Below, one piece after another: positions 1 to 64,000 of a stretch of 64,000 bases of DNA (position 1 is the first letter of the stretch; each line of letters starts with the position of its first letter). The stretch comes from Microbacterium testaceum StLB037 (GTDB taxonomy: Bacteria > Actinomycetota > Actinomycetes > Actinomycetales > Microbacteriaceae). The stretch lies in assembly GCF_000202635.1 (NCBI RefSeq), contig NC_015125.1, forward strand, positions 2,976,001-3,040,000, read 5' to 3'. Below the pieces are notes generated by a model. It had not been told where the DNA came from, searched no databases, and saw only the letters and a list, made by a program, of their open reading frames with translations. Made by a program: the position numbers and the translations under genes.

Positions 1-1
1 G

Positions 2-283
2 GTGGAGAGCCCGGGGCTGCCCGGAAACGCACCGGTCTTCGTGACGAAGCTCCACGCGGAGCACCCGCCCCGGTGGGTCACCTTCACGGGGGGTTCGCTG
101 GAGTCCGTCACGGGGTTGGAGTCCCAGGAGTTCATGGACGATGCCGCGAACCACGAGATCTGGTCGGTCGAGTCGTTCCTCGCGCGTTTTCCCCAGGTCG
201 CGGGCTTCGCGCGACAGGCGAGACCCGGTCAGACGGCGCTGTTCGCCGATGATTCCGGGGCCTACACGATCGAGGAAGGCTGA
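2..283 (+). CDS. Imm33/DUF2185-like protein, probably truncated at the window edge
   Basis: The last 45 residues follow the pattern I associate with DUF2185/Imm33 immunity-type proteins: an acidic 'FMDDAANHEIWSVESFL' stretch, then a Pro-containing helix and 'ALFADDSGAYTI'. That is recognition from memory, so the family call is tentative. The frame is open to the left edge and the first codon available (GTG, position 2) need not be the true start. It ends one base before a decayed methyltransferase begins. No toxin gene is visible beside it. Confidence 0.45.
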   Translation: MESPGLPGNAPVFVTKLHAEHPPRWVTFTGGSLESVTGLESQEFMDDAANHEIWSVESFLARFPQVAGFARQARPGQTALFADDSGAYTIEEG

Positions 284-628
284 TGCCCGAGGACGCCCCC
301 GCCTCGTCGACCTCTACGACATCGACAACCCCGAGGTCCGGACCGCGCCGTCTACCGGGCGCTCGCCGACGACCGGGACGCCCGATCGATCCTCGACCTC
401 GGGTTCGGGTGGGCCTGCTCACCGTGAGCCTCGCGCGCGCATGACGTCTTCTCGGTGACCGGGGACACGGTCATCGAGACGAAGCCCCTCGACGTCCGCG
501 ACCGCGCTGAGGTCGAGCGCGACCTGAGCGTGGTCGGGTTCGAGGTGGAGAGCATCAGCGGCGATGCGGACGGCACCCCGGTCGACGGCGTGGCCCAGCT
601 GATGATCTTCGTCGCACGGGCTCGCTGA
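283..628 (+). pseudogene. decayed class I SAM-dependent methyltransferase
   Basis: Pieces of one methyltransferase lie in different frames. 'RLVDLYDIDNP' is followed by 'YRALADDRDARSILDLGFG', a degraded glycine-rich SAM-binding motif I. 'GLLTVSLARA' comes next in another frame. From about 441 to the TGA at 626-628 an intact C-terminal tail runs through 'VIETKPLDVRDRAEVERDL' to 'AQLMIFVARAR'. The total is about 115 codons against the usual 200-250, so a central part is missing as well as several frameshifts being present. The tail is of the kind found in actinobacterial methyltransferases. This is almost certainly inactive. Confidence 0.7.
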
Positions 629-730
629 ACCCGCCCCGGTGAGCTCTTCGCCCACTGTTCACACGATCGGAACGTCGCCGATGCCGGCCCCGGCGTCGAC
701 CGTGGCATCCTCCCGTGGAGGAGGAACCTC

Positions 731-913
731 ATGTCTCGTGCTCGCCTCGTCACCCACGCGTACCGCTACCCCGAGGGGTGGCAGGAGGTGAAGCGCGAGC
801 GCCTCACTCGCGAGTACGCCCGGGAGCTGATCGCGCAGGGCTTCACGCTCATCCGAGCCCGACGCGGATTCTTCGACGTGCGGGAGGTCTCGCTCAGCTG
901 GTACGTCGCCTGA
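731..913 (+). CDS. small hypothetical protein (60 aa)
   Basis: A 60-residue basic protein with ATG preceded by a GGAGGA ribosome-binding site six bases upstream. It has no signal peptide, membrane segment or Cys motif. It is rich in Arg, Tyr and Glu ('YARELIAQGFTLIRARRGFF'), which suggests a small compact cytoplasmic fold. I do not recognise the family. The good SD, typical codon use and position after a pseudogene support it as a real gene. Confidence 0.6.
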   Translation: MSRARLVTHAYRYPEGWQEVKRERLTREYARELIAQGFTLIRARRGFFDVREVSLSWYVA

Positions 914-977
914 GGTGCCGAACCGGGTCCGTCTCGCGGGGGAGGTGCGCGCGGAGACGCGTCGTTACCGTCGGGGG

Positions 978-1196
978 ATGGAGACCAAGCACTCGGACAA
1001 TTCGGCGTTCGTCTGGATCGCCATCCCGTTCTTCTCGCTCGCCGTCACGATGGGTCTGGTCATGCACAACTGGGCGATCGGCCTGCCGTTCGCCGTCCTT
1101 GCCGTGACCTTCCTCGTGATCGGCTGCTCGGGCATGTTCACGTCGGGCACACGCGGCGGGGTCGAGAAGGAGGAAGGCGACTCGACCGTCACGTGA
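978..1196 (+). CDS. small two-span membrane protein (72 aa)
   Basis: Two hydrophobic segments lie at about residues 9-27 and 31-49, separated by a very short turn. A charged acidic tail follows ([11 protein letters not shown]). The ATG at 978 follows GGGG. An in-frame GTG at 915 would add 21 Arg-rich residues without a good SD, so I prefer 978. The stop overlaps the end of the convergent flavoprotein gene by 8 bases. Function unknown. Confidence 0.55.
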
Positions 1197-2610
1197 GCGA
1201 GAGATTCGGAAGTGCCTGACCGACGCTTTTCAACGCGAGGCGAGCAGCGTGCCATCCCGCCATTCCGTGCACACCCGCGCCCGGGGGAGCTGCCGCCGAG
1301 CACAGATACACACCGGGCAGCGGGGTGCGCCAGGGGAGCCCTGTCGACGTCGGACGCGTCAGCAACTGGGCGGCATCCACTCGACCTCCCAGAACATCGC
1401 CGCCGACGAAGTTCGTGTTGAGGCCGGCGAAGAACGTCGCCGGGCGGGATTCGCGGTGCACGATCAGATCTCGGAAGCCGGGGGCGAAGTTCTCGATGCG
1501 CGAGGTGATGACCTCGGCGGCGTCGAAGGCCGAGCCGTTGGGGACATGGGCGTACGTCCACACGATTTCGTTATCGGATCCGGCGGGGAGCCTGGTGCGG
1601 TCGAGCCGCGTCGGCTGAGACAGTAGCACGTAGGGCTTCGCCGATAGGTGACCGCGGCGTGCGGCCTTTTCGGCTCGGGAGACCTCCCGCTCCGGTCCGC
1701 CCAGGTGGACGGTGCCGGCCTCGCGCAGACGCGTATCGCTCCACGGGATGGGACCGGACAACACGAAATCCACTTTCGACGCCCCGTTGCCGTACCGATA
1801 ACGCCCGAGAGCGGCACGGTAGCGGTTGGAGATGGTGGATGCCGCGATGTCGGCGAACCCTCTCGGGCCCGTGTCGAAGAATGCCGCGTCGCCCGGCTGC
1901 CACACGTCTCGGATGTCGGTGACCCGGTGCCCCACCACGACGCGGCCACCGTGCGCCACGAGGTCGTCGACGAGGGCGCTCGCGATCGCGTGTGCGCCAC
2001 CGACGGGTATGGGCCAGCCGGTGGCGTGGGCTTCGGCGGCGAGGACCGCACCGACGAAGCGTGCAGCCAGTGACCCGAAGGGCGCCGCACCGTGCGCCAC
2101 CGCGCCCGCGGCCAAGGCACGTGCTTCTCCGCGGAGCGTCGAGAACCCCACGGTGGCCGTTGCGAGGGAGAGAGCCGCGAAAGCGGTCGCGAGGCTGGGG
2201 GTGATCTCGAGGCCGCTCAATGCGCGTACCCCGTCGATGTGGCGAACGAGAGGCCGCATGGCCATCCGCCAACCTTCCCCGGTCCGGCCGAGCTCGTCCG
2301 CGGTGCGGTCGAGGTCGCGATAGGCGACGGCGGAACGGCCGACGAGCGCGTGCGCGAACGAGATGTCCGGCAGGTGGAACTCGATCCGGCGGTGAAGTTC
2401 GAAAGAGCGGAAGAAGGTCGAGGCGAGAGCCATCGGGTGGACGGCGGAGGCGACGTCGAACGTGCCCTCTGCGCCGTCGAAGGCATCGGTACGGAGACCG
2501 CCTCCGGCCTTGTCCGCGCTTTCGAAGACGGTCACATCGTGGCCGGCACGGGCCATGATGACCGCAGCGGCGAGGCCATTCGGTCCGCTGCCGACGACGC
2601 TGACCCTCAT
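1189..2610 (-). CDS. phytoene-dehydrogenase-like FAD-dependent oxidoreductase
   Basis: A 473-residue flavoprotein. The N-terminus has the Rossmann dinucleotide motif [10 protein letters not shown] (G7, G9, G12), with the acidic '[14 protein letters not shown]' that binds the ribose. The C-terminus has the family's closing FAD motif '[17 protein letters not shown]'. Relatives are amine-oxidase/CrtI-type enzymes that desaturate or oxidise lipophilic substrates. The substrate here is unknown. ATG overlaps the stop of the upstream HTTM gene (ATGA), so it is the last gene of a three-gene operon. No carotenoid genes are nearby, so a carotenoid role is not supported by context. Confidence 0.8.
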
Positions 2611-3527
2611 GCGTTCGTGCCGTCCAGCTGAGGCGACCAGGCGCCGGGTGGAGCGGTCGGTCGGAGACGCCGGAAGATCCAGACGACGACGGGCGAGAAG
2701 AACACCGCGTAGACGAGCGAATAATCGATGAAGGAGATATCGAGCGTGAGGTAGACGCCGATATGGAAGCCGGTCAACAGGACCAACCAGCACCGGTAGA
2801 TCAGCGGAGCGAGCACGGTGAAGAGGAGAAGCCCCTCGGCGGCGATCGTGGCGTAGTCGAGAGCTTTCCAGAAAAGATCCACGTCGATCGGCAGCAACCA
2901 CGCACCAAGCGGGCCCGGTTTGTCTCCCCAGGCGATGTCTCGCGCGATGTAGCCGCGTGTCGCCTGTCGCGATGGGTCGAGCCATCCGCCGAGCAGCTTG
3001 GGGAGCGCAGCGGAGAGCATTGCCCATCCGATGGTGATGCCGAAAAGAAGCACGGGCATTCCCCTCGCGGGGAGTGCGGAGAGCCCGCGTCGTTTGCGGA
3101 TCAGGCTGTCGAGAGACCACCAACGGCCCCACCCGGCGAACGCCAGGAAGACGGGCACGATCTCGAAGAGGATGAAGTGATCGACCTTCGAGAAGGAATA
3201 GGACAAACCGGATGCGGTGATCATCGTCGCCGTGAGAAGGATCGACACCGGCACGGTCAGGATTCCGAGGACGAGAAGCACTGCCAGCACGAAGCGGATG
3301 ACCGAGACAGCGACTAGCACCTCGATCGAGGGGACCGAGGAGATGAAGCTGAAGAGGCCCGCGCGCGGGTTCAGGAAGTCCTCGGGCACGGCCGCGATCC
3401 ATAAGAGATCGACGGGGAAGAAGATGATCCACAACCCATAGGCGATCCGCAGCGCGGCGAGGAATCGACCATCGGGGCGGTAGGAGTCGACCGCTCGGTC
3501 GATGAGGCCTTCGGCCAGACGGATCAC
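2607..3527 (-). CDS. HTTM/SdpB-like multi-pass membrane protein
   Basis: About 306 residues with six or more hydrophobic helices. '[14 protein letters not shown]' follows the second helical pair, and '[17 protein letters not shown]' opens the second half. This layout is that of HTTM-domain proteins, the membrane family that includes vitamin-K-dependent gamma-carboxylase and SdpB of the Bacillus SdpABC toxin-maturation system. The start shown is a GTG that overlaps the upstream stop (GTGA). An ATG at 3545 would add six residues. It sits between an anchored small protein and a flavoprotein and is translationally coupled to both. Family call from motif pattern only. Confidence 0.65.
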
Positions 3528-4000
3528 AGGGGCACCTGGGTCCATTCGCACGGCTGTTGATCGGAAACGCGTGCATCGTCGTTGTGGACGAGGGCCTCCT
3601 GCCAGCAGAAACGGATCTCGGTGGCATCGGTGCGTCCAGTCACGGCTTCGACTCGCTCGCGGAGCCACGAGTGGACCTGGGGCGACCACTGGTGTGCGCT
3701 GGTGGGACCGAACGCATAATCGAGAGTGGGGCGAGCGGTCGAGAACCTCATCGTCTCCATGACCGCGAGCGGATCGATCTCTTGAGAGCTCCCATCGGAG
3801 AAGTCGACGGAGCCCTTGACGAAGGTCACCGGCAAGGTGCCCTTCGCGCTTGAGGCGGCTGCGAAGGCGGGCATCCGTATGACGGGGTAGGGCTCGGGCC
3901 ACACACGGAACGAGTAGAACCCCTGGGCGGTGAGAAGGGTGAGGGCGACGACGACGATGATCAAGCCGTTTCTTCGCCGCTTCTGCTCATTCGACGCCAC
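3524..4000 (-). CDS. N-terminally anchored protein, HTTM partner (158 aa)
   Basis: The N-terminus is short and basic (NEQKRRRN), then one hydrophobic segment at about residues 11-27, then a roughly 130-residue domain predicted to be outside the membrane. That domain contains '[13 protein letters not shown]' and two Cys near the end. No ATG is available in frame, so I take GTG at 4000. The size and position next to an HTTM gene recall SdpA, but I do not see SdpA's own motifs, so homology is not claimed. Its stop overlaps the next start. Confidence 0.6.
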
Positions 4001-4087
4001 AGTATGTGTCCATATGCTTCCCCCGGCCCCCCGACTGTTCGCCCGAAAGCGTATCAGCGTGTCACCCGCGCCACGTAGGATCGGCGC

Positions 4088-4765
4088 GTGGGGGAGACGA
4101 GCGTGAGGCGGCGGGTCGCATGGTTCGTGGGCGGTACCGTCGCCGCGGTTGCGCTGGTCGCTGCGGGCGCGGTGGCCGTACGGATCTCGCCCGGTTCCGC
4201 CCCCCTGGTGGTTGCGCGTGACGATGACGGTGTGGCCACGGTATTGGTCAGCGGCGACTCCCTCGCGGGGGCCTTCTTCGCCAGCACTCCGGAGCAGGGC
4301 TTCGTGAACCTCGTCTCCGACGCCCTCGGGCCCGTGCAGATCACGGAGGCTGCGCAAGCTCACCAGACGTTGACGACGGTGGCCGCGATCACGGATGTCC
4401 CTTCCGACGTGGACGTCGCGATCATCGAGCTCGGAACGAACGACGTGGGAGAACAGACCCCTCTCGACGACTTCGATGCCCAGTATGGGGCGCTTCTCGA
4501 TCGGATTCGTGCGTCGTCGCCGGACGCCGCGATCGTCTGCCTCGGTACCTGGACCGGATGGGGCGGCGACTACGACCGGGCGATCGAGAGCGCGTGCGTC
4601 GATCATGAGGGACGCTATGTGCCGCTCGGGGGCCTCTTCCGCGACGCCGCGAACCGCGGGCCGGAGGGGCGCCCCACGTTCCTCGGCACGGGCGACGACT
4701 TCCATCCCAACGACCTCGGCCATCGAGCGATCGCGAACGCGATCCTCGCCGTGCTGAAGCGCTGA
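4088..4765 (+). CDS. secreted or anchored SGNH/GDSL hydrolase
   Basis: A 225-residue serine esterase of the SGNH superfamily. Residues 8-31 form a signal anchor. The blocks are in order: GDSLAGA with nucleophile S58, GTND at 116-119 (block III), and DDFHPND near 203-209 carrying the Asp-x-x-His pair. Block II Gly is not obvious. Such enzymes deacylate lipids, glycans or cell-wall polymers outside the cell; the substrate cannot be told. GTG start. It is divergent from the HTTM operon. Its stop is four bases from the stop of the convergent amylosucrase gene, and a 7-bp hairpin spans both stops (4759-4776). Confidence 0.8.
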   Translation: MGETSVRRRVAWFVGGTVAAVALVAAGAVAVRISPGSAPLVVARDDDGVATVLVSGDSLAGAFFASTPEQGFVNLVSDALGPVQITEAAQAHQTLTTVAAITDVPSDVDVAIIELGTNDVGEQTPLDDFDAQYGALLDRIRASSPDAAIVCLGTWTGWGGDYDRAIESACVDHEGRYVPLGGLFRDAANRGPEGRPTFLGTGDDFHPNDLGHRAIANAILAVLKR

Positions 4766-4769
4766 CGCC

Positions 4770-6659
4770 TCAGCGCAGCGCCACGCGCCACCACGCGACG
4801 CCGTGCGCGGGGAGGGTGCGACCGGGACGCAGAGAGATGTGCGCGCCCTCGATGAGGTCGACCGCGTCGGGCGCGAGTCCCGACAGGGTCAGCGGGGCGA
4901 TGTGGACCGCGTGGTCGCCGACGTTCGCGAGGACGAGCACCGAGCTCCCCGCCGGGCCCGGCCGGAGGAAGCCGACGACCGGATCGTGGTGCGCGTCGAA
5001 GGGGATGAGCTCGTTGCCCGCGAACTCCGGCGTGCTCTGCCGCACGTCGATGAGCCGCGAGAGCCGGGCGAAGACGCGTCCGGCGGGGGTGTCGGCATCC
5101 GTCCGGTCGGCGTATCCCTGCTCCGGACGGAAGGGGCGGTGCACCCAGCGGCTGTCACCGGCCTCATCGGCACGGTCGCGATAGCCGTAGTCGTTGAGCT
5201 GGGCGACCTCGTCACCGAGATACAGCAGAGGGATGCCGCCGGTCGACAGCGCGAGGGCGTGCGCCAGCACGACCCGGTCCTCGCCGCCCGCGTCGCCCGC
5301 CTCGATGCCCGCGAGGGAGGCGGTGGTGCCGGTGACCCGGGCGTCGCCCGTGCGAGGGTTCTCCTGGAACGGCACCCCGCGGGCGAAGGTGCCCTCGGCG
5401 CGCCCGACGTAGAAGTCGTTGAGGAAGCGCCGGTGCGGGTAGCCGTCGATGCCGAGCTCGGCGGCATCCTCGTCGGCGAAGGTCCAGCCGATGTCGTCAT
5501 GGCTGCGCACGTAGTTGACCCACGCGGTGCCCTCGGGCAGCGCGTGCCGACGCTCGAGCGCCTGCTGGAGAAGGCGGCCGTCGCGGGTGGCGAGGGCCTC
5601 CCACGTGAGGGCCATCTGGAGGGGGTTGTAGGAGATCTGGCACTCCTCCGGCGAGATGTACGAGACGACCTCGTCGGGGTGCACGATCGCCTCCGACTTG
5701 AACAGCAGGCCGGGGGCGGCCATCCGCAGCACCGCGTTGAACGCCTGCAGTAGGAGGTGCGCCTCGGGCAGGGATTCGCAGGTCGTGCCGAGCTGCTTCC
5801 AGATGAAGGCCACGGCATCCATCCGCAGGATCTCGACACCCTGATTCGCGAGGAAGAGCATCTCGCCGGCCATGGCCTCGAAGACCGCGGGGTTGGCATA
5901 GTTGAGGTCCCACTGGAAGTGGTAGAACGTCGCCCAGATCCACCGCCCGTCGTCGAGCTGCACGAACGAGCCCGGGTGGTCGTCGGGGAAGATCTCGCGG
6001 GTGGTCCGCTCGAACGCGTCGGGCATCTCGCGGTCGGGATAGATGAGGTAGAAGTCCTCGAAACCGTCCTCACCCGTGACGGCCTTCTGCGCCCACTCGT
6101 GCTCGTTGCTGGTGTGGTTGAAGATGAAGTCGACGACGAGCGAGATGCCGGCGCGGCGGAGGTCGGCGGCGAGGGCCGCGAGCTCCTCCATCGTGCCGAG
6201 CGCCGGGTTTACACGGCGATAGCTCGACACCGCGTAGCCGCCGTCGCTGTTGCCCTCGGGGCTCTCGAAGAGCGGCATGAGGTGCAGGTAGGTGAGTCCC
6301 AGCTCGCGGAAGTACGGGATCTGATCCCGGATGCCGCGGAGTCCGCCGGCGTAGCGGTCGACGTAGCAGACGCCGCCGAGCATGCGCTCGTCCTCGAACC
6401 AGTCCGGGGCGCTCTCACGGTCGCGGTCGAGGGCTTTCAGGGCCGCGGGACGCTCGGTCCACGAACGCCGGGCGAGATCGACGACGGATGCCAGGCGCTC
6501 GAACCCGTCGGACCGGTCGCTGTACAGCCTCACGAACAGCTCGTGCAGCCGGGGGAGGTGCAGCTCCGCGTGGGCGAGGAACTCGCGGTCCGCCCCGGAC
6601 GCCGTCAGGTCGGACAGGATTCGCGAGACGTCACGAGAGCCGGGGTTGAGCGTGGTCAC
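4770..6659 (-). CDS. amylosucrase-type GH13 enzyme
   Basis: A 629-residue alpha-amylase-superfamily protein whose motifs match amylosucrase: 'DRYAGGLRGI' near 101-110, 'VVDFIFNHTS' (region I), 'EILRMDAVAF' with nucleophile D281, 'LLFKSEAIVHP' with acid/base E323, and 'VRSHDDIGWTF' with transition-state Asp 388. An N-terminal helical domain (1-90) and a C-terminal beta domain are present, as in the family. Amylosucrase transfers glucose from sucrose to make alpha-1,4-glucan; sucrose hydrolase is the main alternative. There is no sucrose transporter beside it. It is divergent from the GntR-linked membrane gene. Confidence 0.85.
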   Translation of the reverse strand: MTTLNPGSRDVSRILSDLTASGADREFLAHAELHLPRLHELFVRLYSDRSDGFERLASVVDLARRSWTERPAALKALDRDRESAPDWFEDERMLGGVCYVDRYAGGLRGIRDQIPYFRELGLTYLHLMPLFESPEGNSDGGYAVSSYRRVNPALGTMEELAALAADLRRAGISLVVDFIFNHTSNEHEWAQKAVTGEDGFEDFYLIYPDREMPDAFERTTREIFPDDHPGSFVQLDDGRWIWATFYHFQWDLNYANPAVFEAMAGEMLFLANQGVEILRMDAVAFIWKQLGTTCESLPEAHLLLQAFNAVLRMAAPGLLFKSEAIVHPDEVVSYISPEECQISYNPLQMALTWEALATRDGRLLQQALERRHALPEGTAWVNYVRSHDDIGWTFADEDAAELGIDGYPHRRFLNDFYVGRAEGTFARGVPFQENPRTGDARVTGTTASLAGIEAGDAGGEDRVVLAHALALSTGGIPLLYLGDEVAQLNDYGYRDRADEAGDSRWVHRPFRPEQGYADRTDADTPAGRVFARLSRLIDVRQSTPEFAGNELIPFDAHHDPVVGFLRPGPAGSSVLVLANVGDHAVHIAPLTLSGLAPDAVDLIEGAHISLRPGRTLPAHGVAWWRVALR

Positions 6660-6724
6660 GGGTCACAGCTTGTCGCATGGAACGGGCCGCGGCCAGTACC
6701 GACGTGCGTGGCGCCCGGATCGGA

Positions 6725-6767
6725 TTGTGTCGCGTACATGGTACGAATTGTGTTAGACATGTGACAC
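6725..6767. promoter_or_regulatory. candidate GntR operator/promoter region
   Basis: The short gap between the divergent amylosucrase and membrane-protein genes holds symmetric words: GTAC-N3-GTAC at 6734-6744 and GTGT-N10-ACAC at 6750-6767. TTGTGT occurs twice (6725, 6748). YtrA-type GntR regulators usually control their own operon through such palindromes. The operator role is inferred from position and symmetry only. Confidence 0.35.
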
Positions 6768-6780
6768 GAAAGGTGGCCGC

Positions 6781-7797
6781 ATGAACACACAACGCTTCGA
6801 GGACTTCGCGAGCTTCCTCGCGCGGGTCTCACCCCTCGACCTCGTCTGGGGGCTCCTGTCCTCGCCGGTCGTCTCCGTCGCGCTGGCCGTGGTGGCCGCC
6901 GTCGCGATCGCTGCGATCCCGCGTCGAGCCGGTGGTGTGTCCGCCGTGGTCGGTCCTCGCGGGGAGCGCGTGGTGGTCGCTGCGCTCGCGCTCGCCGTCG
7001 GGGTCTTCTGGCTCCTCGACATCCTCCTGCGCGGCTACGTCTTCGACATGTCGGCCACGGTGTCGTGGTGGCGCTTCGCCGTGGCGCCGACCGTGGCGGC
7101 CGCGGGGCTCGCCCTCCTCGCGATCGCCATGCGGACGCGCAGTCCGCGCCGAGCCGTCGACGCGGCGACGGTGGTCCGACGCACCTGGACGACCTTCGGC
7201 CCGCGTCGCGGCATCCTGTCGTTCGTCGCCCTCGCGGGAGTCGCGGTCGCCATCACGCTGGTGTTCGGGTGGATGTCCACGTCGTTCGAGCCGGGCCTCG
7301 CCGCCCACGTCGCCCTGGAGCTGCCGAACACCGACGAGGCGCCCGTCATCCTCCCGTTTCCCGGCTGGGCGTACGGCATCCCCCTGATCCTCTCGATCTG
7401 TGCGCTCGCCGCGGCGCTGGTCTTCGTCCTGCGGCGAAACGCCATCCGTCCCTTCCCGGACGACGTCGCCCTCGATGTCGAGCGCCCCCGGCGGGCGTCC
7501 GTCGCGCGCGACGCGGTCGTCCTCGCGACCGCCGCGACCCTCCTCGCGCTGGCGGGAGCGCTGCGACTCGCCCGCTCCGCCGTGGTGACGTCGGTGACGA
7601 CCCTGACCGATTCGGGCAGGGGACCGGCGCTGAGCGTGGACCTTCCGCACGCCGACCTCATCCTGGTGGGTGGCGCGCTCGCCCCCGCGCTCGAGATCGG
7701 CGGCTGCCTGTTGCTGGCCCTGCTCGTCGGTCGGGGAATCCGGGTGGCCGGTGCCCGACGTCGGCGCACGCCCGCGCGTGCGGAGGTGCCGGCATGA
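6781..7797 (+). CDS. multi-pass membrane protein coupled to a GntR regulator
   Basis: A 338-residue integral membrane protein with about seven hydrophobic segments. The first two lie near residues 28-46 and 66-84. A hydrophilic loop rich in Arg, Pro and Asp sits near 220-245. ATG follows AAAGGTGG. Its stop overlaps the start of the regulator gene (ATGA), so the two are translated together. I recognise no transporter or enzyme motif. Membrane proteins beside YtrA-type regulators are often ABC permease parts, but no ATP-binding subunit is present here. Confidence 0.65.
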   Translation: MNTQRFEDFASFLARVSPLDLVWGLLSSPVVSVALAVVAAVAIAAIPRRAGGVSAVVGPRGERVVVAALALAVGVFWLLDILLRGYVFDMSATVSWWRFAVAPTVAAAGLALLAIAMRTRSPRRAVDAATVVRRTWTTFGPRRGILSFVALAGVAVAITLVFGWMSTSFEPGLAAHVALELPNTDEAPVILPFPGWAYGIPLILSICALAAALVFVLRRNAIRPFPDDVALDVERPRRASVARDAVVLATAATLLALAGALRLARSAVVTSVTTLTDSGRGPALSVDLPHADLILVGGALAPALEIGGCLLLALLVGRGIRVAGARRRRTPARAEVPA

Positions 7798-8165
7798 CGG
7801 ATGCCGCGCCCCACATCGTGGAGGAGACCGGTTCGACCGCGGACCTCCACAGGTTCTTCCGTGGGCTCATCGTGTCGGGACGACTCGGTGCCGGAGAGCG
7901 TCTCCCGACGGTGCGCCAGGCGGCCGCCGACTTCGGCGTCGCCCCCGGAACGGTGCAGAAGGCGTACCGGTCGCTCGAGAACGACGGTCTCATCGTCACG
8001 CGCGTCGGATCGGGGACCCGGGTCGCCCCCGGTGTCGCCGTCCTTCCGGCGGACCTCACGAGACAGCTTCGCGCCCTGGTCGACGCGGCCGTCGCCGAGG
8101 GGGTCGCGGTCGAGACTCTCGCCGACGTGCTCCGCGTGATGTGGGGGGACGCGCGGACGCCCTGA
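7794..8165 (+). CDS. short GntR-family (YtrA-like) transcriptional regulator
   Basis: 123 residues. The winged helix-turn-helix occupies roughly residues 14-80: 'LHRFFRGLIVSGRLGAGERL', then 'TVRQAAADFGVAPGTVQKAY', then the wing 'GLIVTRVGSGTRV'. Only about 45 residues follow, too few for the large effector domain of FadR or HutC types, so this is the short YtrA-like class. It is coupled by ATGA to the membrane gene before it and probably represses this two-gene operon. Confidence 0.85.
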   Translation: MTDAAPHIVEETGSTADLHRFFRGLIVSGRLGAGERLPTVRQAAADFGVAPGTVQKAYRSLENDGLIVTRVGSGTRVAPGVAVLPADLTRQLRALVDAAVAEGVAVETLADVLRVMWGDARTP

Positions 8166-8254
8166 GCGGCTCCTCCGCGTGCGGGCAGGCGCGGCGAGCG
8201 GTGCCCCGTACGATCGACGATGGTCCTCGAGCCGGGGGCACGGAGGGGAGAGCG

Positions 8255-9196
8255 GTGTCGGAGCGCGGTGCCATCGGCGTGGCCGTCGGGGGAGCGGTGC
8301 TCATCGGCGCCCTCACGGCGTTGCAGGCACGCATCAACGGCACCCTCGGTGCCGAGCTCGGGGACGGCATCGTGGCCGCGGCCGTCTCGTTCAGCTCGGG
8401 CCTGGTGATCCTCGTCGTTCTCTCGGCCCTGATTCCCGAGGGTCGACGCGGGTTCTCCCGGTTGGCCGGTGGCATCCGGAATCGCTCGATCCCGCCGTGG
8501 ATGCTCCTTGGCGGCCTCGCGGGGGCCCTCACGGTCGCGAGTCAGGGTCTGACGGTCGCCACGATCGGGGTGGCCCTGTTCACGGTCGGCTTCGTCGCGG
8601 GGCAGACCTCCGGCGGCCTCGTCCTCGACCGGGTGGGATACGGGCCGGCCGGTGTCGTGCCCGTCACCGTGCGCCGACTCCTCGGTGCGGCCCTGGCGAT
8701 CGCCGGAGTGGTGGTGTGTCTGTCGGGCGATGCGCTCGGGGGCGTGCCCCCGTGGATGCTCATCGTCCCGGTCGTCGCGGGCGCCGGCGTGGCGTGGCAG
8801 CAGGGGACGAACGGTCGGCTTCGCGTGCGGGTCGAGAGCCCCCTCACCGCCACGCTGGTCAACTTCATCGGGGGAACGATCGTCCTGCTCATCGCCGCGA
8901 TCGTGCACGTGATCGCGGCCGGGGCACCGCGAGCCGTGCCGACGGAACCCTGGCTCTACCTCGGTGGCGCCGTCGGGGTGGTCTACATCTTCCTGTCGGC
9001 GGTGGTGGTCCGCCGGACCGGCGTGCTGCTGCTGGGCCTCGGGTCGGTCGTGGGCCTGCTCAGCACCTCGGTGCTCCTCGATGCTCTGTGGCCCGCTCCC
9101 GCCGCCCCGTCCACTCCGGTCGCGCTGCTGGCTGCGGCGGTCGCGATCGCGGGCGTCGTCGTCGCGGCGGTGCCGTGGCGGCGTCGGCGCGCCTGA
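8255..9196 (+). CDS. DMT-superfamily transporter (two DUF606/YdcZ repeats)
   Basis: A 313-residue protein with about ten membrane helices in two similar halves. Each half begins with a 'G.(L/V)...Q...N' signature: 'ALQARINGTLG' near residue 18 and 'WQQGTNGRLR' near 180. This is the YdcZ/DUF606 branch of the drug/metabolite transporters. Substrate unknown. The start is GTG, preceded by GGAGGGGAGAG. Upstream GTG and ATG codons lack such an SD. It converges on the nitroreductase gene across a palindromic repeat. Confidence 0.8.
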   Translation: MSERGAIGVAVGGAVLIGALTALQARINGTLGAELGDGIVAAAVSFSSGLVILVVLSALIPEGRRGFSRLAGGIRNRSIPPWMLLGGLAGALTVASQGLTVATIGVALFTVGFVAGQTSGGLVLDRVGYGPAGVVPVTVRRLLGAALAIAGVVVCLSGDALGGVPPWMLIVPVVAGAGVAWQQGTNGRLRVRVESPLTATLVNFIGGTIVLLIAAIVHVIAAGAPRAVPTEPWLYLGGAVGVVYIFLSAVVVRRTGVLLLGLGSVVGLLSTSVLLDALWPAPAAPSTPVALLAAAVAIAGVVVAAVPWRRRRA

Positions 9197-9217
9197 GCGG
9201 TCGAAACCGGCCCGGTG

Positions 9218-9256
9218 CGCCGAGACCGCACCCGGCGAACGGATGCGGTCTCGGCG
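9218..9256. repeat. intergenic palindromic repeat, probable two-way terminator (copy 1)
   Basis: Perfect 13-bp arms at 9218-9230 and 9244-9256 around GAGACCGCA / TGCGGTCTC, with a 13-base loop. It lies between convergent stops. A second copy with the same core lies at 44862-44911, also between convergent genes. It could work as a terminator without a U-tract. Confidence 0.65.
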
Positions 9257-9262
9257 AACGCG

Positions 9263-9832
9263 TCAGAGGCGGGCGTCGTGGGCCTTGCGGTCCTTCTTGC
9301 TTCCGGGCAGGCGCGAGATGTGCTTCGCGGCATCCACGGTCTTCCGACGAACCGGACGAGAGCGCTGCGGCTTGCCGCCCACGTAGAGCCAGCCCAGGAG
9401 GACCTCGCCCTTCTTCAGGCCGTGCGCCTTCGCGAGCGCCTTGCTGCGGGTGTTGTCGTCGGTGCGCCAGAACACGCCGAATCCGGCCTCGTCGAGCGCC
9501 AGGCTCAGCATGTGCGCGACACCGGATGCCACGGCCTCCTGCTCCCACGCGGGGATCTTCTTCGAGGACAGGTCGGCGACCACCGCGAGGATCAGCGGTG
9601 CGCGCCGAGGCTTCGAGGAGTGCCCCTTCTTGCCGTCCGCCTTGTTGAGGGCTCGCGCGAGGAGGTCCCGGTCGCTCCCGCGGATCTCGATGATCCGCCA
9701 CGGACGCAGGGTCTTGTGGTCGGCGACGCGACCGGCCGCGGCGACGAAGGCCTCGAGCTCGACGCTCGTGGGGGCGAGTTCGGTGACCTTCGACCAGGAG
9801 CGGCGATCGCGCATCGCCTCCAGTGCGCTCAC
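9263..9832 (-). CDS. nitroreductase-family flavoprotein
   Basis: A 189-residue protein with FMN-binding features of the nitroreductase fold: N-terminal 'MRDRRSWSKV', 'AGRVADHKTLRPWRI' near 30, and a C-terminal 'LGWLYVGG' strand. The family reduces nitro groups, quinones or similar acceptors with NAD(P)H. Its tail is unusually basic (KDRKAHDARL). GTG at 9832 overlaps the stop of msrB (GTGA), so both are made from one message. Pairing with MsrB suggests a redox-stress role, which is inference. Confidence 0.75.
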   Translation of the reverse strand: MSALEAMRDRRSWSKVTELAPTSVELEAFVAAAGRVADHKTLRPWRIIEIRGSDRDLLARALNKADGKKGHSSKPRRAPLILAVVADLSSKKIPAWEQEAVASGVAHMLSLALDEAGFGVFWRTDDNTRSKALAKAHGLKKGEVLLGWLYVGGKPQRSRPVRRKTVDAAKHISRLPGSKKDRKAHDARL

Positions 9833-10236
9833 GCGTCGCTCTCGGGGGTGAACGAGAGCGACAGCGAGTTCATGCAGTAGCGGTCGCCGGTGGGCGTGCC
9901 GAAGCCGTCGGGGAAGACGTGGCCCAGGTGCGAACCGCAGTTCGCGCACCGCACCTCGGTGCGCTGCATGCCGTGGCTGTTGTCGTCAATGAGCTCGACG
10001 GCCTCGGGACGCACCGACTCGTAGAAGCTCGGCCATCCGCAGTGCGAGTCGAACTTCGTCCCGCTCTGGAACAGCTCCGCCCCGCACGCGGCGCACGCGT
10101 AGAGGCCGGCGCGACTCTCGTCGAGGAGTTCACCGGTCCAGGCGCGCTCGGTCCCGGCCTGGCGCAGCACCGCGTACTGCTCGGGCGTCAGTTCTTCGCG
10201 CCACTGATCGTCGGACTTGTCGACGGCGTAGGTCAT
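9829..10236 (-). CDS. msrB: peptide-methionine (R)-S-oxide reductase
   Basis: 135 residues, the usual length. Two CxxC zinc pairs are present ('ACAACGAELF' and 'RCANCGSHLGHVF'), together with 'HCGWPSF' and the catalytic Cys in 'RYCMNSLSLSF'. It reduces free or protein-bound methionine-R-sulfoxide in the cytoplasm, using thioredoxin. ATG follows AAGGAGA. It is the first gene of a pair with the nitroreductase. Confidence 0.95.
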   Translation of the reverse strand: MTYAVDKSDDQWREELTPEQYAVLRQAGTERAWTGELLDESRAGLYACAACGAELFQSGTKFDSHCGWPSFYESVRPEAVELIDDNSHGMQRTEVRCANCGSHLGHVFPDGFGTPTGDRYCMNSLSLSFTPESDA

Positions 10237-10310
10237 GGGGAAGTCTCCTTCTTTCGCGTCCTATTCTCTCGTGCCGGACGACCGTCAGGTCGGCGCGAGA
10301 GAATTCCCGG

Positions 10311-11300
10311 ATGCAACAGGATGCCGAGACCTTCCTCGTCGACCGGTACCGACGGTTCGCCCGAGACGAGGCACCCGGTCGTTCCGCGCTCTACGCGCAA
10401 TGGGCCGAGCGCGTCGCCGTCGACCCCGCCGTGACCGGGGTCATCGCCCGCGTCACCGAGACTCACCGGCAACCTCCGCTCGTGTTCGCCGTCATGCGTC
10501 TGCTCGGAGCGCCGGAGGGCGAGATCGACGCGTGGGCGGCCTGGGTCGTCGCCCACGCCGACGATCTCGTGTCCGAGTGCGATCGCCGCAGCGTGCAGAC
10601 CAACGAACCGTTGCGCTGCGCGGCGCTGCTGCCGGCGCTCTCGCTCATCGACGGCCCGATCGCGCTGCTCGAGGTCGGGGCGAGCGCGGGACTCTGCCTC
10701 TTCCCCGACCGCTATTCGTACCGCTACCGCCGTGGCGGCGGCATCGTCGCGCTCGATCCCGCGGACGGCCCGAGTCCCGTCGTCCTCGACTGCGACCTGG
10801 AGGGCGCACCGCCGTTGCGGATGCCGGAGATCGTCTGGCGCGCGGGCATCGACCTGAACCCGCTCGACGCGGGGGCGGCCGAGGACCGGGCGTGGCTCGC
10901 CGGGCTGGTCTGGCCGGGGGAGGAGGGGCGGCGGGAGCGGATCGTCGGCGCCCTCGACATCGCGGCATCCGACCCGCCCCGGCTCGTCGCGGGAGACGGA
11001 GGTGCTGCTCTCCCGGCGCTCGCCGCGGAAGCGCCGCGAGACGCGACACTCGTCGTCACCACACCCGGCGTCCTCGCGCACGTTCCCCGGTCCGGTCGGG
11101 CCGCCGTGATCGCCGCCGCGCGCCGTGCGGGGCGGTGGATCACGCTCGACGCTCCGGGCCTGCACGACGGATGGACGAGCGCCCCGGCGGTGCGACCGGA
11201 CGGCTTCGCGCTCGCGCTCGACGGCGACGTTCTGGGCAGCGCCGATCCGCTCGGGGCGTGGGTGGCGTGGCACCCGGAGACGGGGGTCCGAGCGCAGTAG
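10311..11300 (+). CDS. DUF2332 family protein
   Basis: A 329-residue cytoplasmic protein with the hallmark centre of DUF2332: 'ALLEVGASAGLCLFPDRYSY' near residues 121-140. This looks like a Rossmann-type nucleotide- or SAM-binding loop. A later strand reads 'TLVVTTPGVLAHV'. The family is common in actinobacteria and has no established function; its fold suggests a methyltransferase-like protein. ATG start. It is divergent from msrB and ends nine bases before the DUF3263 gene. Confidence 0.8.
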   Translation: MQQDAETFLVDRYRRFARDEAPGRSALYAQWAERVAVDPAVTGVIARVTETHRQPPLVFAVMRLLGAPEGEIDAWAAWVVAHADDLVSECDRRSVQTNEPLRCAALLPALSLIDGPIALLEVGASAGLCLFPDRYSYRYRRGGGIVALDPADGPSPVVLDCDLEGAPPLRMPEIVWRAGIDLNPLDAGAAEDRAWLAGLVWPGEEGRRERIVGALDIAASDPPRLVAGDGGAALPALAAEAPRDATLVVTTPGVLAHVPRSGRAAVIAAARRAGRWITLDAPGLHDGWTSAPAVRPDGFALALDGDVLGSADPLGAWVAWHPETGVRAQ

Positions 11301-11309
11301 CGTGGCGCC

Positions 11310-11555
11310 GTGCCTCTTTCCGACCGCGACCGCGACGTCCTCGCTTTCGAGGGTGAGTGGCGCCGCCACGGGGGTGCGAAGGAGGAGGCGATCCGGCGCA
11401 CGTTCGACATCCCTCCCGCGCGGTACTACCAGCTCCTCGGACGCCTGATCGATCGGCCCGAGGCGCTCGCTCACGACCCGATGCTGGTGCGCCGCCTGCG
11501 CCGGTTGCGCGACGGTGAGACGCAGACGCAGCGCGATCGCGCGGCGACCCTCTGA
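11310..11555 (+). CDS. DUF3263 family protein (81 aa)
   Basis: A small helical protein with 'LAFEGEWRRHGGAKEEAIRR' then 'FDIPPARYYQLLGRLIDRPE' and a basic 'RLRRLRD' tail. This is the actinobacterial DUF3263 pattern, which reads like a helix-turn-helix (short helix, SxxRYYQxL recognition-like helix). DNA binding is plausible but unproven. GTG start shortly after the DUF2332 stop. It commonly precedes a LytR_C gene, as here. Confidence 0.8.
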   Translation: MPLSDRDRDVLAFEGEWRRHGGAKEEAIRRTFDIPPARYYQLLGRLIDRPEALAHDPMLVRRLRRLRDGETQTQRDRAATL

Positions 11556-11590
11556 CGGGGCACAGAAGTAAGGACCGGTAGCATCGTCCA

Positions 11591-12187
11591 ATGGCCAGAT
11601 CGACCTTCCCTCGGGATCGCTTCGACGACCTTCCCGCCGAATCCGGCCGCGTGGGAGCCCATCGCGCGGAGAATCCGCATCTTCGGGGTTGGGTCGTGTT
11701 CCTGTGGGCCGCTGTCGCCACGGTGGTGCTCATCGTCGTCGGCATCTTCGGGACGCTCGTGGTGTCGGGGCGCATCTCCTTCGGCTCCGAGCCCGTTCCG
11801 ACGCCCACGATCGCGCCGACGACTCCGTCCGTGATCGACACCTCGTACTCGGTCGTCGTCCTGAACGGCACGTCCGACGAAGGTCTCGCCGGCAACCTCC
11901 GCGACCAGATCATCGCGGCGGGATGGTCGGCCGACACGGTGCAGACGGGGGACTCGGACACGACCGACTTCGCCTCGACCACCGTCTACTACCTGCGTAC
12001 CGATGACGAGCAGGCTGCTCGGGGCCTCGCCGACGCCATCGGCGGGGCCGAGGTCGCGCAGAGCGACTTCCTGCAGCCGACCGACGACCCCAACACCCCC
12101 GATGACGAGAGCGCCGATAAGCGCCTCATCGTCGTGATCGGCCTGGACCGCGCGGCGGCTCAGCCGACCGCGGCACCCACTCCCTGA
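11591..12187 (+). CDS. membrane-anchored LytR C-terminal domain protein
   Basis: 198 residues. A basic cytoplasmic tail of about 32 residues and one membrane helix (about 34-58) are followed by a Pro/Thr linker. An extracytoplasmic LytR_C domain runs from about 86: 'YSVVVLNGTSDEGLAGNLRD' to 'LIVVIGLD'. LytR_C domains occur in cell-wall assembly proteins; this one has no LCP catalytic domain. It probably sits at the outer membrane face near the wall. It follows DUF3263 closely and ends at a small hairpin. Confidence 0.8.
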   Translation: MARSTFPRDRFDDLPAESGRVGAHRAENPHLRGWVVFLWAAVATVVLIVVGIFGTLVVSGRISFGSEPVPTPTIAPTTPSVIDTSYSVVVLNGTSDEGLAGNLRDQIIAAGWSADTVQTGDSDTTDFASTTVYYLRTDDEQAARGLADAIGGAEVAQSDFLQPTDDPNTPDDESADKRLIVVIGLDRAAAQPTAAPTP

Positions 12188-12207
12188 CACGCGCGCAGCC
12201 CGCGTGT
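12187..12207 (+). terminator. candidate terminator after the LytR_C gene
   Basis: A 7-bp GC-rich stem (ACACGCG / CGCGTGT) with a seven-base loop starts at the last base of the stop codon and is followed by TTCC. The T-run is weak. Confidence 0.4.
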
Positions 12208-12321
12208 TTCCGCGGCGTAACAAGTTGGCTGCACGCACGTCAACAATGTCGCCGCGGGCCGTTTCGACGCGGATCCCCGTGCTTACGATGACCTCGTCAT
12301 CAAGCAGCACAGGAGATTCGC

Positions 12322-12525
12322 ATGACGCAGGGCACCGTCAAATGGTTCAACGCCGAGAAGGGTTACGGCTTCATCACCGTGACGGACGGCCAGGACGTTT
12401 TCGTCCACTACTCGAACATCGAGATGTCGGGTTTCCGCGTCCTCGAGGAGGGCCAGGCGGTGGAGTTCACCGTCGGCTCGGGGCAGAAGGGCCCGCAGGC
12501 CGAGTCCGTGCGCCTGATGGCGTAA
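12322..12525 (+). CDS. cspA: cold-shock protein
   Basis: A 67-residue single cold-shock domain with RNP1 'KGYGFITV' and RNP2 'VFVHY', the normal length. It binds single-stranded RNA/DNA and acts as an RNA chaperone. ATG follows AGGAG. The gap of about 130 bases before it (12188-12321) could hold a structured 5' leader, as is common for csp mRNAs, but I identify no specific element. It ends at a perfect 18-bp hairpin. Confidence 0.93.
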
Positions 12526-12536
12526 CGCGACGTTTC

Positions 12537-12575
12537 CGACGCCGTGGCATCCGTTCGACGGATGCCACGGCGTCG
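12537..12575 (+). terminator. perfect 18-bp hairpin after cspA
   Basis: Arms at 12537-12554 and 12558-12575 are fully complementary around a TCG loop. Each arm contains GGCATCC or GGATGCC. There is no T-run, as is frequent for actinobacterial terminators. Confidence 0.7.
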
Positions 12576-12597
12576 TGCTGTGCGGCGGCGGTCGCGG

Positions 12598-14315
<1,718 letters not shown>

Positions 14316-14335
14316 TCCACGCTCAGGCATGACAC

Positions 14336-14375
14336 GAGTGGCCCCTTCCTTCGGGAGGGGGCCACTCGCGTTTCG
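14336..14375 (+). terminator. rho-independent-type terminator after groL
   Basis: A stem GAGTGGCCCC / GGGGCCACTC (14336-14345 and 14358-14367) is followed by GCGTTTCGT. It also lies just past the stop of the convergent MerR gene and may serve both. Confidence 0.8.
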
Positions 14376-14380
14376 TCACG

Positions 14381-15208
14381 TCACGACAGCGGCAGGCAGA
14401 CGTCGGTGACGAGATCGACCTCGCTGACGCGGTCCGGCGTCGACAGATAGATGTTGAAAGCGCGCGCAGCCAGGTCGTCTCCGCTTCGCGGTGTCAACGA
14501 CTCCGCTGCCATCTGACTATTTATGAGGTCGTGTGCCTGGCTGATCTGGTCGTACGATCCCCGAACGCGGGCGACGAGACAGTCGCGCGCCGGCAGCTCG
14601 ACGACGTGGAGGGGCTCCTCGACCCGTGTTCCCGGTGAGACCGGCGCGAAGATCGACAGATCGACGTCGGACTCGACGTACTCATCGTCGTGCTCGATGA
14701 CGCCGCACGGGCCGATCGGCGCGATCGATCGCCGGGCCAACAGGGGCATCATCTGCCCCCAGAGGCGACCTTCGTCGGAATAGGTGGGGACCGTGCCGCG
14801 GAAGGCGACGACGGTCATGGCGGGCACGATGGTGCGGGTGACGGTGATGGACATGAGGTTTTCTCCGTGATCGAGAAGGCGGGCGATGAGCGATACCCGC
14901 TCTCTCGCCTCGCGCACCTCGCGTTGCAGCTCCGCATGCTGCATCTGCAGCGCGCGCGTCCACGCGGGGGTGCCTCGAGCCTCGAGGAGGGCACCGATGG
15001 CGGAGACGCCGAAACCGACATCGCGGAGGTTTCGGACATCGGCGGCATCCCCCAACTGGTGAGGGGCGTAGCGCCGGTATCCCGTCCCGGGATCGACCAC
15101 GGCGGGAACGAGCACACCGTGGGCGTCGTAGTGACGAAGCATTCGGACGGAGAGTCGGGTCAGCGAACTGAACCGACCGATCGTCATGTGCGTCGAGGTC
15201 TCAGCCAT
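14381..15208 (-). CDS. MerR-family regulator with GyrI-like effector domain
   Basis: 275 residues. The MerR helix-turn-helix lies at about 8-75: 'MTIGRFSSLTRLSVRMLRHY' then 'DPGTGYRRYAPHQL'. A dimerisation helix follows (about 85-115). From about 120 a GyrI/BmrR-like ligand domain begins ('ITVTRTIVPAMTVVAFRGTV'). Such proteins activate promoters with long spacers when a drug-like molecule binds. No obvious efflux target gene is adjacent; the next gene on the same strand is the histidine kinase, 33 bases upstream. Confidence 0.85.
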   Translation of the reverse strand: MAETSTHMTIGRFSSLTRLSVRMLRHYDAHGVLVPAVVDPGTGYRRYAPHQLGDAADVRNLRDVGFGVSAIGALLEARGTPAWTRALQMQHAELQREVREARERVSLIARLLDHGENLMSITVTRTIVPAMTVVAFRGTVPTYSDEGRLWGQMMPLLARRSIAPIGPCGVIEHDDEYVESDVDLSIFAPVSPGTRVEEPLHVVELPARDCLVARVRGSYDQISQAHDLINSQMAAESLTPRSGDDLAARAFNIYLSTPDRVSEVDLVTDVCLPLS

Positions 15209-15241
15209 GGCTTCATCGTGACCCGTGACATCGTGTGAGGG

Positions 15242-17053
15242 TCAAGCGCCCCGTTCCGCGTCTTCCCCTGGAGCGCCCTCGGGCCGGTAGTCCTCGGGGA
15301 GGCGCTCGAGGGGCTGCGTCTCGATCAGCGCGTGCTCCTGGGCATCGCGTCGGTCGGCCAGGGGGAGCGAGACACGGAACGTCGCGCCGCCGCCGGGAGT
15401 GTCGACGACCTCGACCTTCCCATGCAGGAGGTCGACGATGGATGCCACGATCGACAGGCCGAGACCGGAGCCACCCGTCTCCCGCGTCCGCGAGGTGTCG
15501 GCGCGCCAGAAGCGCTGGAAGATCTGGTCGCGGATCTGCTCGGGCACGCCGTCGCCGTGGTCGATGATCTCGATCCACCCCATGTCGGCGTCGGCATCCA
15601 CTCCCACGCGCAGACCGATGGGGGAGTCGTCCGGCGTGAACCTCCGCGCGTTCCCGAGGAGGTTCGTCACGACCTGGCGAACCTTGTTCTCGTCGCCCAG
15701 CACGATCGGGGCGAGACGGGGAGAGGTCCGGACCGTGCCGGTCGCGGGTGTCGGCAGGGGCGCGGTCTCGGTGCCGGGTTCACCCACGGCAGCGTCGCCC
15801 GCGTCCTTGGAGCGGCGCCGCAGGCGGGAGAGGGTCGCACCCGCGATCGCCATCGCCGAGGTGGTCGGGGCGGTGCGTCGACGGGTGCCGTTGCCCGTGG
15901 CATCCGTGTTCGGGAGAACCTCCAGGCTCATGACGGGCAGCACCAGCTCGTTACGGCTGGTCGTGTCGTCGACCGTGACCTCGCGCTGCGGCGAGGTCAC
16001 CCGGAGGTCGAGGGCGGCGTCGCGCGCGATGGGCCGCAGGTCGATCGCGGTGATGCTCACATCGCGGCGCTCGTCGAGCCGCGCGAGCGCCAGGAGGTCT
16101 TCGACGAGAGCCCCCATGCGGATCGCCTCCTTCTCGATCCGCTCCATCGACTGGGCGACGTCCTCGTCCGAGCGGATGGCGCCCATGCGGTAGAGCTCGG
16201 CGTAGCCGCGCATGGTCACGAGAGGCGTCCGCAGCTCGTGGCTGGCGTCGCCGATGAAGCGGCGCATCTGCCGCACGGTGGCATCCCGTTGTCCGAGAGC
16301 GCCGTCGATGCGCGCCAGCATCGCGTTGATCGCCGTCTTCAACCGACCCACCTCGGTGTCGGGGACGATGTCGGTGAGGCGTTGGCTGAAATCGCCCGCG
16401 GCGATGTCCATCGCGGTGGTCTCGACCTGATTGAGGCTGCGGAACGTGAGCGTGACGAGCCATCGGGTGAGGAGCGCGCTGGCGATCAGGATCAAGAGCG
16501 CGACGAACCCGTAGATACCCACGTAGGCCGCGACGATCCGGTCGGTCGGACCGAGCGGCTGGATGACCATCTGGGTGTACGACCCACTGTTGGGCACCTC
16601 GAAGAGGCCGACCCGCGCGATGAAGTGCTGACCGGTGACCGGGTCGTCGAGGTCGATCCGCTTGTCCAGCTGCGTGTAGGTCTGCGGGGTGGTGAAGGTG
16701 TCCGGCAGCTGCGGGGTCGCCTTCGTCGACGTCCCGTTGAAGAACGCCTCGCGCTGCCCGTCGGCGTTGTACACGACGACCATCGAGCCGATCTGCGGCG
16801 CGTTCTCGACGGGGGTGAAGACCATCTTCCCGTCCTGCGGGGTCGTCGTGAAGATGGTGTCGGCGATGTTGCCCGCGGCCTGTTGCGCGAGCTGTTCATC
16901 GAGGTTGTTCACGAGGGTGGTGCGCAGGAACACCATCGTGCCGATGCCCGCGGCGAACAGCCCGACGGCGAGGAGCGTGACGGTGACGCCGGTGACCTTC
17001 GCCCGCAGGCTGAGGCGGCGCCACCAGCGCGTCAGGGCATCGTCGGTATGCAG
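15242..17053 (-). CDS. sensor histidine kinase of an OmpR-type two-component system
   Basis: In order: membrane helix (TGVTVTLLAVGLFAAGIG), outer sensor domain of about 130 residues, second helix, HAMP ('FSQRLTDIVPDTEVGRL'), and HisKA with 'FIGDASHELRTPL' (His about 272). The ATPase domain carries N box 'NLLGNARRF' and G boxes 'DHGDGVP' and 'GGSGLGLSI'. A Pro/Thr-rich linker of about 75 residues is inserted between HisKA and the ATPase. The first in-frame ATG (16936) falls inside helix 1. A CTG at 17053, seven bases after GGAG, restores the whole helix and is my preferred start. The response-regulator gene ends 13 bases upstream. Confidence 0.85.
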   Translation of the reverse strand: MHTDDALTRWWRRLSLRAKVTGVTVTLLAVGLFAAGIGTMVFLRTTLVNNLDEQLAQQAAGNIADTIFTTTPQDGKMVFTPVENAPQIGSMVVVYNADGQREAFFNGTSTKATPQLPDTFTTPQTYTQLDKRIDLDDPVTGQHFIARVGLFEVPNSGSYTQMVIQPLGPTDRIVAAYVGIYGFVALLILIASALLTRWLVTLTFRSLNQVETTAMDIAAGDFSQRLTDIVPDTEVGRLKTAINAMLARIDGALGQRDATVRQMRRFIGDASHELRTPLVTMRGYAELYRMGAIRSDEDVAQSMERIEKEAIRMGALVEDLLALARLDERRDVSITAIDLRPIARDAALDLRVTSPQREVTVDDTTSRNELVLPVMSLEVLPNTDATGNGTRRRTAPTTSAMAIAGATLSRLRRRSKDAGDAAVGEPGTETAPLPTPATGTVRTSPRLAPIVLGDENKVRQVVTNLLGNARRFTPDDSPIGLRVGVDADADMGWIEIIDHGDGVPEQIRDQIFQRFWRADTSRTRETGGSGLGLSIVASIVDLLHGKVEVVDTPGGGATFRVSLPLADRRDAQEHALIETQPLERLPEDYRPEGAPGEDAERGA

Positions 17054-17066
17054 GAGGAGACTCCGC

Positions 17067-17759
17067 TCAGACGGTCTTGCCCGACTTCAGCATGTAGCCG
17101 AAGCCGCGCTTGGTCTGGATCAGCGGCTCCGAGGAGTGCGGATCGATCTTGCGGCGGAGGTACGAGATGTAGCTCTCGACGATGCCGGCGTCGCCGTTGA
17201 AGTCGTACTCCCAGACGTGGTCGAGGATCTGAGCCTTCGACAGCACGCGGTTGGGGTTGAGCATGAGGTAGCGGAGGAGCTTGAACTCCGTGGGGCTGAG
17301 ATCGATCGAGACGTCGCCGACGCTGACGTCGTGCGTGTCCTGGTCCATCGTGAGCTCGCCCGTGCGGATGATCGATTCCTCGTCGGCCTGCATCGTGCGG
17401 CGCAGGATCGCCTGGATGCGCGCGACGATCTCGTCGAGGCTGAACGGCTTGGTGACGTAGTCGTCGCCGCCGGCGTTCAGGCCCATGATCTTGTCCTCGG
17501 TCTCGTCCTTGGCGGTGAGGAAGAGGATGGGGGCGGTGTAGCCGGCTCCCCGGAGCCGCTTGGTGACGCTGAACCCGTTCATGTCGGGGAGCATCACGTC
17601 GAGCACGATGAGGTCGGGTTCCTCTTCGAGCACGGCGGAGATCGTCTGCGCGCCGTTCGCCACGGCTCGCACCTGGAAACCGGCGAAGCGGAGGCTCGTG
17701 ATGAGCAGATCGCGGATGTTCGGTTCGTCGTCCACGACGAGGATGCGAGGAGCTGTCAT
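17067..17759 (-). CDS. OmpR-family response regulator
   Basis: 230 residues. The receiver domain (1-115) has acidic pair D10/D11, phospho-acceptor D54 in 'VLDVMLPDM' and K104 in 'YVTKPF'. The winged-helix DNA-binding domain follows (about 135-228) with 'LSPTEFKLLRYLMLNPNRVL' and 'VESYISYLRRKID'. It resembles the TrcR/PrrA group of actinobacterial regulators; which one cannot be fixed from sequence alone. It is the first gene of an operon with the kinase. Confidence 0.93.
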   Translation of the reverse strand: MTAPRILVVDDEPNIRDLLITSLRFAGFQVRAVANGAQTISAVLEEEPDLIVLDVMLPDMNGFSVTKRLRGAGYTAPILFLTAKDETEDKIMGLNAGGDDYVTKPFSLDEIVARIQAILRRTMQADEESIIRTGELTMDQDTHDVSVGDVSIDLSPTEFKLLRYLMLNPNRVLSKAQILDHVWEYDFNGDAGIVESYISYLRRKIDPHSSEPLIQTKRGFGYMLKSGKTV

Positions 17760-17828
17760 GCCCTCATTATCGTGACTGCACCCAGCAAAGTGCTGGATAT
17801 GGAACGGAAAGCCGCTCCCTGGTATGTC

Positions 17829-19478
17829 TCAGGCGGCCTCGGCGTCGATCCCGTCGGCATCCAGAATCGTGTATGCGTAGCCCTGTTCGGCGAGGAAGCG
17901 CTGGCGGTTCTGCGCGAAATCCTGGTCGACGGTGTCGCGCGCGATGAGGGTGTAGAAGCTCGCCGTGTGGTTCGACTGCTTCGGCCGGAGGAGGCGTCCG
18001 AGGCGCTGTGCCTCCTCCTGTCGGGAGCCGAAGGACCCCGACACCTGGATGGCGACGGATGCCTCGGGAAGGTCGACCGAGAAGTTGGCGACCTTCGACA
18101 CGATGAGCAGAGAGATCTCGCCGACGCGGAAGGCCTGGAACAGTTCCTCGCGCTCGGCGACCGGGGTCGCGCCCGTGATCTTGGGCGCATCGAGCGCTTC
18201 GGACAACTCGTCGATCTGATCCAGGTACTGCCCGATGACGAGGATGCGCTCGTCCGGATGCCGGTCGACCAGTCGCCGGACCACGTCGATCTTGGCGGGA
18301 GCGGTGGCCGCGAGCCGGTAGCGGTCTTCGTCGGCAGCGGCGGCGTACTCGAGGCGCTCGTACGCGGGAAGGTCGATGCGCACCTCGTAGCAGGCGGCGG
18401 GCGAGATGAAGCCCTGCGCCTCGATCTCTTTCCACGGCGCGTCGAAGCGCTTGGGTCCGATGAGGCTGAAGACGTCGCCCTCGCGCCCGTCCTCGCGCAC
18501 GAGCGTGGCGGTCAGACCGAGACGGCGGCGCGCCTGCAGGTCGGCGGTGAGCTTGAACACCGGCGCGGGGAGCAGGTGCACCTCGTCGTACAGCACGAGG
18601 CCCCAGTCGAGCGCGTCGAGGAGGGCGAGGTGGGCGTACTCGCCCTTCCGCTTGGCGGTGAGGATCTGGTACGTCGCGATCGTGACGGGCTTGACCTCTT
18701 TGACCTGGCCGGAGTACTCGCCGATCTCCTCCGGGGTGAGCGTCGTGCGGCGCAGCAGCTCATCGCGCCACTGACGGGCGCTCACCGTGTTCGTCACGAG
18801 GATCAGGGTGGTCGTCCGGGTCTCGGCCATGGCTCCCGCGCCCACGAGCGTCTTGCCCGCACCGCAGGGGAGCACCACGACCCCCGAGCCGCCCTCGGAG
18901 AAGGAGTCGACGGCCTGGCGCTGGTAGGGCCGCAGGCTCCATCCGTCTTCGGCGAGGTCGATCGGGTGCGGCGTGCCGGGCGTGTAGCCGGCGAGGTCTT
19001 CCGCGGGCCAGCCGATCTTCAGCAGCTCCTGCTTGATGTGGCCGCGCGCCCACGCGTCGATCAGATACGTGTCGGGGGTGGGGTGGCCGATCAGCAGGGG
19101 AGAGATGCGCTTGTTGCGCGACACCTCGCCGAGCACCGCCGGGTCGGTCGAGCGCAGGACGAGCTCGTTGTCGTCGTTGCGCTCGATCACCAGGCGCCCG
19201 TAGCGGTTCACGGTCTCGCGGATGTCGGTGCTCACCGAGGCGGGCACGGGGAAGCGCGACCAGCGGTCGAGGGTGTCGAGCATCGCGTCGGCGTCGTGGC
19301 CGGCGGCTCGGGCGTTCCAGAGCCCCAGGCGCGTGATGCGGTAGGTGTGGATGTGCTCGGGTGCGCGCTCGAGCTCGGCGAAGACCGCGAGCTCATGCCG
19401 CGCCGTCTCCGCCTCGGGGTGTGCGACCTCGAGGAGGACGGTGCGGTCGCTCTGCACGATCAAGGGGCCGTCAGCCAT
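17829..19478 (-). CDS. bacterial XPB (Rad25) DNA repair helicase
   Basis: A 549-residue SF2 helicase. An N-terminal damage-recognition-like domain ends near 175. Motif Q/I follows: 'LRPYQRQAVDSF' and Walker A 'PCGAGKT'. Walker B is 'LYDEVHLLPA' (DEVH box), motif III 'GLTATLVRED', and motif VI 'EEAQRLGRLLRPK'. This is the XPB type found in actinobacteria, a 3'-5' helicase thought to act in nucleotide excision repair or transcription-coupled processes. ATG start. The helicase-associated gene lies directly upstream on the same strand (46-base gap), the usual arrangement. Confidence 0.93.
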   Translation of the reverse strand: MADGPLIVQSDRTVLLEVAHPEAETARHELAVFAELERAPEHIHTYRITRLGLWNARAAGHDADAMLDTLDRWSRFPVPASVSTDIRETVNRYGRLVIERNDDNELVLRSTDPAVLGEVSRNKRISPLLIGHPTPDTYLIDAWARGHIKQELLKIGWPAEDLAGYTPGTPHPIDLAEDGWSLRPYQRQAVDSFSEGGSGVVVLPCGAGKTLVGAGAMAETRTTTLILVTNTVSARQWRDELLRRTTLTPEEIGEYSGQVKEVKPVTIATYQILTAKRKGEYAHLALLDALDWGLVLYDEVHLLPAPVFKLTADLQARRRLGLTATLVREDGREGDVFSLIGPKRFDAPWKEIEAQGFISPAACYEVRIDLPAYERLEYAAAADEDRYRLAATAPAKIDVVRRLVDRHPDERILVIGQYLDQIDELSEALDAPKITGATPVAEREELFQAFRVGEISLLIVSKVANFSVDLPEASVAIQVSGSFGSRQEEAQRLGRLLRPKQSNHTASFYTLIARDTVDQDFAQNRQRFLAEQGYAYTILDADGIDAEAA

Positions 19479-19524
19479 AGCGTTCGATTCTACCGGGGTC
19501 GCGACGGTCGGGCTTCACGCGCCG

Positions 19525-21252
19525 TCACTCGACGGGGGTGATTCCGTCGATGTGCGACAGCGGCAGCGTGCGCTCCACGTCGGCGCCGCGGTCACGACCG
19601 CGAAGCCGTCCCCCGCCCAGTCCGGTGGCTTCGAGGCGGAACACGCGCGTCGAACCGTCCGGCAGGCGCACGCTCACATCCATCACCGCGCGCGCTCGCA
19701 CGGCCTGATCGAGCTCTCGCTCGAGCCAGGCGGCATCCGAGTCCTCGCCTCCGGCGCGCACGCGCGCGATGAGCGGCCCGTAGGTGTCGAGCGGGTCGGT
19801 CGAGGGGGAGTCGTCGGCGAGGCGGGCGCGTTCGAGCGTGCGGGGTGCTCCGTCGGCACCGATGGCGACGGCCGGATAGTGCGCGTCGGTCAGCGCCCAG
19901 AAGACGACGTCGGCGGCGACGTGCGATTCGAGGGCGTCTTCCGTGCGCGTGAGGGCGACCGACCGCAGCGATTGGTCGACCTCCATCGCCTGGAGGAGGG
20001 TCGGATCCGTCGTGGTCACGCGGGTCATCCGCGTCTCGGGGTCGCTCGCGACGCGGACGCGTCCGTGCTGAGCGGAGGTGCGCTCGATGACGTAGGCGAG
20101 CGGCTGGGGAAGGCCCGTGAGGGACAGCTCGGTGAGGAACGCGCGCAGCGATTCCGCCGTCTCGCCGCCGGTGATCGCGGCACCGATCGTCGCGGCGCTG
20201 AACCGGTAGCTCGACGCCTGAGCGCGCGACTCGCGCATCGCCATGCTGCGCAGGCGTACGTCGAGGTGCGGGGCCAGCGGTCCGGGGGCGATCGCCGTCA
20301 GGTCGTTCTGCAGGTAGACGCGGTCGACCTCGGGCGGAAGGAGATCCCGCAGGGCGGAGACGTCCACGTCGCCGCCCGCCGCCAGCCCGGCGCTCCAGGG
20401 CGGAGTCTCGCCGGCCGCATCGAGGAGTCCCCACGCCGAGAACCGCTCGCGCCACCGCGCGGCACGCTCCGGGCCGGCGGGGTCGAAGGGCAGGGCGTCG
20501 GTCCACCGGGCGCTGGGGATCCATCCCCCCTCGGGCGTGCGGTACGCCCGCGGCAGCGCATCGCGCAGGGCTCGTGCGGTGCTCTGCCACCGGTCGAGGG
20601 TGGGTAGGCGCAGCCATGTCCGTCCGGCCGCGGTGACGAGCCACGCCCGACCCGTGCTGCCCAGCAGACCCACGGATGCCGCGATCCCGACGAGCAGATC
20701 CGCCTCTTCCGGGGTCTCCACCGCGCCCGCATCGACGAGACGTCGGCGTTCGGTGGCACCGAGCGAACCCGAGCCGATCCGCCCGAGGGGTGCCTCCAGG
20801 GTGAGCAGGAGGACATCGGCGAGGGCTGCGGCCTTCGTGAACGCGGCCTCGGCGGCGGCATCGGAGGCCACGGCGCGATCGGGGCGGGGAGAGGTGGCAT
20901 CCGGGAGTCCGTCGGGGAAGGTCTCACCGACGATCGCCGCCACAGGGGTGTAGACGACGCCGTCGTCGCGGACGAGGGCGCGCGCGACGAGGGGGGCTCG
21001 GGTGTCGGCGACGACGGGAGCCTCGGCCGACACGGCGGAGACGAGGGCCAGTGCCTCGGTGCGGGTCAGCGGGGGAAGGGCTCGGGCGATCGACGCGGGG
21101 TCGAGGAGCGCGTCCGCAGCGTCGAAGGTGTCGCGCCAGGTCGCCGAGGGGGAGATGTCGCGCTCGGAGAAGAGCTGCGCGAGGTCCTCGTCGGTCCGCG
21201 CGCTCAGCGAGACCGCCAATGCGCGTTGGTCGGAGGTCTCGGGCACGGTCAA
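19525..21252 (-). CDS. helicase-associated-domain protein, XPB partner
   Basis: A 575-residue protein of the actinobacterial family carrying the Helicase_C_3/XPB-associated domain. It has no Walker motifs. Features include long Leu/Ala-rich helical repeats in the first 250 residues. A winged-helix-like segment is followed by 'LIARVRAGGEDSDAAWLERE' and a C-terminal WYL-like strand region ending 'LPLSHIDGITPVE'. It always tends to sit next to XPB, as here, so a shared repair role is likely. The start is TTG overlapping the upstream stop (TTGA); a GTG six bases further in has the better SD spacing. Confidence 0.8.
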   Translation of the reverse strand: MTVPETSDQRALAVSLSARTDEDLAQLFSERDISPSATWRDTFDAADALLDPASIARALPPLTRTEALALVSAVSAEAPVVADTRAPLVARALVRDDGVVYTPVAAIVGETFPDGLPDATSPRPDRAVASDAAAEAAFTKAAALADVLLLTLEAPLGRIGSGSLGATERRRLVDAGAVETPEEADLLVGIAASVGLLGSTGRAWLVTAAGRTWLRLPTLDRWQSTARALRDALPRAYRTPEGGWIPSARWTDALPFDPAGPERAARWRERFSAWGLLDAAGETPPWSAGLAAGGDVDVSALRDLLPPEVDRVYLQNDLTAIAPGPLAPHLDVRLRSMAMRESRAQASSYRFSAATIGAAITGGETAESLRAFLTELSLTGLPQPLAYVIERTSAQHGRVRVASDPETRMTRVTTTDPTLLQAMEVDQSLRSVALTRTEDALESHVAADVVFWALTDAHYPAVAIGADGAPRTLERARLADDSPSTDPLDTYGPLIARVRAGGEDSDAAWLERELDQAVRARAVMDVSVRLPDGSTRVFRLEATGLGGGRLRGRDRGADVERTLPLSHIDGITPVE

Positions 21253-21515
21253 CGTCCCTTGTTCGCCCGTGCCCTCCGCACGAAGCTCATGATGAGCACA
21301 GCCACGAGGCAGGCGAACGCGACCGGGGGTGCGATGTAGAGGAGAACGCCGACCGTCGGCCAGATGCCGGTGCTCATGTCGGCCTTGGCGCTCGACCCGA
21401 TGATGATCGCGAAGAAGCTGACGACGGAGAGGATGAGCAGGCCGAGCGACATGAATGCCAGGATGCGATCGACGCGGCGGATCGGAACGTCGCCGTCGGG
21501 GGTGCGTGTGCTCAT
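21249..21515 (-). CDS. two-span membrane protein (88 aa)
   Basis: Two hydrophobic segments, about residues 18-40 and 50-74, are separated by a short polar loop. The tail 'RRARANKGR' is basic and probably cytoplasmic. ATG at 21515 begins MSTRTPDGD; an upstream ATG adds eight residues without an SD. It overlaps the following helicase-associated gene. Unknown function. Confidence 0.6.
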   Translation of the reverse strand: MSTRTPDGDVPIRRVDRILAFMSLGLLILSVVSFFAIIIGSSAKADMSTGIWPTVGVLLYIAPPVAFACLVAVLIMSFVRRARANKGR

Positions 21516-21622
21516 CGCGCTCAGCCTACTGCCTGGCACACGTGGCGTAGGCTGAAGGGCCGGGATCCGTTCGGGTCCCGTGTTCCGCCGCGCGTTCGCG
21601 CACGTCTTTCAGCGAGGTTTCC

Positions 21623-22006
21623 ATGCCCACCGGCAAGGTCAGGTTCTACGACGAAGAGAAGGGCTTCGGCTTCATCGCCACCGATGACGGCCAGGACGTG
21701 TTCCTGCACGCCACCGCCCTGCCCGCCGGGACCCCTGCGCCCAAGGCCGGCACCCGTTTGGAGTTCGGCGTCGCAGACGGCAAGCGGGGGCTGCAGGCTC
21801 TGTCGGTGCGCGTCCTCGAGGCGCCCGTGAGCATGGCGAAGCGCTCGCGCAAGCCCGCCGATGACATGGCGATCATCGTCGAAGACCTCGTGAAGCTCCT
21901 CGACGGCATCGGCGGTGACCTGCGTCGCGGCCGGTACCCGAGCGGCGCCCACGCCAGCAAGATCGCCGCGGTACTGCGCAAGGTCGCCGATGACTTCGAA
22001 GCCTGA
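21623..22006 (+). CDS. cold-shock protein with C-terminal helical extension
   Basis: Residues 1-66 are a cold-shock domain (RNP1 'KGFGFIAT', RNP2 'VFLHA'). A second part, about 67-127, is basic then helical ('KPADDMAIIVEDLVKLLDGI'). This extended 127-residue form is typical of many actinobacteria and differs from the 67-residue CspA at 12322. It probably binds RNA, with the extension adding contacts. ATG follows AGCGAGG. The DUF3027 gene starts inside its last 17 bases. Confidence 0.88.
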   Translation: MPTGKVRFYDEEKGFGFIATDDGQDVFLHATALPAGTPAPKAGTRLEFGVADGKRGLQALSVRVLEAPVSMAKRSRKPADDMAIIVEDLVKLLDGIGGDLRRGRYPSGAHASKIAAVLRKVADDFEA

Positions 22007-22577
22007 GCAGCCGGTCGACGAGCGACTGCTTCACGCCCACGATCTCGCGCTGAACGCGCTGCACGAGATCACCCCGGCCGACACCGTGGGCCCGCCGGCC
22101 GACTACCTGCTCGAAGAGGGCGGTGTCGTCTCGCTGCGCTTCCACACGCGGCTTCTCGGTTACCCCGGGTGGTACTGGACGGTGAGCGTGGCCGTGGTCG
22201 ACGACGCGGAGCCGACCGTTCTCGAGGCCGAGCTGATGCCCGGCGAGGGAGCCCTCCTGGCGCCCGAGTGGGTGCCCTGGGCGACGCGTCTGGCGGACTA
22301 TCAGGCGGCGCAGGCTGCCGCGGCGGAGAACGACGAGTCCGAGGACGACGAAGACGACCTCGACGATGAGGACGACCTCGACGACGCCGAGGATGACGAC
22401 ACCGACGACGAGGATGCCGAGGACGAGCCGAAGGCGCGATTCCACGCCGGTGACCTCGACGGCGTCGACATCGACGAACTCGACGAGTCGGACGATCCCG
22501 AGGCCGATGCGGACGAGGACGAGCCCGACGAAGACGCGTCCGACGAGGACGAGGACGAGCGCGAACGCAGCTACTGA
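21990..22577 (+). CDS. DUF3027 family protein with very acidic tail
   Basis: 195 residues. The first 110 form the DUF3027 domain ('DERLLHAHDLALNALHEI', 'GYPGWYWTVSVAVVDDAEPT', 'LAPEWVPWATRL'). The rest is almost entirely Asp and Glu with one short less acidic break (KARFHAGDLDGVD), so it is probably disordered. The gene starts inside the cold-shock gene before it (17-base overlap), so the two are coupled. DUF3027 is an actinobacterial family without known function. The acidic tail could bind basic proteins or mimic nucleic acid; that is inference. Confidence 0.85.
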   Translation: MTSKPEQPVDERLLHAHDLALNALHEITPADTVGPPADYLLEEGGVVSLRFHTRLLGYPGWYWTVSVAVVDDAEPTVLEAELMPGEGALLAPEWVPWATRLADYQAAQAAAAENDESEDDEDDLDDEDDLDDAEDDDTDDEDAEDEPKARFHAGDLDGVDIDELDESDDPEADADEDEPDEDASDEDEDERERSY

Positions 22578-22590
22578 TCCCCGCACGAGA

Positions 22591-22621
22591 AAGGCCGTCC
22601 CGCGTGAAGCGGGACGGCCTT
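22591..22621. terminator. bidirectional terminator between DUF3027 and serC
   Basis: A perfect 13-bp stem (AAGGCCGTCCCGC / GCGGGACGGCCTT) with a GTGAA loop lies between convergent genes. A and T flanks on the two sides suit both directions. Confidence 0.9.
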
Positions 22622-22631
22622 CGTCGTCTGA

Positions 22632-24552
<1,921 letters not shown>

Positions 24553-24639
24553 GCCCTCGACCCGGGCATGGCGGATTCCGCGTGAGATTTCGCCTTTCGT
24601 CCATCTCGACCGGGCATCTGCTGTGCGCGGTGCCCGGGG

Positions 24640-24820
24640 CGTGACTTGTTCGTTATCTTCGGGTAGCCTCGGAGGGTCCACAGGCGAGAAGCCCGCCGTC
24701 GGACCCCTCGCGGTTTGCCTCCCCGGCTCGTCGTCCGCAGAGGGTGAAGCCCGCACATCGTGCCCCCAATCGAGTGCCGACGAGCCAGCGTCCTCCCGGA
24801 CGCAGAGGCGCCGGAGGAAA
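24640..24820 (+). ncRNA. structured 5' leader of the M23 peptidase gene, possible c-di-AMP (ydaO) riboswitch
   Basis: The leader before the peptidase contains a long-range stem, GGCTCGTCG (24725-24733) with CGACGAGCC (24778-24786). Inside it is the word AGGGTGAAGCCC, like the GGGUGAAuc core of ydaO RNAs. A hairpin GCGTCC-TCCC-GGACGC (24788-24803) sits just before the SD. Cell-wall hydrolase genes of actinobacteria are classic ydaO targets. The fit to the rest of the ydaO consensus is incomplete, so this is a candidate. Confidence 0.45.
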
Positions 24821-24821
24821 T

Positions 24822-25736
24822 TTGGCTGAACACATCGACCCCGTCGACGACCGACCCGAGGTCTCCTCGACGGGGCAGACCCGAAAGAGTGCGCGCGCGG
24901 CGGTTGCCCGACCCTCGCGCCGAACCATTCGACCCACCGCTCCCGCGGCATCCCCGGTTCCCCGGACCGCGCCGCCCGCACGCTCCCTCCCCGCGGTGCG
25001 TCGGGGTGCGAAGCCCCTGCGCAGCGCCGTGATCCTGTCGATGGTGGCGGGACTGGTCGCGACGGTGGCGATCCCCGCGTACGCCGCGACGGTCCCCACC
25101 GCGAACACCATGACCCTCGGCGAGATGTCGGCCCCCGACAACCAGTCGATGGTCGTCGCATCCGACGTCGCCAACGAGACGCTCGACCGCAGCAGCTACT
25201 CGGCCACCACGGCCGACGAGATCCAGAAGAAGAAGGATCAGGAAGCCGCCGCTGCCGCTGCCGCCGAGCGGGCGCGCCAGCTGGCCGCCAACGCCGGTGC
25301 GTCGCTGTCGAACATCGACCTGAACATGACCGCTCCCGGTTCGGGAGAGGTGCGCTGGCCCCTGACGAGCTACGTGCTCGGACGCGGTCTCTGGGACTCC
25401 GGATACCACCAGGGTGTCGACCTGCTCGCCCCCGGCGGGCAGCCGATCTTCGCCGCCGCCGCCGGTGTCGTGAGCACGTCGTCGGAGAGCTTCGGCGGCT
25501 ACGGCGTGGGGATCGTCATCCAGCACGTGATCAACGGACAGAAGGTCTCGACCACGTACGGCCACATGACCTACGGCAGCCGTCAGGTGCAGGCCGGTGA
25601 CACCGTCGCCGCGGGTCAGTTGATCGGCCTCGTCGGCTCGACCGGAAGCTCGACCGCCAACCACCTGCACTTCGAAGTGCACATCAACGATCAGGTGGTC
25701 GACCCGTACGCCTGGCTGCAGCAGAACGCCGGCTGA
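24822..25736 (+). CDS. secreted M23-family peptidoglycan endopeptidase
   Basis: 304 residues. A basic, Pro-rich N-terminal stretch (about 70 residues) precedes one hydrophobic segment ('AVILSMVAGLVATVAIPAYA') that looks like an unusually long signal peptide ending AYA-A. An Ala-rich coiled helix follows, then the peptidase domain with 'GYHQGVDLLAPGGQPIFAAA', 'YGHM' and 'HLHFEVHINDQ'. These supply the zinc ligands H and D and the HxH motif. It cleaves peptide cross-links in the wall. Start is TTG after GGAGGAAA. It lies behind a structured leader and before a strong terminator. Confidence 0.9.
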   Translation: MAEHIDPVDDRPEVSSTGQTRKSARAAVARPSRRTIRPTAPAASPVPRTAPPARSLPAVRRGAKPLRSAVILSMVAGLVATVAIPAYAATVPTANTMTLGEMSAPDNQSMVVASDVANETLDRSSYSATTADEIQKKKDQEAAAAAAAERARQLAANAGASLSNIDLNMTAPGSGEVRWPLTSYVLGRGLWDSGYHQGVDLLAPGGQPIFAAAAGVVSTSSESFGGYGVGIVIQHVINGQKVSTTYGHMTYGSRQVQAGDTVAAGQLIGLVGSTGSSTANHLHFEVHINDQVVDPYAWLQQNAG

Positions 25737-25752
25737 CCGCTCGACACACGAC

Positions 25753-25799
25753 ACGGCGTGTCGGAGACTCCTGTTCTCCGACACGCCGTTTCTTGTTTC
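25753..25799 (+). terminator. strong rho-independent terminator after the M23 gene
   Basis: A perfect 15-bp stem (25753-25767 with 25775-25789, CGGCGTGTCGGAGA type) with a seven-base loop is followed by TTCTTGTTT. Confidence 0.95.
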
Positions 25800-25876
25800 C
25801 TGATTCCGCGGAGCCGGGTGTGTCTGTCGTGGGTTAGCCTGTCAGCGACGTTGGGAAGAACCGGAGGGAAAAGCCG

Positions 25877-25975
25877 ATGGACGCCAGGCCTCGCATCCGC
25901 ACCATGGATGCGCTCGGGCTGCTCGTTCTTCGGCATCGTATGTTCCGGATGCCGCGGTTTCACCGTGACTCCTGA
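25877..25975 (+). CDS. 32-residue Arg-rich peptide in its own transcription unit
   Basis: ATG follows GGAGGGAAAAGCCG. The peptide has 32 residues with seven Arg and four Met (pattern MDARPRIR...LRHRMFRMPRF...). A canonical terminator begins at the base after its stop. GGGTTAGCCT near 25833-25842 could be the -10 region. It is bounded on both sides by terminators, so it is not simply the leader of a neighbour. An overlapping frame reads a short Cys-containing peptide but lacks an SD. I do not recognise it. It may be a stand-alone small protein or an attenuator peptide. Confidence 0.5.
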   Translation: MDARPRIRTMDALGLLVLRHRMFRMPRFHRDS

Positions 25976-26005
25976 GGCGCTGTCTGTCTAGACAGCGCCT
26001 TTTTT
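25976..26005 (+). terminator. canonical rho-independent terminator after the 32-aa ORF
   Basis: A perfect 10-bp stem GGCGCTGTCT / AGACAGCGCC with GTCT loop is followed by six T, immediately after the small ORF's stop codon. Confidence 0.95.
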
Positions 26006-26081
26006 CATACGCCTGCGCACCTTCCTCTCGTCACGAGTCGAACATCCGAGAAGCCGTCTCGGCCATTCGAGAGGAAACCTC

Positions 26082-26579
26082 ATGCGTACTCTGGTGCTGA
26101 ATGCGGGCTACGAACCGCTCGCCGTCGTGTCGTTCAAGCGAGCTCTCGTGCTCGTGATGAACGAGAAGGCCACCGTCGTCGAATGCGTCGACGAAGATCC
26201 GGTCTGGGCGGCGGGCGGAACCTACGATCGCCCGGCGGTGATCATCCTCACGCGGTACATCCGGGTGCCGGGGGCGCGCCAGGTGCCCGTCACCCGGCGA
26301 GGGGTGCTCCGCCGCGACGCGCACCGGTGCGGATACTGCGGCAAGACCGCCTCGACGATCGACCACGTGCTGCCGCGATCGCGCGGGGGGAAGGACACGT
26401 GGGAGAACCTCGTCGCCTGTTGCCTGCGGTGCAACAACGTCAAGGGCGATCGCACGCCGCAGGAGATGTCGTGGGAGCTCAAGATCATCCCGGCGCCTCC
26501 GCGGGGCTCGTCCTGGACGGTGCGCGGGGTCGACAAGAGCGACCCGCGGTGGGAGCCGTATCTCGCCCTCGCGGCGTGA
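26082..26579 (+). CDS. HNH endonuclease-family protein
   Basis: 165 residues. The N-terminal part (1-75, 'MRTLVLNAGYEPLAVVSFKR') is the domain usual for this actinobacterial HNH family. The HNH motif spans about 84-130: zinc CxxC 'RCGYCGK', 'STIDHVLPRSRGG', 'TWENLVACCLRCNNVKGDR'. All zinc Cys and the catalytic His are present. The family is widely conserved as a single housekeeping gene, so I expect a cellular role rather than a mobile homing one. ATG follows GAGAGGAAACC. Confidence 0.88.
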   Translation: MRTLVLNAGYEPLAVVSFKRALVLVMNEKATVVECVDEDPVWAAGGTYDRPAVIILTRYIRVPGARQVPVTRRGVLRRDAHRCGYCGKTASTIDHVLPRSRGGKDTWENLVACCLRCNNVKGDRTPQEMSWELKIIPAPPRGSSWTVRGVDKSDPRWEPYLALAA

Positions 26580-26650
26580 TGGCGTTCTCGCGTCGGTGAT
26601 CGTCTGTTTCCGACGCCCGCGGTGTCGGCGGTCGGTGATGGGATGGGGGC

Positions 26651-27208
26651 ATGACACGAGCTCTGATCGTCATCGACATGCAGCGGGGTTTCGACGACCT
26701 CGCGTTCTGGGGTCCCACGGCCAATCCCGAGTGCGAGGCCAACGTCGCGGCCCTGATCGAGAGATGGGGCCGAGAGGGCGAGCCGATCGTGATCGTGCGT
26801 CACGATTCCCCGAAAGAAGGCTCACCCCTGCACCCTTCGGCGCCGGGGAACGCGCTCGTGTCGGCGGTGGCCGCCGTCGAGCCCGACGTCCTCGTGAGTA
26901 AGAGCGTGAACTCGGCGTTCTACGGCGACCCCGACCTGCAGGCCTGGCTCGAGGAGCGTGGCATCCGGGATCTGGTGATCTGCGGCATCCAGACGAACAT
27001 GTGCGTCGAGACGACCGCGCGGATGGCGGGGAATCTCGGGTACGACGTGACCGTCGCGCTGGATGCCACGCGCACGTTCGATCTGACGGGCGAGGTCGCG
27101 GGCGTCGGGACGGTGAGCCGCACGGCGGCGGAACTGATGGCCGAGACCGCGCTGGTGCTGCAGCAGGGCGGATTCGCGCGGATCGTGAGGACGGCCGACC
27201 TGCTCTGA
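26651..27208 (+). CDS. isochorismatase-like cysteine hydrolase
   Basis: 185 residues of the cysteine-hydrolase fold: 'ALIVIDMQRGF' with catalytic Asp 9, 'VLVSKSVNSAFYG' with Lys near 83, a cis-peptide region, and the nucleophile in 'CGIQTNMCVETTAR'. Relatives include nicotinamidase, N-carbamoyl hydrolases and isochorismatase. The substrate cannot be assigned. It is monocistronic and lies just before the LexA-controlled mutasome, without evidence of a link. Confidence 0.85.
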   Translation: MTRALIVIDMQRGFDDLAFWGPTANPECEANVAALIERWGREGEPIVIVRHDSPKEGSPLHPSAPGNALVSAVAAVEPDVLVSKSVNSAFYGDPDLQAWLEERGIRDLVICGIQTNMCVETTARMAGNLGYDVTVALDATRTFDLTGEVAGVGTVSRTAAELMAETALVLQQGGFARIVRTADLL

Positions 27209-27278
27209 CGCGAGGATCCGGCCCCCGGAGGCGATGTCGGAGGTAGATCGTATCTTCGAACCACAGGGATTGAGAGTG

Positions 27279-27294
27279 TAGAACACATGTTCTA
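27279..27294 (+). promoter_or_regulatory. LexA (SOS) operator of the mutasome operon
   Basis: TAGAACACATGTTCTA contains GAAC-N4-GTTC, the actinobacterial LexA box, with symmetric flanking TA. It lies 23 bases before the preferred imuA' start. Confidence 0.88.
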
Positions 27295-27316
27295 ACCTGT
27301 GGGAGTGAGGGCGATC

Positions 27317-28033
27317 GTGCGAGACCAGGTGCAGGCGGTGCCTGACATCCACGCGCTGCGAGACCGTCTCGAGCGCATGCAGGGCCGGCGGATGGATGCC
27401 CCGATCCTCCCGACGCATCCCGCGTTCACGTCTCTGCTCCCCGGTGGGGGCCTACGCTCGGGCTCGGCCTACGCGGTCGCCCGGTCGGCGTCGCTGCTGC
27501 TCGCCCTCATGGCGCGTCCGTCGCAGGACGGAGCCTGGTGCGGGGTGATCGGCATGCCCGAATTGGGGGCGGAGGCCGCCGAGAAGTACGGGCTCGACCT
27601 CGATCGTCTCGTCTTCATCCCGGATCCGGGGCCGCGGTGGCTCGCGGTCACGGCGACGATCGCGGAGGTGCTGCCCGTCGTCGCGGTCCGCCCCCCGCAG
27701 GGGTCGAACGCGGCACGTGGGGGTGCCGAGGCCACCCGGTTGGCCGCGCGCTTGCGTGACCGGGGGACTGTTCTGCTGGTGCAGGGGTCGTGGCCGCAGG
27801 CCGAAGCGGTCATCGACGTGGCCGACCCGCGGTGGACGGGTCTGGGGCAGGGGAACGGGTATCTTGCCGGCCGCGAGCTGACGGTGTCGGTGAGCAGCCG
27901 ACGCTCCCCGAACGCGCGACGGGCGCGCATGCTGCTGCCCGCCGCGGACGGCACGATCGAGTTGCTCGGCGCCCCGACCGAACGTCTCGTCCCGCGCACG
28001 CACGAGACGTACCGCACGCGGGCGGTGGGCTGA
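27317..28033 (+). CDS. imuA': ImuA'-like mutasome accessory protein
   Basis: About 238 residues with a RecA-like core of reduced form: 'ALRDRLERMQGRRM', then 'LLPGGGLRSGSAYAV' in place of a normal Walker A. Later come 'GAWCGVIGMPELGAEAAEKY' and a basic stretch 'SSRRSPNARRARMLLP'. This matches ImuA' of mycobacteria, which with ImuB helps DnaE2 in damage-induced mutagenesis. GTG at 27317 has GAGGG five bases upstream; GTGs at 27299 and 27305 lack an SD. The stop overlaps imuB (TGATG). Confidence 0.8.
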   Translation: MRDQVQAVPDIHALRDRLERMQGRRMDAPILPTHPAFTSLLPGGGLRSGSAYAVARSASLLLALMARPSQDGAWCGVIGMPELGAEAAEKYGLDLDRLVFIPDPGPRWLAVTATIAEVLPVVAVRPPQGSNAARGGAEATRLAARLRDRGTVLLVQGSWPQAEAVIDVADPRWTGLGQGNGYLAGRELTVSVSSRRSPNARRARMLLPAADGTIELLGAPTERLVPRTHETYRTRAVG

Positions 28034-29577
28034 TGCAGGCACCCACGCGCAGTCTCGTGCTGTGGTTCCCCGATTGGCCGATCACGGCGTTCGTGCACGA
28101 GGCGTCGTCACCACCGCGCGACGATGCTCCCGTCGCGGTGTTCGCCCACAACGTCGTCGTCGCCTGTTCGGCCGCCGCCCGCGTGCAGGGGGTGCGGCGG
28201 GGACAACGTCGACGCGACGCCCAGGCGCTCTGCCCCGCGCTCATGGTGATCGCCGCCGACCCGGTCCGCGACGCACGGGTCTTCGGCCCCGTGGTCGCGC
28301 GCATCGAAGACCGTGCGCCGGGGGTGCAGGTCGTCCGTCCCGGTCTCTGCGCGCTGCGGGCCCGAGGGCCCGCCCGGTATTACGGCGGCGAAGCCGAGGC
28401 CGCACGCACCCTCGTCGACCTCCTCGCCGCCGAGGGGTTCTTCGGAGTGCGCGCGAGCGTCGCCGACGGCATCTTCACCGCCGGTCATGCGGCCCGCGCC
28501 GCGTCCTCCGAGGAACCCGTGCGGGTGGTGCCGCCCGGTGAGGCCGCGCCCTTCCTCGCCCCGCTGTCGGTGGCGGCCCTCGACGACGAAGAGATGGCGA
28601 GTCTGCTCGCCCGGCTCGGCGTCCACACCCTCGGAGCTTTCGCCGCGATGCCCGTCGAGCGGGTGCAGGAGAGGTTCGGTCCGCGCGGGGTGCGGCTTCA
28701 TTCCCTCGCCGGAGGGCGCGACTCCCAACCGGTCGAACCGCGTACTCCGCCACCGGAACTGCACCGCGACGTGGCGTTCGAACCCCCGCTCGACCTCGCC
28801 GATCAGGTCGCTTTCGGGATGCGCGTGGCGGCCGAGGAGTTCATCGCCCATCTCGGGGCCCAGAACCTCGTCTGCACCGAGCTTCGTGTCGTGCTTTCGG
28901 GCGAGCGCGGCGAACGCAGTGAGCGCGTGTGGTTGCATCCCGGTTCGTTCGACGCCGCCGCGGTCGTCGACCGGGTGCGCTGGCAGCTGGCCGAGGACGG
29001 GCAGGGCATCTTCGGCAGCGGGGTCGCCGGGGTGCACATCGAGCCCGAGGCCGTCGACGACGCCGCGCACCACAGTAAGGGGCTCTTCGGGGCCGGTCCC
29101 GACGAACGGGTGCATCACGCGCTGTCCCGCGTGCAGGCCATGCTCGGCCACCGCGGGGTGGTCACGCCGACGATCGGGGGAGGCCGGTGGCTCGCCGAGC
29201 GCCAGGTGCTCGTGCCGTGGGGGGACCGGGCGGTGACGGCGAAGGATCGTGCCCGCCCGTGGCCGGGAAGCCTGCCGGATCCGTTGCCGGCGACCGTCTA
29301 CCCCGAACCGCGGCTCGTCGAGGTCACCGACATCGCGGGGGCCCCGGTCACCGTGGGCGAGCGCGACGTGCTGAGCGCTCCGCCCGCCGTGTTGGTGACG
29401 GGGGAGCGACGCAGCCGCATCCGCGAGTGGGCGGGTCCCTGGCCGATCAGCGAGCGTGGATGGGATCCGCTGCGCCGGCGCCGGGCGCATCGGTTCCAGG
29501 TGGTCGACGCCGACGGCGGCGCCTGGCTGCTGGTGGTCGAAGAGGGCGAGTGGCGGGCGGAGGGACGCTATGACTGA
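28033..29577 (+). CDS. imuB: ImuB, Y-family polymerase-like mutasome scaffold
   Basis: 514 residues with the fold of Y-family polymerases. The N-terminal 'SLVLWFPDWPITAFV' replaces the acidic metal-binding motif, and no SIDE-type catalytic motif follows, so it should be catalytically dead, as known for ImuB. A little-finger region lies near 250-340. The C-terminal quarter is the usual extension that contacts the sliding clamp, ImuA' and DnaE2. It is coupled upstream by TGATG. Downstream, a 16-codon ORF bridges to dnaE2. Confidence 0.88.
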   Translation: MQAPTRSLVLWFPDWPITAFVHEASSPPRDDAPVAVFAHNVVVACSAAARVQGVRRGQRRRDAQALCPALMVIAADPVRDARVFGPVVARIEDRAPGVQVVRPGLCALRARGPARYYGGEAEAARTLVDLLAAEGFFGVRASVADGIFTAGHAARAASSEEPVRVVPPGEAAPFLAPLSVAALDDEEMASLLARLGVHTLGAFAAMPVERVQERFGPRGVRLHSLAGGRDSQPVEPRTPPPELHRDVAFEPPLDLADQVAFGMRVAAEEFIAHLGAQNLVCTELRVVLSGERGERSERVWLHPGSFDAAAVVDRVRWQLAEDGQGIFGSGVAGVHIEPEAVDDAAHHSKGLFGAGPDERVHHALSRVQAMLGHRGVVTPTIGGGRWLAERQVLVPWGDRAVTAKDRARPWPGSLPDPLPATVYPEPRLVEVTDIAGAPVTVGERDVLSAPPAVLVTGERRSRIREWAGPWPISERGWDPLRRRRAHRFQVVDADGGAWLLVVEEGEWRAEGRYD

Positions 29578-29620
29578 GCCGGATGCCGCGCCTTCTCGCT
29601 CTGTGGCGGGGGTGCGCTGA
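29570..29620 (+). other. 16-codon ORF bridging imuB and dnaE2
   Basis: ATG lies inside the last codons of imuB (tATGACTGA). The frame runs 16 codons and stops with TGA overlapping the dnaE2 ATG (TGATG). Ribosomes could restart twice and so couple dnaE2 to imuB. Whether the peptide matters is unknown. Confidence 0.3.
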
Positions 29621-32600
29621 TGGGGTGGGCCAACCCGCCGGTGAAGTGGTCGGAGCTCGAGCGGCTGCTGAGCGATGCTCGGCGCCCGACCGGCGCTCCG
29701 CCGAACGGCGATGGAGGCGACAGTCCGGCGTGGTCCCACAAGCGCGGGGCCTACGTCCCCCCGGCGATCGAGCGGCCGGCCGACACCGTGCCCTACGCCG
29801 AATTGCACGCGCACTCGTCGTACTCGTTCCTCGACGGGGCCTCCTCGCCCGAGGAACTCGTCGAAGAGGCCGAGCGCCTGGGGCTGCACGCGCTGGCGGT
29901 CACGGATCACGACGGGTTCTACGGGATCGTGCGCTTCGCCGAGGCGGCCGAGGCTCGGGCGGTGCAGACCGTGTTCGGAGCGGAGCTGTCGCTCGAGCTC
30001 CCCGCGCCCCAGAAGGGGGAGGCCGATCCTGCCGGATCCCACCTGCTCGTGCTCGCCCGCGGAGAGGAGGGGTATCACCGTCTCGCCGCGGCGATCACCC
30101 ACGCACAGCTCACGGGAGCAGAGAAGGGGCGCCCGGTGTACGACCTCGCCGAGTTGTCGGAGCGGTCCGGCGGCCCGGCGGATCCGCACTGGGCGGTGCT
30201 CACCGGATGCCGGAAGGGGGCCGTGCGTCAGGCTCTGGCATCCGCGGGTCCGGAGGCGGCCGCCCGCGAACTCGACGCGCTCGTCGACCTGTTCGGGGCC
30301 GAGGCCGTGTTCGTCGAGCTGATGGATCAGGGCAACCCTCTCGACTCGCGCCACAACGACGTGCTGGCGGGGCTCGCCGCGGAGCGTGGACTGCCGATCC
30401 TCGCGACCAACAACGTGCACTACGCCGTCCCGGAGAAGGAGCTGCTCGCGGCCGCCGTCGCCGCGGTGCGGGCGAACCGCGGCCTCGACGAACTCGATGG
30501 CTGGCTTCCCGCCCATGCCGGTGCGCATCTGCGGTCGGGGGCCGAGATGGCCGCCCGGTTCGCCCGCTACCCGGGCGCGGTGGCGCGCACCGTGACGCTC
30601 GCCGACGAGCTCGCCTTCCCCCTGCGACGGGCGAAGCCCGCGCTGCCGAAGCAGGACGTGCCCGAGGGGCACACCCCCATGTCCTGGTTGCGGCACCTGG
30701 TGTGGGAGGCCGTGCCGCGCAAGTATCCGAACCTCTCCGACGAGGATCGTGACCGTATCGAGCGCGAGCTCGGCGTCATCGAGATGAAGGACTTCCCGGG
30801 GTATTTCCTCATCGTCTACGGCATCGTGGCCGAGGCCCGGCGTCGCGGCATCCTGTGTCAGGGGCGCGGATCGGCTGCGAACAGCGCTGTCTGCTTCCTG
30901 CTCGAGATCACCGCGGTCGACTCGATCTTCTACAAGCTGCCGTTCGAGCGGTTCCTCTCGAGCCTGCGCGACGAGGAACCCGACATCGATGTCGACTTCG
31001 ACTCGGATCGCCGCGAAGAGATCATCCAGTGGGTCTACGAGACCTACGGGCGCGAGCGCGCGGCGCAGGTGGCGAACGTCATCCAGTACCGGCCGAAGAA
31101 CGCGGTCCGCGACATGGCGCGGGCGCTCGGGCATTCGCCCGGGCAGCAGGACGCCTGGTCGAAGCAGGTCGAGCGGTGGGGCGCGACGCTCGAGACCGGG
31201 GCCGACCACGACATCCCCGACCAGGTGATCGAGTTCGCGGCGGAACTGCTGAAGGCGCCGCGGCATCTCGGCATCCATTCGGGGGGCATGGTGCTCACCG
31301 ACCGCCCGGTGGGGGAGGTCGTGCCGATCGAGCACGCGCGCATGGAGAACCGCACGGTGATCCAGTGGGACAAGGACGATGCCGCGTGGATGGGACTGGT
31401 GAAGTTCGACCTGCTCGGACTCGGCATGCTCGCGGCGCTGCAGTACTGCTTCGACCTGATCCGGGATGCCACGGGCGAGGCGTGGGAGCTCTCGACGCTG
31501 CCGAAGGAGGAGAAGGCCGTCTACGACATGCTGTGCCGGGCCGACTCGATCGGGGTGTTCCAGGTGGAGTCGCGGGCGCAGATGGGGTTGTTGCCACGGC
31601 TTCAGCCGCGGAAGTTCTACGACCTGGTCGTGCAGATCGCGTTGATCCGGCCCGGGCCCATCCAGGGCGGGGCGGTGCATCCGTTCGTCCGGCGCAAGCT
31701 CGGGCAGGAGGAGATCACCTACGTGCACCCCAAGCTGAAGCCGGTGCTGGAGCGCACGATGGGGGTGCCGGTGTTCCAGGAGCAGCTCATGCAGATGGCG
31801 GTGGCCGTGGGCAACTGCACCGCCGAGGACGCGGACCAACTGCGGAGGGCGATGGGGTCGAAACGCGGTCTCGAACGCATCGACTCCCTGCGCGAGAAGC
31901 TGTACGAGGGGATGGCCGAGAACGGCCTGGTCGGACACGTCGCCGACGAGCTGTACGCGAAGATCCAGGCGTTCGCGAACTTCGGCTTCGCGGAATCGCA
32001 CTCGCTGTCTTTCGCCCTGCTGGTCTACGCGAGCTCCTGGATCAAACTGCACTACCCGGCGGCGTTCCTCGCGGGACTTCTGCGCGCGCAGCCGATGGGG
32101 TTCTATTCACCCGCCACCCTGACCGCCGACGCCCGCCGGCACGGGGTGCGCGTGCGCCGCCCCGACCTGCTGCGCTCGGGGGTGGAGGCGGGCATGGAAC
32201 CCCTCGACGACGCGGGGGAGCGAGGCCCCACCGGCCTCGACGCGTGCGCCGAGGCGCACCAGCCGCCGACGGGGGAGTTCGATCGGTCAGAGCCCGACGA
32301 GACCGCCGCCCACCGGCGGGACGGGGCTTTCGCGGTGAGGCTGGGGCTCGCGGGTGTCACGGGGATCGGCACGAACGTGGCCGAGCGCATCGTCTCCGAG
32401 CGGGAGAGGGGAGGTGCGTACCGCGACATGCGCGACCTCGTGCGGCGGACGGGGCTGATCACCGCACAGCTCGAAGCGCTCGCGACCGCGGGGGCGTTCG
32501 AGAGTCTCGGCCATTCACGGCGGGAGGCGATCTGGCTCTCGGGCTCCGCAGCCCTGGACCGGCCCGAGTTCCTGCCCGATTCCCTCGTGGCGGTGCAGCC

Positions 32601-33033
32601 TCCGCTGTTCACCGACCCGACGAGCTACGAGCTTCTCGCCTCGGATCTCTGGGCGACGGGGCTGTCCGCCGACGATCACCCCCTCACGCACTTCCGGTCG
32701 GCGCTCGATGCGCGAGGTGTCCTCACCTCCCGCGAGTTGCAGACCGCCGAGACCGATCGGCGCATCGAGGTGGCGGGGCTGGTCACCCACCGTCAGCGTC
32801 CGGCGACGGCATCCGGAATCACCTTCCTCAACCTCGAAGACGAGCACGGACTCATGAACATCATCTGCTCGGTAGGGGTGTGGAATCGGTACCGTCGCAT
32901 CGCGCGTGAATCCCCGGCGCTCATCGTGCGAGGGATGCTCGAGCGCTCGGTCGAGGGGGTGACGAACGTCGTCGCCGACGGGTTCACCGATCTGCGCGTG
33001 GGCGTCTCCCACGCGTCGAGGGATTTCCGATGA
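29620..33033 (+). CDS. dnaE2: error-prone DNA polymerase DnaE2
   Basis: A 1,137-residue C-family polymerase. The PHP domain begins with 'AELHAHSSYSFLDGASSPEE' and 'LAVTDHDGFYGIVRF'. The palm has 'PDIDVDFDSDRR' with catalytic D455 and D457, preceded by 'GRGSAANSAV'. 'DADQLRRAMGSKRG' and 'FGFAESHSLSFALLVYAS' are family hallmarks. An OB fold closes the protein ('AGLVTHRQRPATASGITFLN'). Length fits DnaE2, not replicative DnaE1. It is the translesion polymerase of the SOS mutasome, third gene after imuA' and imuB, and should be LexA-controlled. Confidence 0.95.
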   Translation: MGWANPPVKWSELERLLSDARRPTGAPPNGDGGDSPAWSHKRGAYVPPAIERPADTVPYAELHAHSSYSFLDGASSPEELVEEAERLGLHALAVTDHDGFYGIVRFAEAAEARAVQTVFGAELSLELPAPQKGEADPAGSHLLVLARGEEGYHRLAAAITHAQLTGAEKGRPVYDLAELSERSGGPADPHWAVLTGCRKGAVRQALASAGPEAAARELDALVDLFGAEAVFVELMDQGNPLDSRHNDVLAGLAAERGLPILATNNVHYAVPEKELLAAAVAAVRANRGLDELDGWLPAHAGAHLRSGAEMAARFARYPGAVARTVTLADELAFPLRRAKPALPKQDVPEGHTPMSWLRHLVWEAVPRKYPNLSDEDRDRIERELGVIEMKDFPGYFLIVYGIVAEARRRGILCQGRGSAANSAVCFLLEITAVDSIFYKLPFERFLSSLRDEEPDIDVDFDSDRREEIIQWVYETYGRERAAQVANVIQYRPKNAVRDMARALGHSPGQQDAWSKQVERWGATLETGADHDIPDQVIEFAAELLKAPRHLGIHSGGMVLTDRPVGEVVPIEHARMENRTVIQWDKDDAAWMGLVKFDLLGLGMLAALQYCFDLIRDATGEAWELSTLPKEEKAVYDMLCRADSIGVFQVESRAQMGLLPRLQPRKFYDLVVQIALIRPGPIQGGAVHPFVRRKLGQEEITYVHPKLKPVLERTMGVPVFQEQLMQMAVAVGNCTAEDADQLRRAMGSKRGLERIDSLREKLYEGMAENGLVGHVADELYAKIQAFANFGFAESHSLSFALLVYASSWIKLHYPAAFLAGLLRAQPMGFYSPATLTADARRHGVRVRRPDLLRSGVEAGMEPLDDAGERGPTGLDACAEAHQPPTGEFDRSEPDETAAHRRDGAFAVRLGLAGVTGIGTNVAERIVSERERGGAYRDMRDLVRRTGLITAQLEALATAGAFESLGHSRREAIWLSGSAALDRPEFLPDSLVAVQPPLFTDPTSYELLASDLWATGLSADDHPLTHFRSALDARGVLTSRELQTAETDRRIEVAGLVTHRQRPATASGITFLNLEDEHGLMNIICSVGVWNRYRRIARESPALIVRGMLERSVEGVTNVVADGFTDLRVGVSHASRDFR

Positions 33034-33090
33034 CCGCGAACCCGCTCACTAGACTCGGGGAACTCGCAAGAACCGCACGAGGGGACGACC

Positions 33091-34272
33091 ATGACCGACA
33101 CGCCCACTCCGCCCGACGGCTGGTACCCCGACCCCGCGGGAAGCGGGGGCACGCGCCGCTGGGACGGCATCGCGTGGACGGACGAGGTGCGACCCGCAGG
33201 CGAAGAGCAGCGGGATGCCGGTCCCGTCGAGACCTCGAATGCGGGAGTGACCGCGCACCCGGCGGCGGGTGAGAGCCCGGATGGCGTGGCGGATCCCGCT
33301 TCGGCTCCTGGGGCGGCTGCCCCGGCCTCCGGTGCTGAGGCGGTATCCGCTCCGGCATCCGCTTCCGTTCCCGCCTCTGATGCGGCCCCCATCCCGGCCG
33401 CGGTCCCCGCTTCTGGTGCCGAGGCGGCACCTGCTCCTGCCGAGGCGGCCCCTGCTCCCGAGGCGGCACCTGCTCCTGCCGCGGCACCCGCACCAGTCGC
33501 GGCCGCCGCGGCCCCCGCCCCCGCACCCGCACCCGCTTACGGGGCGGCGCCGGTCTCGGCCCCCGCACCCGCCGCGGCTCCCGCTTACGGGGCGACGCCG
33601 GTCTCGGCCCCCGCCTCCCCGAGCACTCCCGCCACCCCGCCCGGGTATCCCGCCTACTCGACCGCCCCGGGCTACACCGGTGCATCGGCCCCGGCCTACG
33701 GCGGTGGCGCCCCGGGCTACACCGCACCGGGGGCCCAGGCGGCGACCCCCGCAAATCCCGGCGTTCCCACCGACACCGTCTGGGTCTGGCTGATCGTCGC
33801 CCTGCCGCTCGTGCAGTTGCTCGTGCTGTTCCTGTTCGACTGGCGTGCGCTTATCGAGCAGAGCCTCGCCACGGCCTTCCTCTCCGCGCAGGGCGGGACG
33901 ACCTCGTCTGTGGTGGGTCTCTCGCTGCAGTCGACCTTCCTCTCGTTGGGCGTAGGCCTCGTGTCCCTCGTGATCAGCGGGCTCAGCGTCCTCTTCGCCT
34001 TCCTCGACTGGCGCCAGCTCCGCGCGCGTGGCATCCAGAAACCGTTCCACTGGGCGTGGGCCTTCTTCGCCTTCGTGGTGTCGGCGGGCGTCTACGTCAT
34101 CGGACGCGGGATCGTCCTGCGTCGACAGACCGGCAAGGGCCTCGGCCCGATCTGGGGTTTCATCGGGGTGTCGGTCGTCTCGATCATCGCCGCGGCGATC
34201 TGGGCGATTCTGCTCCTGCGGGACTTCTCCGCGCTGTTCGAGCAGTACATGTACTACTACTACGGCTACTGA
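33091..34272 (+). CDS. DUF2510 membrane protein with long Ala/Pro-rich linker
   Basis: 393 residues. Residues 8-33 are a DUF2510 motif ('PPDGWYPDPAGSGGTRRWDG'). About 190 residues of low-complexity Ala/Pro follow, with repeats such as APAYGAAPVSAPAPAAAPAYG. Then come four or so membrane helices from about 232 on. The protein ends in a Tyr cluster (YMYYYYGY). Similar proteins are common in actinobacteria and unstudied. The linker would place the small DUF2510 motif away from the membrane. ATG follows GAGGGGACGACC. Confidence 0.8.
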   Translation: MTDTPTPPDGWYPDPAGSGGTRRWDGIAWTDEVRPAGEEQRDAGPVETSNAGVTAHPAAGESPDGVADPASAPGAAAPASGAEAVSAPASASVPASDAAPIPAAVPASGAEAAPAPAEAAPAPEAAPAPAAAPAPVAAAAAPAPAPAPAYGAAPVSAPAPAAAPAYGATPVSAPASPSTPATPPGYPAYSTAPGYTGASAPAYGGGAPGYTAPGAQAATPANPGVPTDTVWVWLIVALPLVQLLVLFLFDWRALIEQSLATAFLSAQGGTTSSVVGLSLQSTFLSLGVGLVSLVISGLSVLFAFLDWRQLRARGIQKPFHWAWAFFAFVVSAGVYVIGRGIVLRRQTGKGLGPIWGFIGVSVVSIIAAAIWAILLLRDFSALFEQYMYYYYGY

Positions 34273-34291
34273 CCCGGGTGCACCGTCGTGC

Positions 34292-35494
34292 TCATCGCCC
34301 CTGCGCGGTGAGCACGGCGTCGAGCAGGGAGTGCGCCGTGTCGTCCTTCGATCCGGATGCCGTCGCCACGATCTCTCCGTCGCGTCCGATGATCACGAGC
34401 TCGTTGTCGACCGACTCGAACCCGCGCGTCCACCCCACGGCGTTCGCCGCCAGCAGGTCCACCCCCTTGCGCGCGGCTTTCGCGCGGGCGCGTTCGAGGA
34501 GCTCGTCGTCGTCGCGGACGGTCTCGGCGGCGAATGCGACGATCGTCTGGCCATCCCGGCGCGCCGCGACGAGACCCGCCACGATGTCGCGGTTCTCGAC
34601 GAGTTCGAGGGTGAATCCTCCGGGGGTGTCCTGCTTGCGGAGCTTGTGCTCCGACACCGAGGCGACGGAGTAATCGGCGACCGCCGCGGCCATCACGATG
34701 ACGTCGGCGTCGGGGGCCGTGGCATCCATCGCCCTGCCGAGTTCTTCGGCGGTCGCGACCGCGATGACCTCGACGCGCGGGTCGGGGACGACGTCGGCGT
34801 CGAGGTGCGCGGCGACGAGCGTGACCCGCGCCCCGCGGTCGGCGGCGGCCCGGGCGATCGCGACGCCCTGTCTCCCGCTCGAACGGTTGCCGAGGAAGCG
34901 GACGGGGTCGATCGGCTCGCGCGTTCCGCCGGCGCTGACGACCACCGACACACCCTCGAGGTCGCGCGGACGCTCGACGAGCGCGAGAGCTGCGGCGACG
35001 ATGTCCTCGGGCTCCGACATCCGGCCGGGGCCGGAGTCGCCGCCCGTGAGCGCGCCGTCGGCGGGTCCGACGACGTGCACGCCGCGCGAGCGCAGCACCT
35101 GCATGTTGTGAGCCGTCGCCGGGTGCCGCCACATCTCGGTGTGCATCGCCGGGGCGACCACCACCGGGGCCGTCGTGGCGAGAAGCGTCGTGCCGAGGAG
35201 ATCGGACGCCAGCCCCGCGGTCATCGCGGCCAGGGTGTTCGCCGTGGCGGGAGCGATGATCACGAGGTCGGCCGCCTGCCCGAGGGCGACGTGGCGGACG
35301 CGCGCGACGTCGTCGTGCACCGAGGTGGTGACGGGGTTGCGGCTGATCGCCTCCCACGTGGGCGACCCGACGAAGCGCAGAGCGTCGTCGGTGGGGATGA
35401 CGTGCACGTCGTGCCCGGCCTTCACGAGAAGGCGCACCAGCCCGACGGTCTTGTACGCGGCGATTCCTCCGGTGACCCCGACGACGATGAACAT
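34292..35494 (-). CDS. coaBC: bifunctional phosphopantothenoylcysteine decarboxylase / phosphopantothenate-cysteine ligase
   Basis: 400 residues. The CoaC flavoprotein half (1-180) has 'GVTGGIAAYKTVGLVRLL', 'IIAPATANTLAAMTAG', 'APAMHTEMW' and 'GDSGPGRMSEPEDI'. The CoaB half (185-400) has 'VVVSAGGTREPIDPVRFLGN' plus 'RSSGRQG' and 'NRDIVAGL'. Together they turn 4'-phosphopantothenate into 4'-phosphopantetheine for coenzyme A. It is convergent with the DUF2510 gene, 19 bases apart. CoA supply suits the paa locus further on, but that link is only proximity. Confidence 0.95.
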   Translation of the reverse strand: MFIVVGVTGGIAAYKTVGLVRLLVKAGHDVHVIPTDDALRFVGSPTWEAISRNPVTTSVHDDVARVRHVALGQAADLVIIAPATANTLAAMTAGLASDLLGTTLLATTAPVVVAPAMHTEMWRHPATAHNMQVLRSRGVHVVGPADGALTGGDSGPGRMSEPEDIVAAALALVERPRDLEGVSVVVSAGGTREPIDPVRFLGNRSSGRQGVAIARAAADRGARVTLVAAHLDADVVPDPRVEVIAVATAEELGRAMDATAPDADVIVMAAAVADYSVASVSEHKLRKQDTPGGFTLELVENRDIVAGLVAARRDGQTIVAFAAETVRDDDELLERARAKAARKGVDLLAANAVGWTRGFESVDNELVIIGRDGEIVATASGSKDDTAHSLLDAVLTAQGR

Positions 35495-35557
35495 CGCCCC
35501 AGTCTTCCAGGTGCGCAGGCCGGTGGAGGCGTGAGTGGACTGGTGTGCGGTGCGGCC

Positions 35558-35605
35558 GGGGCGGGCCGGGGCGGGCCGGGCCGGGGCGGGGCGGGGCGGG
35601 TCGGG
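35558..35605 (+). repeat. G-rich tract with quadruplex-forming potential
   Basis: About 48 bases are composed almost only of GGG and GGGG runs separated by one or two C, upstream of coaBC (on its C-rich template orientation) and of the NRDE gene. Many four-run combinations could form a G-quadruplex on the plus strand. Confidence 0.6.
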
Positions 35606-35661
35606 CGCTGGCGCGGGTGCGGGAGCCGCGGGTCGCGGTGCGCCGTGGGGCGGGCGTCACC

Positions 35662-35732
35662 AGAACAGGAGATGCGACGACGACAGGCCGACCTGGCGCC
35701 GCTCGCCCTGTTCTCGTCGCATCCCCTGTTCT
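35662..35732. repeat. long inverted repeat in the coaBC-NRDE gap
   Basis: Arms of 19 bp at 35662-35680 (AGAACAGGAGATGCGACGA) and 35714-35732 differ by one base. They are separated by 33 bases. A third partial copy of the CCTGTTCTCG word sits at 35707-35716. Apart from this and the G-rich tract, the stretch 35495-35776 holds only the divergent promoters. Confidence 0.65.
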
Positions 35733-35776
35733 CGTGCGCGGGCAGCGTTCTCTCGGGCGCAGGTAGCGTGGGGCGG

Positions 35777-36511
35777 GTGTGCACCGTCGTCATCGATGTC
35801 CCCGCCGCGCCGAGCGACCCCGTGCGCCTTCTCGCCGTCCGCGATGAAGACCGTGATCGTCCGTGGCGCGGGGTCGGACCGTGGTGGCCCGACCGTTCCG
35901 GCGTCCTCGGCGTGCGCGACGACCGCGCGGGCGGGGCGTGGCTGGCCGTCGATCCCGACCGGCGGCGTCTCGCCGTGCTCCTCAACCGCGAGGATCTCTC
36001 CACCCGCGGGGACGACGAGGTCGTCAGCCGCGGCGCGATCGCCCTCGATGCGCTGGGTGACGGCATCCCGGATCAGCCGCCGACGCGCGGATTCAACCTC
36101 GTCGACGTGGATGCCACCGGTGCCCACCTCGTCGAGTGGGACGGCCGCGAGTCCCGGCGCACGCGGCTGAGCCCCGGCACGCACATGGTCGCGCACCACG
36201 CGGTCGACGATCCGGGGACCCCGCGCATCGCGCGCTGGCTCGAGGAGTTCCGGCGCGCAGGGCTCGGCGAGGGATCGGGGTGGTGGGAGCCGTGGATGAA
36301 CGTCGTCGAGCGGGCGACGCGCGACCCCGGATCCTCGGTCCTGCGGCGCGACGCCCACGACGGTCTCGTCCTGGAGTCGCTGCTCATCTGCGCCGCGAGC
36401 ATCGGCCCCGACGGCGTCGAGGTGCGCGAAGCGCGGCTGGCGGAGCCGGGGCACTGGGATGCCGGGCTGCCGACCCGGCTGCTCTCGGGCGACCCGCTGT
36501 CGCGGCGGTAG
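35777..36511 (+). CDS. NRDE (TANGO2-like) family protein
   Basis: 244 residues starting with GTG, giving 'MCTVVIDVP': the N-terminal Met-Cys-Thr that defines the NRDE/TANGO2 family and suits an Ntn-hydrolase-like Cys nucleophile. 'LLAVRDEDRDRPWRG' is the variant of the Asn-Arg-Asp-Glu motif. 'GFNLVDVDATGAHLVEWDG' and 'LLICAASI' follow. Function in bacteria is not settled; heme handling has been proposed for relatives. It sits 14 bases before a tRNA-Arg gene. Confidence 0.75.
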   Translation: MCTVVIDVPAAPSDPVRLLAVRDEDRDRPWRGVGPWWPDRSGVLGVRDDRAGGAWLAVDPDRRRLAVLLNREDLSTRGDDEVVSRGAIALDALGDGIPDQPPTRGFNLVDVDATGAHLVEWDGRESRRTRLSPGTHMVAHHAVDDPGTPRIARWLEEFRRAGLGEGSGWWEPWMNVVERATRDPGSSVLRRDAHDGLVLESLLICAASIGPDGVEVREARLAEPGHWDAGLPTRLLSGDPLSRR

Positions 36512-36525
36512 GCTGGTGGCATCCC

Positions 36526-36598
36526 GCCTCCGTAGCTCAGGGGATAGAGCGCCGCACTCCTAACGCGGGCGTCGCAGGTTCGAATCCTGTCGGGGGCA
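36526..36598 (+). tRNA. tRNA-Arg (anticodon CCT)
   Basis: A full cloverleaf: acceptor GCCTCCG/CGGGGGC (one T-G pair), D stem GCTC/GAGC, anticodon stem with loop CTCCTAA, and T arm GCAGG-TTCGAAT-CCTGT. CCA is not encoded. The anticodon stem closes with an A-C mismatch next to the loop. Confidence 0.92.
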
Positions 36599-36637
36599 CG
36601 TCCGTTCTCTGCAGCACGGCTCTGCCACACTGACTTC

Positions 36638-37501
36638 GTGAGCAGCACAGCGCGGCCCGGGCACCGCACCGCCGTCGGGGTGGGCGGCATCGTCGTCGCG
36701 ATCATCGCGCTCTACGTCACCGTCGTGGTGCTCTACGCGAGCGGGAGCGGGGTCGTCTCGCGAGGCGACGACGAGGTATCGCCGGGTGCCGTGTCGCTCG
36801 TCCTCACGCCGGAGAAGATGGATGCCGCGACCAGCCGCCTGACCGTGTCGCTCCTGCCGAAGCAGGCCGACGGCGGCGAGTACACGAACGGCGTCACGAT
36901 CGACAAGCCGTTCGCCGTGCTCGTGTCCGCGGTCGCGGGCTCGACGGCGGTGCACTATCAGCCGAGCGAGCTGGTCGCCCCGACCGAGGTGTCGTTCGTG
37001 ATGGACGGGGCGATCGAGCAGTGGCCGTTCGATCGATACCACGTGACGTCGTTCGTCGTGGCCGCCGTGGATGATGCCGACGGCGAGAGCGTGCCGCTTC
37101 CCACCGCCGTGACGGTCAGCGGGCGCGGCGTCACGGGCTGGGACATCACGATGGCCGAACGCGACGCGGGCGACGGTCTGCTCGCGGTGGACATCTCGGC
37201 GTCGAGGTCGGGGGCGACGGTGGCGTTCGGCATCGTGCTGCTGACGCTGATGGTCATCATCCCCACCCTCGTGCTCATCGTCGCGATCGCGGTGCTGCGG
37301 GGTCGGCGCAAGGTCGAGGTCACCACGCTGGGGTGGATGGGCGCGATGGTGTTCGCGACCATTCCGCTGCGCAACTTCCTGCCCGGTTCGCCGCCGATCG
37401 GCTCGTGGATCGACTACCTCATCGTGCTCTGGGTGATCGCGGCGCTGGTCGCCGGGCTGGTCATCTTCGTGATCGCCTGGTGGCGGCGCGGTCCGGCCTG
37501 A
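36638..37501 (+). CDS. DUF4436 family membrane protein
   Basis: 287 residues: one N-terminal membrane helix (about 14-36), an extracytoplasmic beta-rich domain (about 40-190, 'VSLVLTPEKMDAATSRLTVS', 'EQWPFDRYHVTSFVVAAV'), then three membrane helices to the end. The layout fits DUF4436. Function unknown. GTG start 37 bases after the tRNA-Arg. Confidence 0.75.
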   Translation: MSSTARPGHRTAVGVGGIVVAIIALYVTVVVLYASGSGVVSRGDDEVSPGAVSLVLTPEKMDAATSRLTVSLLPKQADGGEYTNGVTIDKPFAVLVSAVAGSTAVHYQPSELVAPTEVSFVMDGAIEQWPFDRYHVTSFVVAAVDDADGESVPLPTAVTVSGRGVTGWDITMAERDAGDGLLAVDISASRSGATVAFGIVLLTLMVIIPTLVLIVAIAVLRGRRKVEVTTLGWMGAMVFATIPLRNFLPGSPPIGSWIDYLIVLWVIAALVAGLVIFVIAWWRRGPA

Positions 37502-37548
37502 GGCAGCGTCGGGATTCCCGCGCCGCGGCGTGCGCCGCGCCCGCGCGT

Positions 37549-37685
37549 CGCGATTGCACGCCGCGATTGCACGCCGCGAGGTCACACGTTCCGCGCGACA
37601 TCACATCCGCGGGCACGGTTGGAGTCCGTGTCTTCGACCCGATCGTGTGATCTCGGCGACGCGACGCGGCGCGACGCGACGCGGC
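37549..37685 (+). repeat. short tandem repeats in the gap before the paa operon
   Basis: CGCGATTGCACGC occurs twice in tandem (37549-37561, 37562-37574). GCGACGCGACGCGGC occurs twice in tandem (37656-37670, 37671-37685). No gene is visible in 37502-37785. The rest of the gap is GC-rich sequence and the paa promoter region. Confidence 0.6.
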
Positions 37686-37714
37686 GTTGCCCTTCGCGAC
37701 GTCCTCTGACATGA

Positions 37715-37734
37715 TTACTGAACGATCGGTCGGA
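37715..37734 (+). promoter_or_regulatory. PaaR/TetR-type operator of the paaJFHZIK operon
   Basis: The 17-mer TTACTGAACGATCGGTC is shared exactly with the site before paaA. Its core is the near-palindrome AACGATCGGT. The distance to the paaJ start is about 60 bases, which suits a repressor site over the promoter. Confidence 0.75.
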
Positions 37735-37791
37735 AAACCTCACGGGTGAGGTGGACGGACCCCGCCAGAGTCGGCGGGGGAGAGGATGGCG

Positions 37792-38982
37792 ATGTCGCAG
37801 GCGTTTCTCATCGGCGGTGCACGCACCCCGGTCGGACGGTACGGCGGGGCTTTGGCATCCGTCCGCCCCGACGATCTCGCGGCTCTCGTCGTCGGCGAAG
37901 CCGTGGCCCGTGCGGGCGTTCCTGCCGAGGCGATCGACGAGGTGATCCTCGGCGCGGCGAATCAGGCCGGCGAGGACAACCGCAACGTCGCACGGATGGC
38001 CGTGCTGCTCGCGGGGCTTCCGGATGCCATTCCCGGACTCACCGTGAACCGTCTCTGCGCCTCGGGGATGAGCGCGATCGCGCTCGCCGCGCAGGCCGTG
38101 CGGGCGGGTGACGCCGACATCGTCGTGGCCGGGGGTGTGGAGTCGATGACCCGCGCGCCCTGGGTGCAGGCGAAGCCCGCGAAGGCGTGGGCGAAGCCCG
38201 GCGAGGCGTTCGACACCTCGATCGGCTGGCGCTTCACCAACCCGCGGCTCGCGGCCCGCGACAGGGCGACCTTCACGATGCCCGAGACCGCCGAGGAGGT
38301 GGCCCGCGTCGACGGCATCTCGCGCGCCGACGCCGACGCCTTCGCCCTGCGGAGTCACGAACGGGCGATCCGGGCTCAGGATGCCGGGCACTTCCGCGAC
38401 GAGATCGTCGGTGTCGAGACACCTCGGGGTCTCGTCGACACCGACGAAGGGCCGCGGCGAGACACCTCGCTCGAGGTGCTCGCGGGGCTCCGACCCGTCG
38501 TGAAGGGCGGCGAGGTGGTGACCGCGGGCAACGCGAGCTCGCTCAACGACGGCGCGTCGGCGATCGTGGTGGCCAGCGCGGCGGCGGTGGAGCGCTACGG
38601 CCTGCGGGCACGCGCGCGGATCGTCGCGCACGCCTCGGCGGGAGTGGCTCCGGAGGTCATGGGGCTGGGTCCCGTGCCCGCGACGGAGAAGGCGCTCGCG
38701 AAGGCCAGGCTGTCGGCATCCGACCTGGGGGCGGTCGAGCTCAACGAGGCGTTCGCGTCGCAGTCGCTGGCGTGCATGCGTCGGCTCGGTCTCGACCCCG
38801 AGATCGTCAACGCCGACGGCGGGGCGATCGCGCTGGGGCACCCGCTCGGGTCCAGCGGGTCGCGGTTGCTGGTGACGCTGCTGGGCCGGTTGGAGCGCGA
38901 GGAAGCGCGCTACGGGCTCGCGACGATGTGCGTCGGCGTGGGGCAGGGGACGGCGATGATCGTGGAGCGGGTCGATGGCTGA
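37792..38982 (+). CDS. paaJ: 3-oxoadipyl-CoA/3-oxo-5,6-dehydrosuberyl-CoA thiolase
   Basis: A 396-residue thiolase of standard length with nucleophile Cys in 'VNRLCASGMSAI', His in 'GHPLGSSGS' and second Cys in 'TMCVGVGQGTAM'. Its place at the head of a paa operon points to the PaaJ role: thiolysis of 3-oxo-5,6-dehydrosuberyl-CoA and 3-oxoadipyl-CoA, the two C-C cleavage steps of phenylacetate breakdown. ATG 37792 has AGAGG six bases before it; ATG 37786 is also possible. It overlaps the next gene by eight bases. Confidence 0.9.
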   Translation: MSQAFLIGGARTPVGRYGGALASVRPDDLAALVVGEAVARAGVPAEAIDEVILGAANQAGEDNRNVARMAVLLAGLPDAIPGLTVNRLCASGMSAIALAAQAVRAGDADIVVAGGVESMTRAPWVQAKPAKAWAKPGEAFDTSIGWRFTNPRLAARDRATFTMPETAEEVARVDGISRADADAFALRSHERAIRAQDAGHFRDEIVGVETPRGLVDTDEGPRRDTSLEVLAGLRPVVKGGEVVTAGNASSLNDGASAIVVASAAAVERYGLRARARIVAHASAGVAPEVMGLGPVPATEKALAKARLSASDLGAVELNEAFASQSLACMRRLGLDPEIVNADGGAIALGHPLGSSGSRLLVTLLGRLEREEARYGLATMCVGVGQGTAMIVERVDG

Positions 38983-39889
38983 GGGGGCGGGGGTCCCGGG
39001 GGCTTCGACGGGCTCAGCCACCTCGGCGGGGGAGGCCCCTGAGGGTGTCGAAGGGACCGAGGCTCTCGTGGGTCGGGTCCCGGGGGCTTCGACGGGCTCA
39101 GCCACCTCTGCGGGGGAGGTCCCTGAGCCTGTCGAAGGGACCGGGATCCTCAGCGCGCCCCGCCTCCGCATCGAGGCCCGCGACGACCGCGTCGTCGCGA
39201 CCCTCGATCGCCCCGAGCGCCGCAACGCGATCGACCAGGCGATGATCGACGAGCTGCACGCGCTGTGCGCGGAGCTCGAGGAGCGGCCGCGCACCCTGAT
39301 CCTGACCGGGGCCGGCGGGATCTTCGCTGCCGGCGCCGACATCGCCCAGCTGCGCGAGCGCACCGGCGACGATGCCCGTCGGGGGATCAACGCCACCGCC
39401 TTCGACCGCATCCGCCACCTCCCGATGCCCGTGATCGCCGCCATCGACGGCTTCGCGCTGGGCGGGGGAGCGGAGCTGGCGTACGCCGCCGACATCCGCA
39501 TCGGCACCCCGCGCGTGCGCTTCGGGAACCCCGAACCCGGTCTCGGCATCATCGCCGCCGCCGGCGCGGCCTGGCGCTTGCCCGAGATCGTCGGGCACGC
39601 CCGTGCGAGCGAGCTGCTGCTCACCGCGCGCATGATCGACGCCGACGAGGCCCTCGCGTGGGGACTGCTGTCGAGCATCCACGAGCCCGACGCGTTGCTC
39701 GACGCCGCGCACGCGATCGCCGACCGGATCGCGGCGAACTCCGTGCGCGCGACCATCCTCACCAAGCGCGCGCTGCTCGCCCCGCGGGCGGAGCACCCGA
39801 CGATCGACGGCGACCTTCAGGCCGAGCTGTTCGACAGCGCCGACAAACGCGCGCGCATGACCGCGTTCCTCGAGAGGAAGAAGAAGTGA
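38975..39889 (+). CDS. paaF: enoyl-CoA hydratase (PaaF-type) with in-frame repeat at the N-terminus
   Basis: 304 residues. Residues about 6-56 are the translation of two tandem REP-like repeats ('GASTGSATSAGEVPEPVEGT'). The crotonase domain begins near 60: 'GADIAQLRER', oxyanion and Glu in 'FALGGGAELAYAADI', second Glu in 'FGNPEPGLGII'. Both catalytic Glu of true hydratases are present, so it can hydrate 2,3-dehydroadipyl-CoA. Without the repeat the length is the usual 250 or so. It overlaps genes on both sides (ATGGCTGA, GTGA). Confidence 0.88.
   Translation: MAEGAGVPGASTGSATSAGEAPEGVEGTEALVGRVPGASTGSATSAGEVPEPVEGTGILSAPRLRIEARDDRVVATLDRPERRNAIDQAMIDELHALCAELEERPRTLILTGAGGIFAAGADIAQLRERTGDDARRGINATAFDRIRHLPMPVIAAIDGFALGGGAELAYAADIRIGTPRVRFGNPEPGLGIIAAAGAAWRLPEIVGHARASELLLTARMIDADEALAWGLLSSIHEPDALLDAAHAIADRIAANSVRATILTKRALLAPRAEHPTIDGDLQAELFDSADKRARMTAFLERKKK
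38992..39142 (+). repeat. two tandem REP-like palindromic repeats inside paaF
   Basis: Copies at 38992-39058 and 39076-39142 (67 bp each) have inner arms of the CTTCGACnnGCTCAG / CTGAGnnTGTCGAAG type and GGTCCC/GGGACC ends. Both copies keep the reading frame. Confidence 0.85.
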
Positions 39890-40779
39890 CCCTTCCCGAC
39901 ACCACGTCCGCGCCCGATATCGCGAACGCCGGGTCCCCGGCATCCCTCCCCGCCACCGTCGGCGTCCTCGGCGGGGGCCGCATGGGCGCGGGGATCGCGC
40001 ACGCGTTCCTGCTCGCCGGAGCCCGCGTGCACGTCGTCGAGCGAGACGCCGCGGCCGCCGGGCAGGCGCGCGAGCGCGTCGAGACCGCCCTTGCTCGCTC
40101 GGTCGAGCGAGGAACGAAGATCCCGGATGCCGACTTCCTGACCACCGGAGACGATGCGGACGCGTTCGCCGAGGCGGGCCTCGTGATCGAGGCCGTGCCG
40201 GAGGATCGCGACCTCAAGCTCGACGCCCTCGCGCGGATCGAGGGAGCTGTGCGGGGCGACGCGGTTGTGGCATCCAACACCTCCTCCATCTCGATCGACG
40301 CGCTCGCCGCGTCGCTCGGCCGGCCCGAGCGGTTCCTCGGCCTGCACTTCTTCAACCCGGTGCCGGCGTCGGCGCTCGTCGAGGTCGTGACGGGGTCGGC
40401 CACCCTACCGGGGGTCGTGAGCGCGGCGACGAACTGGGTCGAGGCCATCGGCAAGACCGCCGTCGTCGTGCGCGATGCGCCGGGCTTCGCCTCCAGCCGC
40501 CTCGGCGTCGCCCTCGGGCTCGAGGCCATCCGCATGCTCGAGGAGGGTGTCGCCTCGGCCCACGACATCGACACGGCGATGGAGCTCGGGTACCGGCATC
40601 CGATGGGCCCCCTCCGCACGACCGACATCGTCGGTCTCGACGTGCGTCTGGGCATCGCCGAAGAACTCGAGCGCGCGTTCGGCGCGCGCTTCACCCCGCC
40701 CGCGCTGCTGCGAGAGCTCGTCGCCCAGGGGCACCTGGGCCGCAAGACCGGCCGCGGATTCTACGAATGGAGCGAATGA
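39886..40779 (+). CDS. paaH: 3-hydroxyacyl-CoA dehydrogenase
   Basis: 297 residues. NAD-binding motif 'VGVLGGGRMGAGIAHAFLLA' lies near 25-44. 'VIEAVPEDRDLK', catalytic 'NTSSISI' and 'GLHFFNPVP' (His of the dyad) follow, then the C-terminal helical domain ('VRDAPGFASSRLG', 'GYRHPMGPLRTTDIVGLDV'). It oxidises 3-hydroxyadipyl-CoA to 3-oxoadipyl-CoA. The GTG start overlaps the paaF stop (GTGA) with GAGAGGAAGAA upstream; paaZ starts within its stop (ATGA). Confidence 0.92.
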   Translation: MTLPDTTSAPDIANAGSPASLPATVGVLGGGRMGAGIAHAFLLAGARVHVVERDAAAAGQARERVETALARSVERGTKIPDADFLTTGDDADAFAEAGLVIEAVPEDRDLKLDALARIEGAVRGDAVVASNTSSISIDALAASLGRPERFLGLHFFNPVPASALVEVVTGSATLPGVVSAATNWVEAIGKTAVVVRDAPGFASSRLGVALGLEAIRMLEEGVASAHDIDTAMELGYRHPMGPLRTTDIVGLDVRLGIAEELERAFGARFTPPALLRELVAQGHLGRKTGRGFYEWSE

Positions 40780-42830
40780 TGACGTTTCTCCCCAGCTACG
40801 TGAACGGTGCGTGGTGGGCGCCCGGGAGCGACCCCGACGCGGCGATCGTGCGCGACGCCTCGACGGGGGAGGAGATCGTGCGCATCAGCACTCGCGGGCT
40901 CGATCTCGCGGGCGCCATCGCCTACGCCCGCCGCGAGGGACAGAAGAATCTTGGCGCCCTCACCTTCCCTCAGCGCGCGATGGTGCTGAAGAACCTCGCG
41001 ATCGCGCTGAACGAGCGCCGCGAAGAGCTGTACGCCCTCTCGGAGCGCTCCGGCTCGACCCGTCGCGACTCGCTCAGCGACATCGACGGCGGGATCGGCG
41101 TGCTCTTCACGTTCTCGTCGAAGGCGCGGCGCGAGCTGCCCGCCGGCAAGGTCGTGCTCGACGGTCCGATCGAGCCCCTGTCGAAGGACGGCTCCTTCCT
41201 CGGCCGGCACGTCTACACGCGCCTCCCCGGGGTCGCGGTGCAGATCAACGCCTTCAACTTCCCCATGTGGGGAGCGCTCGAGAAGTTCGCGCCCGCGTTC
41301 CTGGCCGGGCTCCCCACGATCGTCAAGCCCGCGACCCCGACGGCATACGTCGCCGAGGCGTGGGTGCGGATGGTCGTCGCGACCGGCCTGCTGCCCGAGG
41401 GATCGCTGCAACTGGTGAGCGGCAGCGTCCCGGGCCTGTTCGACCTGCTCGACCTCGGCGACACCGTCGGGTTCACCGGCAGCGCCTCGACCGCCGAGCG
41501 TCTGCGCGCCCAGGCGAAGCCCGGCGTGCGCTTCACGAGCGAGACCGACTCGATCAACGCCTCGATCCTCGGTCCCGACGCCGTGCCCGGCACCCCCGAG
41601 TTCGACGCCTACGTCAAGCAACTGCTCGTCGAGCTGACCACCAAGGCGGGGCAGAAGTGCACGGCGATCCGCCGCGCGATCGTGCCGAGGGGGACGACGG
41701 ATGCCGTGGCCGAGGCGCTGCGCGCGAAGATCGCCGAGCGTGTGGTCATCGGTGATCCGCGCGCTGAGGGCGTGACGATGGGACCGGTCGTCTCGCTCGC
41801 GCAGCGCGACGAGGTGCTGCGGCAGGTGCGCGCGCTCGAGGAAGCCGGGGGCCGCTTCGTCGTGGGCTCGGCCGACGCCCCGGAGGGGGCGCCCGCCGAC
41901 GGCGCCTTCCTCCAGCCCATGCTCCTGGCCTTCGCGGATGCCACGACCCCGGCCGTCAACGACATCGAGGCCTTCGGGCCCGTCGCGAGCATCGTCGAGT
42001 ACGCCGACGTCGCGGACGCGGCGACCATCGTGGCGCGCGGCGGCGGCTCGCTCGTCACGAGCGTTGCCACCCACGACCCCGACGTCGCGACCGAGCTGCT
42101 CACCCGCATGGGCGCGATGAACGGCCGGGTGCTCTTCCTCGACCGCGACGACGCGCGCACCTCGACCGGCCATGGCGCCCCCGTGCCGCACCTTGTGCAC
42201 GGCGGACCCGGCCGCGCCGGCGGTGGCGAGGAGCTCGGCGGCATCCGCTCCGTGCTCCATTACATGCAGCGCACGGCGATCCAAGGCTCGCCGCGCATGC
42301 TGACCGCGCTCACCGGGGTGTGGCATCCGGGAGCCGAGACCGACTCCGCCGGCACGCACCCGTTCCGCAAGCCCCTCTCGGACCTCCGGATCGGGGATGC
42401 CGTGGAGTCGGCCGAACGCGAGGTCACCCTCGACGACATCGAGGTGTTCGCGAACTTCACCGGCGACACGTTCTACGCGCACATGGACGAGGAGTCCGCC
42501 GCGGCGAACCCGTTCTTCCCGGGGCGCGTTGCGCACGGCTACCTCCTCGTGTCGTGGGCGGCGGGGCTGTTCGTGGACCCGGCGCCCGGTCCGGTGCTGG
42601 CCAACTCGGGCCTCGAGAACCTGCGCTTCGTCACGCCGGTCTCACCCGGCGACCGCATCCGCGTCGCCCTCACGGCGAAGCAGATCACCCCGCGCGAGAC
42701 CGACGAGTACGGCGAGGTGCGGTGGGACGCCGTGATCCGCAACCAGGATGACGAGATCGTCGCGCAGTACGACGTGCTGACGCTCGTGGCGAAGACGTGG
42801 GCACCCGCTCCCGTGGCGGTGCCGGCATGA
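40776..42830 (+). CDS. paaZ: PaaZ: oxepin-CoA hydrolase / semialdehyde dehydrogenase
   Basis: 684 residues, two domains. The aldehyde dehydrogenase part (1-530) has 'NAFNFPMWG', 'GFTGSASTAERLR', the Glu in 'TSETDSINASIL' and the catalytic Cys in 'KAGQKCTAIRRAIV'. The MaoC-type hydratase part (about 550-680) has 'FANFTGDTFYAHMDEESAAA' and 'GRVAHGYLLVS'. The hydratase opens the oxepin ring and the dehydrogenase oxidises the resulting aldehyde. Both active sites appear intact. ATGA overlaps at both ends. Confidence 0.96.
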   Translation: MMTFLPSYVNGAWWAPGSDPDAAIVRDASTGEEIVRISTRGLDLAGAIAYARREGQKNLGALTFPQRAMVLKNLAIALNERREELYALSERSGSTRRDSLSDIDGGIGVLFTFSSKARRELPAGKVVLDGPIEPLSKDGSFLGRHVYTRLPGVAVQINAFNFPMWGALEKFAPAFLAGLPTIVKPATPTAYVAEAWVRMVVATGLLPEGSLQLVSGSVPGLFDLLDLGDTVGFTGSASTAERLRAQAKPGVRFTSETDSINASILGPDAVPGTPEFDAYVKQLLVELTTKAGQKCTAIRRAIVPRGTTDAVAEALRAKIAERVVIGDPRAEGVTMGPVVSLAQRDEVLRQVRALEEAGGRFVVGSADAPEGAPADGAFLQPMLLAFADATTPAVNDIEAFGPVASIVEYADVADAATIVARGGGSLVTSVATHDPDVATELLTRMGAMNGRVLFLDRDDARTSTGHGAPVPHLVHGGPGRAGGGEELGGIRSVLHYMQRTAIQGSPRMLTALTGVWHPGAETDSAGTHPFRKPLSDLRIGDAVESAEREVTLDDIEVFANFTGDTFYAHMDEESAAANPFFPGRVAHGYLLVSWAAGLFVDPAPGPVLANSGLENLRFVTPVSPGDRIRVALTAKQITPRETDEYGEVRWDAVIRNQDDEIVAQYDVLTLVAKTWAPAPVAVPA

Positions 42831-43519
42831 GCCTGCGGCCGATGATGCGGAACGACCGCGCGTCGGCGATGCTCGGCATGGTCGTCGAGCACGACGAGCC
42901 GGGGGAGTCGCGCGTGTCGATGACCGTGCGCGACGACATGCTCAACGGCTTCGCCATCACCCATGGCGGGCTCGTCTTCACCCTCGCCGACACCGCCTTC
43001 GCGATCGCGTGCAACGAGGACGAGCGGGTCACCGTCGCCGGGGGCGCGGACATCACGTTCCTGAAGTCGACCACCGCGGGGCAGACGCTCACGGCGACGG
43101 CCGAGCGGCGGGCCCGCAGCGGTCGTACGGGCCTCTACGACATCCGCGTGACCGATGAGAAGGGCGACCTCGTCGCCGAGGTGCGAGGCCGCAGCATCAC
43201 GACGGATCGGCGACCGCCGGTCCCGGTCCCTTCGACGGGCTCAGGGACCTCTGATGCGCGGGTGGCTGAGCCTGTCGAAGCCTCCGGCCCCCGATCCGCG
43301 TCGGTTCCGGTCCCTTCGACAAGCTCAGGGACCTCGGCCGCGCCGGTGGCTGAGCGTGTCGAAGCCTCCGGCCGCCGATCCGCGGCGGTTCCGGTCCCTT
43401 CGACAAGCTCAGGGACCTCGGCCGCGCCGGTGGCTGAGCCTGTCGAAGCCTCCGGCCCCCAGCCCTCGAACGACCCCGAGCGCGACGGCGCGCTCCGCAC
43501 CACGGAGGTGTCCCGATGA
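42827..43519 (+). CDS. paaI: PaaI hotdog thioesterase with in-frame repeat tail
   Basis: 230 residues. Residues 1-125 form a hotdog domain with 'NGFAITHGGLVFTLADTAFA' (His and Asp of the PaaI active site) and 'DITFLKSTTAGQTLTA'. From about 133 to 212 the protein is three tandem 28-residue units read from an 84-bp repeat ('VPVPSTSSGTSAAPVAEPV'). PaaI hydrolyses ring-hydroxylated phenylacetyl-CoA dead-end products and frees CoA. A tail this long is not part of the family. ATGA overlaps with paaZ and paaK. Confidence 0.92.
   Translation: MSLRPMMRNDRASAMLGMVVEHDEPGESRVSMTVRDDMLNGFAITHGGLVFTLADTAFAIACNEDERVTVAGGADITFLKSTTAGQTLTATAERRARSGRTGLYDIRVTDEKGDLVAEVRGRSITTDRRPPVPVPSTGSGTSDARVAEPVEASGPRSASVPVPSTSSGTSAAPVAERVEASGRRSAAVPVPSTSSGTSAAPVAEPVEASGPQPSNDPERDGALRTTEVSR
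43225..43460 (+). repeat. REP-like repeat, nearly three 84-bp copies, inside paaI
   Basis: Units begin at 43225, 43309 and 43393. Each holds GGTCCCTTCGAC...GCTCAGGGACC and then GGTGGCTGAG...GTCGAAGCC. The 84-bp period is a multiple of three, so the frame is kept. Confidence 0.9.
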
Positions 43520-44826
43520 CCCTGACGACCGCATCGCGCCCGGACTTCCTGGCATCCGTCGATCCCACCGGCATCCCACTCGAGAGTCTGCGTGCGCTGC
43601 AGCTCGAGCGCCTGCAATGGACGGTGCGCCACGCCTACGACAACGTCGCCCTCTACCGCCGGAAGTTCGACGAGGCCGGCGTCGGTCCCGACGACATCCG
43701 GAGCCTCGACGACATCCGCCTCCTGCCGTTCACCACCAAGGCCGACCTGCGCGAGACCTACCCCTTCGGCATGTTCGCCGTGCCGATGCCCGATGTCCGT
43801 CGCATCCACGCATCATCCGGCACGACCGGGCGTCCCACCGTCGTCGGCTACACCGCGGGCGACCTCGACCGCTGGGCCGATCTCGTCGCGCGATCGCTGA
43901 GCGCCGCGGGCATCCGCGCCGGCGATCGCGTGCACAACGCCTACGGCTACGGCCTGTTCACCGGCGGACTCGGCGCCCACGCGGGCATCGAGCGGCTCGG
44001 CGCGACCGTGATCCCGATGTCGGGCGGGCAGACCGCTCGGCAGGCGCAGCTCATCCAGGACTTCGAACCGGATGCCATCCTCTGCACGCCGAGCTACCTC
44101 CTCACCATCGCCGATGCGCTCGAGGCGGCGGGCGTCGACCCGCGCTCGACCTCGCTCAGGGTCGCGGTGCTCGGTGCGGAGCCGTGGACGAACGAGATGC
44201 GTCGAGAGATCGAGCGCCGCCTCGACATCGTCGCCGTCGACATCTACGGCCTCAGCGAGGTGATGGGTCCGGGCGTGGCATCCGAGAGCGCCCTCACCAA
44301 GGACGGACCGCACATCTGGGAGGATCACTTCCTTCCCGAGACGATCGACGGCGACACGGGCGCGCCCGTCGCCGACGGCGAGCTCGGCGAGCTCGTCTTC
44401 ACCTCGCTCACCAAGGAGGCCTTCCCGGTCATCCGCTACCGCACGCGCGACCTCACCCGCCTGCAGCCCGGCACCGCGTTCCCGGCCATGCGGCGCATCG
44501 AGAAGATCACCGGGCGCAACGACGACATGATCATCCTGCGCGGCGTGAACCTCTTCCCGACGCAGATCGAGGAGATCGTGCTGGGGATCGAGAAGCTCAC
44601 CCCGCACTTCGTGCTCGAGCTGCGGCGAGAGGGGCGAATGGATGCCATGACCGTCCGCATCGAACGGCATCCGGCCCTCGAGCGCGAGGTGTGCGAGGCC
44701 GCCGGCGTCGTGCTCCAGCAACGCATCAAGGTGCTCATCGGCACGAGTGTCGACGTGCGCGTCGAGGAGCCCGGCACGCTGCCCCGCAGCGAGGGCAAGT
44801 ACAAGCGCGTCTACGACCTGCGCTGA
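43516..44826 (+). CDS. paaK: phenylacetate-CoA ligase
   Basis: A 436-residue adenylate-forming enzyme of PaaK type. The P-loop-like ATP motif is 'IHASSGTTGRPTVVGY'. 'YGYGLFTGGLG', 'DIYGLSEVMGPGVA', 'RYRTRDLT' and 'GRNDDMIILRGVNLFP' follow. The C-terminal catalytic Lys region 'EGKYKRVYDL' is present. It activates phenylacetate with ATP and CoA, the first committed step. Last gene of the first paa operon, coupled by ATGA to paaI. A palindromic repeat after it probably ends transcription. Confidence 0.95.
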   Translation: MTLTTASRPDFLASVDPTGIPLESLRALQLERLQWTVRHAYDNVALYRRKFDEAGVGPDDIRSLDDIRLLPFTTKADLRETYPFGMFAVPMPDVRRIHASSGTTGRPTVVGYTAGDLDRWADLVARSLSAAGIRAGDRVHNAYGYGLFTGGLGAHAGIERLGATVIPMSGGQTARQAQLIQDFEPDAILCTPSYLLTIADALEAAGVDPRSTSLRVAVLGAEPWTNEMRREIERRLDIVAVDIYGLSEVMGPGVASESALTKDGPHIWEDHFLPETIDGDTGAPVADGELGELVFTSLTKEAFPVIRYRTRDLTRLQPGTAFPAMRRIEKITGRNDDMIILRGVNLFPTQIEEIVLGIEKLTPHFVLELRREGRMDAMTVRIERHPALEREVCEAAGVVLQQRIKVLIGTSVDVRVEEPGTLPRSEGKYKRVYDLR

Positions 44827-44861
44827 CCCCGGGCCGCCGGCCCGCGCCGAGGACGCACTGC

Positions 44862-44911
44862 TTCGTCGAGACCGCACCCGTTCGATGCCGATCGGATGCG
44901 GTCTCGACGAA
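44862..44911. repeat. intergenic palindromic repeat, probable two-way terminator (copy 2)
   Basis: Perfect 15-bp arms TTCGTCGAGACCGCA (44862-44876) and its complement (44897-44911) have a 20-base loop. It shares its core with the element at 9218-9256, and like it lies between convergent genes. Confidence 0.65.
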
Positions 44912-44956
44912 CGCACACGGTCTCGGCGACGCGGCGGCCGCGGCGGCGGCGCGTCG

Positions 44957-45619
44957 TCAGGACCCCGCGCGCGCCAGCGGGGTGTCGTCGAGGCCGGCGA
45001 TCAGGTCGCGGAGGCTGTCGAAGACCTCGACCGCCCCGGCATCCCGAAGCTCCTCCGGCGCGAAGCCGCCGGTGCGCACCGCGACCGTGGGGATGTGCGC
45101 CTTCGCCGCGGCGATGGCATCCCAGGGGGAGTCGCCGATCATGATCCCGCCGGAGCCGGGAACCCGGTCGAGCGCGGTCTGCACGAGATCGGGCGCGGGC
45201 TTGCTGGCCTCGACGTCGTCGGAGGTGGTCCACGCGTCGGCGAGATCGCGCGCGTCGACGAGGTCGAGGAAGTGCTCGACGTGGTCACTCTTGCCGGAGC
45301 TCGCGAGCACCACCTGGAAACCGCGCTCCTTCACCGCGACGAGCAGGTCGTGGGCGCCGTTGAAGGGGCGGACCTCGTCGATGAAGGGCTCGAACTCCTC
45401 GGTCCACGCGGCGCGCAGCGCCTCGCCGTGCGCGTTCTCGACGTCGTCGCTCGTGAGGGAGGGGACGAGCTGGTCGCCGCCCATGCCGATCGCCCGGTGG
45501 ATACGCCAGATCGGCAGCACGATGTCGAACCGGAGGAACGAGCGGTACCACGCGAGGGCGTGCTGGTAGTTGGTGTCGACGAGGGTGCCGTCGACGTCGA
45601 AGATCGCGGTGTCGGCCAT
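44957..45619 (-). CDS. HAD-superfamily hydrolase (phosphoglycolate-phosphatase-like)
   Basis: 220 residues. Motif I '[14 protein letters not shown]' has nucleophile D8 and D10; motif II lies in '[13 protein letters not shown]'; motif III Lys in 'ASKPAPDLV'; motif IV '[15 protein letters not shown]'. A helical cap is inserted after motif I. It belongs to the subfamily of Gph/beta-phosphoglucomutase; the substrate is open. It lies antisense between the two paa operons and reads toward paaK. Its promoter region overlaps the paaA promoter. Confidence 0.88.
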
Positions 45620-45689
45620 GACCCCACTTCATCCGCTTGCGCGAGAAGCCGCAGCACCGTTGCGGTGCCCTCCGCCCTCCGCTACAGTT

Positions 45690-45712
45690 TTACTGAACGA
45701 TCGGTCTGTAAA
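45690..45712 (+). promoter_or_regulatory. PaaR/TetR-type operator of the paaABCDEG operon
   Basis: It carries the same 17-mer as at 37715. Here the symmetry is longer: the core palindrome spans 45692-45709 and is flanked by TTTAC and GTAAA. It ends just before the AAGGAG of paaA, so a bound repressor would block transcription start. Confidence 0.78.
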
Positions 45713-45722
45713 GGAGTCGACG

Positions 45723-46682
45723 ATGACGATGACCGCCCCCCTTCCCGACGCCGCTGAGGGCGAGGCGATGTTCGACGCCCTCATCGAGGCGGACGGTCGC
45801 ATCGAGCCTCGGGACTGGATGCCGGAGGGCTACCGCCGCACGCTGATCCGTCAGATCTCCCAGCACGCGCACTCCGAGATCATCGGCATGCAGCCGGAGG
45901 GAGCCTGGATCACCCGGGCGCCCAGCCTCAAGCGCAAGTCGATCCTGCTGGCGAAGGTGCAGGATGAAGCGGGCCACGGCCTCTACCTCTACTCGGCCGC
46001 GCAGACGCTCGGCATCACGCGCGACGAGATGACGCAGCAGCTCGTCGACGGCAAGGCACGCTACTCGTCGATCTTCAACTACCCGACCCCGACGTGGGCC
46101 GACATGGGCGCGATCGGCTGGCTCGTCGACGGAGCCGCGATCTGCAACCAGGTGCCGCTGTGCCGCGCCTCCTACGGACCCTACGGGCGCGCGATGGTGC
46201 GCATCTGTAAAGAGGAGTCGTTCCACCAGCGCCAGGGGTTCGAGATCCTTCTCACCCTCATGCAGGGCACCGACGAGCAGCGTGAGATGGCTCAGGATGC
46301 CGTGAACCGCTGGTACTGGCCGAGTCTGATGATGTTCGGTCCTCCCGACGACGATTCGCCCAATTCGGCGCAGTCGACGGCGTGGAACATCAAGCGCTTC
46401 AGCAACGACGTGCTCCGTCAGCGTTTCGTCTCGATGCTCGTGCCGCAGGCGGCGGTGCTCGGGGTGACGCTGCCCGACCCCGACCTGCGCTTCAACGAGG
46501 AGACGGGCGAGTACGACATGGGCGAGATCGACTGGAGCGAGTTCCACGAGGTGCTCGCCGGCCGCGGACCGCTGAACACGATGCGCCGCCAGCACCGCCG
46601 CGACGCGCACGAAGAAGGTGCGTGGGTGCGCGAGGCCGCCGCGGCGTACGCCGCGAAGAAGAGCGCCAAGGTGGCCGCCTGA
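45723..46682 (+). CDS. paaA: 1,2-phenylacetyl-CoA epoxidase, catalytic subunit
   Basis: 319 residues, the standard length. Diiron ligands lie in helices 'HAHSEIIGM', '[16 protein letters not shown]' and '[18 protein letters not shown]'. 'DYRLNxE'-like '[20 protein letters not shown]' lies near the end. With PaaB, C, D and E it epoxidises the aromatic ring of phenylacetyl-CoA. ATG follows AAGGAG by six bases. paaB begins within its stop (TGATG). First gene of the second paa operon. Confidence 0.97.
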
Positions 46683-46987
46683 TGGCGACCCCGGGCGGTA
46701 GCCCCGCCGAGACCTGGCCCCTGTGGGAGGTGTTCGTCCGTGCGAACCGCGGCCTCAGCCACGTGCACGTCGGTTCGCTCCACGCCCCCGACGCCGAGCT
46801 CGCCGTGCGCAATGCGCGCGACCTCTACACCCGTCGGGGCGAGGGCGTGTCGGTGTGGGTCGTGCCTTCGGACGCCGTGACCACGAGCGATCCGGGACAG
46901 AAGGGTGCCTTCTTCGAGTCGCCGGCGGGCAAGAACTACCGGCACGCGGTCTACTACACCGCGTCCGAGGGGGTGCCGCACCTGTGA
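46682..46987 (+). CDS. paaB: phenylacetyl-CoA epoxidase structural subunit PaaB
   Basis: 101 residues. Typical opening 'WPLWEVFVRANRGLSHVHVG' is followed by 'SLHAPDAELAVRNARDLYTR' and 'GVSVWVVPSDAV'. PaaB bridges PaaAC units in the complex. It is coupled to paaA by TGATG and to paaC by GTGA. Confidence 0.96.
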   Translation: MATPGGSPAETWPLWEVFVRANRGLSHVHVGSLHAPDAELAVRNARDLYTRRGEGVSVWVVPSDAVTTSDPGQKGAFFESPAGKNYRHAVYYTASEGVPHL

Positions 46988-48024
46988 GCACCTCGACCGA
47001 AAGCGGGTCCCGGTCCCTTCGACAGGCTCAGGGACCTGACGCGGCTGCGGTGGCTGAGCCTGTCGACGCCCCCCAGAGCGGGTCCCGGTCCCTTCGACAG
47101 GCTCAGGGACCTGACGGGCCTGCGGTGGCTGAGCCCGTCGAAGCCCCCGACGCGGGGGATCGGTCCCTTCGACCTGAAGCGGCTGCGGTGGCTGAGCCTG
47201 TCGACGCCCCCGACCCGCACGGTGACGTCTCGCTCGACGCCCGCGAACTCGGCGCCGAGCTCGCCGGGGGAGAGGATCGCACCACCGACCCCGACGTCGC
47301 CGCCTACGCGCTGCGCCTCGGCGACGACGCGCTGATCCTCGCGCAGAACCTCTGCGGCTGGATCGCCCGCGCCCCTGAGATCGAGGAAGACGTCGCCCTC
47401 GGCAACATCGCCCTCGACCTCCTCGGCCACGCCCGCTCGCTCCTGCGTTACGCCGGCAGCTACGACGGGCGCAGCGAAGACGACCTCGCCTACTGGCGCG
47501 ACGAGCCGGACTTCCGCAGCGCCTGGCTCTTCGAGCTTCCCAACGGCGACTTCGCCCACACGATCGCGCGCCAGCTCCTGGCATCCACGTATCTTCTCGA
47601 GCTGTACCGCGACCTCACGGCATCCACCGATCCCGTGCTCGCCGCCGTCGCCGCGAAGGCCGAGAAAGAGGTCGACTACCACCGCGATCACGCCGTGCAG
47701 TGGACGCTGCGTCTCGCGGGCGGAACCGACGAATCGCGCCGCCGCTTCCTCGTCGCCCTCGACGACACCTGGCCGTACCTCGACGAGCTCTTCCGCGACG
47801 AGCCGCTGCACGAACGTCTGGACGGCATCGCGGTCCGGCCGTCGTCCCTGCGCACGCGGGCCGACGAGGTACTCGCCGCGGTTCTGGCGGAAGAAGACGT
47901 CCCCGTGCCGGCGATCCCCGCGTCGTCCGCCGGCGGACGCCGAGGCATCCATCACCCGTCGTTCGGCCCCCTGATCGCTGAGATGCAGGTGCTGGCCCGC
48001 CGGCACCCGGGGGCGACATGGTGA
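46984..48024 (+). CDS. paaC: phenylacetyl-CoA epoxidase subunit PaaC with in-frame repeat at the N-terminus
   Basis: 346 residues against about 250 normally. Residues about 10-77 are translated REP-like repeat ('SRSLRQAQGPDGPAVAEPV' and similar). The PaaC helical domain begins near 97 with 'DVAAYALRLGDDALILAQNL', then 'EEDVALGNIALDLLGHARSL' and 'AEKEVDYHRDHAVQWTLRL'. PaaC lacks full diiron ligands and supports PaaA. The GTG start overlaps paaB. The extra N-terminus should be flexible and may be tolerated. Confidence 0.94.
   Translation: MSTSTESGSRSLRQAQGPDAAAVAEPVDAPQSGSRSLRQAQGPDGPAVAEPVEAPDAGDRSLRPEAAAVAEPVDAPDPHGDVSLDARELGAELAGGEDRTTDPDVAAYALRLGDDALILAQNLCGWIARAPEIEEDVALGNIALDLLGHARSLLRYAGSYDGRSEDDLAYWRDEPDFRSAWLFELPNGDFAHTIARQLLASTYLLELYRDLTASTDPVLAAVAAKAEKEVDYHRDHAVQWTLRLAGGTDESRRRFLVALDDTWPYLDELFRDEPLHERLDGIAVRPSSLRTRADEVLAAVLAEEDVPVPAIPASSAGGRRGIHHPSFGPLIAEMQVLARRHPGATW
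47012..47213 (+). repeat. REP-like repeat, three 75-bp copies, inside paaC
   Basis: Units begin at 47012, 47087 and 47162, each GGTCCCTTCGAC...GTCGA. The third copy has lost part of its middle, by a multiple of three, so the frame is preserved. Confidence 0.9.
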
Positions 48025-48497
48025 GCGTCGAACACGCCCGGGAGGTGGCCGCGGCCGTCGTCGATCCCGAGGTGCCGGTGCTCACGATCGACGACCTCGG
48101 TGTGCTCCGCGACGTGCGGGTCGACGGCGACACGGTGACCGTCACGATCACCCCCACCTACTCGGGATGCCCCGCGGTCGAGGCGATCCGCGACGACATC
48201 GTCCTCGCGCTCACCTCGGCGGGCTTCGACAACGCCGTGGTGAGAACCACCCTCACCCCCGCGTGGACCACCGACTGGATGAGCGACGAGGGCCGCCGCA
48301 AGCTCAGCGAGTACGGCATCGCCCCGCCGACGGGTCGCGCTCCGGCCGGTCCCATCCGTCTGACGCTCAGCGTCGTGTGTCCTCGCTGCGGGTCGCTCGA
48401 CACCCGCGAGCTCTCGCGCTTTGGCTCCACCTCGTGCAAGTCGCTGTGGGAATGCCGCGCCTGCCTCGAACCCTTCGATCACTTCAAGGCCCTCTGA
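48018..48497 (+). CDS. paaD: phenylacetyl-CoA epoxidase maturation protein PaaD
   Basis: 159 residues. The first part is a MIP18/DUF59 domain ('VDPEVPVLTIDDLGVLRDV', 'TPTYSGCPAVEAIRDDI'). The C-terminal zinc or Fe-S ribbon has CPRC and CRAC pairs around 'TSCKSLWEC'. PaaD is needed for cluster assembly on the reductase or oxygenase. ATG 48018; a GTG directly after it overlaps the paaC stop. paaE starts within its stop (TGATG). Confidence 0.94.
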   Translation: MVSVEHAREVAAAVVDPEVPVLTIDDLGVLRDVRVDGDTVTVTITPTYSGCPAVEAIRDDIVLALTSAGFDNAVVRTTLTPAWTTDWMSDEGRRKLSEYGIAPPTGRAPAGPIRLTLSVVCPRCGSLDTRELSRFGSTSCKSLWECRACLEPFDHFKAL

Positions 48498-49636
48498 TGA
48501 CGATGACGGATGCCACGGCCGCCGGCCCCGCTGCGACGCCCGCCCCGCGCGCCCGCGCGCGCTTCCACACCCTGCGTGTCGCCGACGTGCGGCCCCTCAC
48601 GCCGACCGCGATCGAGGTGACGTTCGCCGTCCCGGACGACATCGCGGATGCCTTCGACTACGCGCCTGGCCAGTACGTCGCCCTGCGCGCCACGGTCGAC
48701 GGAGAGGAGCTCCGCCGCTCCTATTCCCTGTGCCGCCCGCCCGCTCGGGGAACGATCAGCGTCGGCATCAAGCGCGACCCCGACGGCCGATTCTCGAGCT
48801 GGGCACACGAGGGCCTGCGCCCCGGCGACGAGATCGACGTCATGAGCCCGCAGGGCACCTTCGTCTCGAGGGCGTCGACGTCGACCGGGCACGTGGTCGC
48901 GATCGCGGCGGGTTCGGGGATCACCCCGATCATGGCGCTCGCCGCCGATGTGCTCGAGCGCTCCGCCGACGCCCGCATGACGATCGTCTACGCCAATCGC
49001 TCCTCGACCGACGTCATGTTCGTCGACGAGCTCGCCGACCTCAAGGACCGTTACCCCTCGCGCTTGACGCTGCACCACGTGCTCTCGCGCGAGCAGCGCG
49101 CCGCTCCCGTGTTCTCGGGCCGGCTCGACGAGGAGCGCCTGCGCCTGATCCTGTCGCGGCTCATCGATCCGGCATCCGTCGACGAGTGGTTCCTCTGCGG
49201 TCCCTTCGCGCTCGTCGAGGTGTGCCGCGAGGCGCTCGCCGAGGCGGGTGTTCCCCGTGAGCGTGTGCGCTTCGAGCTCTTCACCGCCGGCGACGGCAAC
49301 GCACCGGCGCAGACCGGGGGAGCGCGCCCCGTGCGCGTGCGCGCCGATGAGCCCGTCCGCTCGATCGAAATCACCCTCGACGGGCAGTCTGCCCACGTCG
49401 ACAGCCCGGTGTCGGCGAACGAGACGATCCTCGCCGCGGCCCTCCGCGTGCGCCCCGACGTGCCGTTCGCGTGCGCCGGGGGAGTGTGCGGCACGTGCCG
49501 CGCCCGCGTGATCGAGGGGTCGGTGTCGATGACCGAGAACTACGCCCTCGAACCGGACGAGATCGAGCGCGGATACGTGCTCACCTGCCAATCGCACCCG
49601 ACCTCCGACACCGTGCGCGTCGACTACGACGGATAG
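48497..49636 (+). CDS. paaE: phenylacetyl-CoA epoxidase reductase PaaE
   Basis: 379 residues: FAD-binding domain ('PGQYVALRA', 'RRSYSLCRPP'), NAD(P)-binding domain ('IAAGSGITPIMALAADVLE', 'EWFLCGPFALVE') and C-terminal plant-type [2Fe-2S] ferredoxin ('CAGGVCGTCRARV' with the fourth Cys in 'LTCQSHP'). It passes electrons from NADPH to PaaA. Coupled upstream by TGATG; paaG follows eight bases later. Confidence 0.96.
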   Translation: MTMTDATAAGPAATPAPRARARFHTLRVADVRPLTPTAIEVTFAVPDDIADAFDYAPGQYVALRATVDGEELRRSYSLCRPPARGTISVGIKRDPDGRFSSWAHEGLRPGDEIDVMSPQGTFVSRASTSTGHVVAIAAGSGITPIMALAADVLERSADARMTIVYANRSSTDVMFVDELADLKDRYPSRLTLHHVLSREQRAAPVFSGRLDEERLRLILSRLIDPASVDEWFLCGPFALVEVCREALAEAGVPRERVRFELFTAGDGNAPAQTGGARPVRVRADEPVRSIEITLDGQSAHVDSPVSANETILAAALRVRPDVPFACAGGVCGTCRARVIEGSVSMTENYALEPDEIERGYVLTCQSHPTSDTVRVDYDG

Positions 49637-49643
49637 GGATGCC

Positions 49644-50414
49644 GTGATCGACTACTCCCACGCCGACGACCTCGCGATCATCACGCTGAACGCCCCCGCC
49701 CGTCGAAACGCGCTCGGCCTCGACGCCCTCGGGGCGCTCGCCGAGGCGTACGACCGAGCCGAGGCCGACGGCGCGCGCGCCGTGCTCCTCCGCGGGGAGG
49801 GGCCGTCGTTCTGCGCCGGCCGCGACATCGCGGGCGTGGACCCGGCCACCGACGACGTCGCCGGATACCTCGAGGCCACTCTCGCGCCGCTCCTCCGGCG
49901 CATGGCATCCTTCCCCGCTCCCACCTTCGCCGCCGCCCACGGGGCGTGCCTCGGCGTCGGCCTCGGGCTCCTCATCGCGACCGACGTCGTCTTCGTCGCC
50001 GATACCGCGAAGGTGGGCTCGCCGTTCGCCGCGCTCGGTGCGACCCTCGACTCGGGCGGCCACGCCCTGTTCGCCGAGCGTCTCGGCACCCACGCCACGC
50101 TCGACCTCATCTACACCGGTCGGATGCTGACGGGGGAGGAGGCCGTGCGCGCCGGACTGTTCTCGAGGGTGGTCCCGGCATCCGAGATTCAGGATGCCAC
50201 CGAGCTCGCCGCCCGTCGGGCCGCGGCCGGTCCCACCGAGGCTTTCCGCGCGAGCAAGCGCATCGTGACGGCGATCCGCGACGAGCGGCTGGGCCTGTGG
50301 GAGGCGATGGCGCTCGAGAACCGGGCGCAGGCCGCTCTCGCGCGGACCGATGACTACCGCGAGGGCTTCGCCGCCTTCCAGGCCAAACGCACGCCGGAGT
50401 TCCGGGGGCGCTGA
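49644..50414 (+). CDS. paaG: 1,2-epoxyphenylacetyl-CoA isomerase-like crotonase
   Basis: A 256-residue crotonase. Oxyanion motifs are 'SFCAGRDIAG' and 'ACLGVGLGLLIATDVV'. It has 'ALGATLDSGGHALF', where the Asp matches the catalytic Asp of PaaG, and lacks the two Glu of hydratases. This supports isomerisation of the ring epoxide to oxepin-CoA. GTG start, last gene of the second paa operon. Together with PaaF this gives both crotonases the pathway needs. Confidence 0.85.
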   Translation: MIDYSHADDLAIITLNAPARRNALGLDALGALAEAYDRAEADGARAVLLRGEGPSFCAGRDIAGVDPATDDVAGYLEATLAPLLRRMASFPAPTFAAAHGACLGVGLGLLIATDVVFVADTAKVGSPFAALGATLDSGGHALFAERLGTHATLDLIYTGRMLTGEEAVRAGLFSRVVPASEIQDATELAARRAAAGPTEAFRASKRIVTAIRDERLGLWEAMALENRAQAALARTDDYREGFAAFQAKRTPEFRGR

Positions 50415-50447
50415 CGCGTGAGCACCCGCTGCTGATTGAATCGGCTC

Positions 50448-51182
50448 ATGTCGATCGACGAAGAAGACGAACTCGCTCAGCTGCGCCGCCGGGCGTACTC
50501 GCCTTCTGCCGACATCGCCTCGGATCCCGATGCCCTCCGGCGTCTGATCGAACTCGAGGCCCGCGCGAACGCGACCGAGCAGGCGCCCGCGTCGGCCCCC
50601 GCCGTGCCCGAGGAGCCGGTCGCCCCCGCCGAGAGCGAGATCCCGGATGCCACCCCCGCCCGGCCGCGGATCACACGGCCGCGCCTGCGCCGCTCGACGG
50701 TGATTCTGCTGGCCGCCGCCGCGCTCGTCGTCGCGACCCTGGCCACCGTGCTCGTGGTCGTGCAGCGGGTGCAGACCGATCCGCTCCAGGCCGGGGCGAC
50801 GCAGATCGCCCGGCTGGCACCCGACCCGGACTTCGAGGTACCGAGCTCGCTCACGGTGGGGATCACGGGCAACGTCACGGCGTTCGAGGAGTTCGAAGGT
50901 TTCCGCGTGATCTCGCAGCCGTCGTACTACGACGCCGAGGGAGCAGCCCGCTGCATGACGGTGTGGCAGCCGGAATTGCTCGACACGGCGGGCGGGGGCG
51001 GGTTCTCGTACGACGGCGAGTTCTTCCTGAGCACGTGCGGCGCCGGATCATTTCCCGCGAACATGACGATGCTCCTGCGGGACGGCACCCCCGAGCGCGC
51101 GCAGACGGACTTCCCCGCGGGGACCGCCTTGCAGTTCGTCTACGACGCGGTGAACAACGAGATCGTCATCTTCCGCGGCTGA
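50448..51182 (+). CDS. single-span membrane-anchored hypothetical protein
   Basis: 244 residues. An acidic, Ala/Pro-rich cytoplasmic part (1-82) precedes one membrane helix (about 84-107, 'STVILLAAAALVVATLATVL'). An outer domain contains 'FEEFEGFRVISQPSYYDAEG' and two Cys. ATG at 50448; a TTG four codons earlier is possible. The family is not recognised, though the layout is common among actinobacterial anchored proteins. It ends at a bidirectional terminator. Confidence 0.6.
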   Translation: MSIDEEDELAQLRRRAYSPSADIASDPDALRRLIELEARANATEQAPASAPAVPEEPVAPAESEIPDATPARPRITRPRLRRSTVILLAAAALVVATLATVLVVVQRVQTDPLQAGATQIARLAPDPDFEVPSSLTVGITGNVTAFEEFEGFRVISQPSYYDAEGAARCMTVWQPELLDTAGGGGFSYDGEFFLSTCGAGSFPANMTMLLRDGTPERAQTDFPAGTALQFVYDAVNNEIVIFRG

Positions 51183-51192
51183 CCCGCGAAAC

Positions 51193-51225
51193 GACGATGC
51201 CCCGGCACACGGCCGGGGCATCGTC
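51193..51225. terminator. bidirectional terminator
   Basis: A perfect 14-bp stem GACGATGCCCCGGC / GCCGGGGCATCGTC with a five-base loop lies between convergent genes. Confidence 0.85.
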
Positions 51226-51238
51226 GACACAGTGCGCG

Positions 51239-51523
51239 TCAGGCGGCGGAGGTCACCGCGAACTGGACGGAGCCCTGCGGGTCGATCTGCGCGTCGAGGA
51301 CGCGGTCATCGAGGACGGCGGCGGCGTCGGTGTCGAGGAACACCCGCGCGCCCGCGTGCTCGACGACGGCGTCCTGCGGCTGCGGGCCGTCGACGACCGA
51401 CAGCGAGAACTGGGACTCGGGCGAACCCGCGCCCTCGATGCGCACCCCGCCCTGGGCGGCGTCGGGGTACTGCGCGGTGATGGTCTTGACGGCGGTCGTG
51501 GCCTCTTCGGTGAGCGTCAGCAT
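51239..51523 (-). CDS. HesB/IscA-fold protein without cysteines
   Basis: 94 residues with the HesB/IscA pattern: 'MLTLTEEATTAVKTITAQYP', 'GGVRIEGAGSPESQFSLSVV', 'DAVVEHAGARVFLDTDAAAV', and a final strand. The three Cys that bind iron or a cluster in IscA are all absent; the protein has no Cys at all. Annotation pipelines often call this actinobacterial type an Fe-S assembly protein, but it cannot hold a cluster by Cys ligation. Monocistronic, ATG after AGGAGAGCCACGA. Confidence 0.75.
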   Translation of the reverse strand: MLTLTEEATTAVKTITAQYPDAAQGGVRIEGAGSPESQFSLSVVDGPQPQDAVVEHAGARVFLDTDAAAVLDDRVLDAQIDPQGSVQFAVTSAA

Positions 51524-51648
51524 TCGTGGCTCTCCTTCTTTGTCGACGACAGGAGCCAGCCACGATGCCGAGAATCCGCGCGGCCCTCAAGCTCTGGCAT
51601 CCATTTCCAGGGGATTCTCACCGAGCGCACAGAGGGCGCGCACGCGGG

Positions 51649-52500
51649 TCAGGGAAGCAGACCCGCCCGACGGGCGCGTGCGACCGCGGCGTGCCGCGTC
51701 GAGGCGTCGAGCTTGGCCATCGCCGATGCCAGATACGACTTGACGGTGGTTTCACGGAGGTGGAGGGATGCCGCGATCTCACCGTTCGTCGACCCGACCG
51801 CGGCGCACGCCAGCACGTCGATCTCGCGGCGCGAAAGGTGGATGTCGGCGTCCTCGCCGGAGCGCGGGGCGTCCCCGGTGAGAGCGGCCAGACGGGCCTC
51901 GAGCTCTTCGAGACGCCGGCGCACGTCATCGTCGCCGACCGTGGCGGCGATGCTGCGCAACTGCGCGTAGCTCTCGCGGATCTCTTCGCGCACGCCCACG
52001 CTCAGTCCGTTGTCGCCCGACGGCATCGTGGAGAGGCGGCGATCCACCTCCTCGCGCACACGGAGCTCGGTGCCCAGCTCTCCCGCGACGTCGAACGCGG
52101 GGCGCGCCTCGATATCCCCGACCGGTGCCTGCGCCCAGGATCCGCAGTACAGGACGCCCCGCGCGTGGCCGCGCACGAGCACCGGAACGGCGAACAGCGT
52201 CGCGATGCCCTCGCCGAGGATGGCGCGGTCGTAGTCGTGCGTGATGGACCGCGCGGTGCGGTAGTCCAATGTCATCCGCGGGCGTCGCTCGACGAGGGCG
52301 CGTCCGCCGAGGCCGCGCTCGGCGCGGACGACGAGTCCCTCGATGCTGCGCGTGCGCGCTCCGACGATGGTCGTGACGTGGACGGCTCCGTTGTGCTCCA
52401 GGCCGCCGAACGCGAGGGGGAAATGGGTGCGGCGCGCGAGTTCGGCGACGGCGTGAGACACGAGTGTCGCGTCGTCGCGAAGAACGGTCGGTGCTCCCAA
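51649..52500 (-). CDS. GAF-LuxR transcriptional regulator, divergent from the acetate symporter
   Basis: 283 residues. A GAF-like sensor domain spans about 10-150 ('IATLFAVPVLVRGHARGVLY'), a helical linker about 165-205, and a LuxR/FixJ helix-turn-helix 218-283 ('LSRREIDVLACAAVGSTNGE', 'LHLRETTVKSYLASAMAKLD'). The start is TTG at the 5' limit of the frame; a later GTG is possible. Its position back-to-back with DUF485-actP suggests it controls carboxylate uptake. The 145-base gap between them holds both promoters. Confidence 0.85.
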   Translation of the reverse strand: MGAPTVLRDDATLVSHAVAELARRTHFPLAFGGLEHNGAVHVTTIVGARTRSIEGLVVRAERGLGGRALVERRPRMTLDYRTARSITHDYDRAILGEGIATLFAVPVLVRGHARGVLYCGSWAQAPVGDIEARPAFDVAGELGTELRVREEVDRRLSTMPSGDNGLSVGVREEIRESYAQLRSIAATVGDDDVRRRLEELEARLAALTGDAPRSGEDADIHLSRREIDVLACAAVGSTNGEIAASLHLRETTVKSYLASAMAKLDASTRHAAVARARRAGLLP

Positions 52501-52645
52501 GAGAACTACCTACTTCCGGGGGTGACGGCTGCGTCGCCGCCTTTCGTAGCGTCGACCCTACCACCGGGAGCGCTTCCACCATCCCGGGTCATCATCCCCC
52601 CAATCGGTGCGATGTTGCACCGGTCCCATGAGGCAAGGAGGCCAC

Positions 52646-52999
52646 ATGACGGACAGAAGAATCGACCCCGCCCCGGGAGGCGGCGTCGACTACATCGCGG
52701 TCGAGGAGTCCGCACCGTTCCGCGATCTGAAGAAGCGGCAGCGCAGCTTCATCTTCCCGCTCGCGGTCGCATTCCTCGTCTGGTACTTCGTCTACGTGCT
52801 GCTGTCGTCGTTCGCGCCGGAGTTCATGGCGCAGCCGGTGTTCGGCGCCGTGACGGTCGGGCTCCTGTTCGGTCTGGGGCAGTTCGTCACGACGTTCGCG
52901 ATCACGATGGGCTACGTCGCATATGCGAACCGTCGGCTCGACCCCCTCGCGGAGCAACTGCGCGATGAGCTCGAGCGCACCGAGCGGGGGACCGCATGA
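52646..52999 (+). CDS. DUF485 membrane protein, symporter partner
   Basis: 117 residues with two membrane helices ('FPLAVAFLVWYFVYVLLSSF' and 'FGAVTVGLLFGLGQFVTTFA') and 'LKKRQRSFIFP' before the first. This is the DUF485/YjcH family, which almost always precedes the acetate symporter gene. ATG follows AAGGAGGCCAC. It overlaps actP by ATGA. Confidence 0.92.
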   Translation: MTDRRIDPAPGGGVDYIAVEESAPFRDLKKRQRSFIFPLAVAFLVWYFVYVLLSSFAPEFMAQPVFGAVTVGLLFGLGQFVTTFAITMGYVAYANRRLDPLAEQLRDELERTERGTA

Positions 53000-54612
53000 A
53001 CGAGGTCTTCGGCACCGTCCACGCCGCCGTCCAGACGGTGGAGAACAACCCGGTCTTGAACATCTCGATCTTCGGCGCCTTCGTCGCCGTGACGCTGTTC
53101 ATCGTCATCCGGGCCAGCCGTAACAGCAAGACCGCGGCCGACTACTACGCCGCGGGGCGCTCGTTCACGGGACCCCAGAACGGCTTCGCCATCGCGGGCG
53201 ACTACCTTTCGGCGGCGTCGTTCCTCGGGATCGTCGGCGCGATCGCGATCAACGGATACGACGGCTTCCTCTACTCGATCGGCTTCCTCGTCGCCTGGCT
53301 GGTGGCGCTGCTGCTGGTGGCGGAGCTCATGCGCAACACCGGCAAGTTCACGATGGCCGATGTGCTCTCGTTCCGCCTCCGGGAACGCCCCGTCCGTATG
53401 GCGGCGGCGATCACGACGCTCGCGGTGTGCTTCTTCTACCTGCTCGCGCAGATGGCGGGTGCCGGTGGACTCGTCTCCCTCCTGCTCGGGATCACGGAGC
53501 GACTGGGGCAGTCGATCGTCGTCGCGGTGGTCGGCCTTCTCATGATCGTCTACGTGCTCATCGGCGGTATGAAGGGCACGACGTGGGTGCAGATCGTCAA
53601 GGCGTTCCTTCTCATCGGCGGCGCCGTCGTCATGACGATCTGGGTGCTCGCGATCAACGGCTTCAACCTCAACACCCTTCTCGAAGCGGCCGTCGCCGCC
53701 TCGCCGAAGGGGGAGGCGGTGCTCGCACCCGGTCTCCAGTACGGCAAGAACCCGTGGGACTTCATCTCCCTGGCGCTCGCCCTGGTGCTGGGCACGGCGG
53801 GCCTGCCCCACGTGCTCATGCGCTTCTACACGGTGCCCACGGCCAAAGAGGCCCGGCGGTCGGTGGTCTGGGCCATCTGGCTCATCGGCCTGTTCTACAT
53901 CCTCACTCTCGTGCTCGGTTACGGTGCGGGCGCCCTCGTCGGACCGGATGCCATCCTGGCGGCGCCGGGAGGCGTCAACGCGGCGGCTCCTCTGCTGGCC
54001 CTCGCGCTCGGCGGCCCGATCCTGCTCGGGTTCATTTCGGCGGTGGCCTTCGCGACGATCCTCGCGGTCGTTGCCGGTCTGACCATCACCGCGGCCGCGT
54101 CGTTCGCGCACGACATCTACGCGAGCGTCGTGAAGAAGGGCAACGTCCCGCCGGACGGAGAGGTCAAGGTCGCCCGACGCACCGTCATCGTCATCGGTGT
54201 GCTCGCGATCATCGGCGGCATCGGGGTCCAGGGGCAGAACGTGGCGTTCCTCGTCGCGCTGGCCTTCGCCGTCGCGGCGTCGGCGAACCTCCCGACCATC
54301 CTGTACTCGCTCTTCTGGCGCCGTTTCACCACGCGCGGTGCCGTATGGAGCATGTACGGCGGTCTCGGCTCCGCCCTGGTGCTGATCTTCCTCTCGCCGG
54401 TCTTCTGGGGCACGCCCACCAGCGTGTTCGTCGACGCCGGCGTGGCGATCTGGCCGCTCAACAACCCGGGCATCGTGTCGATCCCCCTGGGCTTCCTGCT
54501 CGGCTGGCTCGGCTCGATCACCTCGCGCCGCGCCGAGGATGCCGGAAAGGCGGCGGAGATGGACGTGCGCTCGCTCACCGGCTTCGGTGCGGAGAAGGCG
54601 TCCACCCACTGA
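52996..54612 (+). CDS. actP: cation/acetate symporter, SSS family
   Basis: 538 residues with about 13 membrane helices. Family motifs: 'AADYYAAGRSFTGPQNGFAI', 'GDYLSAASFLGIVGAIA', 'GTAGLPHVLMRFYTVP' and 'AFATILAVVAGLTITAAASF'. It imports acetate and related short carboxylates with sodium or protons. The partner DUF485 and a divergent GAF-LuxR regulator are adjacent. Phenylacetate uptake is an alternative given the paa genes nearby, but the motifs point to acetate. Confidence 0.92.
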   Translation: MNEVFGTVHAAVQTVENNPVLNISIFGAFVAVTLFIVIRASRNSKTAADYYAAGRSFTGPQNGFAIAGDYLSAASFLGIVGAIAINGYDGFLYSIGFLVAWLVALLLVAELMRNTGKFTMADVLSFRLRERPVRMAAAITTLAVCFFYLLAQMAGAGGLVSLLLGITERLGQSIVVAVVGLLMIVYVLIGGMKGTTWVQIVKAFLLIGGAVVMTIWVLAINGFNLNTLLEAAVAASPKGEAVLAPGLQYGKNPWDFISLALALVLGTAGLPHVLMRFYTVPTAKEARRSVVWAIWLIGLFYILTLVLGYGAGALVGPDAILAAPGGVNAAAPLLALALGGPILLGFISAVAFATILAVVAGLTITAAASFAHDIYASVVKKGNVPPDGEVKVARRTVIVIGVLAIIGGIGVQGQNVAFLVALAFAVAASANLPTILYSLFWRRFTTRGAVWSMYGGLGSALVLIFLSPVFWGTPTSVFVDAGVAIWPLNNPGIVSIPLGFLLGWLGSITSRRAEDAGKAAEMDVRSLTGFGAEKASTH

Positions 54613-54772
54613 GAACCGCTCTGTGGAGCGGGGGCGCCCGGTCTCGTCGGCGACAGCCACGGGGCCGGGCGCTTCGCGTCGTGGGGGCCATCGCCGGCGC
54701 CCCCCGAGCCGGGGCATGCTCCGCGCTCGCACGCCCCTACGCCCCCACCGCCCCTCACCCGGCGCGGCGACC

Positions 54773-55306
54773 TCACCCCGTCCCGCGCAGCCCCTCCCCG
54801 AGCACCACGTCGTTCTCGAGCGACAGCAGGTACTCCTTCACCTCGGGGTGCCCGCCGTACTCGCCGATCGACCCGTCGGCACGCACGACGCGGTGCACGG
54901 GCACGACGATCGAGAACGGGCTCTTCGCGCACGCCGTCCCCACCGCGCGCGCGGCCCCCGGGGCTCCCGCGAGGATCGCCACCTCGCCGTATGACGCCAT
55001 CTCGCCGTACGGGATGTCGATCGTGGCCTGCAGGGCGGTCCGCGTGAAGCCCTGCACGAGTCGCCAGTCGAGCGGCACCTCGAAGTGCCGCCGCGCGCCG
55101 TCGAAGTACTCGTCGAGCTGCTCGCGCAGGTCGACGGCACCGTCGGGGTCGGGCTCGGGCAGGACCCCGAGCCGCTGCGCGATCTCGGCCCGGGCGAGGT
55201 CGATGCCGTCGTGTGCGACGTCGAGCCGCACGAGGGCATCGTTCACGAACGTGAGGAGGATCGGGCCGATCGGGCTGTCGTATTCGGTGCTGGTGACGGT
55301 GTTCAT
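54773..55306 (-). CDS. MGMT-family protein lacking the acceptor cysteine
   Basis: 177 residues, with both the N-terminal ribonuclease-like domain and the DNA-binding domain of O6-methylguanine-DNA methyltransferases. 'GFTRTALQATIDIPYGEMAS' and 'GAARAVGTACAKSPFSIVV' match well. The active-site PCHR is PVHR: Val 137 (codon 54896-54898) stands where the alkyl-accepting Cys should be. Tyr in 'IPYGEMASYGE' and Arg 139 are kept. It cannot repair by the known mechanism and may act like alkyltransferase-like proteins, which bind lesions without Cys. The segment 54613-54772 downstream holds no gene, only a weak GC hairpin. Confidence 0.85.
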   Translation of the reverse strand: MNTVTSTEYDSPIGPILLTFVNDALVRLDVAHDGIDLARAEIAQRLGVLPEPDPDGAVDLREQLDEYFDGARRHFEVPLDWRLVQGFTRTALQATIDIPYGEMASYGEVAILAGAPGAARAVGTACAKSPFSIVVPVHRVVRADGSIGEYGGHPEVKEYLLSLENDVVLGEGLRGTG

Positions 55307-55505
55307 ACGCTCATCCTCGTGACCGGCGAGACCGCCCATCGGGCTTCTGCCCGGAACCGGGGACGACCTCGCGATTCGGCATCCTGGGGAGGAACAGCCG
55401 ATCCGACGGCGTGTCGCGGATTCCCGCAAAACCCGCCCCGGCTACGCGCGATCCACAGATGCCCGGCTTAGTCTGGCAGGTGTGTGGCGAGCTGAGGATG
55501 ACACC

Positions 55506-58500
55506 GTGAGCGGTGGCGACGGAGACGGGTCCTCGTCGACCGTCGATCCGGCCGAGCTGCGACTGTCGGAGCCCGGCATCGTGGTCCGCCACGTCGCCGA
55601 CCCGGAGCGCGACCGCATCCGCGCGGAGGCCGCGGCCCTCGGCGGGCGCTCCACGCTCCTGCGGTTCGATGACGCGCTCGATGCCGGCATCGACATCACC
55701 AAGGCGCATCCCGGCTCCCTCCCGCAGTTCATCACCGGTCGCGCGACGCTCCTCTCGAACCTCTTCCGCGACGAGGTGGCGCTGCGCACGGCGCGACTCG
55801 CCGCCGAACGCATCACCGCGAAGAACGTCGAACTCCGCACCGCGCGCGGTCTCGAGCCCGTGCACCTCGCCGTGGGCCTCGCCGCGTGGAAGATCGGGGG
55901 AGTGGAGTGGTCGTCGCCCGTCCTCCTCCGGCCCCTCGCGATCCGTCGGCACAACGGCGACTTCGAGCTCAAGCTGCACGGCGCCTTCGTGATGAACCCC
56001 GAGCTGGCTCGCGCATTCCGCACCCATCTCGGCATCCACATCGACAGTGCCGCCCTCGCGGGCCTCGCGTACGACCAGGGCGTGTTCAAGCCGCAGCCGG
56101 TGATCGACCACATCCGTCGCCTGACCACGCACGTCCCCACCTTCGTGGTGCACCCGCGCCTGGTGATCTCGTCGTTCGCCGACGTGGGTTCCGGCATGGC
56201 GCGCGACACCCAGCACCTCGACGACACGCTGCTGAACGCCCTCGCCGGGCACCCCGACGACCGCGCTCGCATCACCGTGCGCCGCGAGGACCCCGTGATC
56301 GTCAGCCCCGACGAGCGCACGCCCGCGTCCGACACCCTCCTCCTCGACGCCGACGCCGAGCAGGAGCGCGTCCTCGCCCGCATCGTCGCGGGACACTCGC
56401 TCGCCGTCCACACCCTGCCCGGAACCGGCGGCACCCAGACCGTCATCAACGCGGTGGGGCAGCTCGTCCACGACGGTAAGCGCGTGCTCGTGGTCAGTGC
56501 ACGGCGCTCGACCCTCGACGGCATCCGTCATCGCCTGGCCGGAGTCGGACTCACGGGACTGGCCGTCTCCCCGAACCACGTGCGACGCGATCTCATCCGG
56601 GCCATCGGCCGCAACGAGAAGGCCGAACAGCCCAAGGTCGCCGAGATCGACGATGCACTGCTGCGCCTCCGTACGGTCCTGCGCGATTACCGCTCGGCCG
56701 TCACCGAGCCGCATCTGGCGCTCGGGGTCTCCGCCCTCGACGTGCTCCGCGCGCTCACCGCTTTGGCATCCACCTCACCGCCGCCCTCCACCGCGGCGCG
56801 GTTCGACCTCGCGACGATGGAGCGGCTCGCCGGACGACGGGATGCCGCAGCGCGAGCGCTGGCGATGGCCGCGCGCCTGGGTGAGTTCCGCTTCGGGCCC
56901 GACGACTCACCGTGGTACGGCGTCAGCTTCACTCGCACCGAAGACGCGCGGGCCGCGCACGACCTGGCCGGCAAGCTGCACACGCACGACGTTCCGCGAC
57001 TGCTCGAGCGCGGGTACGAGCTCATCGCGCAGACGCGCATGCGTCCGTTCCAGACGGTGTCCGAACTCGGCGCGTACCTCAAGCTGCTGCAGGGCATCCG
57101 CGAGTCGCTCGACCGGTTCAGCCCCAGCGTCTTCGAGCGTCCCCTCGGCGAGCTGATCGACGCGCACTCGCCGCGCCGCGACGCCTCGCCCATGAGTGGT
57201 CCCAACCGCCGTCGCCTGAAGCGCCTCTCGAAGGAGTACGTGCGCCCGGGCGTGCACGTCACCGACATGTACGAGGCGCTCGTGCGGATCCAGCAGCAGC
57301 GCACCGAATGGCAGCGCGTGGTCGACGTCGGAGTGACGCCGGAGGTGCCCCTGGGCCTCGCCGACGTGCACGTCGCCTGGCAGCGCGTCGACGCACTGCT
57401 CGGCGAGCTCGACCAGATCCTCGGTCGTCAGGGGTCGGAGCGCCTGGCGACGTTGCCGGTGCACGAGCTCGTGCGGACACTCGCGGGTCTCGCCGCCGAA
57501 TCCACCTTCTTCGACAACCTCGTCGAGCGCGCGCAGCTGCGCTCCGAGCTCGCCCGTCTGGGGCTGGAGCCGCTCCTCGTCGAGCTGTCCGTCCGCCACG
57601 TTCCCGAAGAGCGCGTGGGCAACGAGCTCGAGTTCGCGTGGTGGCAGTCGGCCCTGGAGCATCTGCTCCGCACCGACCGCGCCCTCCTCGGAGCCAACAC
57701 GGCCGTCGTCGACCGCCTCGAGCGCGACTTCCGGCTCGTCGACGAGGCGCATGCCGCGGCGGCGGGTCCGCTGCTCGCCGCGGAGCTCGCGAAGCAGTGG
57801 CGCATCGGCATCGTCGATCACCCTGACGAGGCCGCCGCGCTCAAGCGTTCGCTCAAGGACGGCCTCCACACGGCCACCGAGATCTCGGATGCCGCGCCCA
57901 CCCTCCTGCGCACGCTCGCGCCCGTGTGGCTCGCGTCGCCCTACGAGGTCCCGGACGTGCCGACCGACCTCGCCTTCGACGTCGTCATCATCGCGGACGC
58001 CGCCGCCCTCTGCCTCGCGGAGGCGGCCCCGGCCCTGCGCCGTGCCCGCCAGGTCGTGCTGTTCGGCGACCCCGTGGTCCAGAAGCCCACCCCGTTCCGC
58101 GTCAGCGCCTCGATCGCGCCCGCGCCCGACGAGGCCGACGACGTGCCCTTCGACGAGGTCTCGGTCTTCGAGCGCATCGCCGAACTCCTCCCCGTCGAGA
58201 CGCTGACCCGCAGCTACCGCGCCGGGGGCGAAGACCTCGCGCAGCTCGTCAACGACGCGTTCTACGGCGGCGAGATCGTCTCCCTCCCGTGGGCCGGTTC
58301 GTACCTCGGCCGCGGCAGCCTCAGTGTCGACTACGTCGAGAACGGCGTGGGCGCACCCCACCCCGTCAGCGGAGCCGTCGAGAGCCCGGATGCCGAGGTC
58401 GCCCGCGTCGTCAGCATCGTCATCGAGCACGCGGTCAACCGTGCGTCCGAGTCGCTCATGGTCGTCACCGCGAGCCGCACCCACGCGGAGCGCGTGCGTG

Positions 58501-59213
58501 CGTCCGTCGAGGCGGCGCTCGCGGGCCGTTCCGACGTCGCGGCCTTCGTGTCTCGGGATGCCGCCGAGCCCTTCGCCGTGCTCACCCTCGAAGAGTCGGT
58601 GGCCGAGAGCCGCGACCGCGTGGTGTTCTCGCTCGGCTTCGGTCTCACGCGCCACGGACGCGTCCTCAGCGACTTCGGCGACCTGTCGACCCCCGACGGA
58701 GAGCGTCTGCTCACGGTCGGCATGACCCGGGCCCGACGCTCGATGGTGATCGTCTCGTCGATCCGCCCCTCCGCGTTCGACGACGGCCGTCTCGAACACG
58801 GTGCCGCAACGCTCATGGGCATCCTCGGGTCGGTCGCGTCTCGCGGCCGCGAGAGCCGTCTCGAAGACCTCGCCGACCCCCTCACGCGGGCCCTCGCCCG
58901 CGAGTTGCGCGCCCTCGGTGTCGAGGTCGACCTCGACTACCGCGGCCTCCTCCCGCTCGTGGCCCGACACGGGGGCAAGGCCGTCGTGGCCGAGAGCGAC
59001 CCCGAGACGATCGGGGAGTCGCTGCGCGAGACGCTGCGCCTTCGCCCGCAGATCCTGCGTCGCCTCGGCTGGCACTACGTGCGCGTGCACGCGTTCGACC
59101 TCTACAGCGACCCCGCGGGAGTGGCATCCCGGATCGCGGAACTGCTCGGCATCGCGCCCGACGACCCCACCGACTCGGGCACGACCACCGAGCCCCTCGA
59201 CCTGCCCGGCTGA
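55506..59213 (+). CDS. large SF1 helicase-like protein with degenerate ATPase motifs
   Basis: About 1,235 residues. The layout is like UPF1/DUF4011-type SF1 helicases: N-terminal domain, ATPase core 1 (near 300), a long helical insert (350-760), core 2 (800-1090) with 'TLTRSYRAGGEDLAQLVNDA' and 'LLTVGMTRARRSMVIVSS', and a C-terminal nuclease-like domain ('LRPQILRRLGWHYVRVHAFD'). Walker A reads PGTGGT, with Gly 309 in place of Lys. Walker B reads 'VVIIADAAAL' with no DE pair. ATP hydrolysis is therefore unlikely. GTG 55506 has GAGG eight bases upstream; GTG 55482 is the alternative. Confidence 0.75.
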   Translation: MSGGDGDGSSSTVDPAELRLSEPGIVVRHVADPERDRIRAEAAALGGRSTLLRFDDALDAGIDITKAHPGSLPQFITGRATLLSNLFRDEVALRTARLAAERITAKNVELRTARGLEPVHLAVGLAAWKIGGVEWSSPVLLRPLAIRRHNGDFELKLHGAFVMNPELARAFRTHLGIHIDSAALAGLAYDQGVFKPQPVIDHIRRLTTHVPTFVVHPRLVISSFADVGSGMARDTQHLDDTLLNALAGHPDDRARITVRREDPVIVSPDERTPASDTLLLDADAEQERVLARIVAGHSLAVHTLPGTGGTQTVINAVGQLVHDGKRVLVVSARRSTLDGIRHRLAGVGLTGLAVSPNHVRRDLIRAIGRNEKAEQPKVAEIDDALLRLRTVLRDYRSAVTEPHLALGVSALDVLRALTALASTSPPPSTAARFDLATMERLAGRRDAAARALAMAARLGEFRFGPDDSPWYGVSFTRTEDARAAHDLAGKLHTHDVPRLLERGYELIAQTRMRPFQTVSELGAYLKLLQGIRESLDRFSPSVFERPLGELIDAHSPRRDASPMSGPNRRRLKRLSKEYVRPGVHVTDMYEALVRIQQQRTEWQRVVDVGVTPEVPLGLADVHVAWQRVDALLGELDQILGRQGSERLATLPVHELVRTLAGLAAESTFFDNLVERAQLRSELARLGLEPLLVELSVRHVPEERVGNELEFAWWQSALEHLLRTDRALLGANTAVVDRLERDFRLVDEAHAAAAGPLLAAELAKQWRIGIVDHPDEAAALKRSLKDGLHTATEISDAAPTLLRTLAPVWLASPYEVPDVPTDLAFDVVIIADAAALCLAEAAPALRRARQVVLFGDPVVQKPTPFRVSASIAPAPDEADDVPFDEVSVFERIAELLPVETLTRSYRAGGEDLAQLVNDAFYGGEIVSLPWAGSYLGRGSLSVDYVENGVGAPHPVSGAVESPDAEVARVVSIVIEHAVNRASESLMVVTASRTHAERVRASVEAALAGRSDVAAFVSRDAAEPFAVLTLEESVAESRDRVVFSLGFGLTRHGRVLSDFGDLSTPDGERLLTVGMTRARRSMVIVSSIRPSAFDDGRLEHGAATLMGILGSVASRGRESRLEDLADPLTRALARELRALGVEVDLDYRGLLPLVARHGGKAVVAESDPETIGESLRETLRLRPQILRRLGWHYVRVHAFDLYSDPAGVASRIAELLGIAPDDPTDSGTTTEPLDLPG

Positions 59214-59218
59214 TCCCG

Positions 59219-59464
59219 ATGAGCACGATCCCGGATGCCACGGATGCCGCACGCGATCCGGACCCGGAGCTCGGGCGGGACGGTGCCGCACGGCAGCCCA
59301 TCGTGCGCGTCCGCGGTGCGCGCCGCGCGCGCCTGATGCCGGCACCCGGCACGACGGCGGAGCCGGCACCCGCCGACGACCCGAACCGGGGAGCGGCGCC
59401 GGGGCCGGTGGCATCCGGACCCAACGACGACCGTATGCTGCGCGACGTTCCTCCGCACTATTGA
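59219..59464 (+). CDS. small disordered protein linked to the helicase-like gene (81 aa)
   Basis: 81 residues, rich in Ala, Pro, Asp and Arg, without membrane segments. A basic middle ('RVRGARRARLMPAPG') separates acidic parts. The end 'NDDRMLRDVPPHY' looks like a short conserved motif. It starts five bases after the helicase-like gene and ends at a strong hairpin, so the two form one operon. Unknown function; probably a binding partner. Confidence 0.55.
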   Translation: MSTIPDATDAARDPDPELGRDGAARQPIVRVRGARRARLMPAPGTTAEPAPADDPNRGAAPGPVASGPNDDRMLRDVPPHY

Positions 59465-59504
59465 CGAACGGGCCCGCGCCGACAGCAGCGCGGGCCCGTT
59501 CGTC
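59463..59504. terminator. bidirectional terminator
   Basis: A perfect 17-bp stem (59463-59479 with 59488-59504, GAACGGGCCCGCGC core) with an eight-base loop lies between convergent genes. Confidence 0.88.
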
Positions 59505-59511
59505 GAGGCGG

Positions 59512-59931
59512 TCAGGCCTTGTTCTGACGCTCCAACAGGTCGCGGATCTGCACGAGCAGCTCCTGCTCGGTGGGGAGCTTCGGCTCCTCGGATGCCGCAT
59601 CGTTCACGCCGGCGCGGGCGGCGGCGCGTTCCTTCCAGCGGTTCATCGGGAAGACGAACACGAAGTACACGATCGCCGCGACGGCGAGGAAGTTGATCAC
59701 GGCGACGAGGATCGAACCGAACTCGAACGTCGCGACGCCGCCGAAGAGCGTCGGGACCGAGACGTTCAGGTTCGTCAGGTCGCCGACCTGGAACACGAAC
59801 CCGATCAGCGGGTTGATGAGGCCCTGGACGATCGCGTTCACGATCGCGGTGAAGGCCGCGCCGATGACGACGGCGACCGCGAGATCGATCACGTTGCCGC
59901 GGAGGATGAACTCTTTGAATCCCTTGATCAC
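59512..59931 (-). CDS. mscL: large-conductance mechanosensitive channel
   Basis: 139 residues. The N-terminal amphipathic helix is 'MIKGFKEFILRGNVIDLAVA', followed by the pore helix 'VVIGAAFTAIVNAIVQGLIN'. A periplasmic loop and second helix ('FGSILVAVINFLAVAAIVYF') follow, then the C-terminal helix bundle. It opens under membrane tension to release solutes in osmotic down-shock. GTG start after GGGAGACCACC. Confidence 0.95.
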   Translation of the reverse strand: MIKGFKEFILRGNVIDLAVAVVIGAAFTAIVNAIVQGLINPLIGFVFQVGDLTNLNVSVPTLFGGVATFEFGSILVAVINFLAVAAIVYFVFVFPMNRWKERAAARAGVNDAASEEPKLPTEQELLVQIRDLLERQNKA

Positions 59932-59962
59932 GGTGGTCTCCCGGGGGTGAAGGTGCGAGGTG

Positions 59963-60253
59963 TCAGGACGACGAGGAAGCCGTCGAAGTCGATGATGACG
60001 AGGTCGACGACGATCCGCCACCGCTTGCGCTGGTCGAGCCGGACGTGGAACCGCTCGACGACGACCCGCTCGACGAACCGCGGGAGTCGGTGCGGTAGAA
60101 GCCCGACCCGTTGAAGGTCACCCCGATCGAGCCGTACTGCTTGCGGAGGTCTCCGCCGCACTCGGGGCATTCGGTGAGGGCCGCGTCCGAGAAGGACTGC
60201 ACGGCGTCGAAACGGTGTCCGCACTGCTTGCAGGCATACGAGTAGGTGGGCAT
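59963..60253 (-). CDS. FmdB-family zinc-ribbon protein
   Basis: 96 residues. 'MPTYSYACKQCGHRFDAVQS' plus 'TECPECGG' supply the two CxxC pairs of the FmdB putative regulatory domain. 'VTFNGSGFYRTDSRG' follows, then a 40-residue tail of almost only Ser, Gly and Thr, likely disordered. Cytoplasmic; function unclear for the family. It lies between cyclo-ligase and mscL on the same strand, with short gaps. Confidence 0.9.
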   Translation of the reverse strand: MPTYSYACKQCGHRFDAVQSFSDAALTECPECGGDLRKQYGSIGVTFNGSGFYRTDSRGSSSGSSSSGSTSGSTSASGGGSSSTSSSSTSTASSSS

Positions 60254-60270
60254 GGTGCTTCTTTCGGGTG

Positions 60271-60867
60271 TCAGGCGGGGGAGTCGTCGATGAGCACCGT
60301 GCGCGTGGGGGTCACGACGCCCGAGACGGGCTGGTCGTGCACGTCGCGCGGGACGTCGTCGAGGAACTCGGAGTCGAAGATGACGGCGTAGACGGGAGGA
60401 CACTTCTCCATCGAGCCGAGGGTCTTGTCGAAGTAGCCACGGCCCCAGCCGAGGCGCATGCCGTGCCGGTCGACGGCCGCGGCCGGGATCACGAGCAGGT
60501 CGACGTCGTTCACCGCGATCGGTCCGAGCACGTCGCCCACGGGTTCGGGCAGGCCGAACAGCCCCTCGGCGATGTCGGCGTCGGGAGTGGCGACCGCCCA
60601 GTCGAGCAGTCCGTCCTCGCGCGTGATCGGCAGCAGGACCCGGATGCCGCGGGCCACCGCATCGGCGACGAAGGCGTGGGTGCCGGGTTCGGTGGTGGTG
60701 GACAGGAAGCAGGAGATGCTGCGCGCGCCGAGACGCTCGACCAGCGCGTCGAGCTGCTCCTTGACGCCGCCCTCCGCGATTTCCCGCGCGTGCGCGGAGA
60801 GGATCTGTCGGCGTTCGCGAAGATCGGCGCGCAGTGCGCGCTTGGCCTGCTCGATGCTGTCGGGCAT
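60271..60867 (-). CDS. 5-formyltetrahydrofolate cyclo-ligase
   Basis: 198 residues. N-terminal helix 'KRALRADLRERRQILS' precedes the substrate region 'PITREDGLLDWAVA'. The family signature is 'LGWGRGYFDKTLGSMEKCPP'. It converts 5-formyl-THF to 5,10-methenyl-THF with ATP. It is divergent from galU, with a short shared promoter gap (60868-60923). Confidence 0.93.
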   Translation of the reverse strand: MPDSIEQAKRALRADLRERRQILSAHAREIAEGGVKEQLDALVERLGARSISCFLSTTTEPGTHAFVADAVARGIRVLLPITREDGLLDWAVATPDADIAEGLFGLPEPVGDVLGPIAVNDVDLLVIPAAAVDRHGMRLGWGRGYFDKTLGSMEKCPPVYAVIFDSEFLDDVPRDVHDQPVSGVVTPTRTVLIDDSPA

Positions 60868-60923
60868 GGAGTAAGTGTAAGTGCGCGTCCCGGCGCGACG
60901 CCGTCACAGGAGACCAGTAGGGT

Positions 60924-61820
60924 ATGCCCATGCCTCATAAGCCCTTCAAGGCCGTCATTCCGGCCGCAGGACTCGGTACGCGCTTCCTCCCGGCCACCAA
61001 GGCCATGCCGAAGGAGATGTTGCCGGTCGTCGACAAGCCGGCCATCCAGTACGTCGTCGAAGAGGCCACCGGCGCCGGGATCGACGATGTCCTCATCATC
61101 ATCGGCCGCAACAAGAACAACATCGCCAACCACTTCGACTCGATGCCCGAGCTCGAGGCGAAGCTCCGCGAGAAGGGCGACAGCGACAAGCTCGCCAAGG
61201 TCGAGCACTCCTCCGACCTCGCCGACGTGCACATGGTGCGTCAGGGCGAGCCGAAGGGTCTCGGCCACGCCGTGCTCCGCGCGCGCAGCCACGTGGGCGA
61301 CCACCCCTTCGCCGTCCTCCTCGGCGACGACCTCATCGACGAGCGCGACCCGCTGCTCACCAAGATGATGGAGGAGTACGACAAGCGCAATGCCACGGTC
61401 ATCGCGCTGATGGAGGTCGACCCCGAGCACATCCACCTCTACGGGGTCGCGGCCGTCGAGCCCACCGACGAAGACGGCGTGGTCAAGGTCACGCAGCTCG
61501 TCGAGAAGCCCAAGGCCGAAGACGCGCCTTCCAACCTGGCCATCATCGGTCGGTACGTCCTCGGGCCCGACGTGTTCGGCATCCTGGAGCACACCGAGCC
61601 CGGCAAGGGGGGCGAGATCCAGCTGACCGACGCGCTCGAGGAGCTCGCCAACGGCGGCGGCGACGGTGGGGGAGTGTACGGCGTGGTCTTCCGCGGCCGT
61701 CGCTACGACACCGGCGACCGCGTCGACTACATCAAGGCGATCGTTCAGCTCGCCGCCGACCGTGACGACCTGGGCCCGGCGCTTCGTCCGTGGTTCAAGG
61801 AGTTCGCGGCGGGTCTCTGA
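60924..61820 (+). CDS. galU: UTP-glucose-1-phosphate uridylyltransferase
   Basis: 298 residues. Nucleotide-binding signature 'VIPAAGLGTRFLPATKAMPK' is followed by 'AVLLGDDLID', 'QLVEKPKAEDAPSNLAIIGR' and 'GGEIQLTDALEEL'. It makes UDP-glucose for wall and capsule glycans. The ATG at 60924 is followed closely by a second at 60930; either may be used. The acetyltransferase gene starts six bases after the stop. Confidence 0.95.
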   Translation: MPMPHKPFKAVIPAAGLGTRFLPATKAMPKEMLPVVDKPAIQYVVEEATGAGIDDVLIIIGRNKNNIANHFDSMPELEAKLREKGDSDKLAKVEHSSDLADVHMVRQGEPKGLGHAVLRARSHVGDHPFAVLLGDDLIDERDPLLTKMMEEYDKRNATVIALMEVDPEHIHLYGVAAVEPTDEDGVVKVTQLVEKPKAEDAPSNLAIIGRYVLGPDVFGILEHTEPGKGGEIQLTDALEELANGGGDGGGVYGVVFRGRRYDTGDRVDYIKAIVQLAADRDDLGPALRPWFKEFAAGL

Positions 61821-61825
61821 CCCCG

Positions 61826-62449
61826 ATGGATCTCTCCGTCCCTCGACGGCACGGCGAGGTGTCGATCCGCCTCATCCGCAACCGCGACGCGCGCGTCCTG
61901 CAGCAGCAGCTGATCGACAACCGCTCGTGGTTGCGGCCGTGGGAGGCCACGAGCCCCGACGGACCGGTGTCGTTCGACATGCGTCTCGGCATACGCCGTC
62001 TCCTGCAGCAGTACCGCGACGGCCTCGGCGTCCCCTTCGTCATGGAGTGGGACGACGAGGTCGCCGGTCAGTTGAACGTGTGGGGCGTGTCCCGCGGTTC
62101 GCTCGCCTCGGCGACGATCGGCTACTGGGTCGCCGAGGAGTTCGCGGGGCGGAACATCACGACGATCAGCGTCGCGATGGCCACCGATGTCTGCTTCACC
62201 AGCCTGAACCTGCACCGCGTCGAGATCTGCATCCGTCCCGAGAACCACGCGAGTCTCCGCGTCGTCGAAAAGCTCGGGTTCCGGTACGAGGGGCTGCGGC
62301 GTCGCTACATCCACATCGACGGTGACTGGCGCGACCACTACGCGTTCGCGCTGGTGCGCGAAGAAGTGCCACACGGCGTGCTCGACCGCTATGAACGGGG
62401 TCAGGTGCCGCCGGACGCCGCGCGCATCCCCTCCTCCGACCAGCTCTGA
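61826..62449 (+). CDS. GNAT N-acetyltransferase, RimJ/RimL type
   Basis: 207 residues. GNAT core: 'VSIRLIRNRDARVLQQQLID', 'IGYWVAEEFAGRNITTISVA' (acetyl-CoA binding helix), 'LNLHRVEICIRPENHASLRV' and 'VEKLGFRYEGLRRRYIHIDG'. It resembles RimJ, which acetylates ribosomal protein N-termini; the real target is unknown. It shares an operon with galU. Confidence 0.88.
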   Translation: MDLSVPRRHGEVSIRLIRNRDARVLQQQLIDNRSWLRPWEATSPDGPVSFDMRLGIRRLLQQYRDGLGVPFVMEWDDEVAGQLNVWGVSRGSLASATIGYWVAEEFAGRNITTISVAMATDVCFTSLNLHRVEICIRPENHASLRVVEKLGFRYEGLRRRYIHIDGDWRDHYAFALVREEVPHGVLDRYERGQVPPDAARIPSSDQL

Positions 62450-62515
62450 GCATCTGCGGCGGCGACACGCGCGGGGATGCCGAGCTGTGACCGCCCCGTG
62501 ACCTACCGTGTTCAC

Positions 62516-63565
62516 ATGGGTGGACAGGTTCTCGGTGGCGGGGTGATCGTGTTCGTCGCGGTCGCGCTGTGGCTCGTCTATCTTCTGCCGTCGTGGCAGA
62601 GCCGACACCGCTTCACCTCCGCCGAACGCAACGCCGTCCGCCTCAACCAGGCGCTCCGCGTGCTGGCCGAGACCGCCGAGACGCCCCGCGAGGTGCGACT
62701 CGAACTCACCGCCCGCACCGCGCACCAGCAGCAGAAGATCGCACGCCAGGTGCAGGCGCACAAGGCCGAGATCGAGCTCGCCGAGGCCAAGGCCCGGCTC
62801 GAGGTCGCCCGGCTCGAGAACGCGCGTGATCGCGACCTCGTGAAAGAGCAGCGCGCCGCCGCCCTCGAGCTCGCCCGCGCCGAACGCGCGGCTGCCGTGC
62901 ACGTCGCGCGCGCCGAGCGTGCCGCCGCCCTGGAGAAGTCCCGCGCCGAACGCGCCGTCGCCGTCGAGCGCGCCCGCCTCGAGCGTGCCTCCGCGGTGGC
63001 GCAGCCCGAGGCGCGTCGGGCCCGTGCTCGCCGTCGCTTCCGCCTGGCCACCTCCGTCTTCGCCCTTGCCGGCCTGATCTCCGCTGTCGCCGGGACCGTC
63101 ATGGTCGCGACCGGCGCCGGGCCGGTGCTGCTCATCGCGGGACTGACCGGGGTCGTGGCATCCGTTCTCCTCCTTCGCCGGCTGGCGCAGGTGGCCTCGC
63201 GGACGGCCGTGCGACCCGCGGTCGTGGCCGAAGCTCGTGTCGCGCCGGTGGTGCAGGACTTCGCTCCCGCGGCTCCCGCCCCGCGTCAGACGTGGACCCC
63301 TCGCGAGCTCCCGCGTCCGCTCGTCGCGTCGGCAGGCTCCCGTGCCGCCGCGGTGGTGGACGAGCAGCTCGCGCGCGAGGCCCTGCGCGCCGCCGCTCGC
63401 GAGGAGGCTGCGCGCGAGATCGCCGCGGCCCAGGCTCCGACGCCGATCGAGACCGCGCGCCCGGCGGCCGCTCCCTCGCCGTACGCGGCGATGGGGTACG
63501 TCGACGACACCGAGATCGAAGACCACGTCCGCCGGCTGCTCGAGCGGCGCGCTTCGGGGCAGTGA
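62516..63565 (+). CDS. membrane protein with long charged coiled coil
   Basis: 349 residues. An N-terminal membrane helix ('GGGVIVFVAVALWLVYLLPS') precedes a 130-residue Ala/Glu/Arg coiled coil (about 45-170) built of units like 'LARAERAAAVHVARAERAAA'. Two membrane helices near 182-225 follow. An Ala-rich C-terminal part contains a short conserved end 'GYVDDTEIEDHVRRLLERR'. The two membrane regions would place the coil between them on one side. It is a conserved actinobacterial type without assigned function. Confidence 0.75.
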   Translation: MGGQVLGGGVIVFVAVALWLVYLLPSWQSRHRFTSAERNAVRLNQALRVLAETAETPREVRLELTARTAHQQQKIARQVQAHKAEIELAEAKARLEVARLENARDRDLVKEQRAAALELARAERAAAVHVARAERAAALEKSRAERAVAVERARLERASAVAQPEARRARARRRFRLATSVFALAGLISAVAGTVMVATGAGPVLLIAGLTGVVASVLLLRRLAQVASRTAVRPAVVAEARVAPVVQDFAPAAPAPRQTWTPRELPRPLVASAGSRAAAVVDEQLAREALRAAAREEAAREIAAAQAPTPIETARPAAAPSPYAAMGYVDDTEIEDHVRRLLERRASGQ

Positions 63566-63657
63566 GCGTCCTCATGCCGTCGGCGGCATGACGCGCCCGG
63601 GCTCCCGGCCGGAGACGGGTTTGGCTCCCGCGGCGTGATAGTGTTGTCGAGTTGTCC

Positions 63658-63730
63658 GGGCCTGTGGCGCAGTTGGTAGCGCGCCTCGTTCGCATCGAGG
63701 AGGTCAGGGGTTCGAATCCCCTCAGGTCCA
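63658..63730 (+). tRNA. tRNA-Ala (anticodon CGC)
   Basis: Acceptor GGGCCTG/CAGGTCC with discriminator A, D arm GCGC-AGTTGGTA-GCGC, anticodon stem CCTCG/CGAGG with loop TTCGCAT, and T arm AGGGG-TTCGAAT-CCCCT. All stems pair fully apart from one G-T. CCA is not encoded. Confidence 0.95.
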
Positions 63731-63742
63731 CCGAACAGCCCT

Positions 63743-63779
63743 CGACGCCCCTCCCTCGGGAGGGGCGTCGTTTGTCTTT
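63743..63779 (+). terminator. rho-independent terminator after tRNA-Ala
   Basis: A perfect stem CGACGCCCCTCCC / GGGAGGGGCGTCG (63743-63755 with 63758-63770) is followed by TTTGTCTTT. Confidence 0.93.
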
Positions 63780-63858
63780 CCGGCGCGACGCGCTTGCCGA
63801 TTTCCCGGGAGAATTCCAGGGCTCGCCCGCGCCCGATCGCGTCGATATGATCCTCGCC

Positions 63859-64000
63859 ATGGCTACGTCCGAAACCGAGCTCCTCGCCCGCGTCGGGGAG
63901 TTGAACAGCCCCGAATCACCGTTCGTGTTCCGCGCCGAGAACGGCCGGATCGTCGGCTCGTGGGATATCGCCCACATCCGATACGTCGCTCCGCTGGGCG
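63859..64000 (+). CDS. N-terminal part of an unidentified protein (runs off the window)
   Basis: The frame is open from ATG 63859 to the edge, 47 codons. It begins 'MATSETELLARVGELNSPES' and continues with 'FRAENGRIVGSWDIAHIRYV'. It shows soluble character, with no signal peptide. Too short to assign; codon use is typical of the window. Confidence 0.55.
   Translation, partial: MATSETELLARVGELNSPESPFVFRAENGRIVGSWDIAHIRYVAPLG

Follow-up and report, generated by a model that had tools for sequence, protein, structure and literature searches.

A RAYT transposase is usually held responsible for REP-type repeats. The BIMEs of E. coli are described as combinations of two unit types, y-z1 or y-z2 (PMC8266576, PMC2817692). 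CGTC-tagged REPs are said to be without a dedicated transposase (Di Nocera et al. 2013, PMC3733652); the same source describes REPs within coding regions, including their termini, and clusters that encode 43-82 residues. Rickettsia palindromic elements (RPEs) are described as palindromes of about 150 bp inserted in frame in unrelated genes (PMC10969869).

We analyzed a window of 64,000 nucleotides from Microbacterium testaceum StLB037, for which a preliminary description had claimed REP-like palindromic repeats inserted in frame in three phenylacetate genes, paaF, paaI, and paaC. Our preferred reading, to which we assign a probability of roughly 0.75, is that the repeats form a BIME-like family that spreads independently of RAYT, persists at the junctions of genes, and turns into coding sequence where a spacer is absent.

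The repeat family and its arrays in the paa genes

The palindromic repeats were confirmed in all three genes as members of one family. The window contained 15 units, 12 with exact and three with one-mismatch cores of CTTCGACNNGCTCAG, all confined to three paa sites (39003-39137, 43230-43448, and 47017-47206), with four units in paaF, six in paaI, and five in paaC. At up to two mismatches, CTTCGACNNGCTCAG matched the window 28 times against 3.8 expected, and none of 100 shuffles reached 28. Across the whole genome, 297 exact cores (150 + 147) were counted, which supports the REP-like assignment, and the reversed pattern used as a control gave no match.

In the 25-bp unit, a short stem closes a near-constant, asymmetric 15-bp core, CTTCGAC-NN-GCTCAG, in which NN is mostly purines. 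The length and copy number of the unit agree with the high-copy imperfect palindromes of 20-50 bp that characterize REP/BIME elements in the broad sense. The stem in Microbacterium occurs in two covarying variants, A (GGTCC...GGACC) and B (GGTGG...CCACC). Among 200 exact units, positions -1 and 15 paired in 194 (97.7 expected) and positions -2 and 16 in 187 (94.8 expected).

Neighboring typed units in this genome followed a pair rule. Typed neighbors facing in opposite directions were an A/B pair in 94 of 94 cases, and those facing the same way were alike in 40 of 40, with 19 pairs containing untyped units set aside. The corresponding counts in G063, also a Microbacterium, were 123 of 123 and 59 of 59, with 28 pairs set aside. 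Thus, the rule that opposite-facing neighbors carry different, covarying stems holds in the two Microbacterium genomes tested. It failed elsewhere in the family: in the four genomes G287, G225, G185, and G338, all 11 typed opposite-facing pairs were alike. When all units were classed by the base at -1, the exceptions were one opposite-facing pair of like units and one same-facing pair of unlike units in G000, 11 same-facing unlike pairs in G063, and two opposite-facing like pairs in G198. Inverted pairs and alternating arrays, as in REP/BIME, are represented by the 94 typed opposite-facing pairs, yet the 40 typed same-facing pairs occur as well. The family belongs to the REP/BIME-like elements of Microbacteriaceae.

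The features of the three paa genes are as follows.

38975..39889, + strand: paaF-like enoyl-CoA hydratase, 304 aa; PF00378 at residues 74-303, residues about 8 to 56 encoded by repeats
38998..39142, + strand: paaF cluster of four units, B> <A B> <A; period 84 bp, in frame
42827..43519, + strand: paaI thioesterase, 230 aa from start 42827; PF03061 at residues 44-116, PDB matches at 5-123
43225..43453, + strand: paaI cluster of six units, forming three A> <B dimers; period 84 bp, in frame
43504..43519, + strand: 3' end of paaI with a GGAGG Shine-Dalgarno-like site for paaK and an ATGA stop/start overlap, read from the sequence and also present in the relatives L010 and L011
46984..48024, + strand: paaC, 346 aa, with a GTG start overlapping the paaB stop; PF05138 at residues 101-346, residues about 9 to 76 encoded by repeats
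47012..47211, + strand: paaC cluster of five units, A> <B A> <B <B; like-unit distances 75, 75, and 63 bp, in frame

For paaI, the gene caller picked 42797 and we used 42827; for paaC, it picked 47188, inside the repeats, and was overridden from the conserved start, whose context was shared by eight aligned relatives. Four relatives in which paaF is preceded by the same gene (L010, L011, L014, and L015) also have its ATG start with GGAG upstream. Of the unit lengths originally proposed, 84 bp for paaI and 75 bp for paaC were correct, and 67 bp for paaF was wrong, the actual length being 84 bp (core starts at 39003 and 39087).

The arrays are located near the N-terminus in PaaF and PaaC and near the C-terminus in PaaI. 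The repeat-encoded peptide of PaaF includes GASTGSATS and PEPVEG. The repeat tail of PaaI follows the fold and precedes the TTEVSR end, both of which were common to all eight PaaI sequences found by their tail, at lengths from 175 to 271 aa. Solved structures matched residues 5-123 of 230 in PaaI and 104-346 of 346 in PaaC (4iit chain C). The PaaF array ends at about residue 56, and 57 of the 60 structure chains shown, from 87 matched, begin at residue 58 or later; the other three begin earlier (3h81 at 51, 3rsi at 55, and 8sk6 at 36) and partly overlap the array. These solved relatives support the proposed location of the tails outside the folds. The paaF array is oriented opposite to those of paaI and paaC, in support of separate insertion events. 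The three runs within 8 kb had been considered striking, but they are not exceptional: other groups of three within 8.2 kb exist among the 71 clusters that we sampled genome-wide, starting at genome positions 261862, 1327655, 1331713 (overlapping the previous group), 1766914, and 1909258.

Placement, reading frame, and variation of the clusters

Fifty-three of the 71 sampled clusters were intergenic, the predominant location of REP/BIME elements in the broad sense, 16 were intragenic, and two lay at an edge; 89% of the sampled DNA was called coding. Of the 16 intragenic clusters, 13 lay no more than 30 residues from a protein terminus, against 18.75% expected (p 1.1e-7). Overlapping same-strand junctions held 12 of these 13, against a background of 79 of 359 gene pairs (p 6.9e-8), although this test is partly built in because copies at junctions that have a spacer are scored as intergenic. 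Leaving out the three paa sites gave 9 of 10 (p 5e-6). Genes were called by a home-made codon-usage caller that scores repeat codons as zero, so that starts placed ahead of an array, and with them some of the overlaps, may be artefacts of the caller; start positions were checked against relatives for the paa genes only. The three non-terminal clusters lay in a KipI/KipA-like fusion linker, in an E2-like linker, and inside an RlmN-like protein, names that were assigned by eye. In G063, two of four terminal intragenic clusters were at overlapping junctions and two of six intragenic clusters were internal. None of 11 clusters in G198 was intragenic.

The frame was preserved at all three paa sites, as had been claimed. 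Distances between like units were divisible by three in 18 of 18 intragenic cases, in line with the in-frame coding insertion known from RPEs, and in 21 of 70 intergenic cases. Counted per cluster, the figures were 8 of 8 versus 5 of 35 (p 8.9e-6), where all 35 had at least one open frame. They were 5 of 5 versus 5 of 35 without the paa sites (p 3.8e-4) and 2 of 2 versus 2 of 24 in G063 (p 0.018). Because all of these intragenic periods but a minority of the intergenic ones are multiples of three, these data argue for translation under frame selection. Where two genes overlap, as in the phenylacetate operon, the repeats seem to be translated into additional protein tails. Translation starting downstream of the repeats, which would undermine this reading, seems unlikely given the conserved starts and the periods.

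The paaB/paaC junction was free of repeats in five relatives (L011, L013, L014, L017, and L021), held one dimer in L012, and retained a remnant in L010. Differences between sister strains were borne out, with repeats missing or present in other numbers, and a single set of insertions common to all sister strains is excluded. The same polymorphism refutes the idea that the arrays are ancient low-complexity protein tails with shared codon patterns and not mobile DNA. In favor of that idea, the tails are in frame and are followed in PaaI by conserved residues. Against it, these DNA units are found largely in intergenic positions, and the reading frame used differs from one protein to another.

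The repeats could instead act as RNA, with hairpins between coupled cistrons that control how well the paa mRNA is translated or how stable it is, the coding role being secondary. The folding energy of a single unit is -10.4 to -11.5 kcal/mol, the paaF array reaches a z score of -3.3 (none of 200 shuffles as good), and two paaI dimers fold at z -2.3 and -2.0 (6 and 10 of 200 shuffles as good). Intergenic clusters are also commoner at convergent junctions (19 of 53 versus 56 of 359 pairs, p 9e-4). However, the paaC dimer (z -1.65) was matched by 13 of 200 shuffles, and arrays showed no preferred orientation relative to transcription, with 6:8 inside genes and 18:13 at intergenic junctions between genes of the same direction. 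Units and arrays can fold, as the suggested mRNA stem-loops require, but these results give a strand-specific RNA role no positive support. The sole Rfam match on the arrays, gyrA RNA, scored 20.3 bits, far below the gathering score of 45. Copies were present in 9 of 80 paa loci, at several different junctions. We regard an RNA function as quite improbable.

Search for a mobilizer and proposed route of spread

Mobilization by a transposase of the RAYT type had been suggested in the preliminary description. A classic REP/REPIN family moved by RAYT, a tyrosine HUH transposase (Y1_Tnp), would account for the inverted pairs, the arrays, and the preference for intergenic DNA, all of which resemble BIMEs (PMC2817692). 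A Pfam model search found no Y1_Tnp in this genome. Among 149 Microbacterium genomes, Y1_Tnp was absent from 148, and the single genome with a match holds just two core copies. It was also absent from 23 of 25 sampled repeat-bearing genomes, these 23 being the members of the class (seven are also among the 149). Of 14 named genomes searched as a control, five were positive, E. coli among them. The Y1_Tnp loci of G535 and G664 contained no exact core, and the flank columns of 200 units showed no position-fixed GTAG beside the stem. Neither the tag nor the cognate transposase of RAYT-associated REPs was found, and this explanation is largely refuted.

Two other sources of a mobilizer were considered. 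Reverse transcriptase (PF00078) showed no association, being present in 4 of 18 genomes with amplified repeats and in 3 of 13 that are core-free. When the genes between neighboring clusters were inspected by eye, a single IS5-like remnant, adjoining the cluster at 1336119, was the only one that resembled a transposase. No mobilizer was found among Y1_Tnp, PF00078, and these intervening genes.

A pre-existing palindrome might also have spread by recombination, gene conversion, or slippage with no dedicated mobilizer. The failure to find a dedicated gene fits this idea, as do the locally duplicated appearance of the arrays (the 84-bp units of paaI are 92% matched to each other), the lack of a plasmid match for the paaI array, and the A unit carried by one virus contig. 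The 71 sampled clusters and the high copy number, patchy over at least seven genera, are hard to produce by local events alone, and we consider this route unlikely.

In the preferred reading of a RAYT-independent BIME-like family, A/B inverted pairs would be multiplied locally into arrays, and units would spread through the genome in a transposition-like manner. Copies would persist at gene junctions, where harm is presumably small. In tightly coupled operons, stop and start codons overlap with no spacer, so a junction copy would necessarily be coding. Survival of such a copy would require an array length divisible by three, by which the start upstream or the coupled stop/start downstream is kept. 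PaaF, PaaI, and PaaC would consequently carry neutral, drifting, probably disordered terminal tails that are actually translated. We infer that gene overlap, rather than another property of the junctions, accounts for the intragenic copies.

A broader scheme is more tentative, and we give it somewhat less than even odds. A Microbacteriaceae REP system might use a novel trans-acting factor that recognizes the fixed 15-bp center instead of a GTAG-tagged stem. Several lineages might make or tolerate only different-stem heterodimers, high copy number might have arisen repeatedly in separate genera, and overlapping junctions might be an ongoing source of protein termini.

Comparison with known systems

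The letters of the core had no match in the open-access literature searched. Among the matches listed there for REP with Microbacterium, Microbacteriaceae, or Actinobacteria, no title or abstract described this family, and neither "Actinobacteria" nor "Microbacterium" occurs in the main text of PMC3733652. Our results add a large, patchily amplified REP-like family for which no RAYT was found, and what else spreads REPs is now directly testable with high-copy and zero-copy species within one genus. They also offer a simple, testable reason for the entry of "extragenic" repeats into proteins: the repeats would target or survive at junctions, and overlap would force them to be coding.

Like the REP/BIME elements described in E. 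coli, Stenotrophomonas, and Pseudomonas, the family consists of short imperfect palindromes in more than 100 copies, mostly intergenic, in inverted pairs and arrays. It differs in that no position-fixed GTAG tag and no Y1_Tnp were found, and in that the central 15 bp is conserved while the stem varies in covarying types. It resembles the CGTC REPs, as described in PMC3733652, in the lack of a detected transposase and in copies within coding regions, including termini. In contrast to their CGTC tag, 8-9 bp stem, and 4-5 bp loop, the Microbacterium units have a long conserved loop and variable stems with no fixed CGTC tag, and the unit folds show a 7-bp stem. The in-frame insertion of palindromes in unrelated genes is shared, by description, with RPEs (PMC10969869). 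Unlike those elements of about 150 bp, the present units are 25 bp long and multiplied in arrays, and in this genome their intragenic copies are mostly located at overlapping gene junctions.

Palindromic repeats in paaF, paaI and paaC

All 15 units of the palindromic family found in the 64-kb window (each with at most one mismatch to the core CTTCGACNNGCTCAG) lie within paaF, paaI and paaC, confirming repeats at these three sites. The preliminary description gave periods of 84 bp for paaI and 75 bp for paaC, which hold; its 67 bp for paaF was wrong, as the measured period is 84 bp. The paaC start was set at 46984, which has GAGGGGG upstream, overlaps the paaB stop and is kept in 8/8 aligned relatives. 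The codon-usage gene caller chose 47188, within the repeats; the paaC cluster is thus scored as intragenic because of our placement. The PaaI tail sits between the thioesterase fold and the conserved end TTEVSR. The DNA encoding this end contains a GGAGG site and an ATGA overlap with paaK, so the frame matters even at the PaaI C-terminus.

Sister strains were compared, as had been proposed, and copies varied in presence and number at the paaC junction. The best tblastn segment of PaaA was at 96-98% against three Microbacterium testaceum strains, which puts the window in this species complex or close to it. The paaB/paaC junction was repeat-free in five relatives' loci (L011, L013, L014, L017 and L021), held one dimer in L012 and retained a remnant in L010. 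The paaI end carried no repeat in L011 and one unit in L010. Using the PaaI tail as the search seed, which misses tail-less PaaI, gave 11 proteins; eight, counting that of the window, are PaaI, with lengths of 175 to 271 residues. By our own pattern, which leaves decayed units uncounted, a translated unit was recognisable in 15 of the 120 PaaC homologues listed out of 4993; the entries named M. testaceum among those listed (275 residues) had none by this pattern. Across 80 paa loci, some covering the operon partly, 14 copies were spread over nine loci, 11 between matched genes and three inside (two in L038, one in L053). The paaC N-terminal junction looks as if it accepts several repeat families.

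Other features were recorded in the window and in relatives' loci.
Window 22329-22564, 33417-33724, 35554-35623 and 62850-62994: further tandem repeats, including a CGGGG array and a 33-bp array
Window 36526-36598: tRNA gene
Window 44957-45619, minus strand: gene (HAD-like by eye) between paaK and paaA, interrupting the operon direction
L015 (Microbacterium sp. ASV49), 11299-11319 and a downstream partner arm: unrelated inverted repeat at the paaC N-terminal junction
L045, about 12197: three repeat-like peptides (MVMLRQAQQPVGEAQQPVGEAQQP) at the N-terminus of a paaD-like product, another junction of the paa operon

Unit types and their pairing

The whole host genome (G000) contains 297 exact cores (150 forward, 147 reverse) and no copy of the reversed-pattern control. 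Sampling started from the first 100 forward copies, reaching 2.74 Mb; together with the window, the 53 stretches around them amount to 54 sequences and 415 kb, in which 200 of the 297 exact cores lie. A cluster that lacks a listed forward copy, or that lies past 2.75 Mb and not in the window, is included only when near sampled ones. The 200 exact units comprised 198 distinct 55-mers. Their two innermost variable stem pairs covary, about half being C-G and the other half G-C, and pairing was kept in 194 and 187 of the 200 units (97.7 and 94.8 expected). This covariation defines two types, A (GGTCC...GGACC) and B (GGTGG...CCACC). When up to two core mismatches were allowed, the 71 clusters comprised 224 units, of which 113 were A, 97 were B and 14 untyped. 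Fixed core sites deviated from the consensus at at least 1%, a lower bound because detection permitted up to two mismatches, and the two free core positions were AG, GG, AA or GA in 209 units.

Among 153 neighbour pairs within G000 clusters, 19 with untyped units were set aside; opposite-facing neighbours were A/B in 94/94 and same-facing ones alike in 40/40. G063, another Microbacterium with 633 cores, gave 123/123 and 59/59, with 28 set aside. Stems differ in G198, of another genus (CA/TG vs CC/GG), and in G169 (CG/CG vs CC/GG). The rule fails in four further Microbacteriaceae genomes (G287, G225, G185 and G338), where typed opposite-facing pairs were alike in 11/11.

Table. Neighbour pairs when every unit is classed by the base at -1 and none is set aside as untyped.
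G000: 101 opposite-facing unlike, 1 opposite-facing alike, 50 same-facing alike, 1 same-facing unlike
G063: 136 opposite-facing unlike, 0 opposite-facing alike, 63 same-facing alike, 11 same-facing unlike
G198: 24 opposite-facing unlike, 2 opposite-facing alike, 22 same-facing alike, 0 same-facing unlike
G169: 10 opposite-facing unlike, 0 opposite-facing alike, 1 same-facing alike, 0 same-facing unlike

Single units had predicted folds of -10.4 to -11.5 kcal/mol. Fold z-scores were -3.3 for the paaF array, -2.3 and -2.0 for two paaI dimers, and -1.65 for the paaC dimer, which 13 of 200 shuffles matched. Array orientation showed no bias relative to transcription in the G000 sample, and a strand-specific RNA function of the repeats, though possible, finds no support here.

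Gene position and reading frame

The suggested count of repeats inside and between genes gave 16 wholly intragenic and 53 intergenic clusters among the 71 sampled in G000, with two at a gene edge. Intergenic clusters favoured convergent junctions (19/53 vs 56/359 pairs, p 9e-4); divergent junctions accounted for 4/53 vs 64/359 pairs (p 0.07). Thirteen of the 16 intragenic clusters lay within 30 residues of a protein terminus (18.75% expected), as placed by a gene caller that gives repeat codons zero score, starts ahead of arrays having been checked for the paa genes only. Twelve of these 13 were at same-strand junctions overlapping by 1 to 17 bp, against a background of 79/359 adjacent pairs; part of this difference follows from the scoring itself, which puts any junction copy with a spacer into the intergenic class. 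Proteins named by eye with other terminal copies include RluB-, ScpA-, KdpB-, RimI- and CydD-like ones; the three non-terminal copies are in a KipI/KipA-like fusion, an E2-like linker and an RlmN-like protein. The 34 G063 clusters were 26 intergenic, six intragenic and two at an edge; four of the six lay within 30 residues of a terminus, two of these at overlapping junctions. In G198, 11/11 were intergenic. Three proteins named by eye, a FadR-like regulator (L104/L178), a KdpB-like one (L117/L187) and an RluB-like one (L094/L172), have N-terminal copies in G000 as well as in G063, so the two species may share some of their intragenic copies.

Distances between successive like units in G000 were divisible by 3 in 18/18 intragenic and 21/70 intergenic cases, or 8/8 vs 5/35 per cluster. 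With the paa sites left out, the clusters gave 5/5 vs 5/35 (p 3.8e-4). Every intergenic array had at least one open frame (35/35), so openness alone does not account for these periods. G063 gave 6/6 vs 29/143 distances and 2/2 vs 2/24 clusters. This divisibility argues that N-terminal copies are translated too.

Mobilisation and comparison with known repeats

Mobilisation by a RAYT transposase, raised earlier, was not borne out. Its Pfam domain, Y1_Tnp, was absent from the G000 genome and from 23 repeat-bearing genomes of the class, and occurred in one of 149 genus genomes (G041, locus L009), which has two exact cores; seven of the 23 are also among the 149. Only two of the 25 sampled repeat-bearing genomes had the domain; both are distant, one with 6 cores and the other with 4, and no exact core lay within the Y1_Tnp loci fetched from repeat-bearing genomes. 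Reverse transcriptase was also considered as a mobiliser and rejected, showing no association with the repeats. Copy number was patchy, with at least one exact core in 108 of the 149 genus genomes (range 0 to 633) and more than 30 in genomes of six other genera of the family. Among 396 phylum genomes, more than 10 cores occurred only in the host genome and G629 (38).

Transposase-less REPs and REPs inside genes have been described (PMC3733652), as have palindromic elements inserted in frame (PMC10969869). Among the papers listed from the open-access literature searched, this Microbacteriaceae repeat family looks new, as do its fixed core with lineage-specific covarying stems and the tie between overlapping junctions and coding copies. 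E. coli BIMEs join a y unit with z1 or z2 (PMC8266576); the principle of pairing unlike units is therefore not unprecedented.
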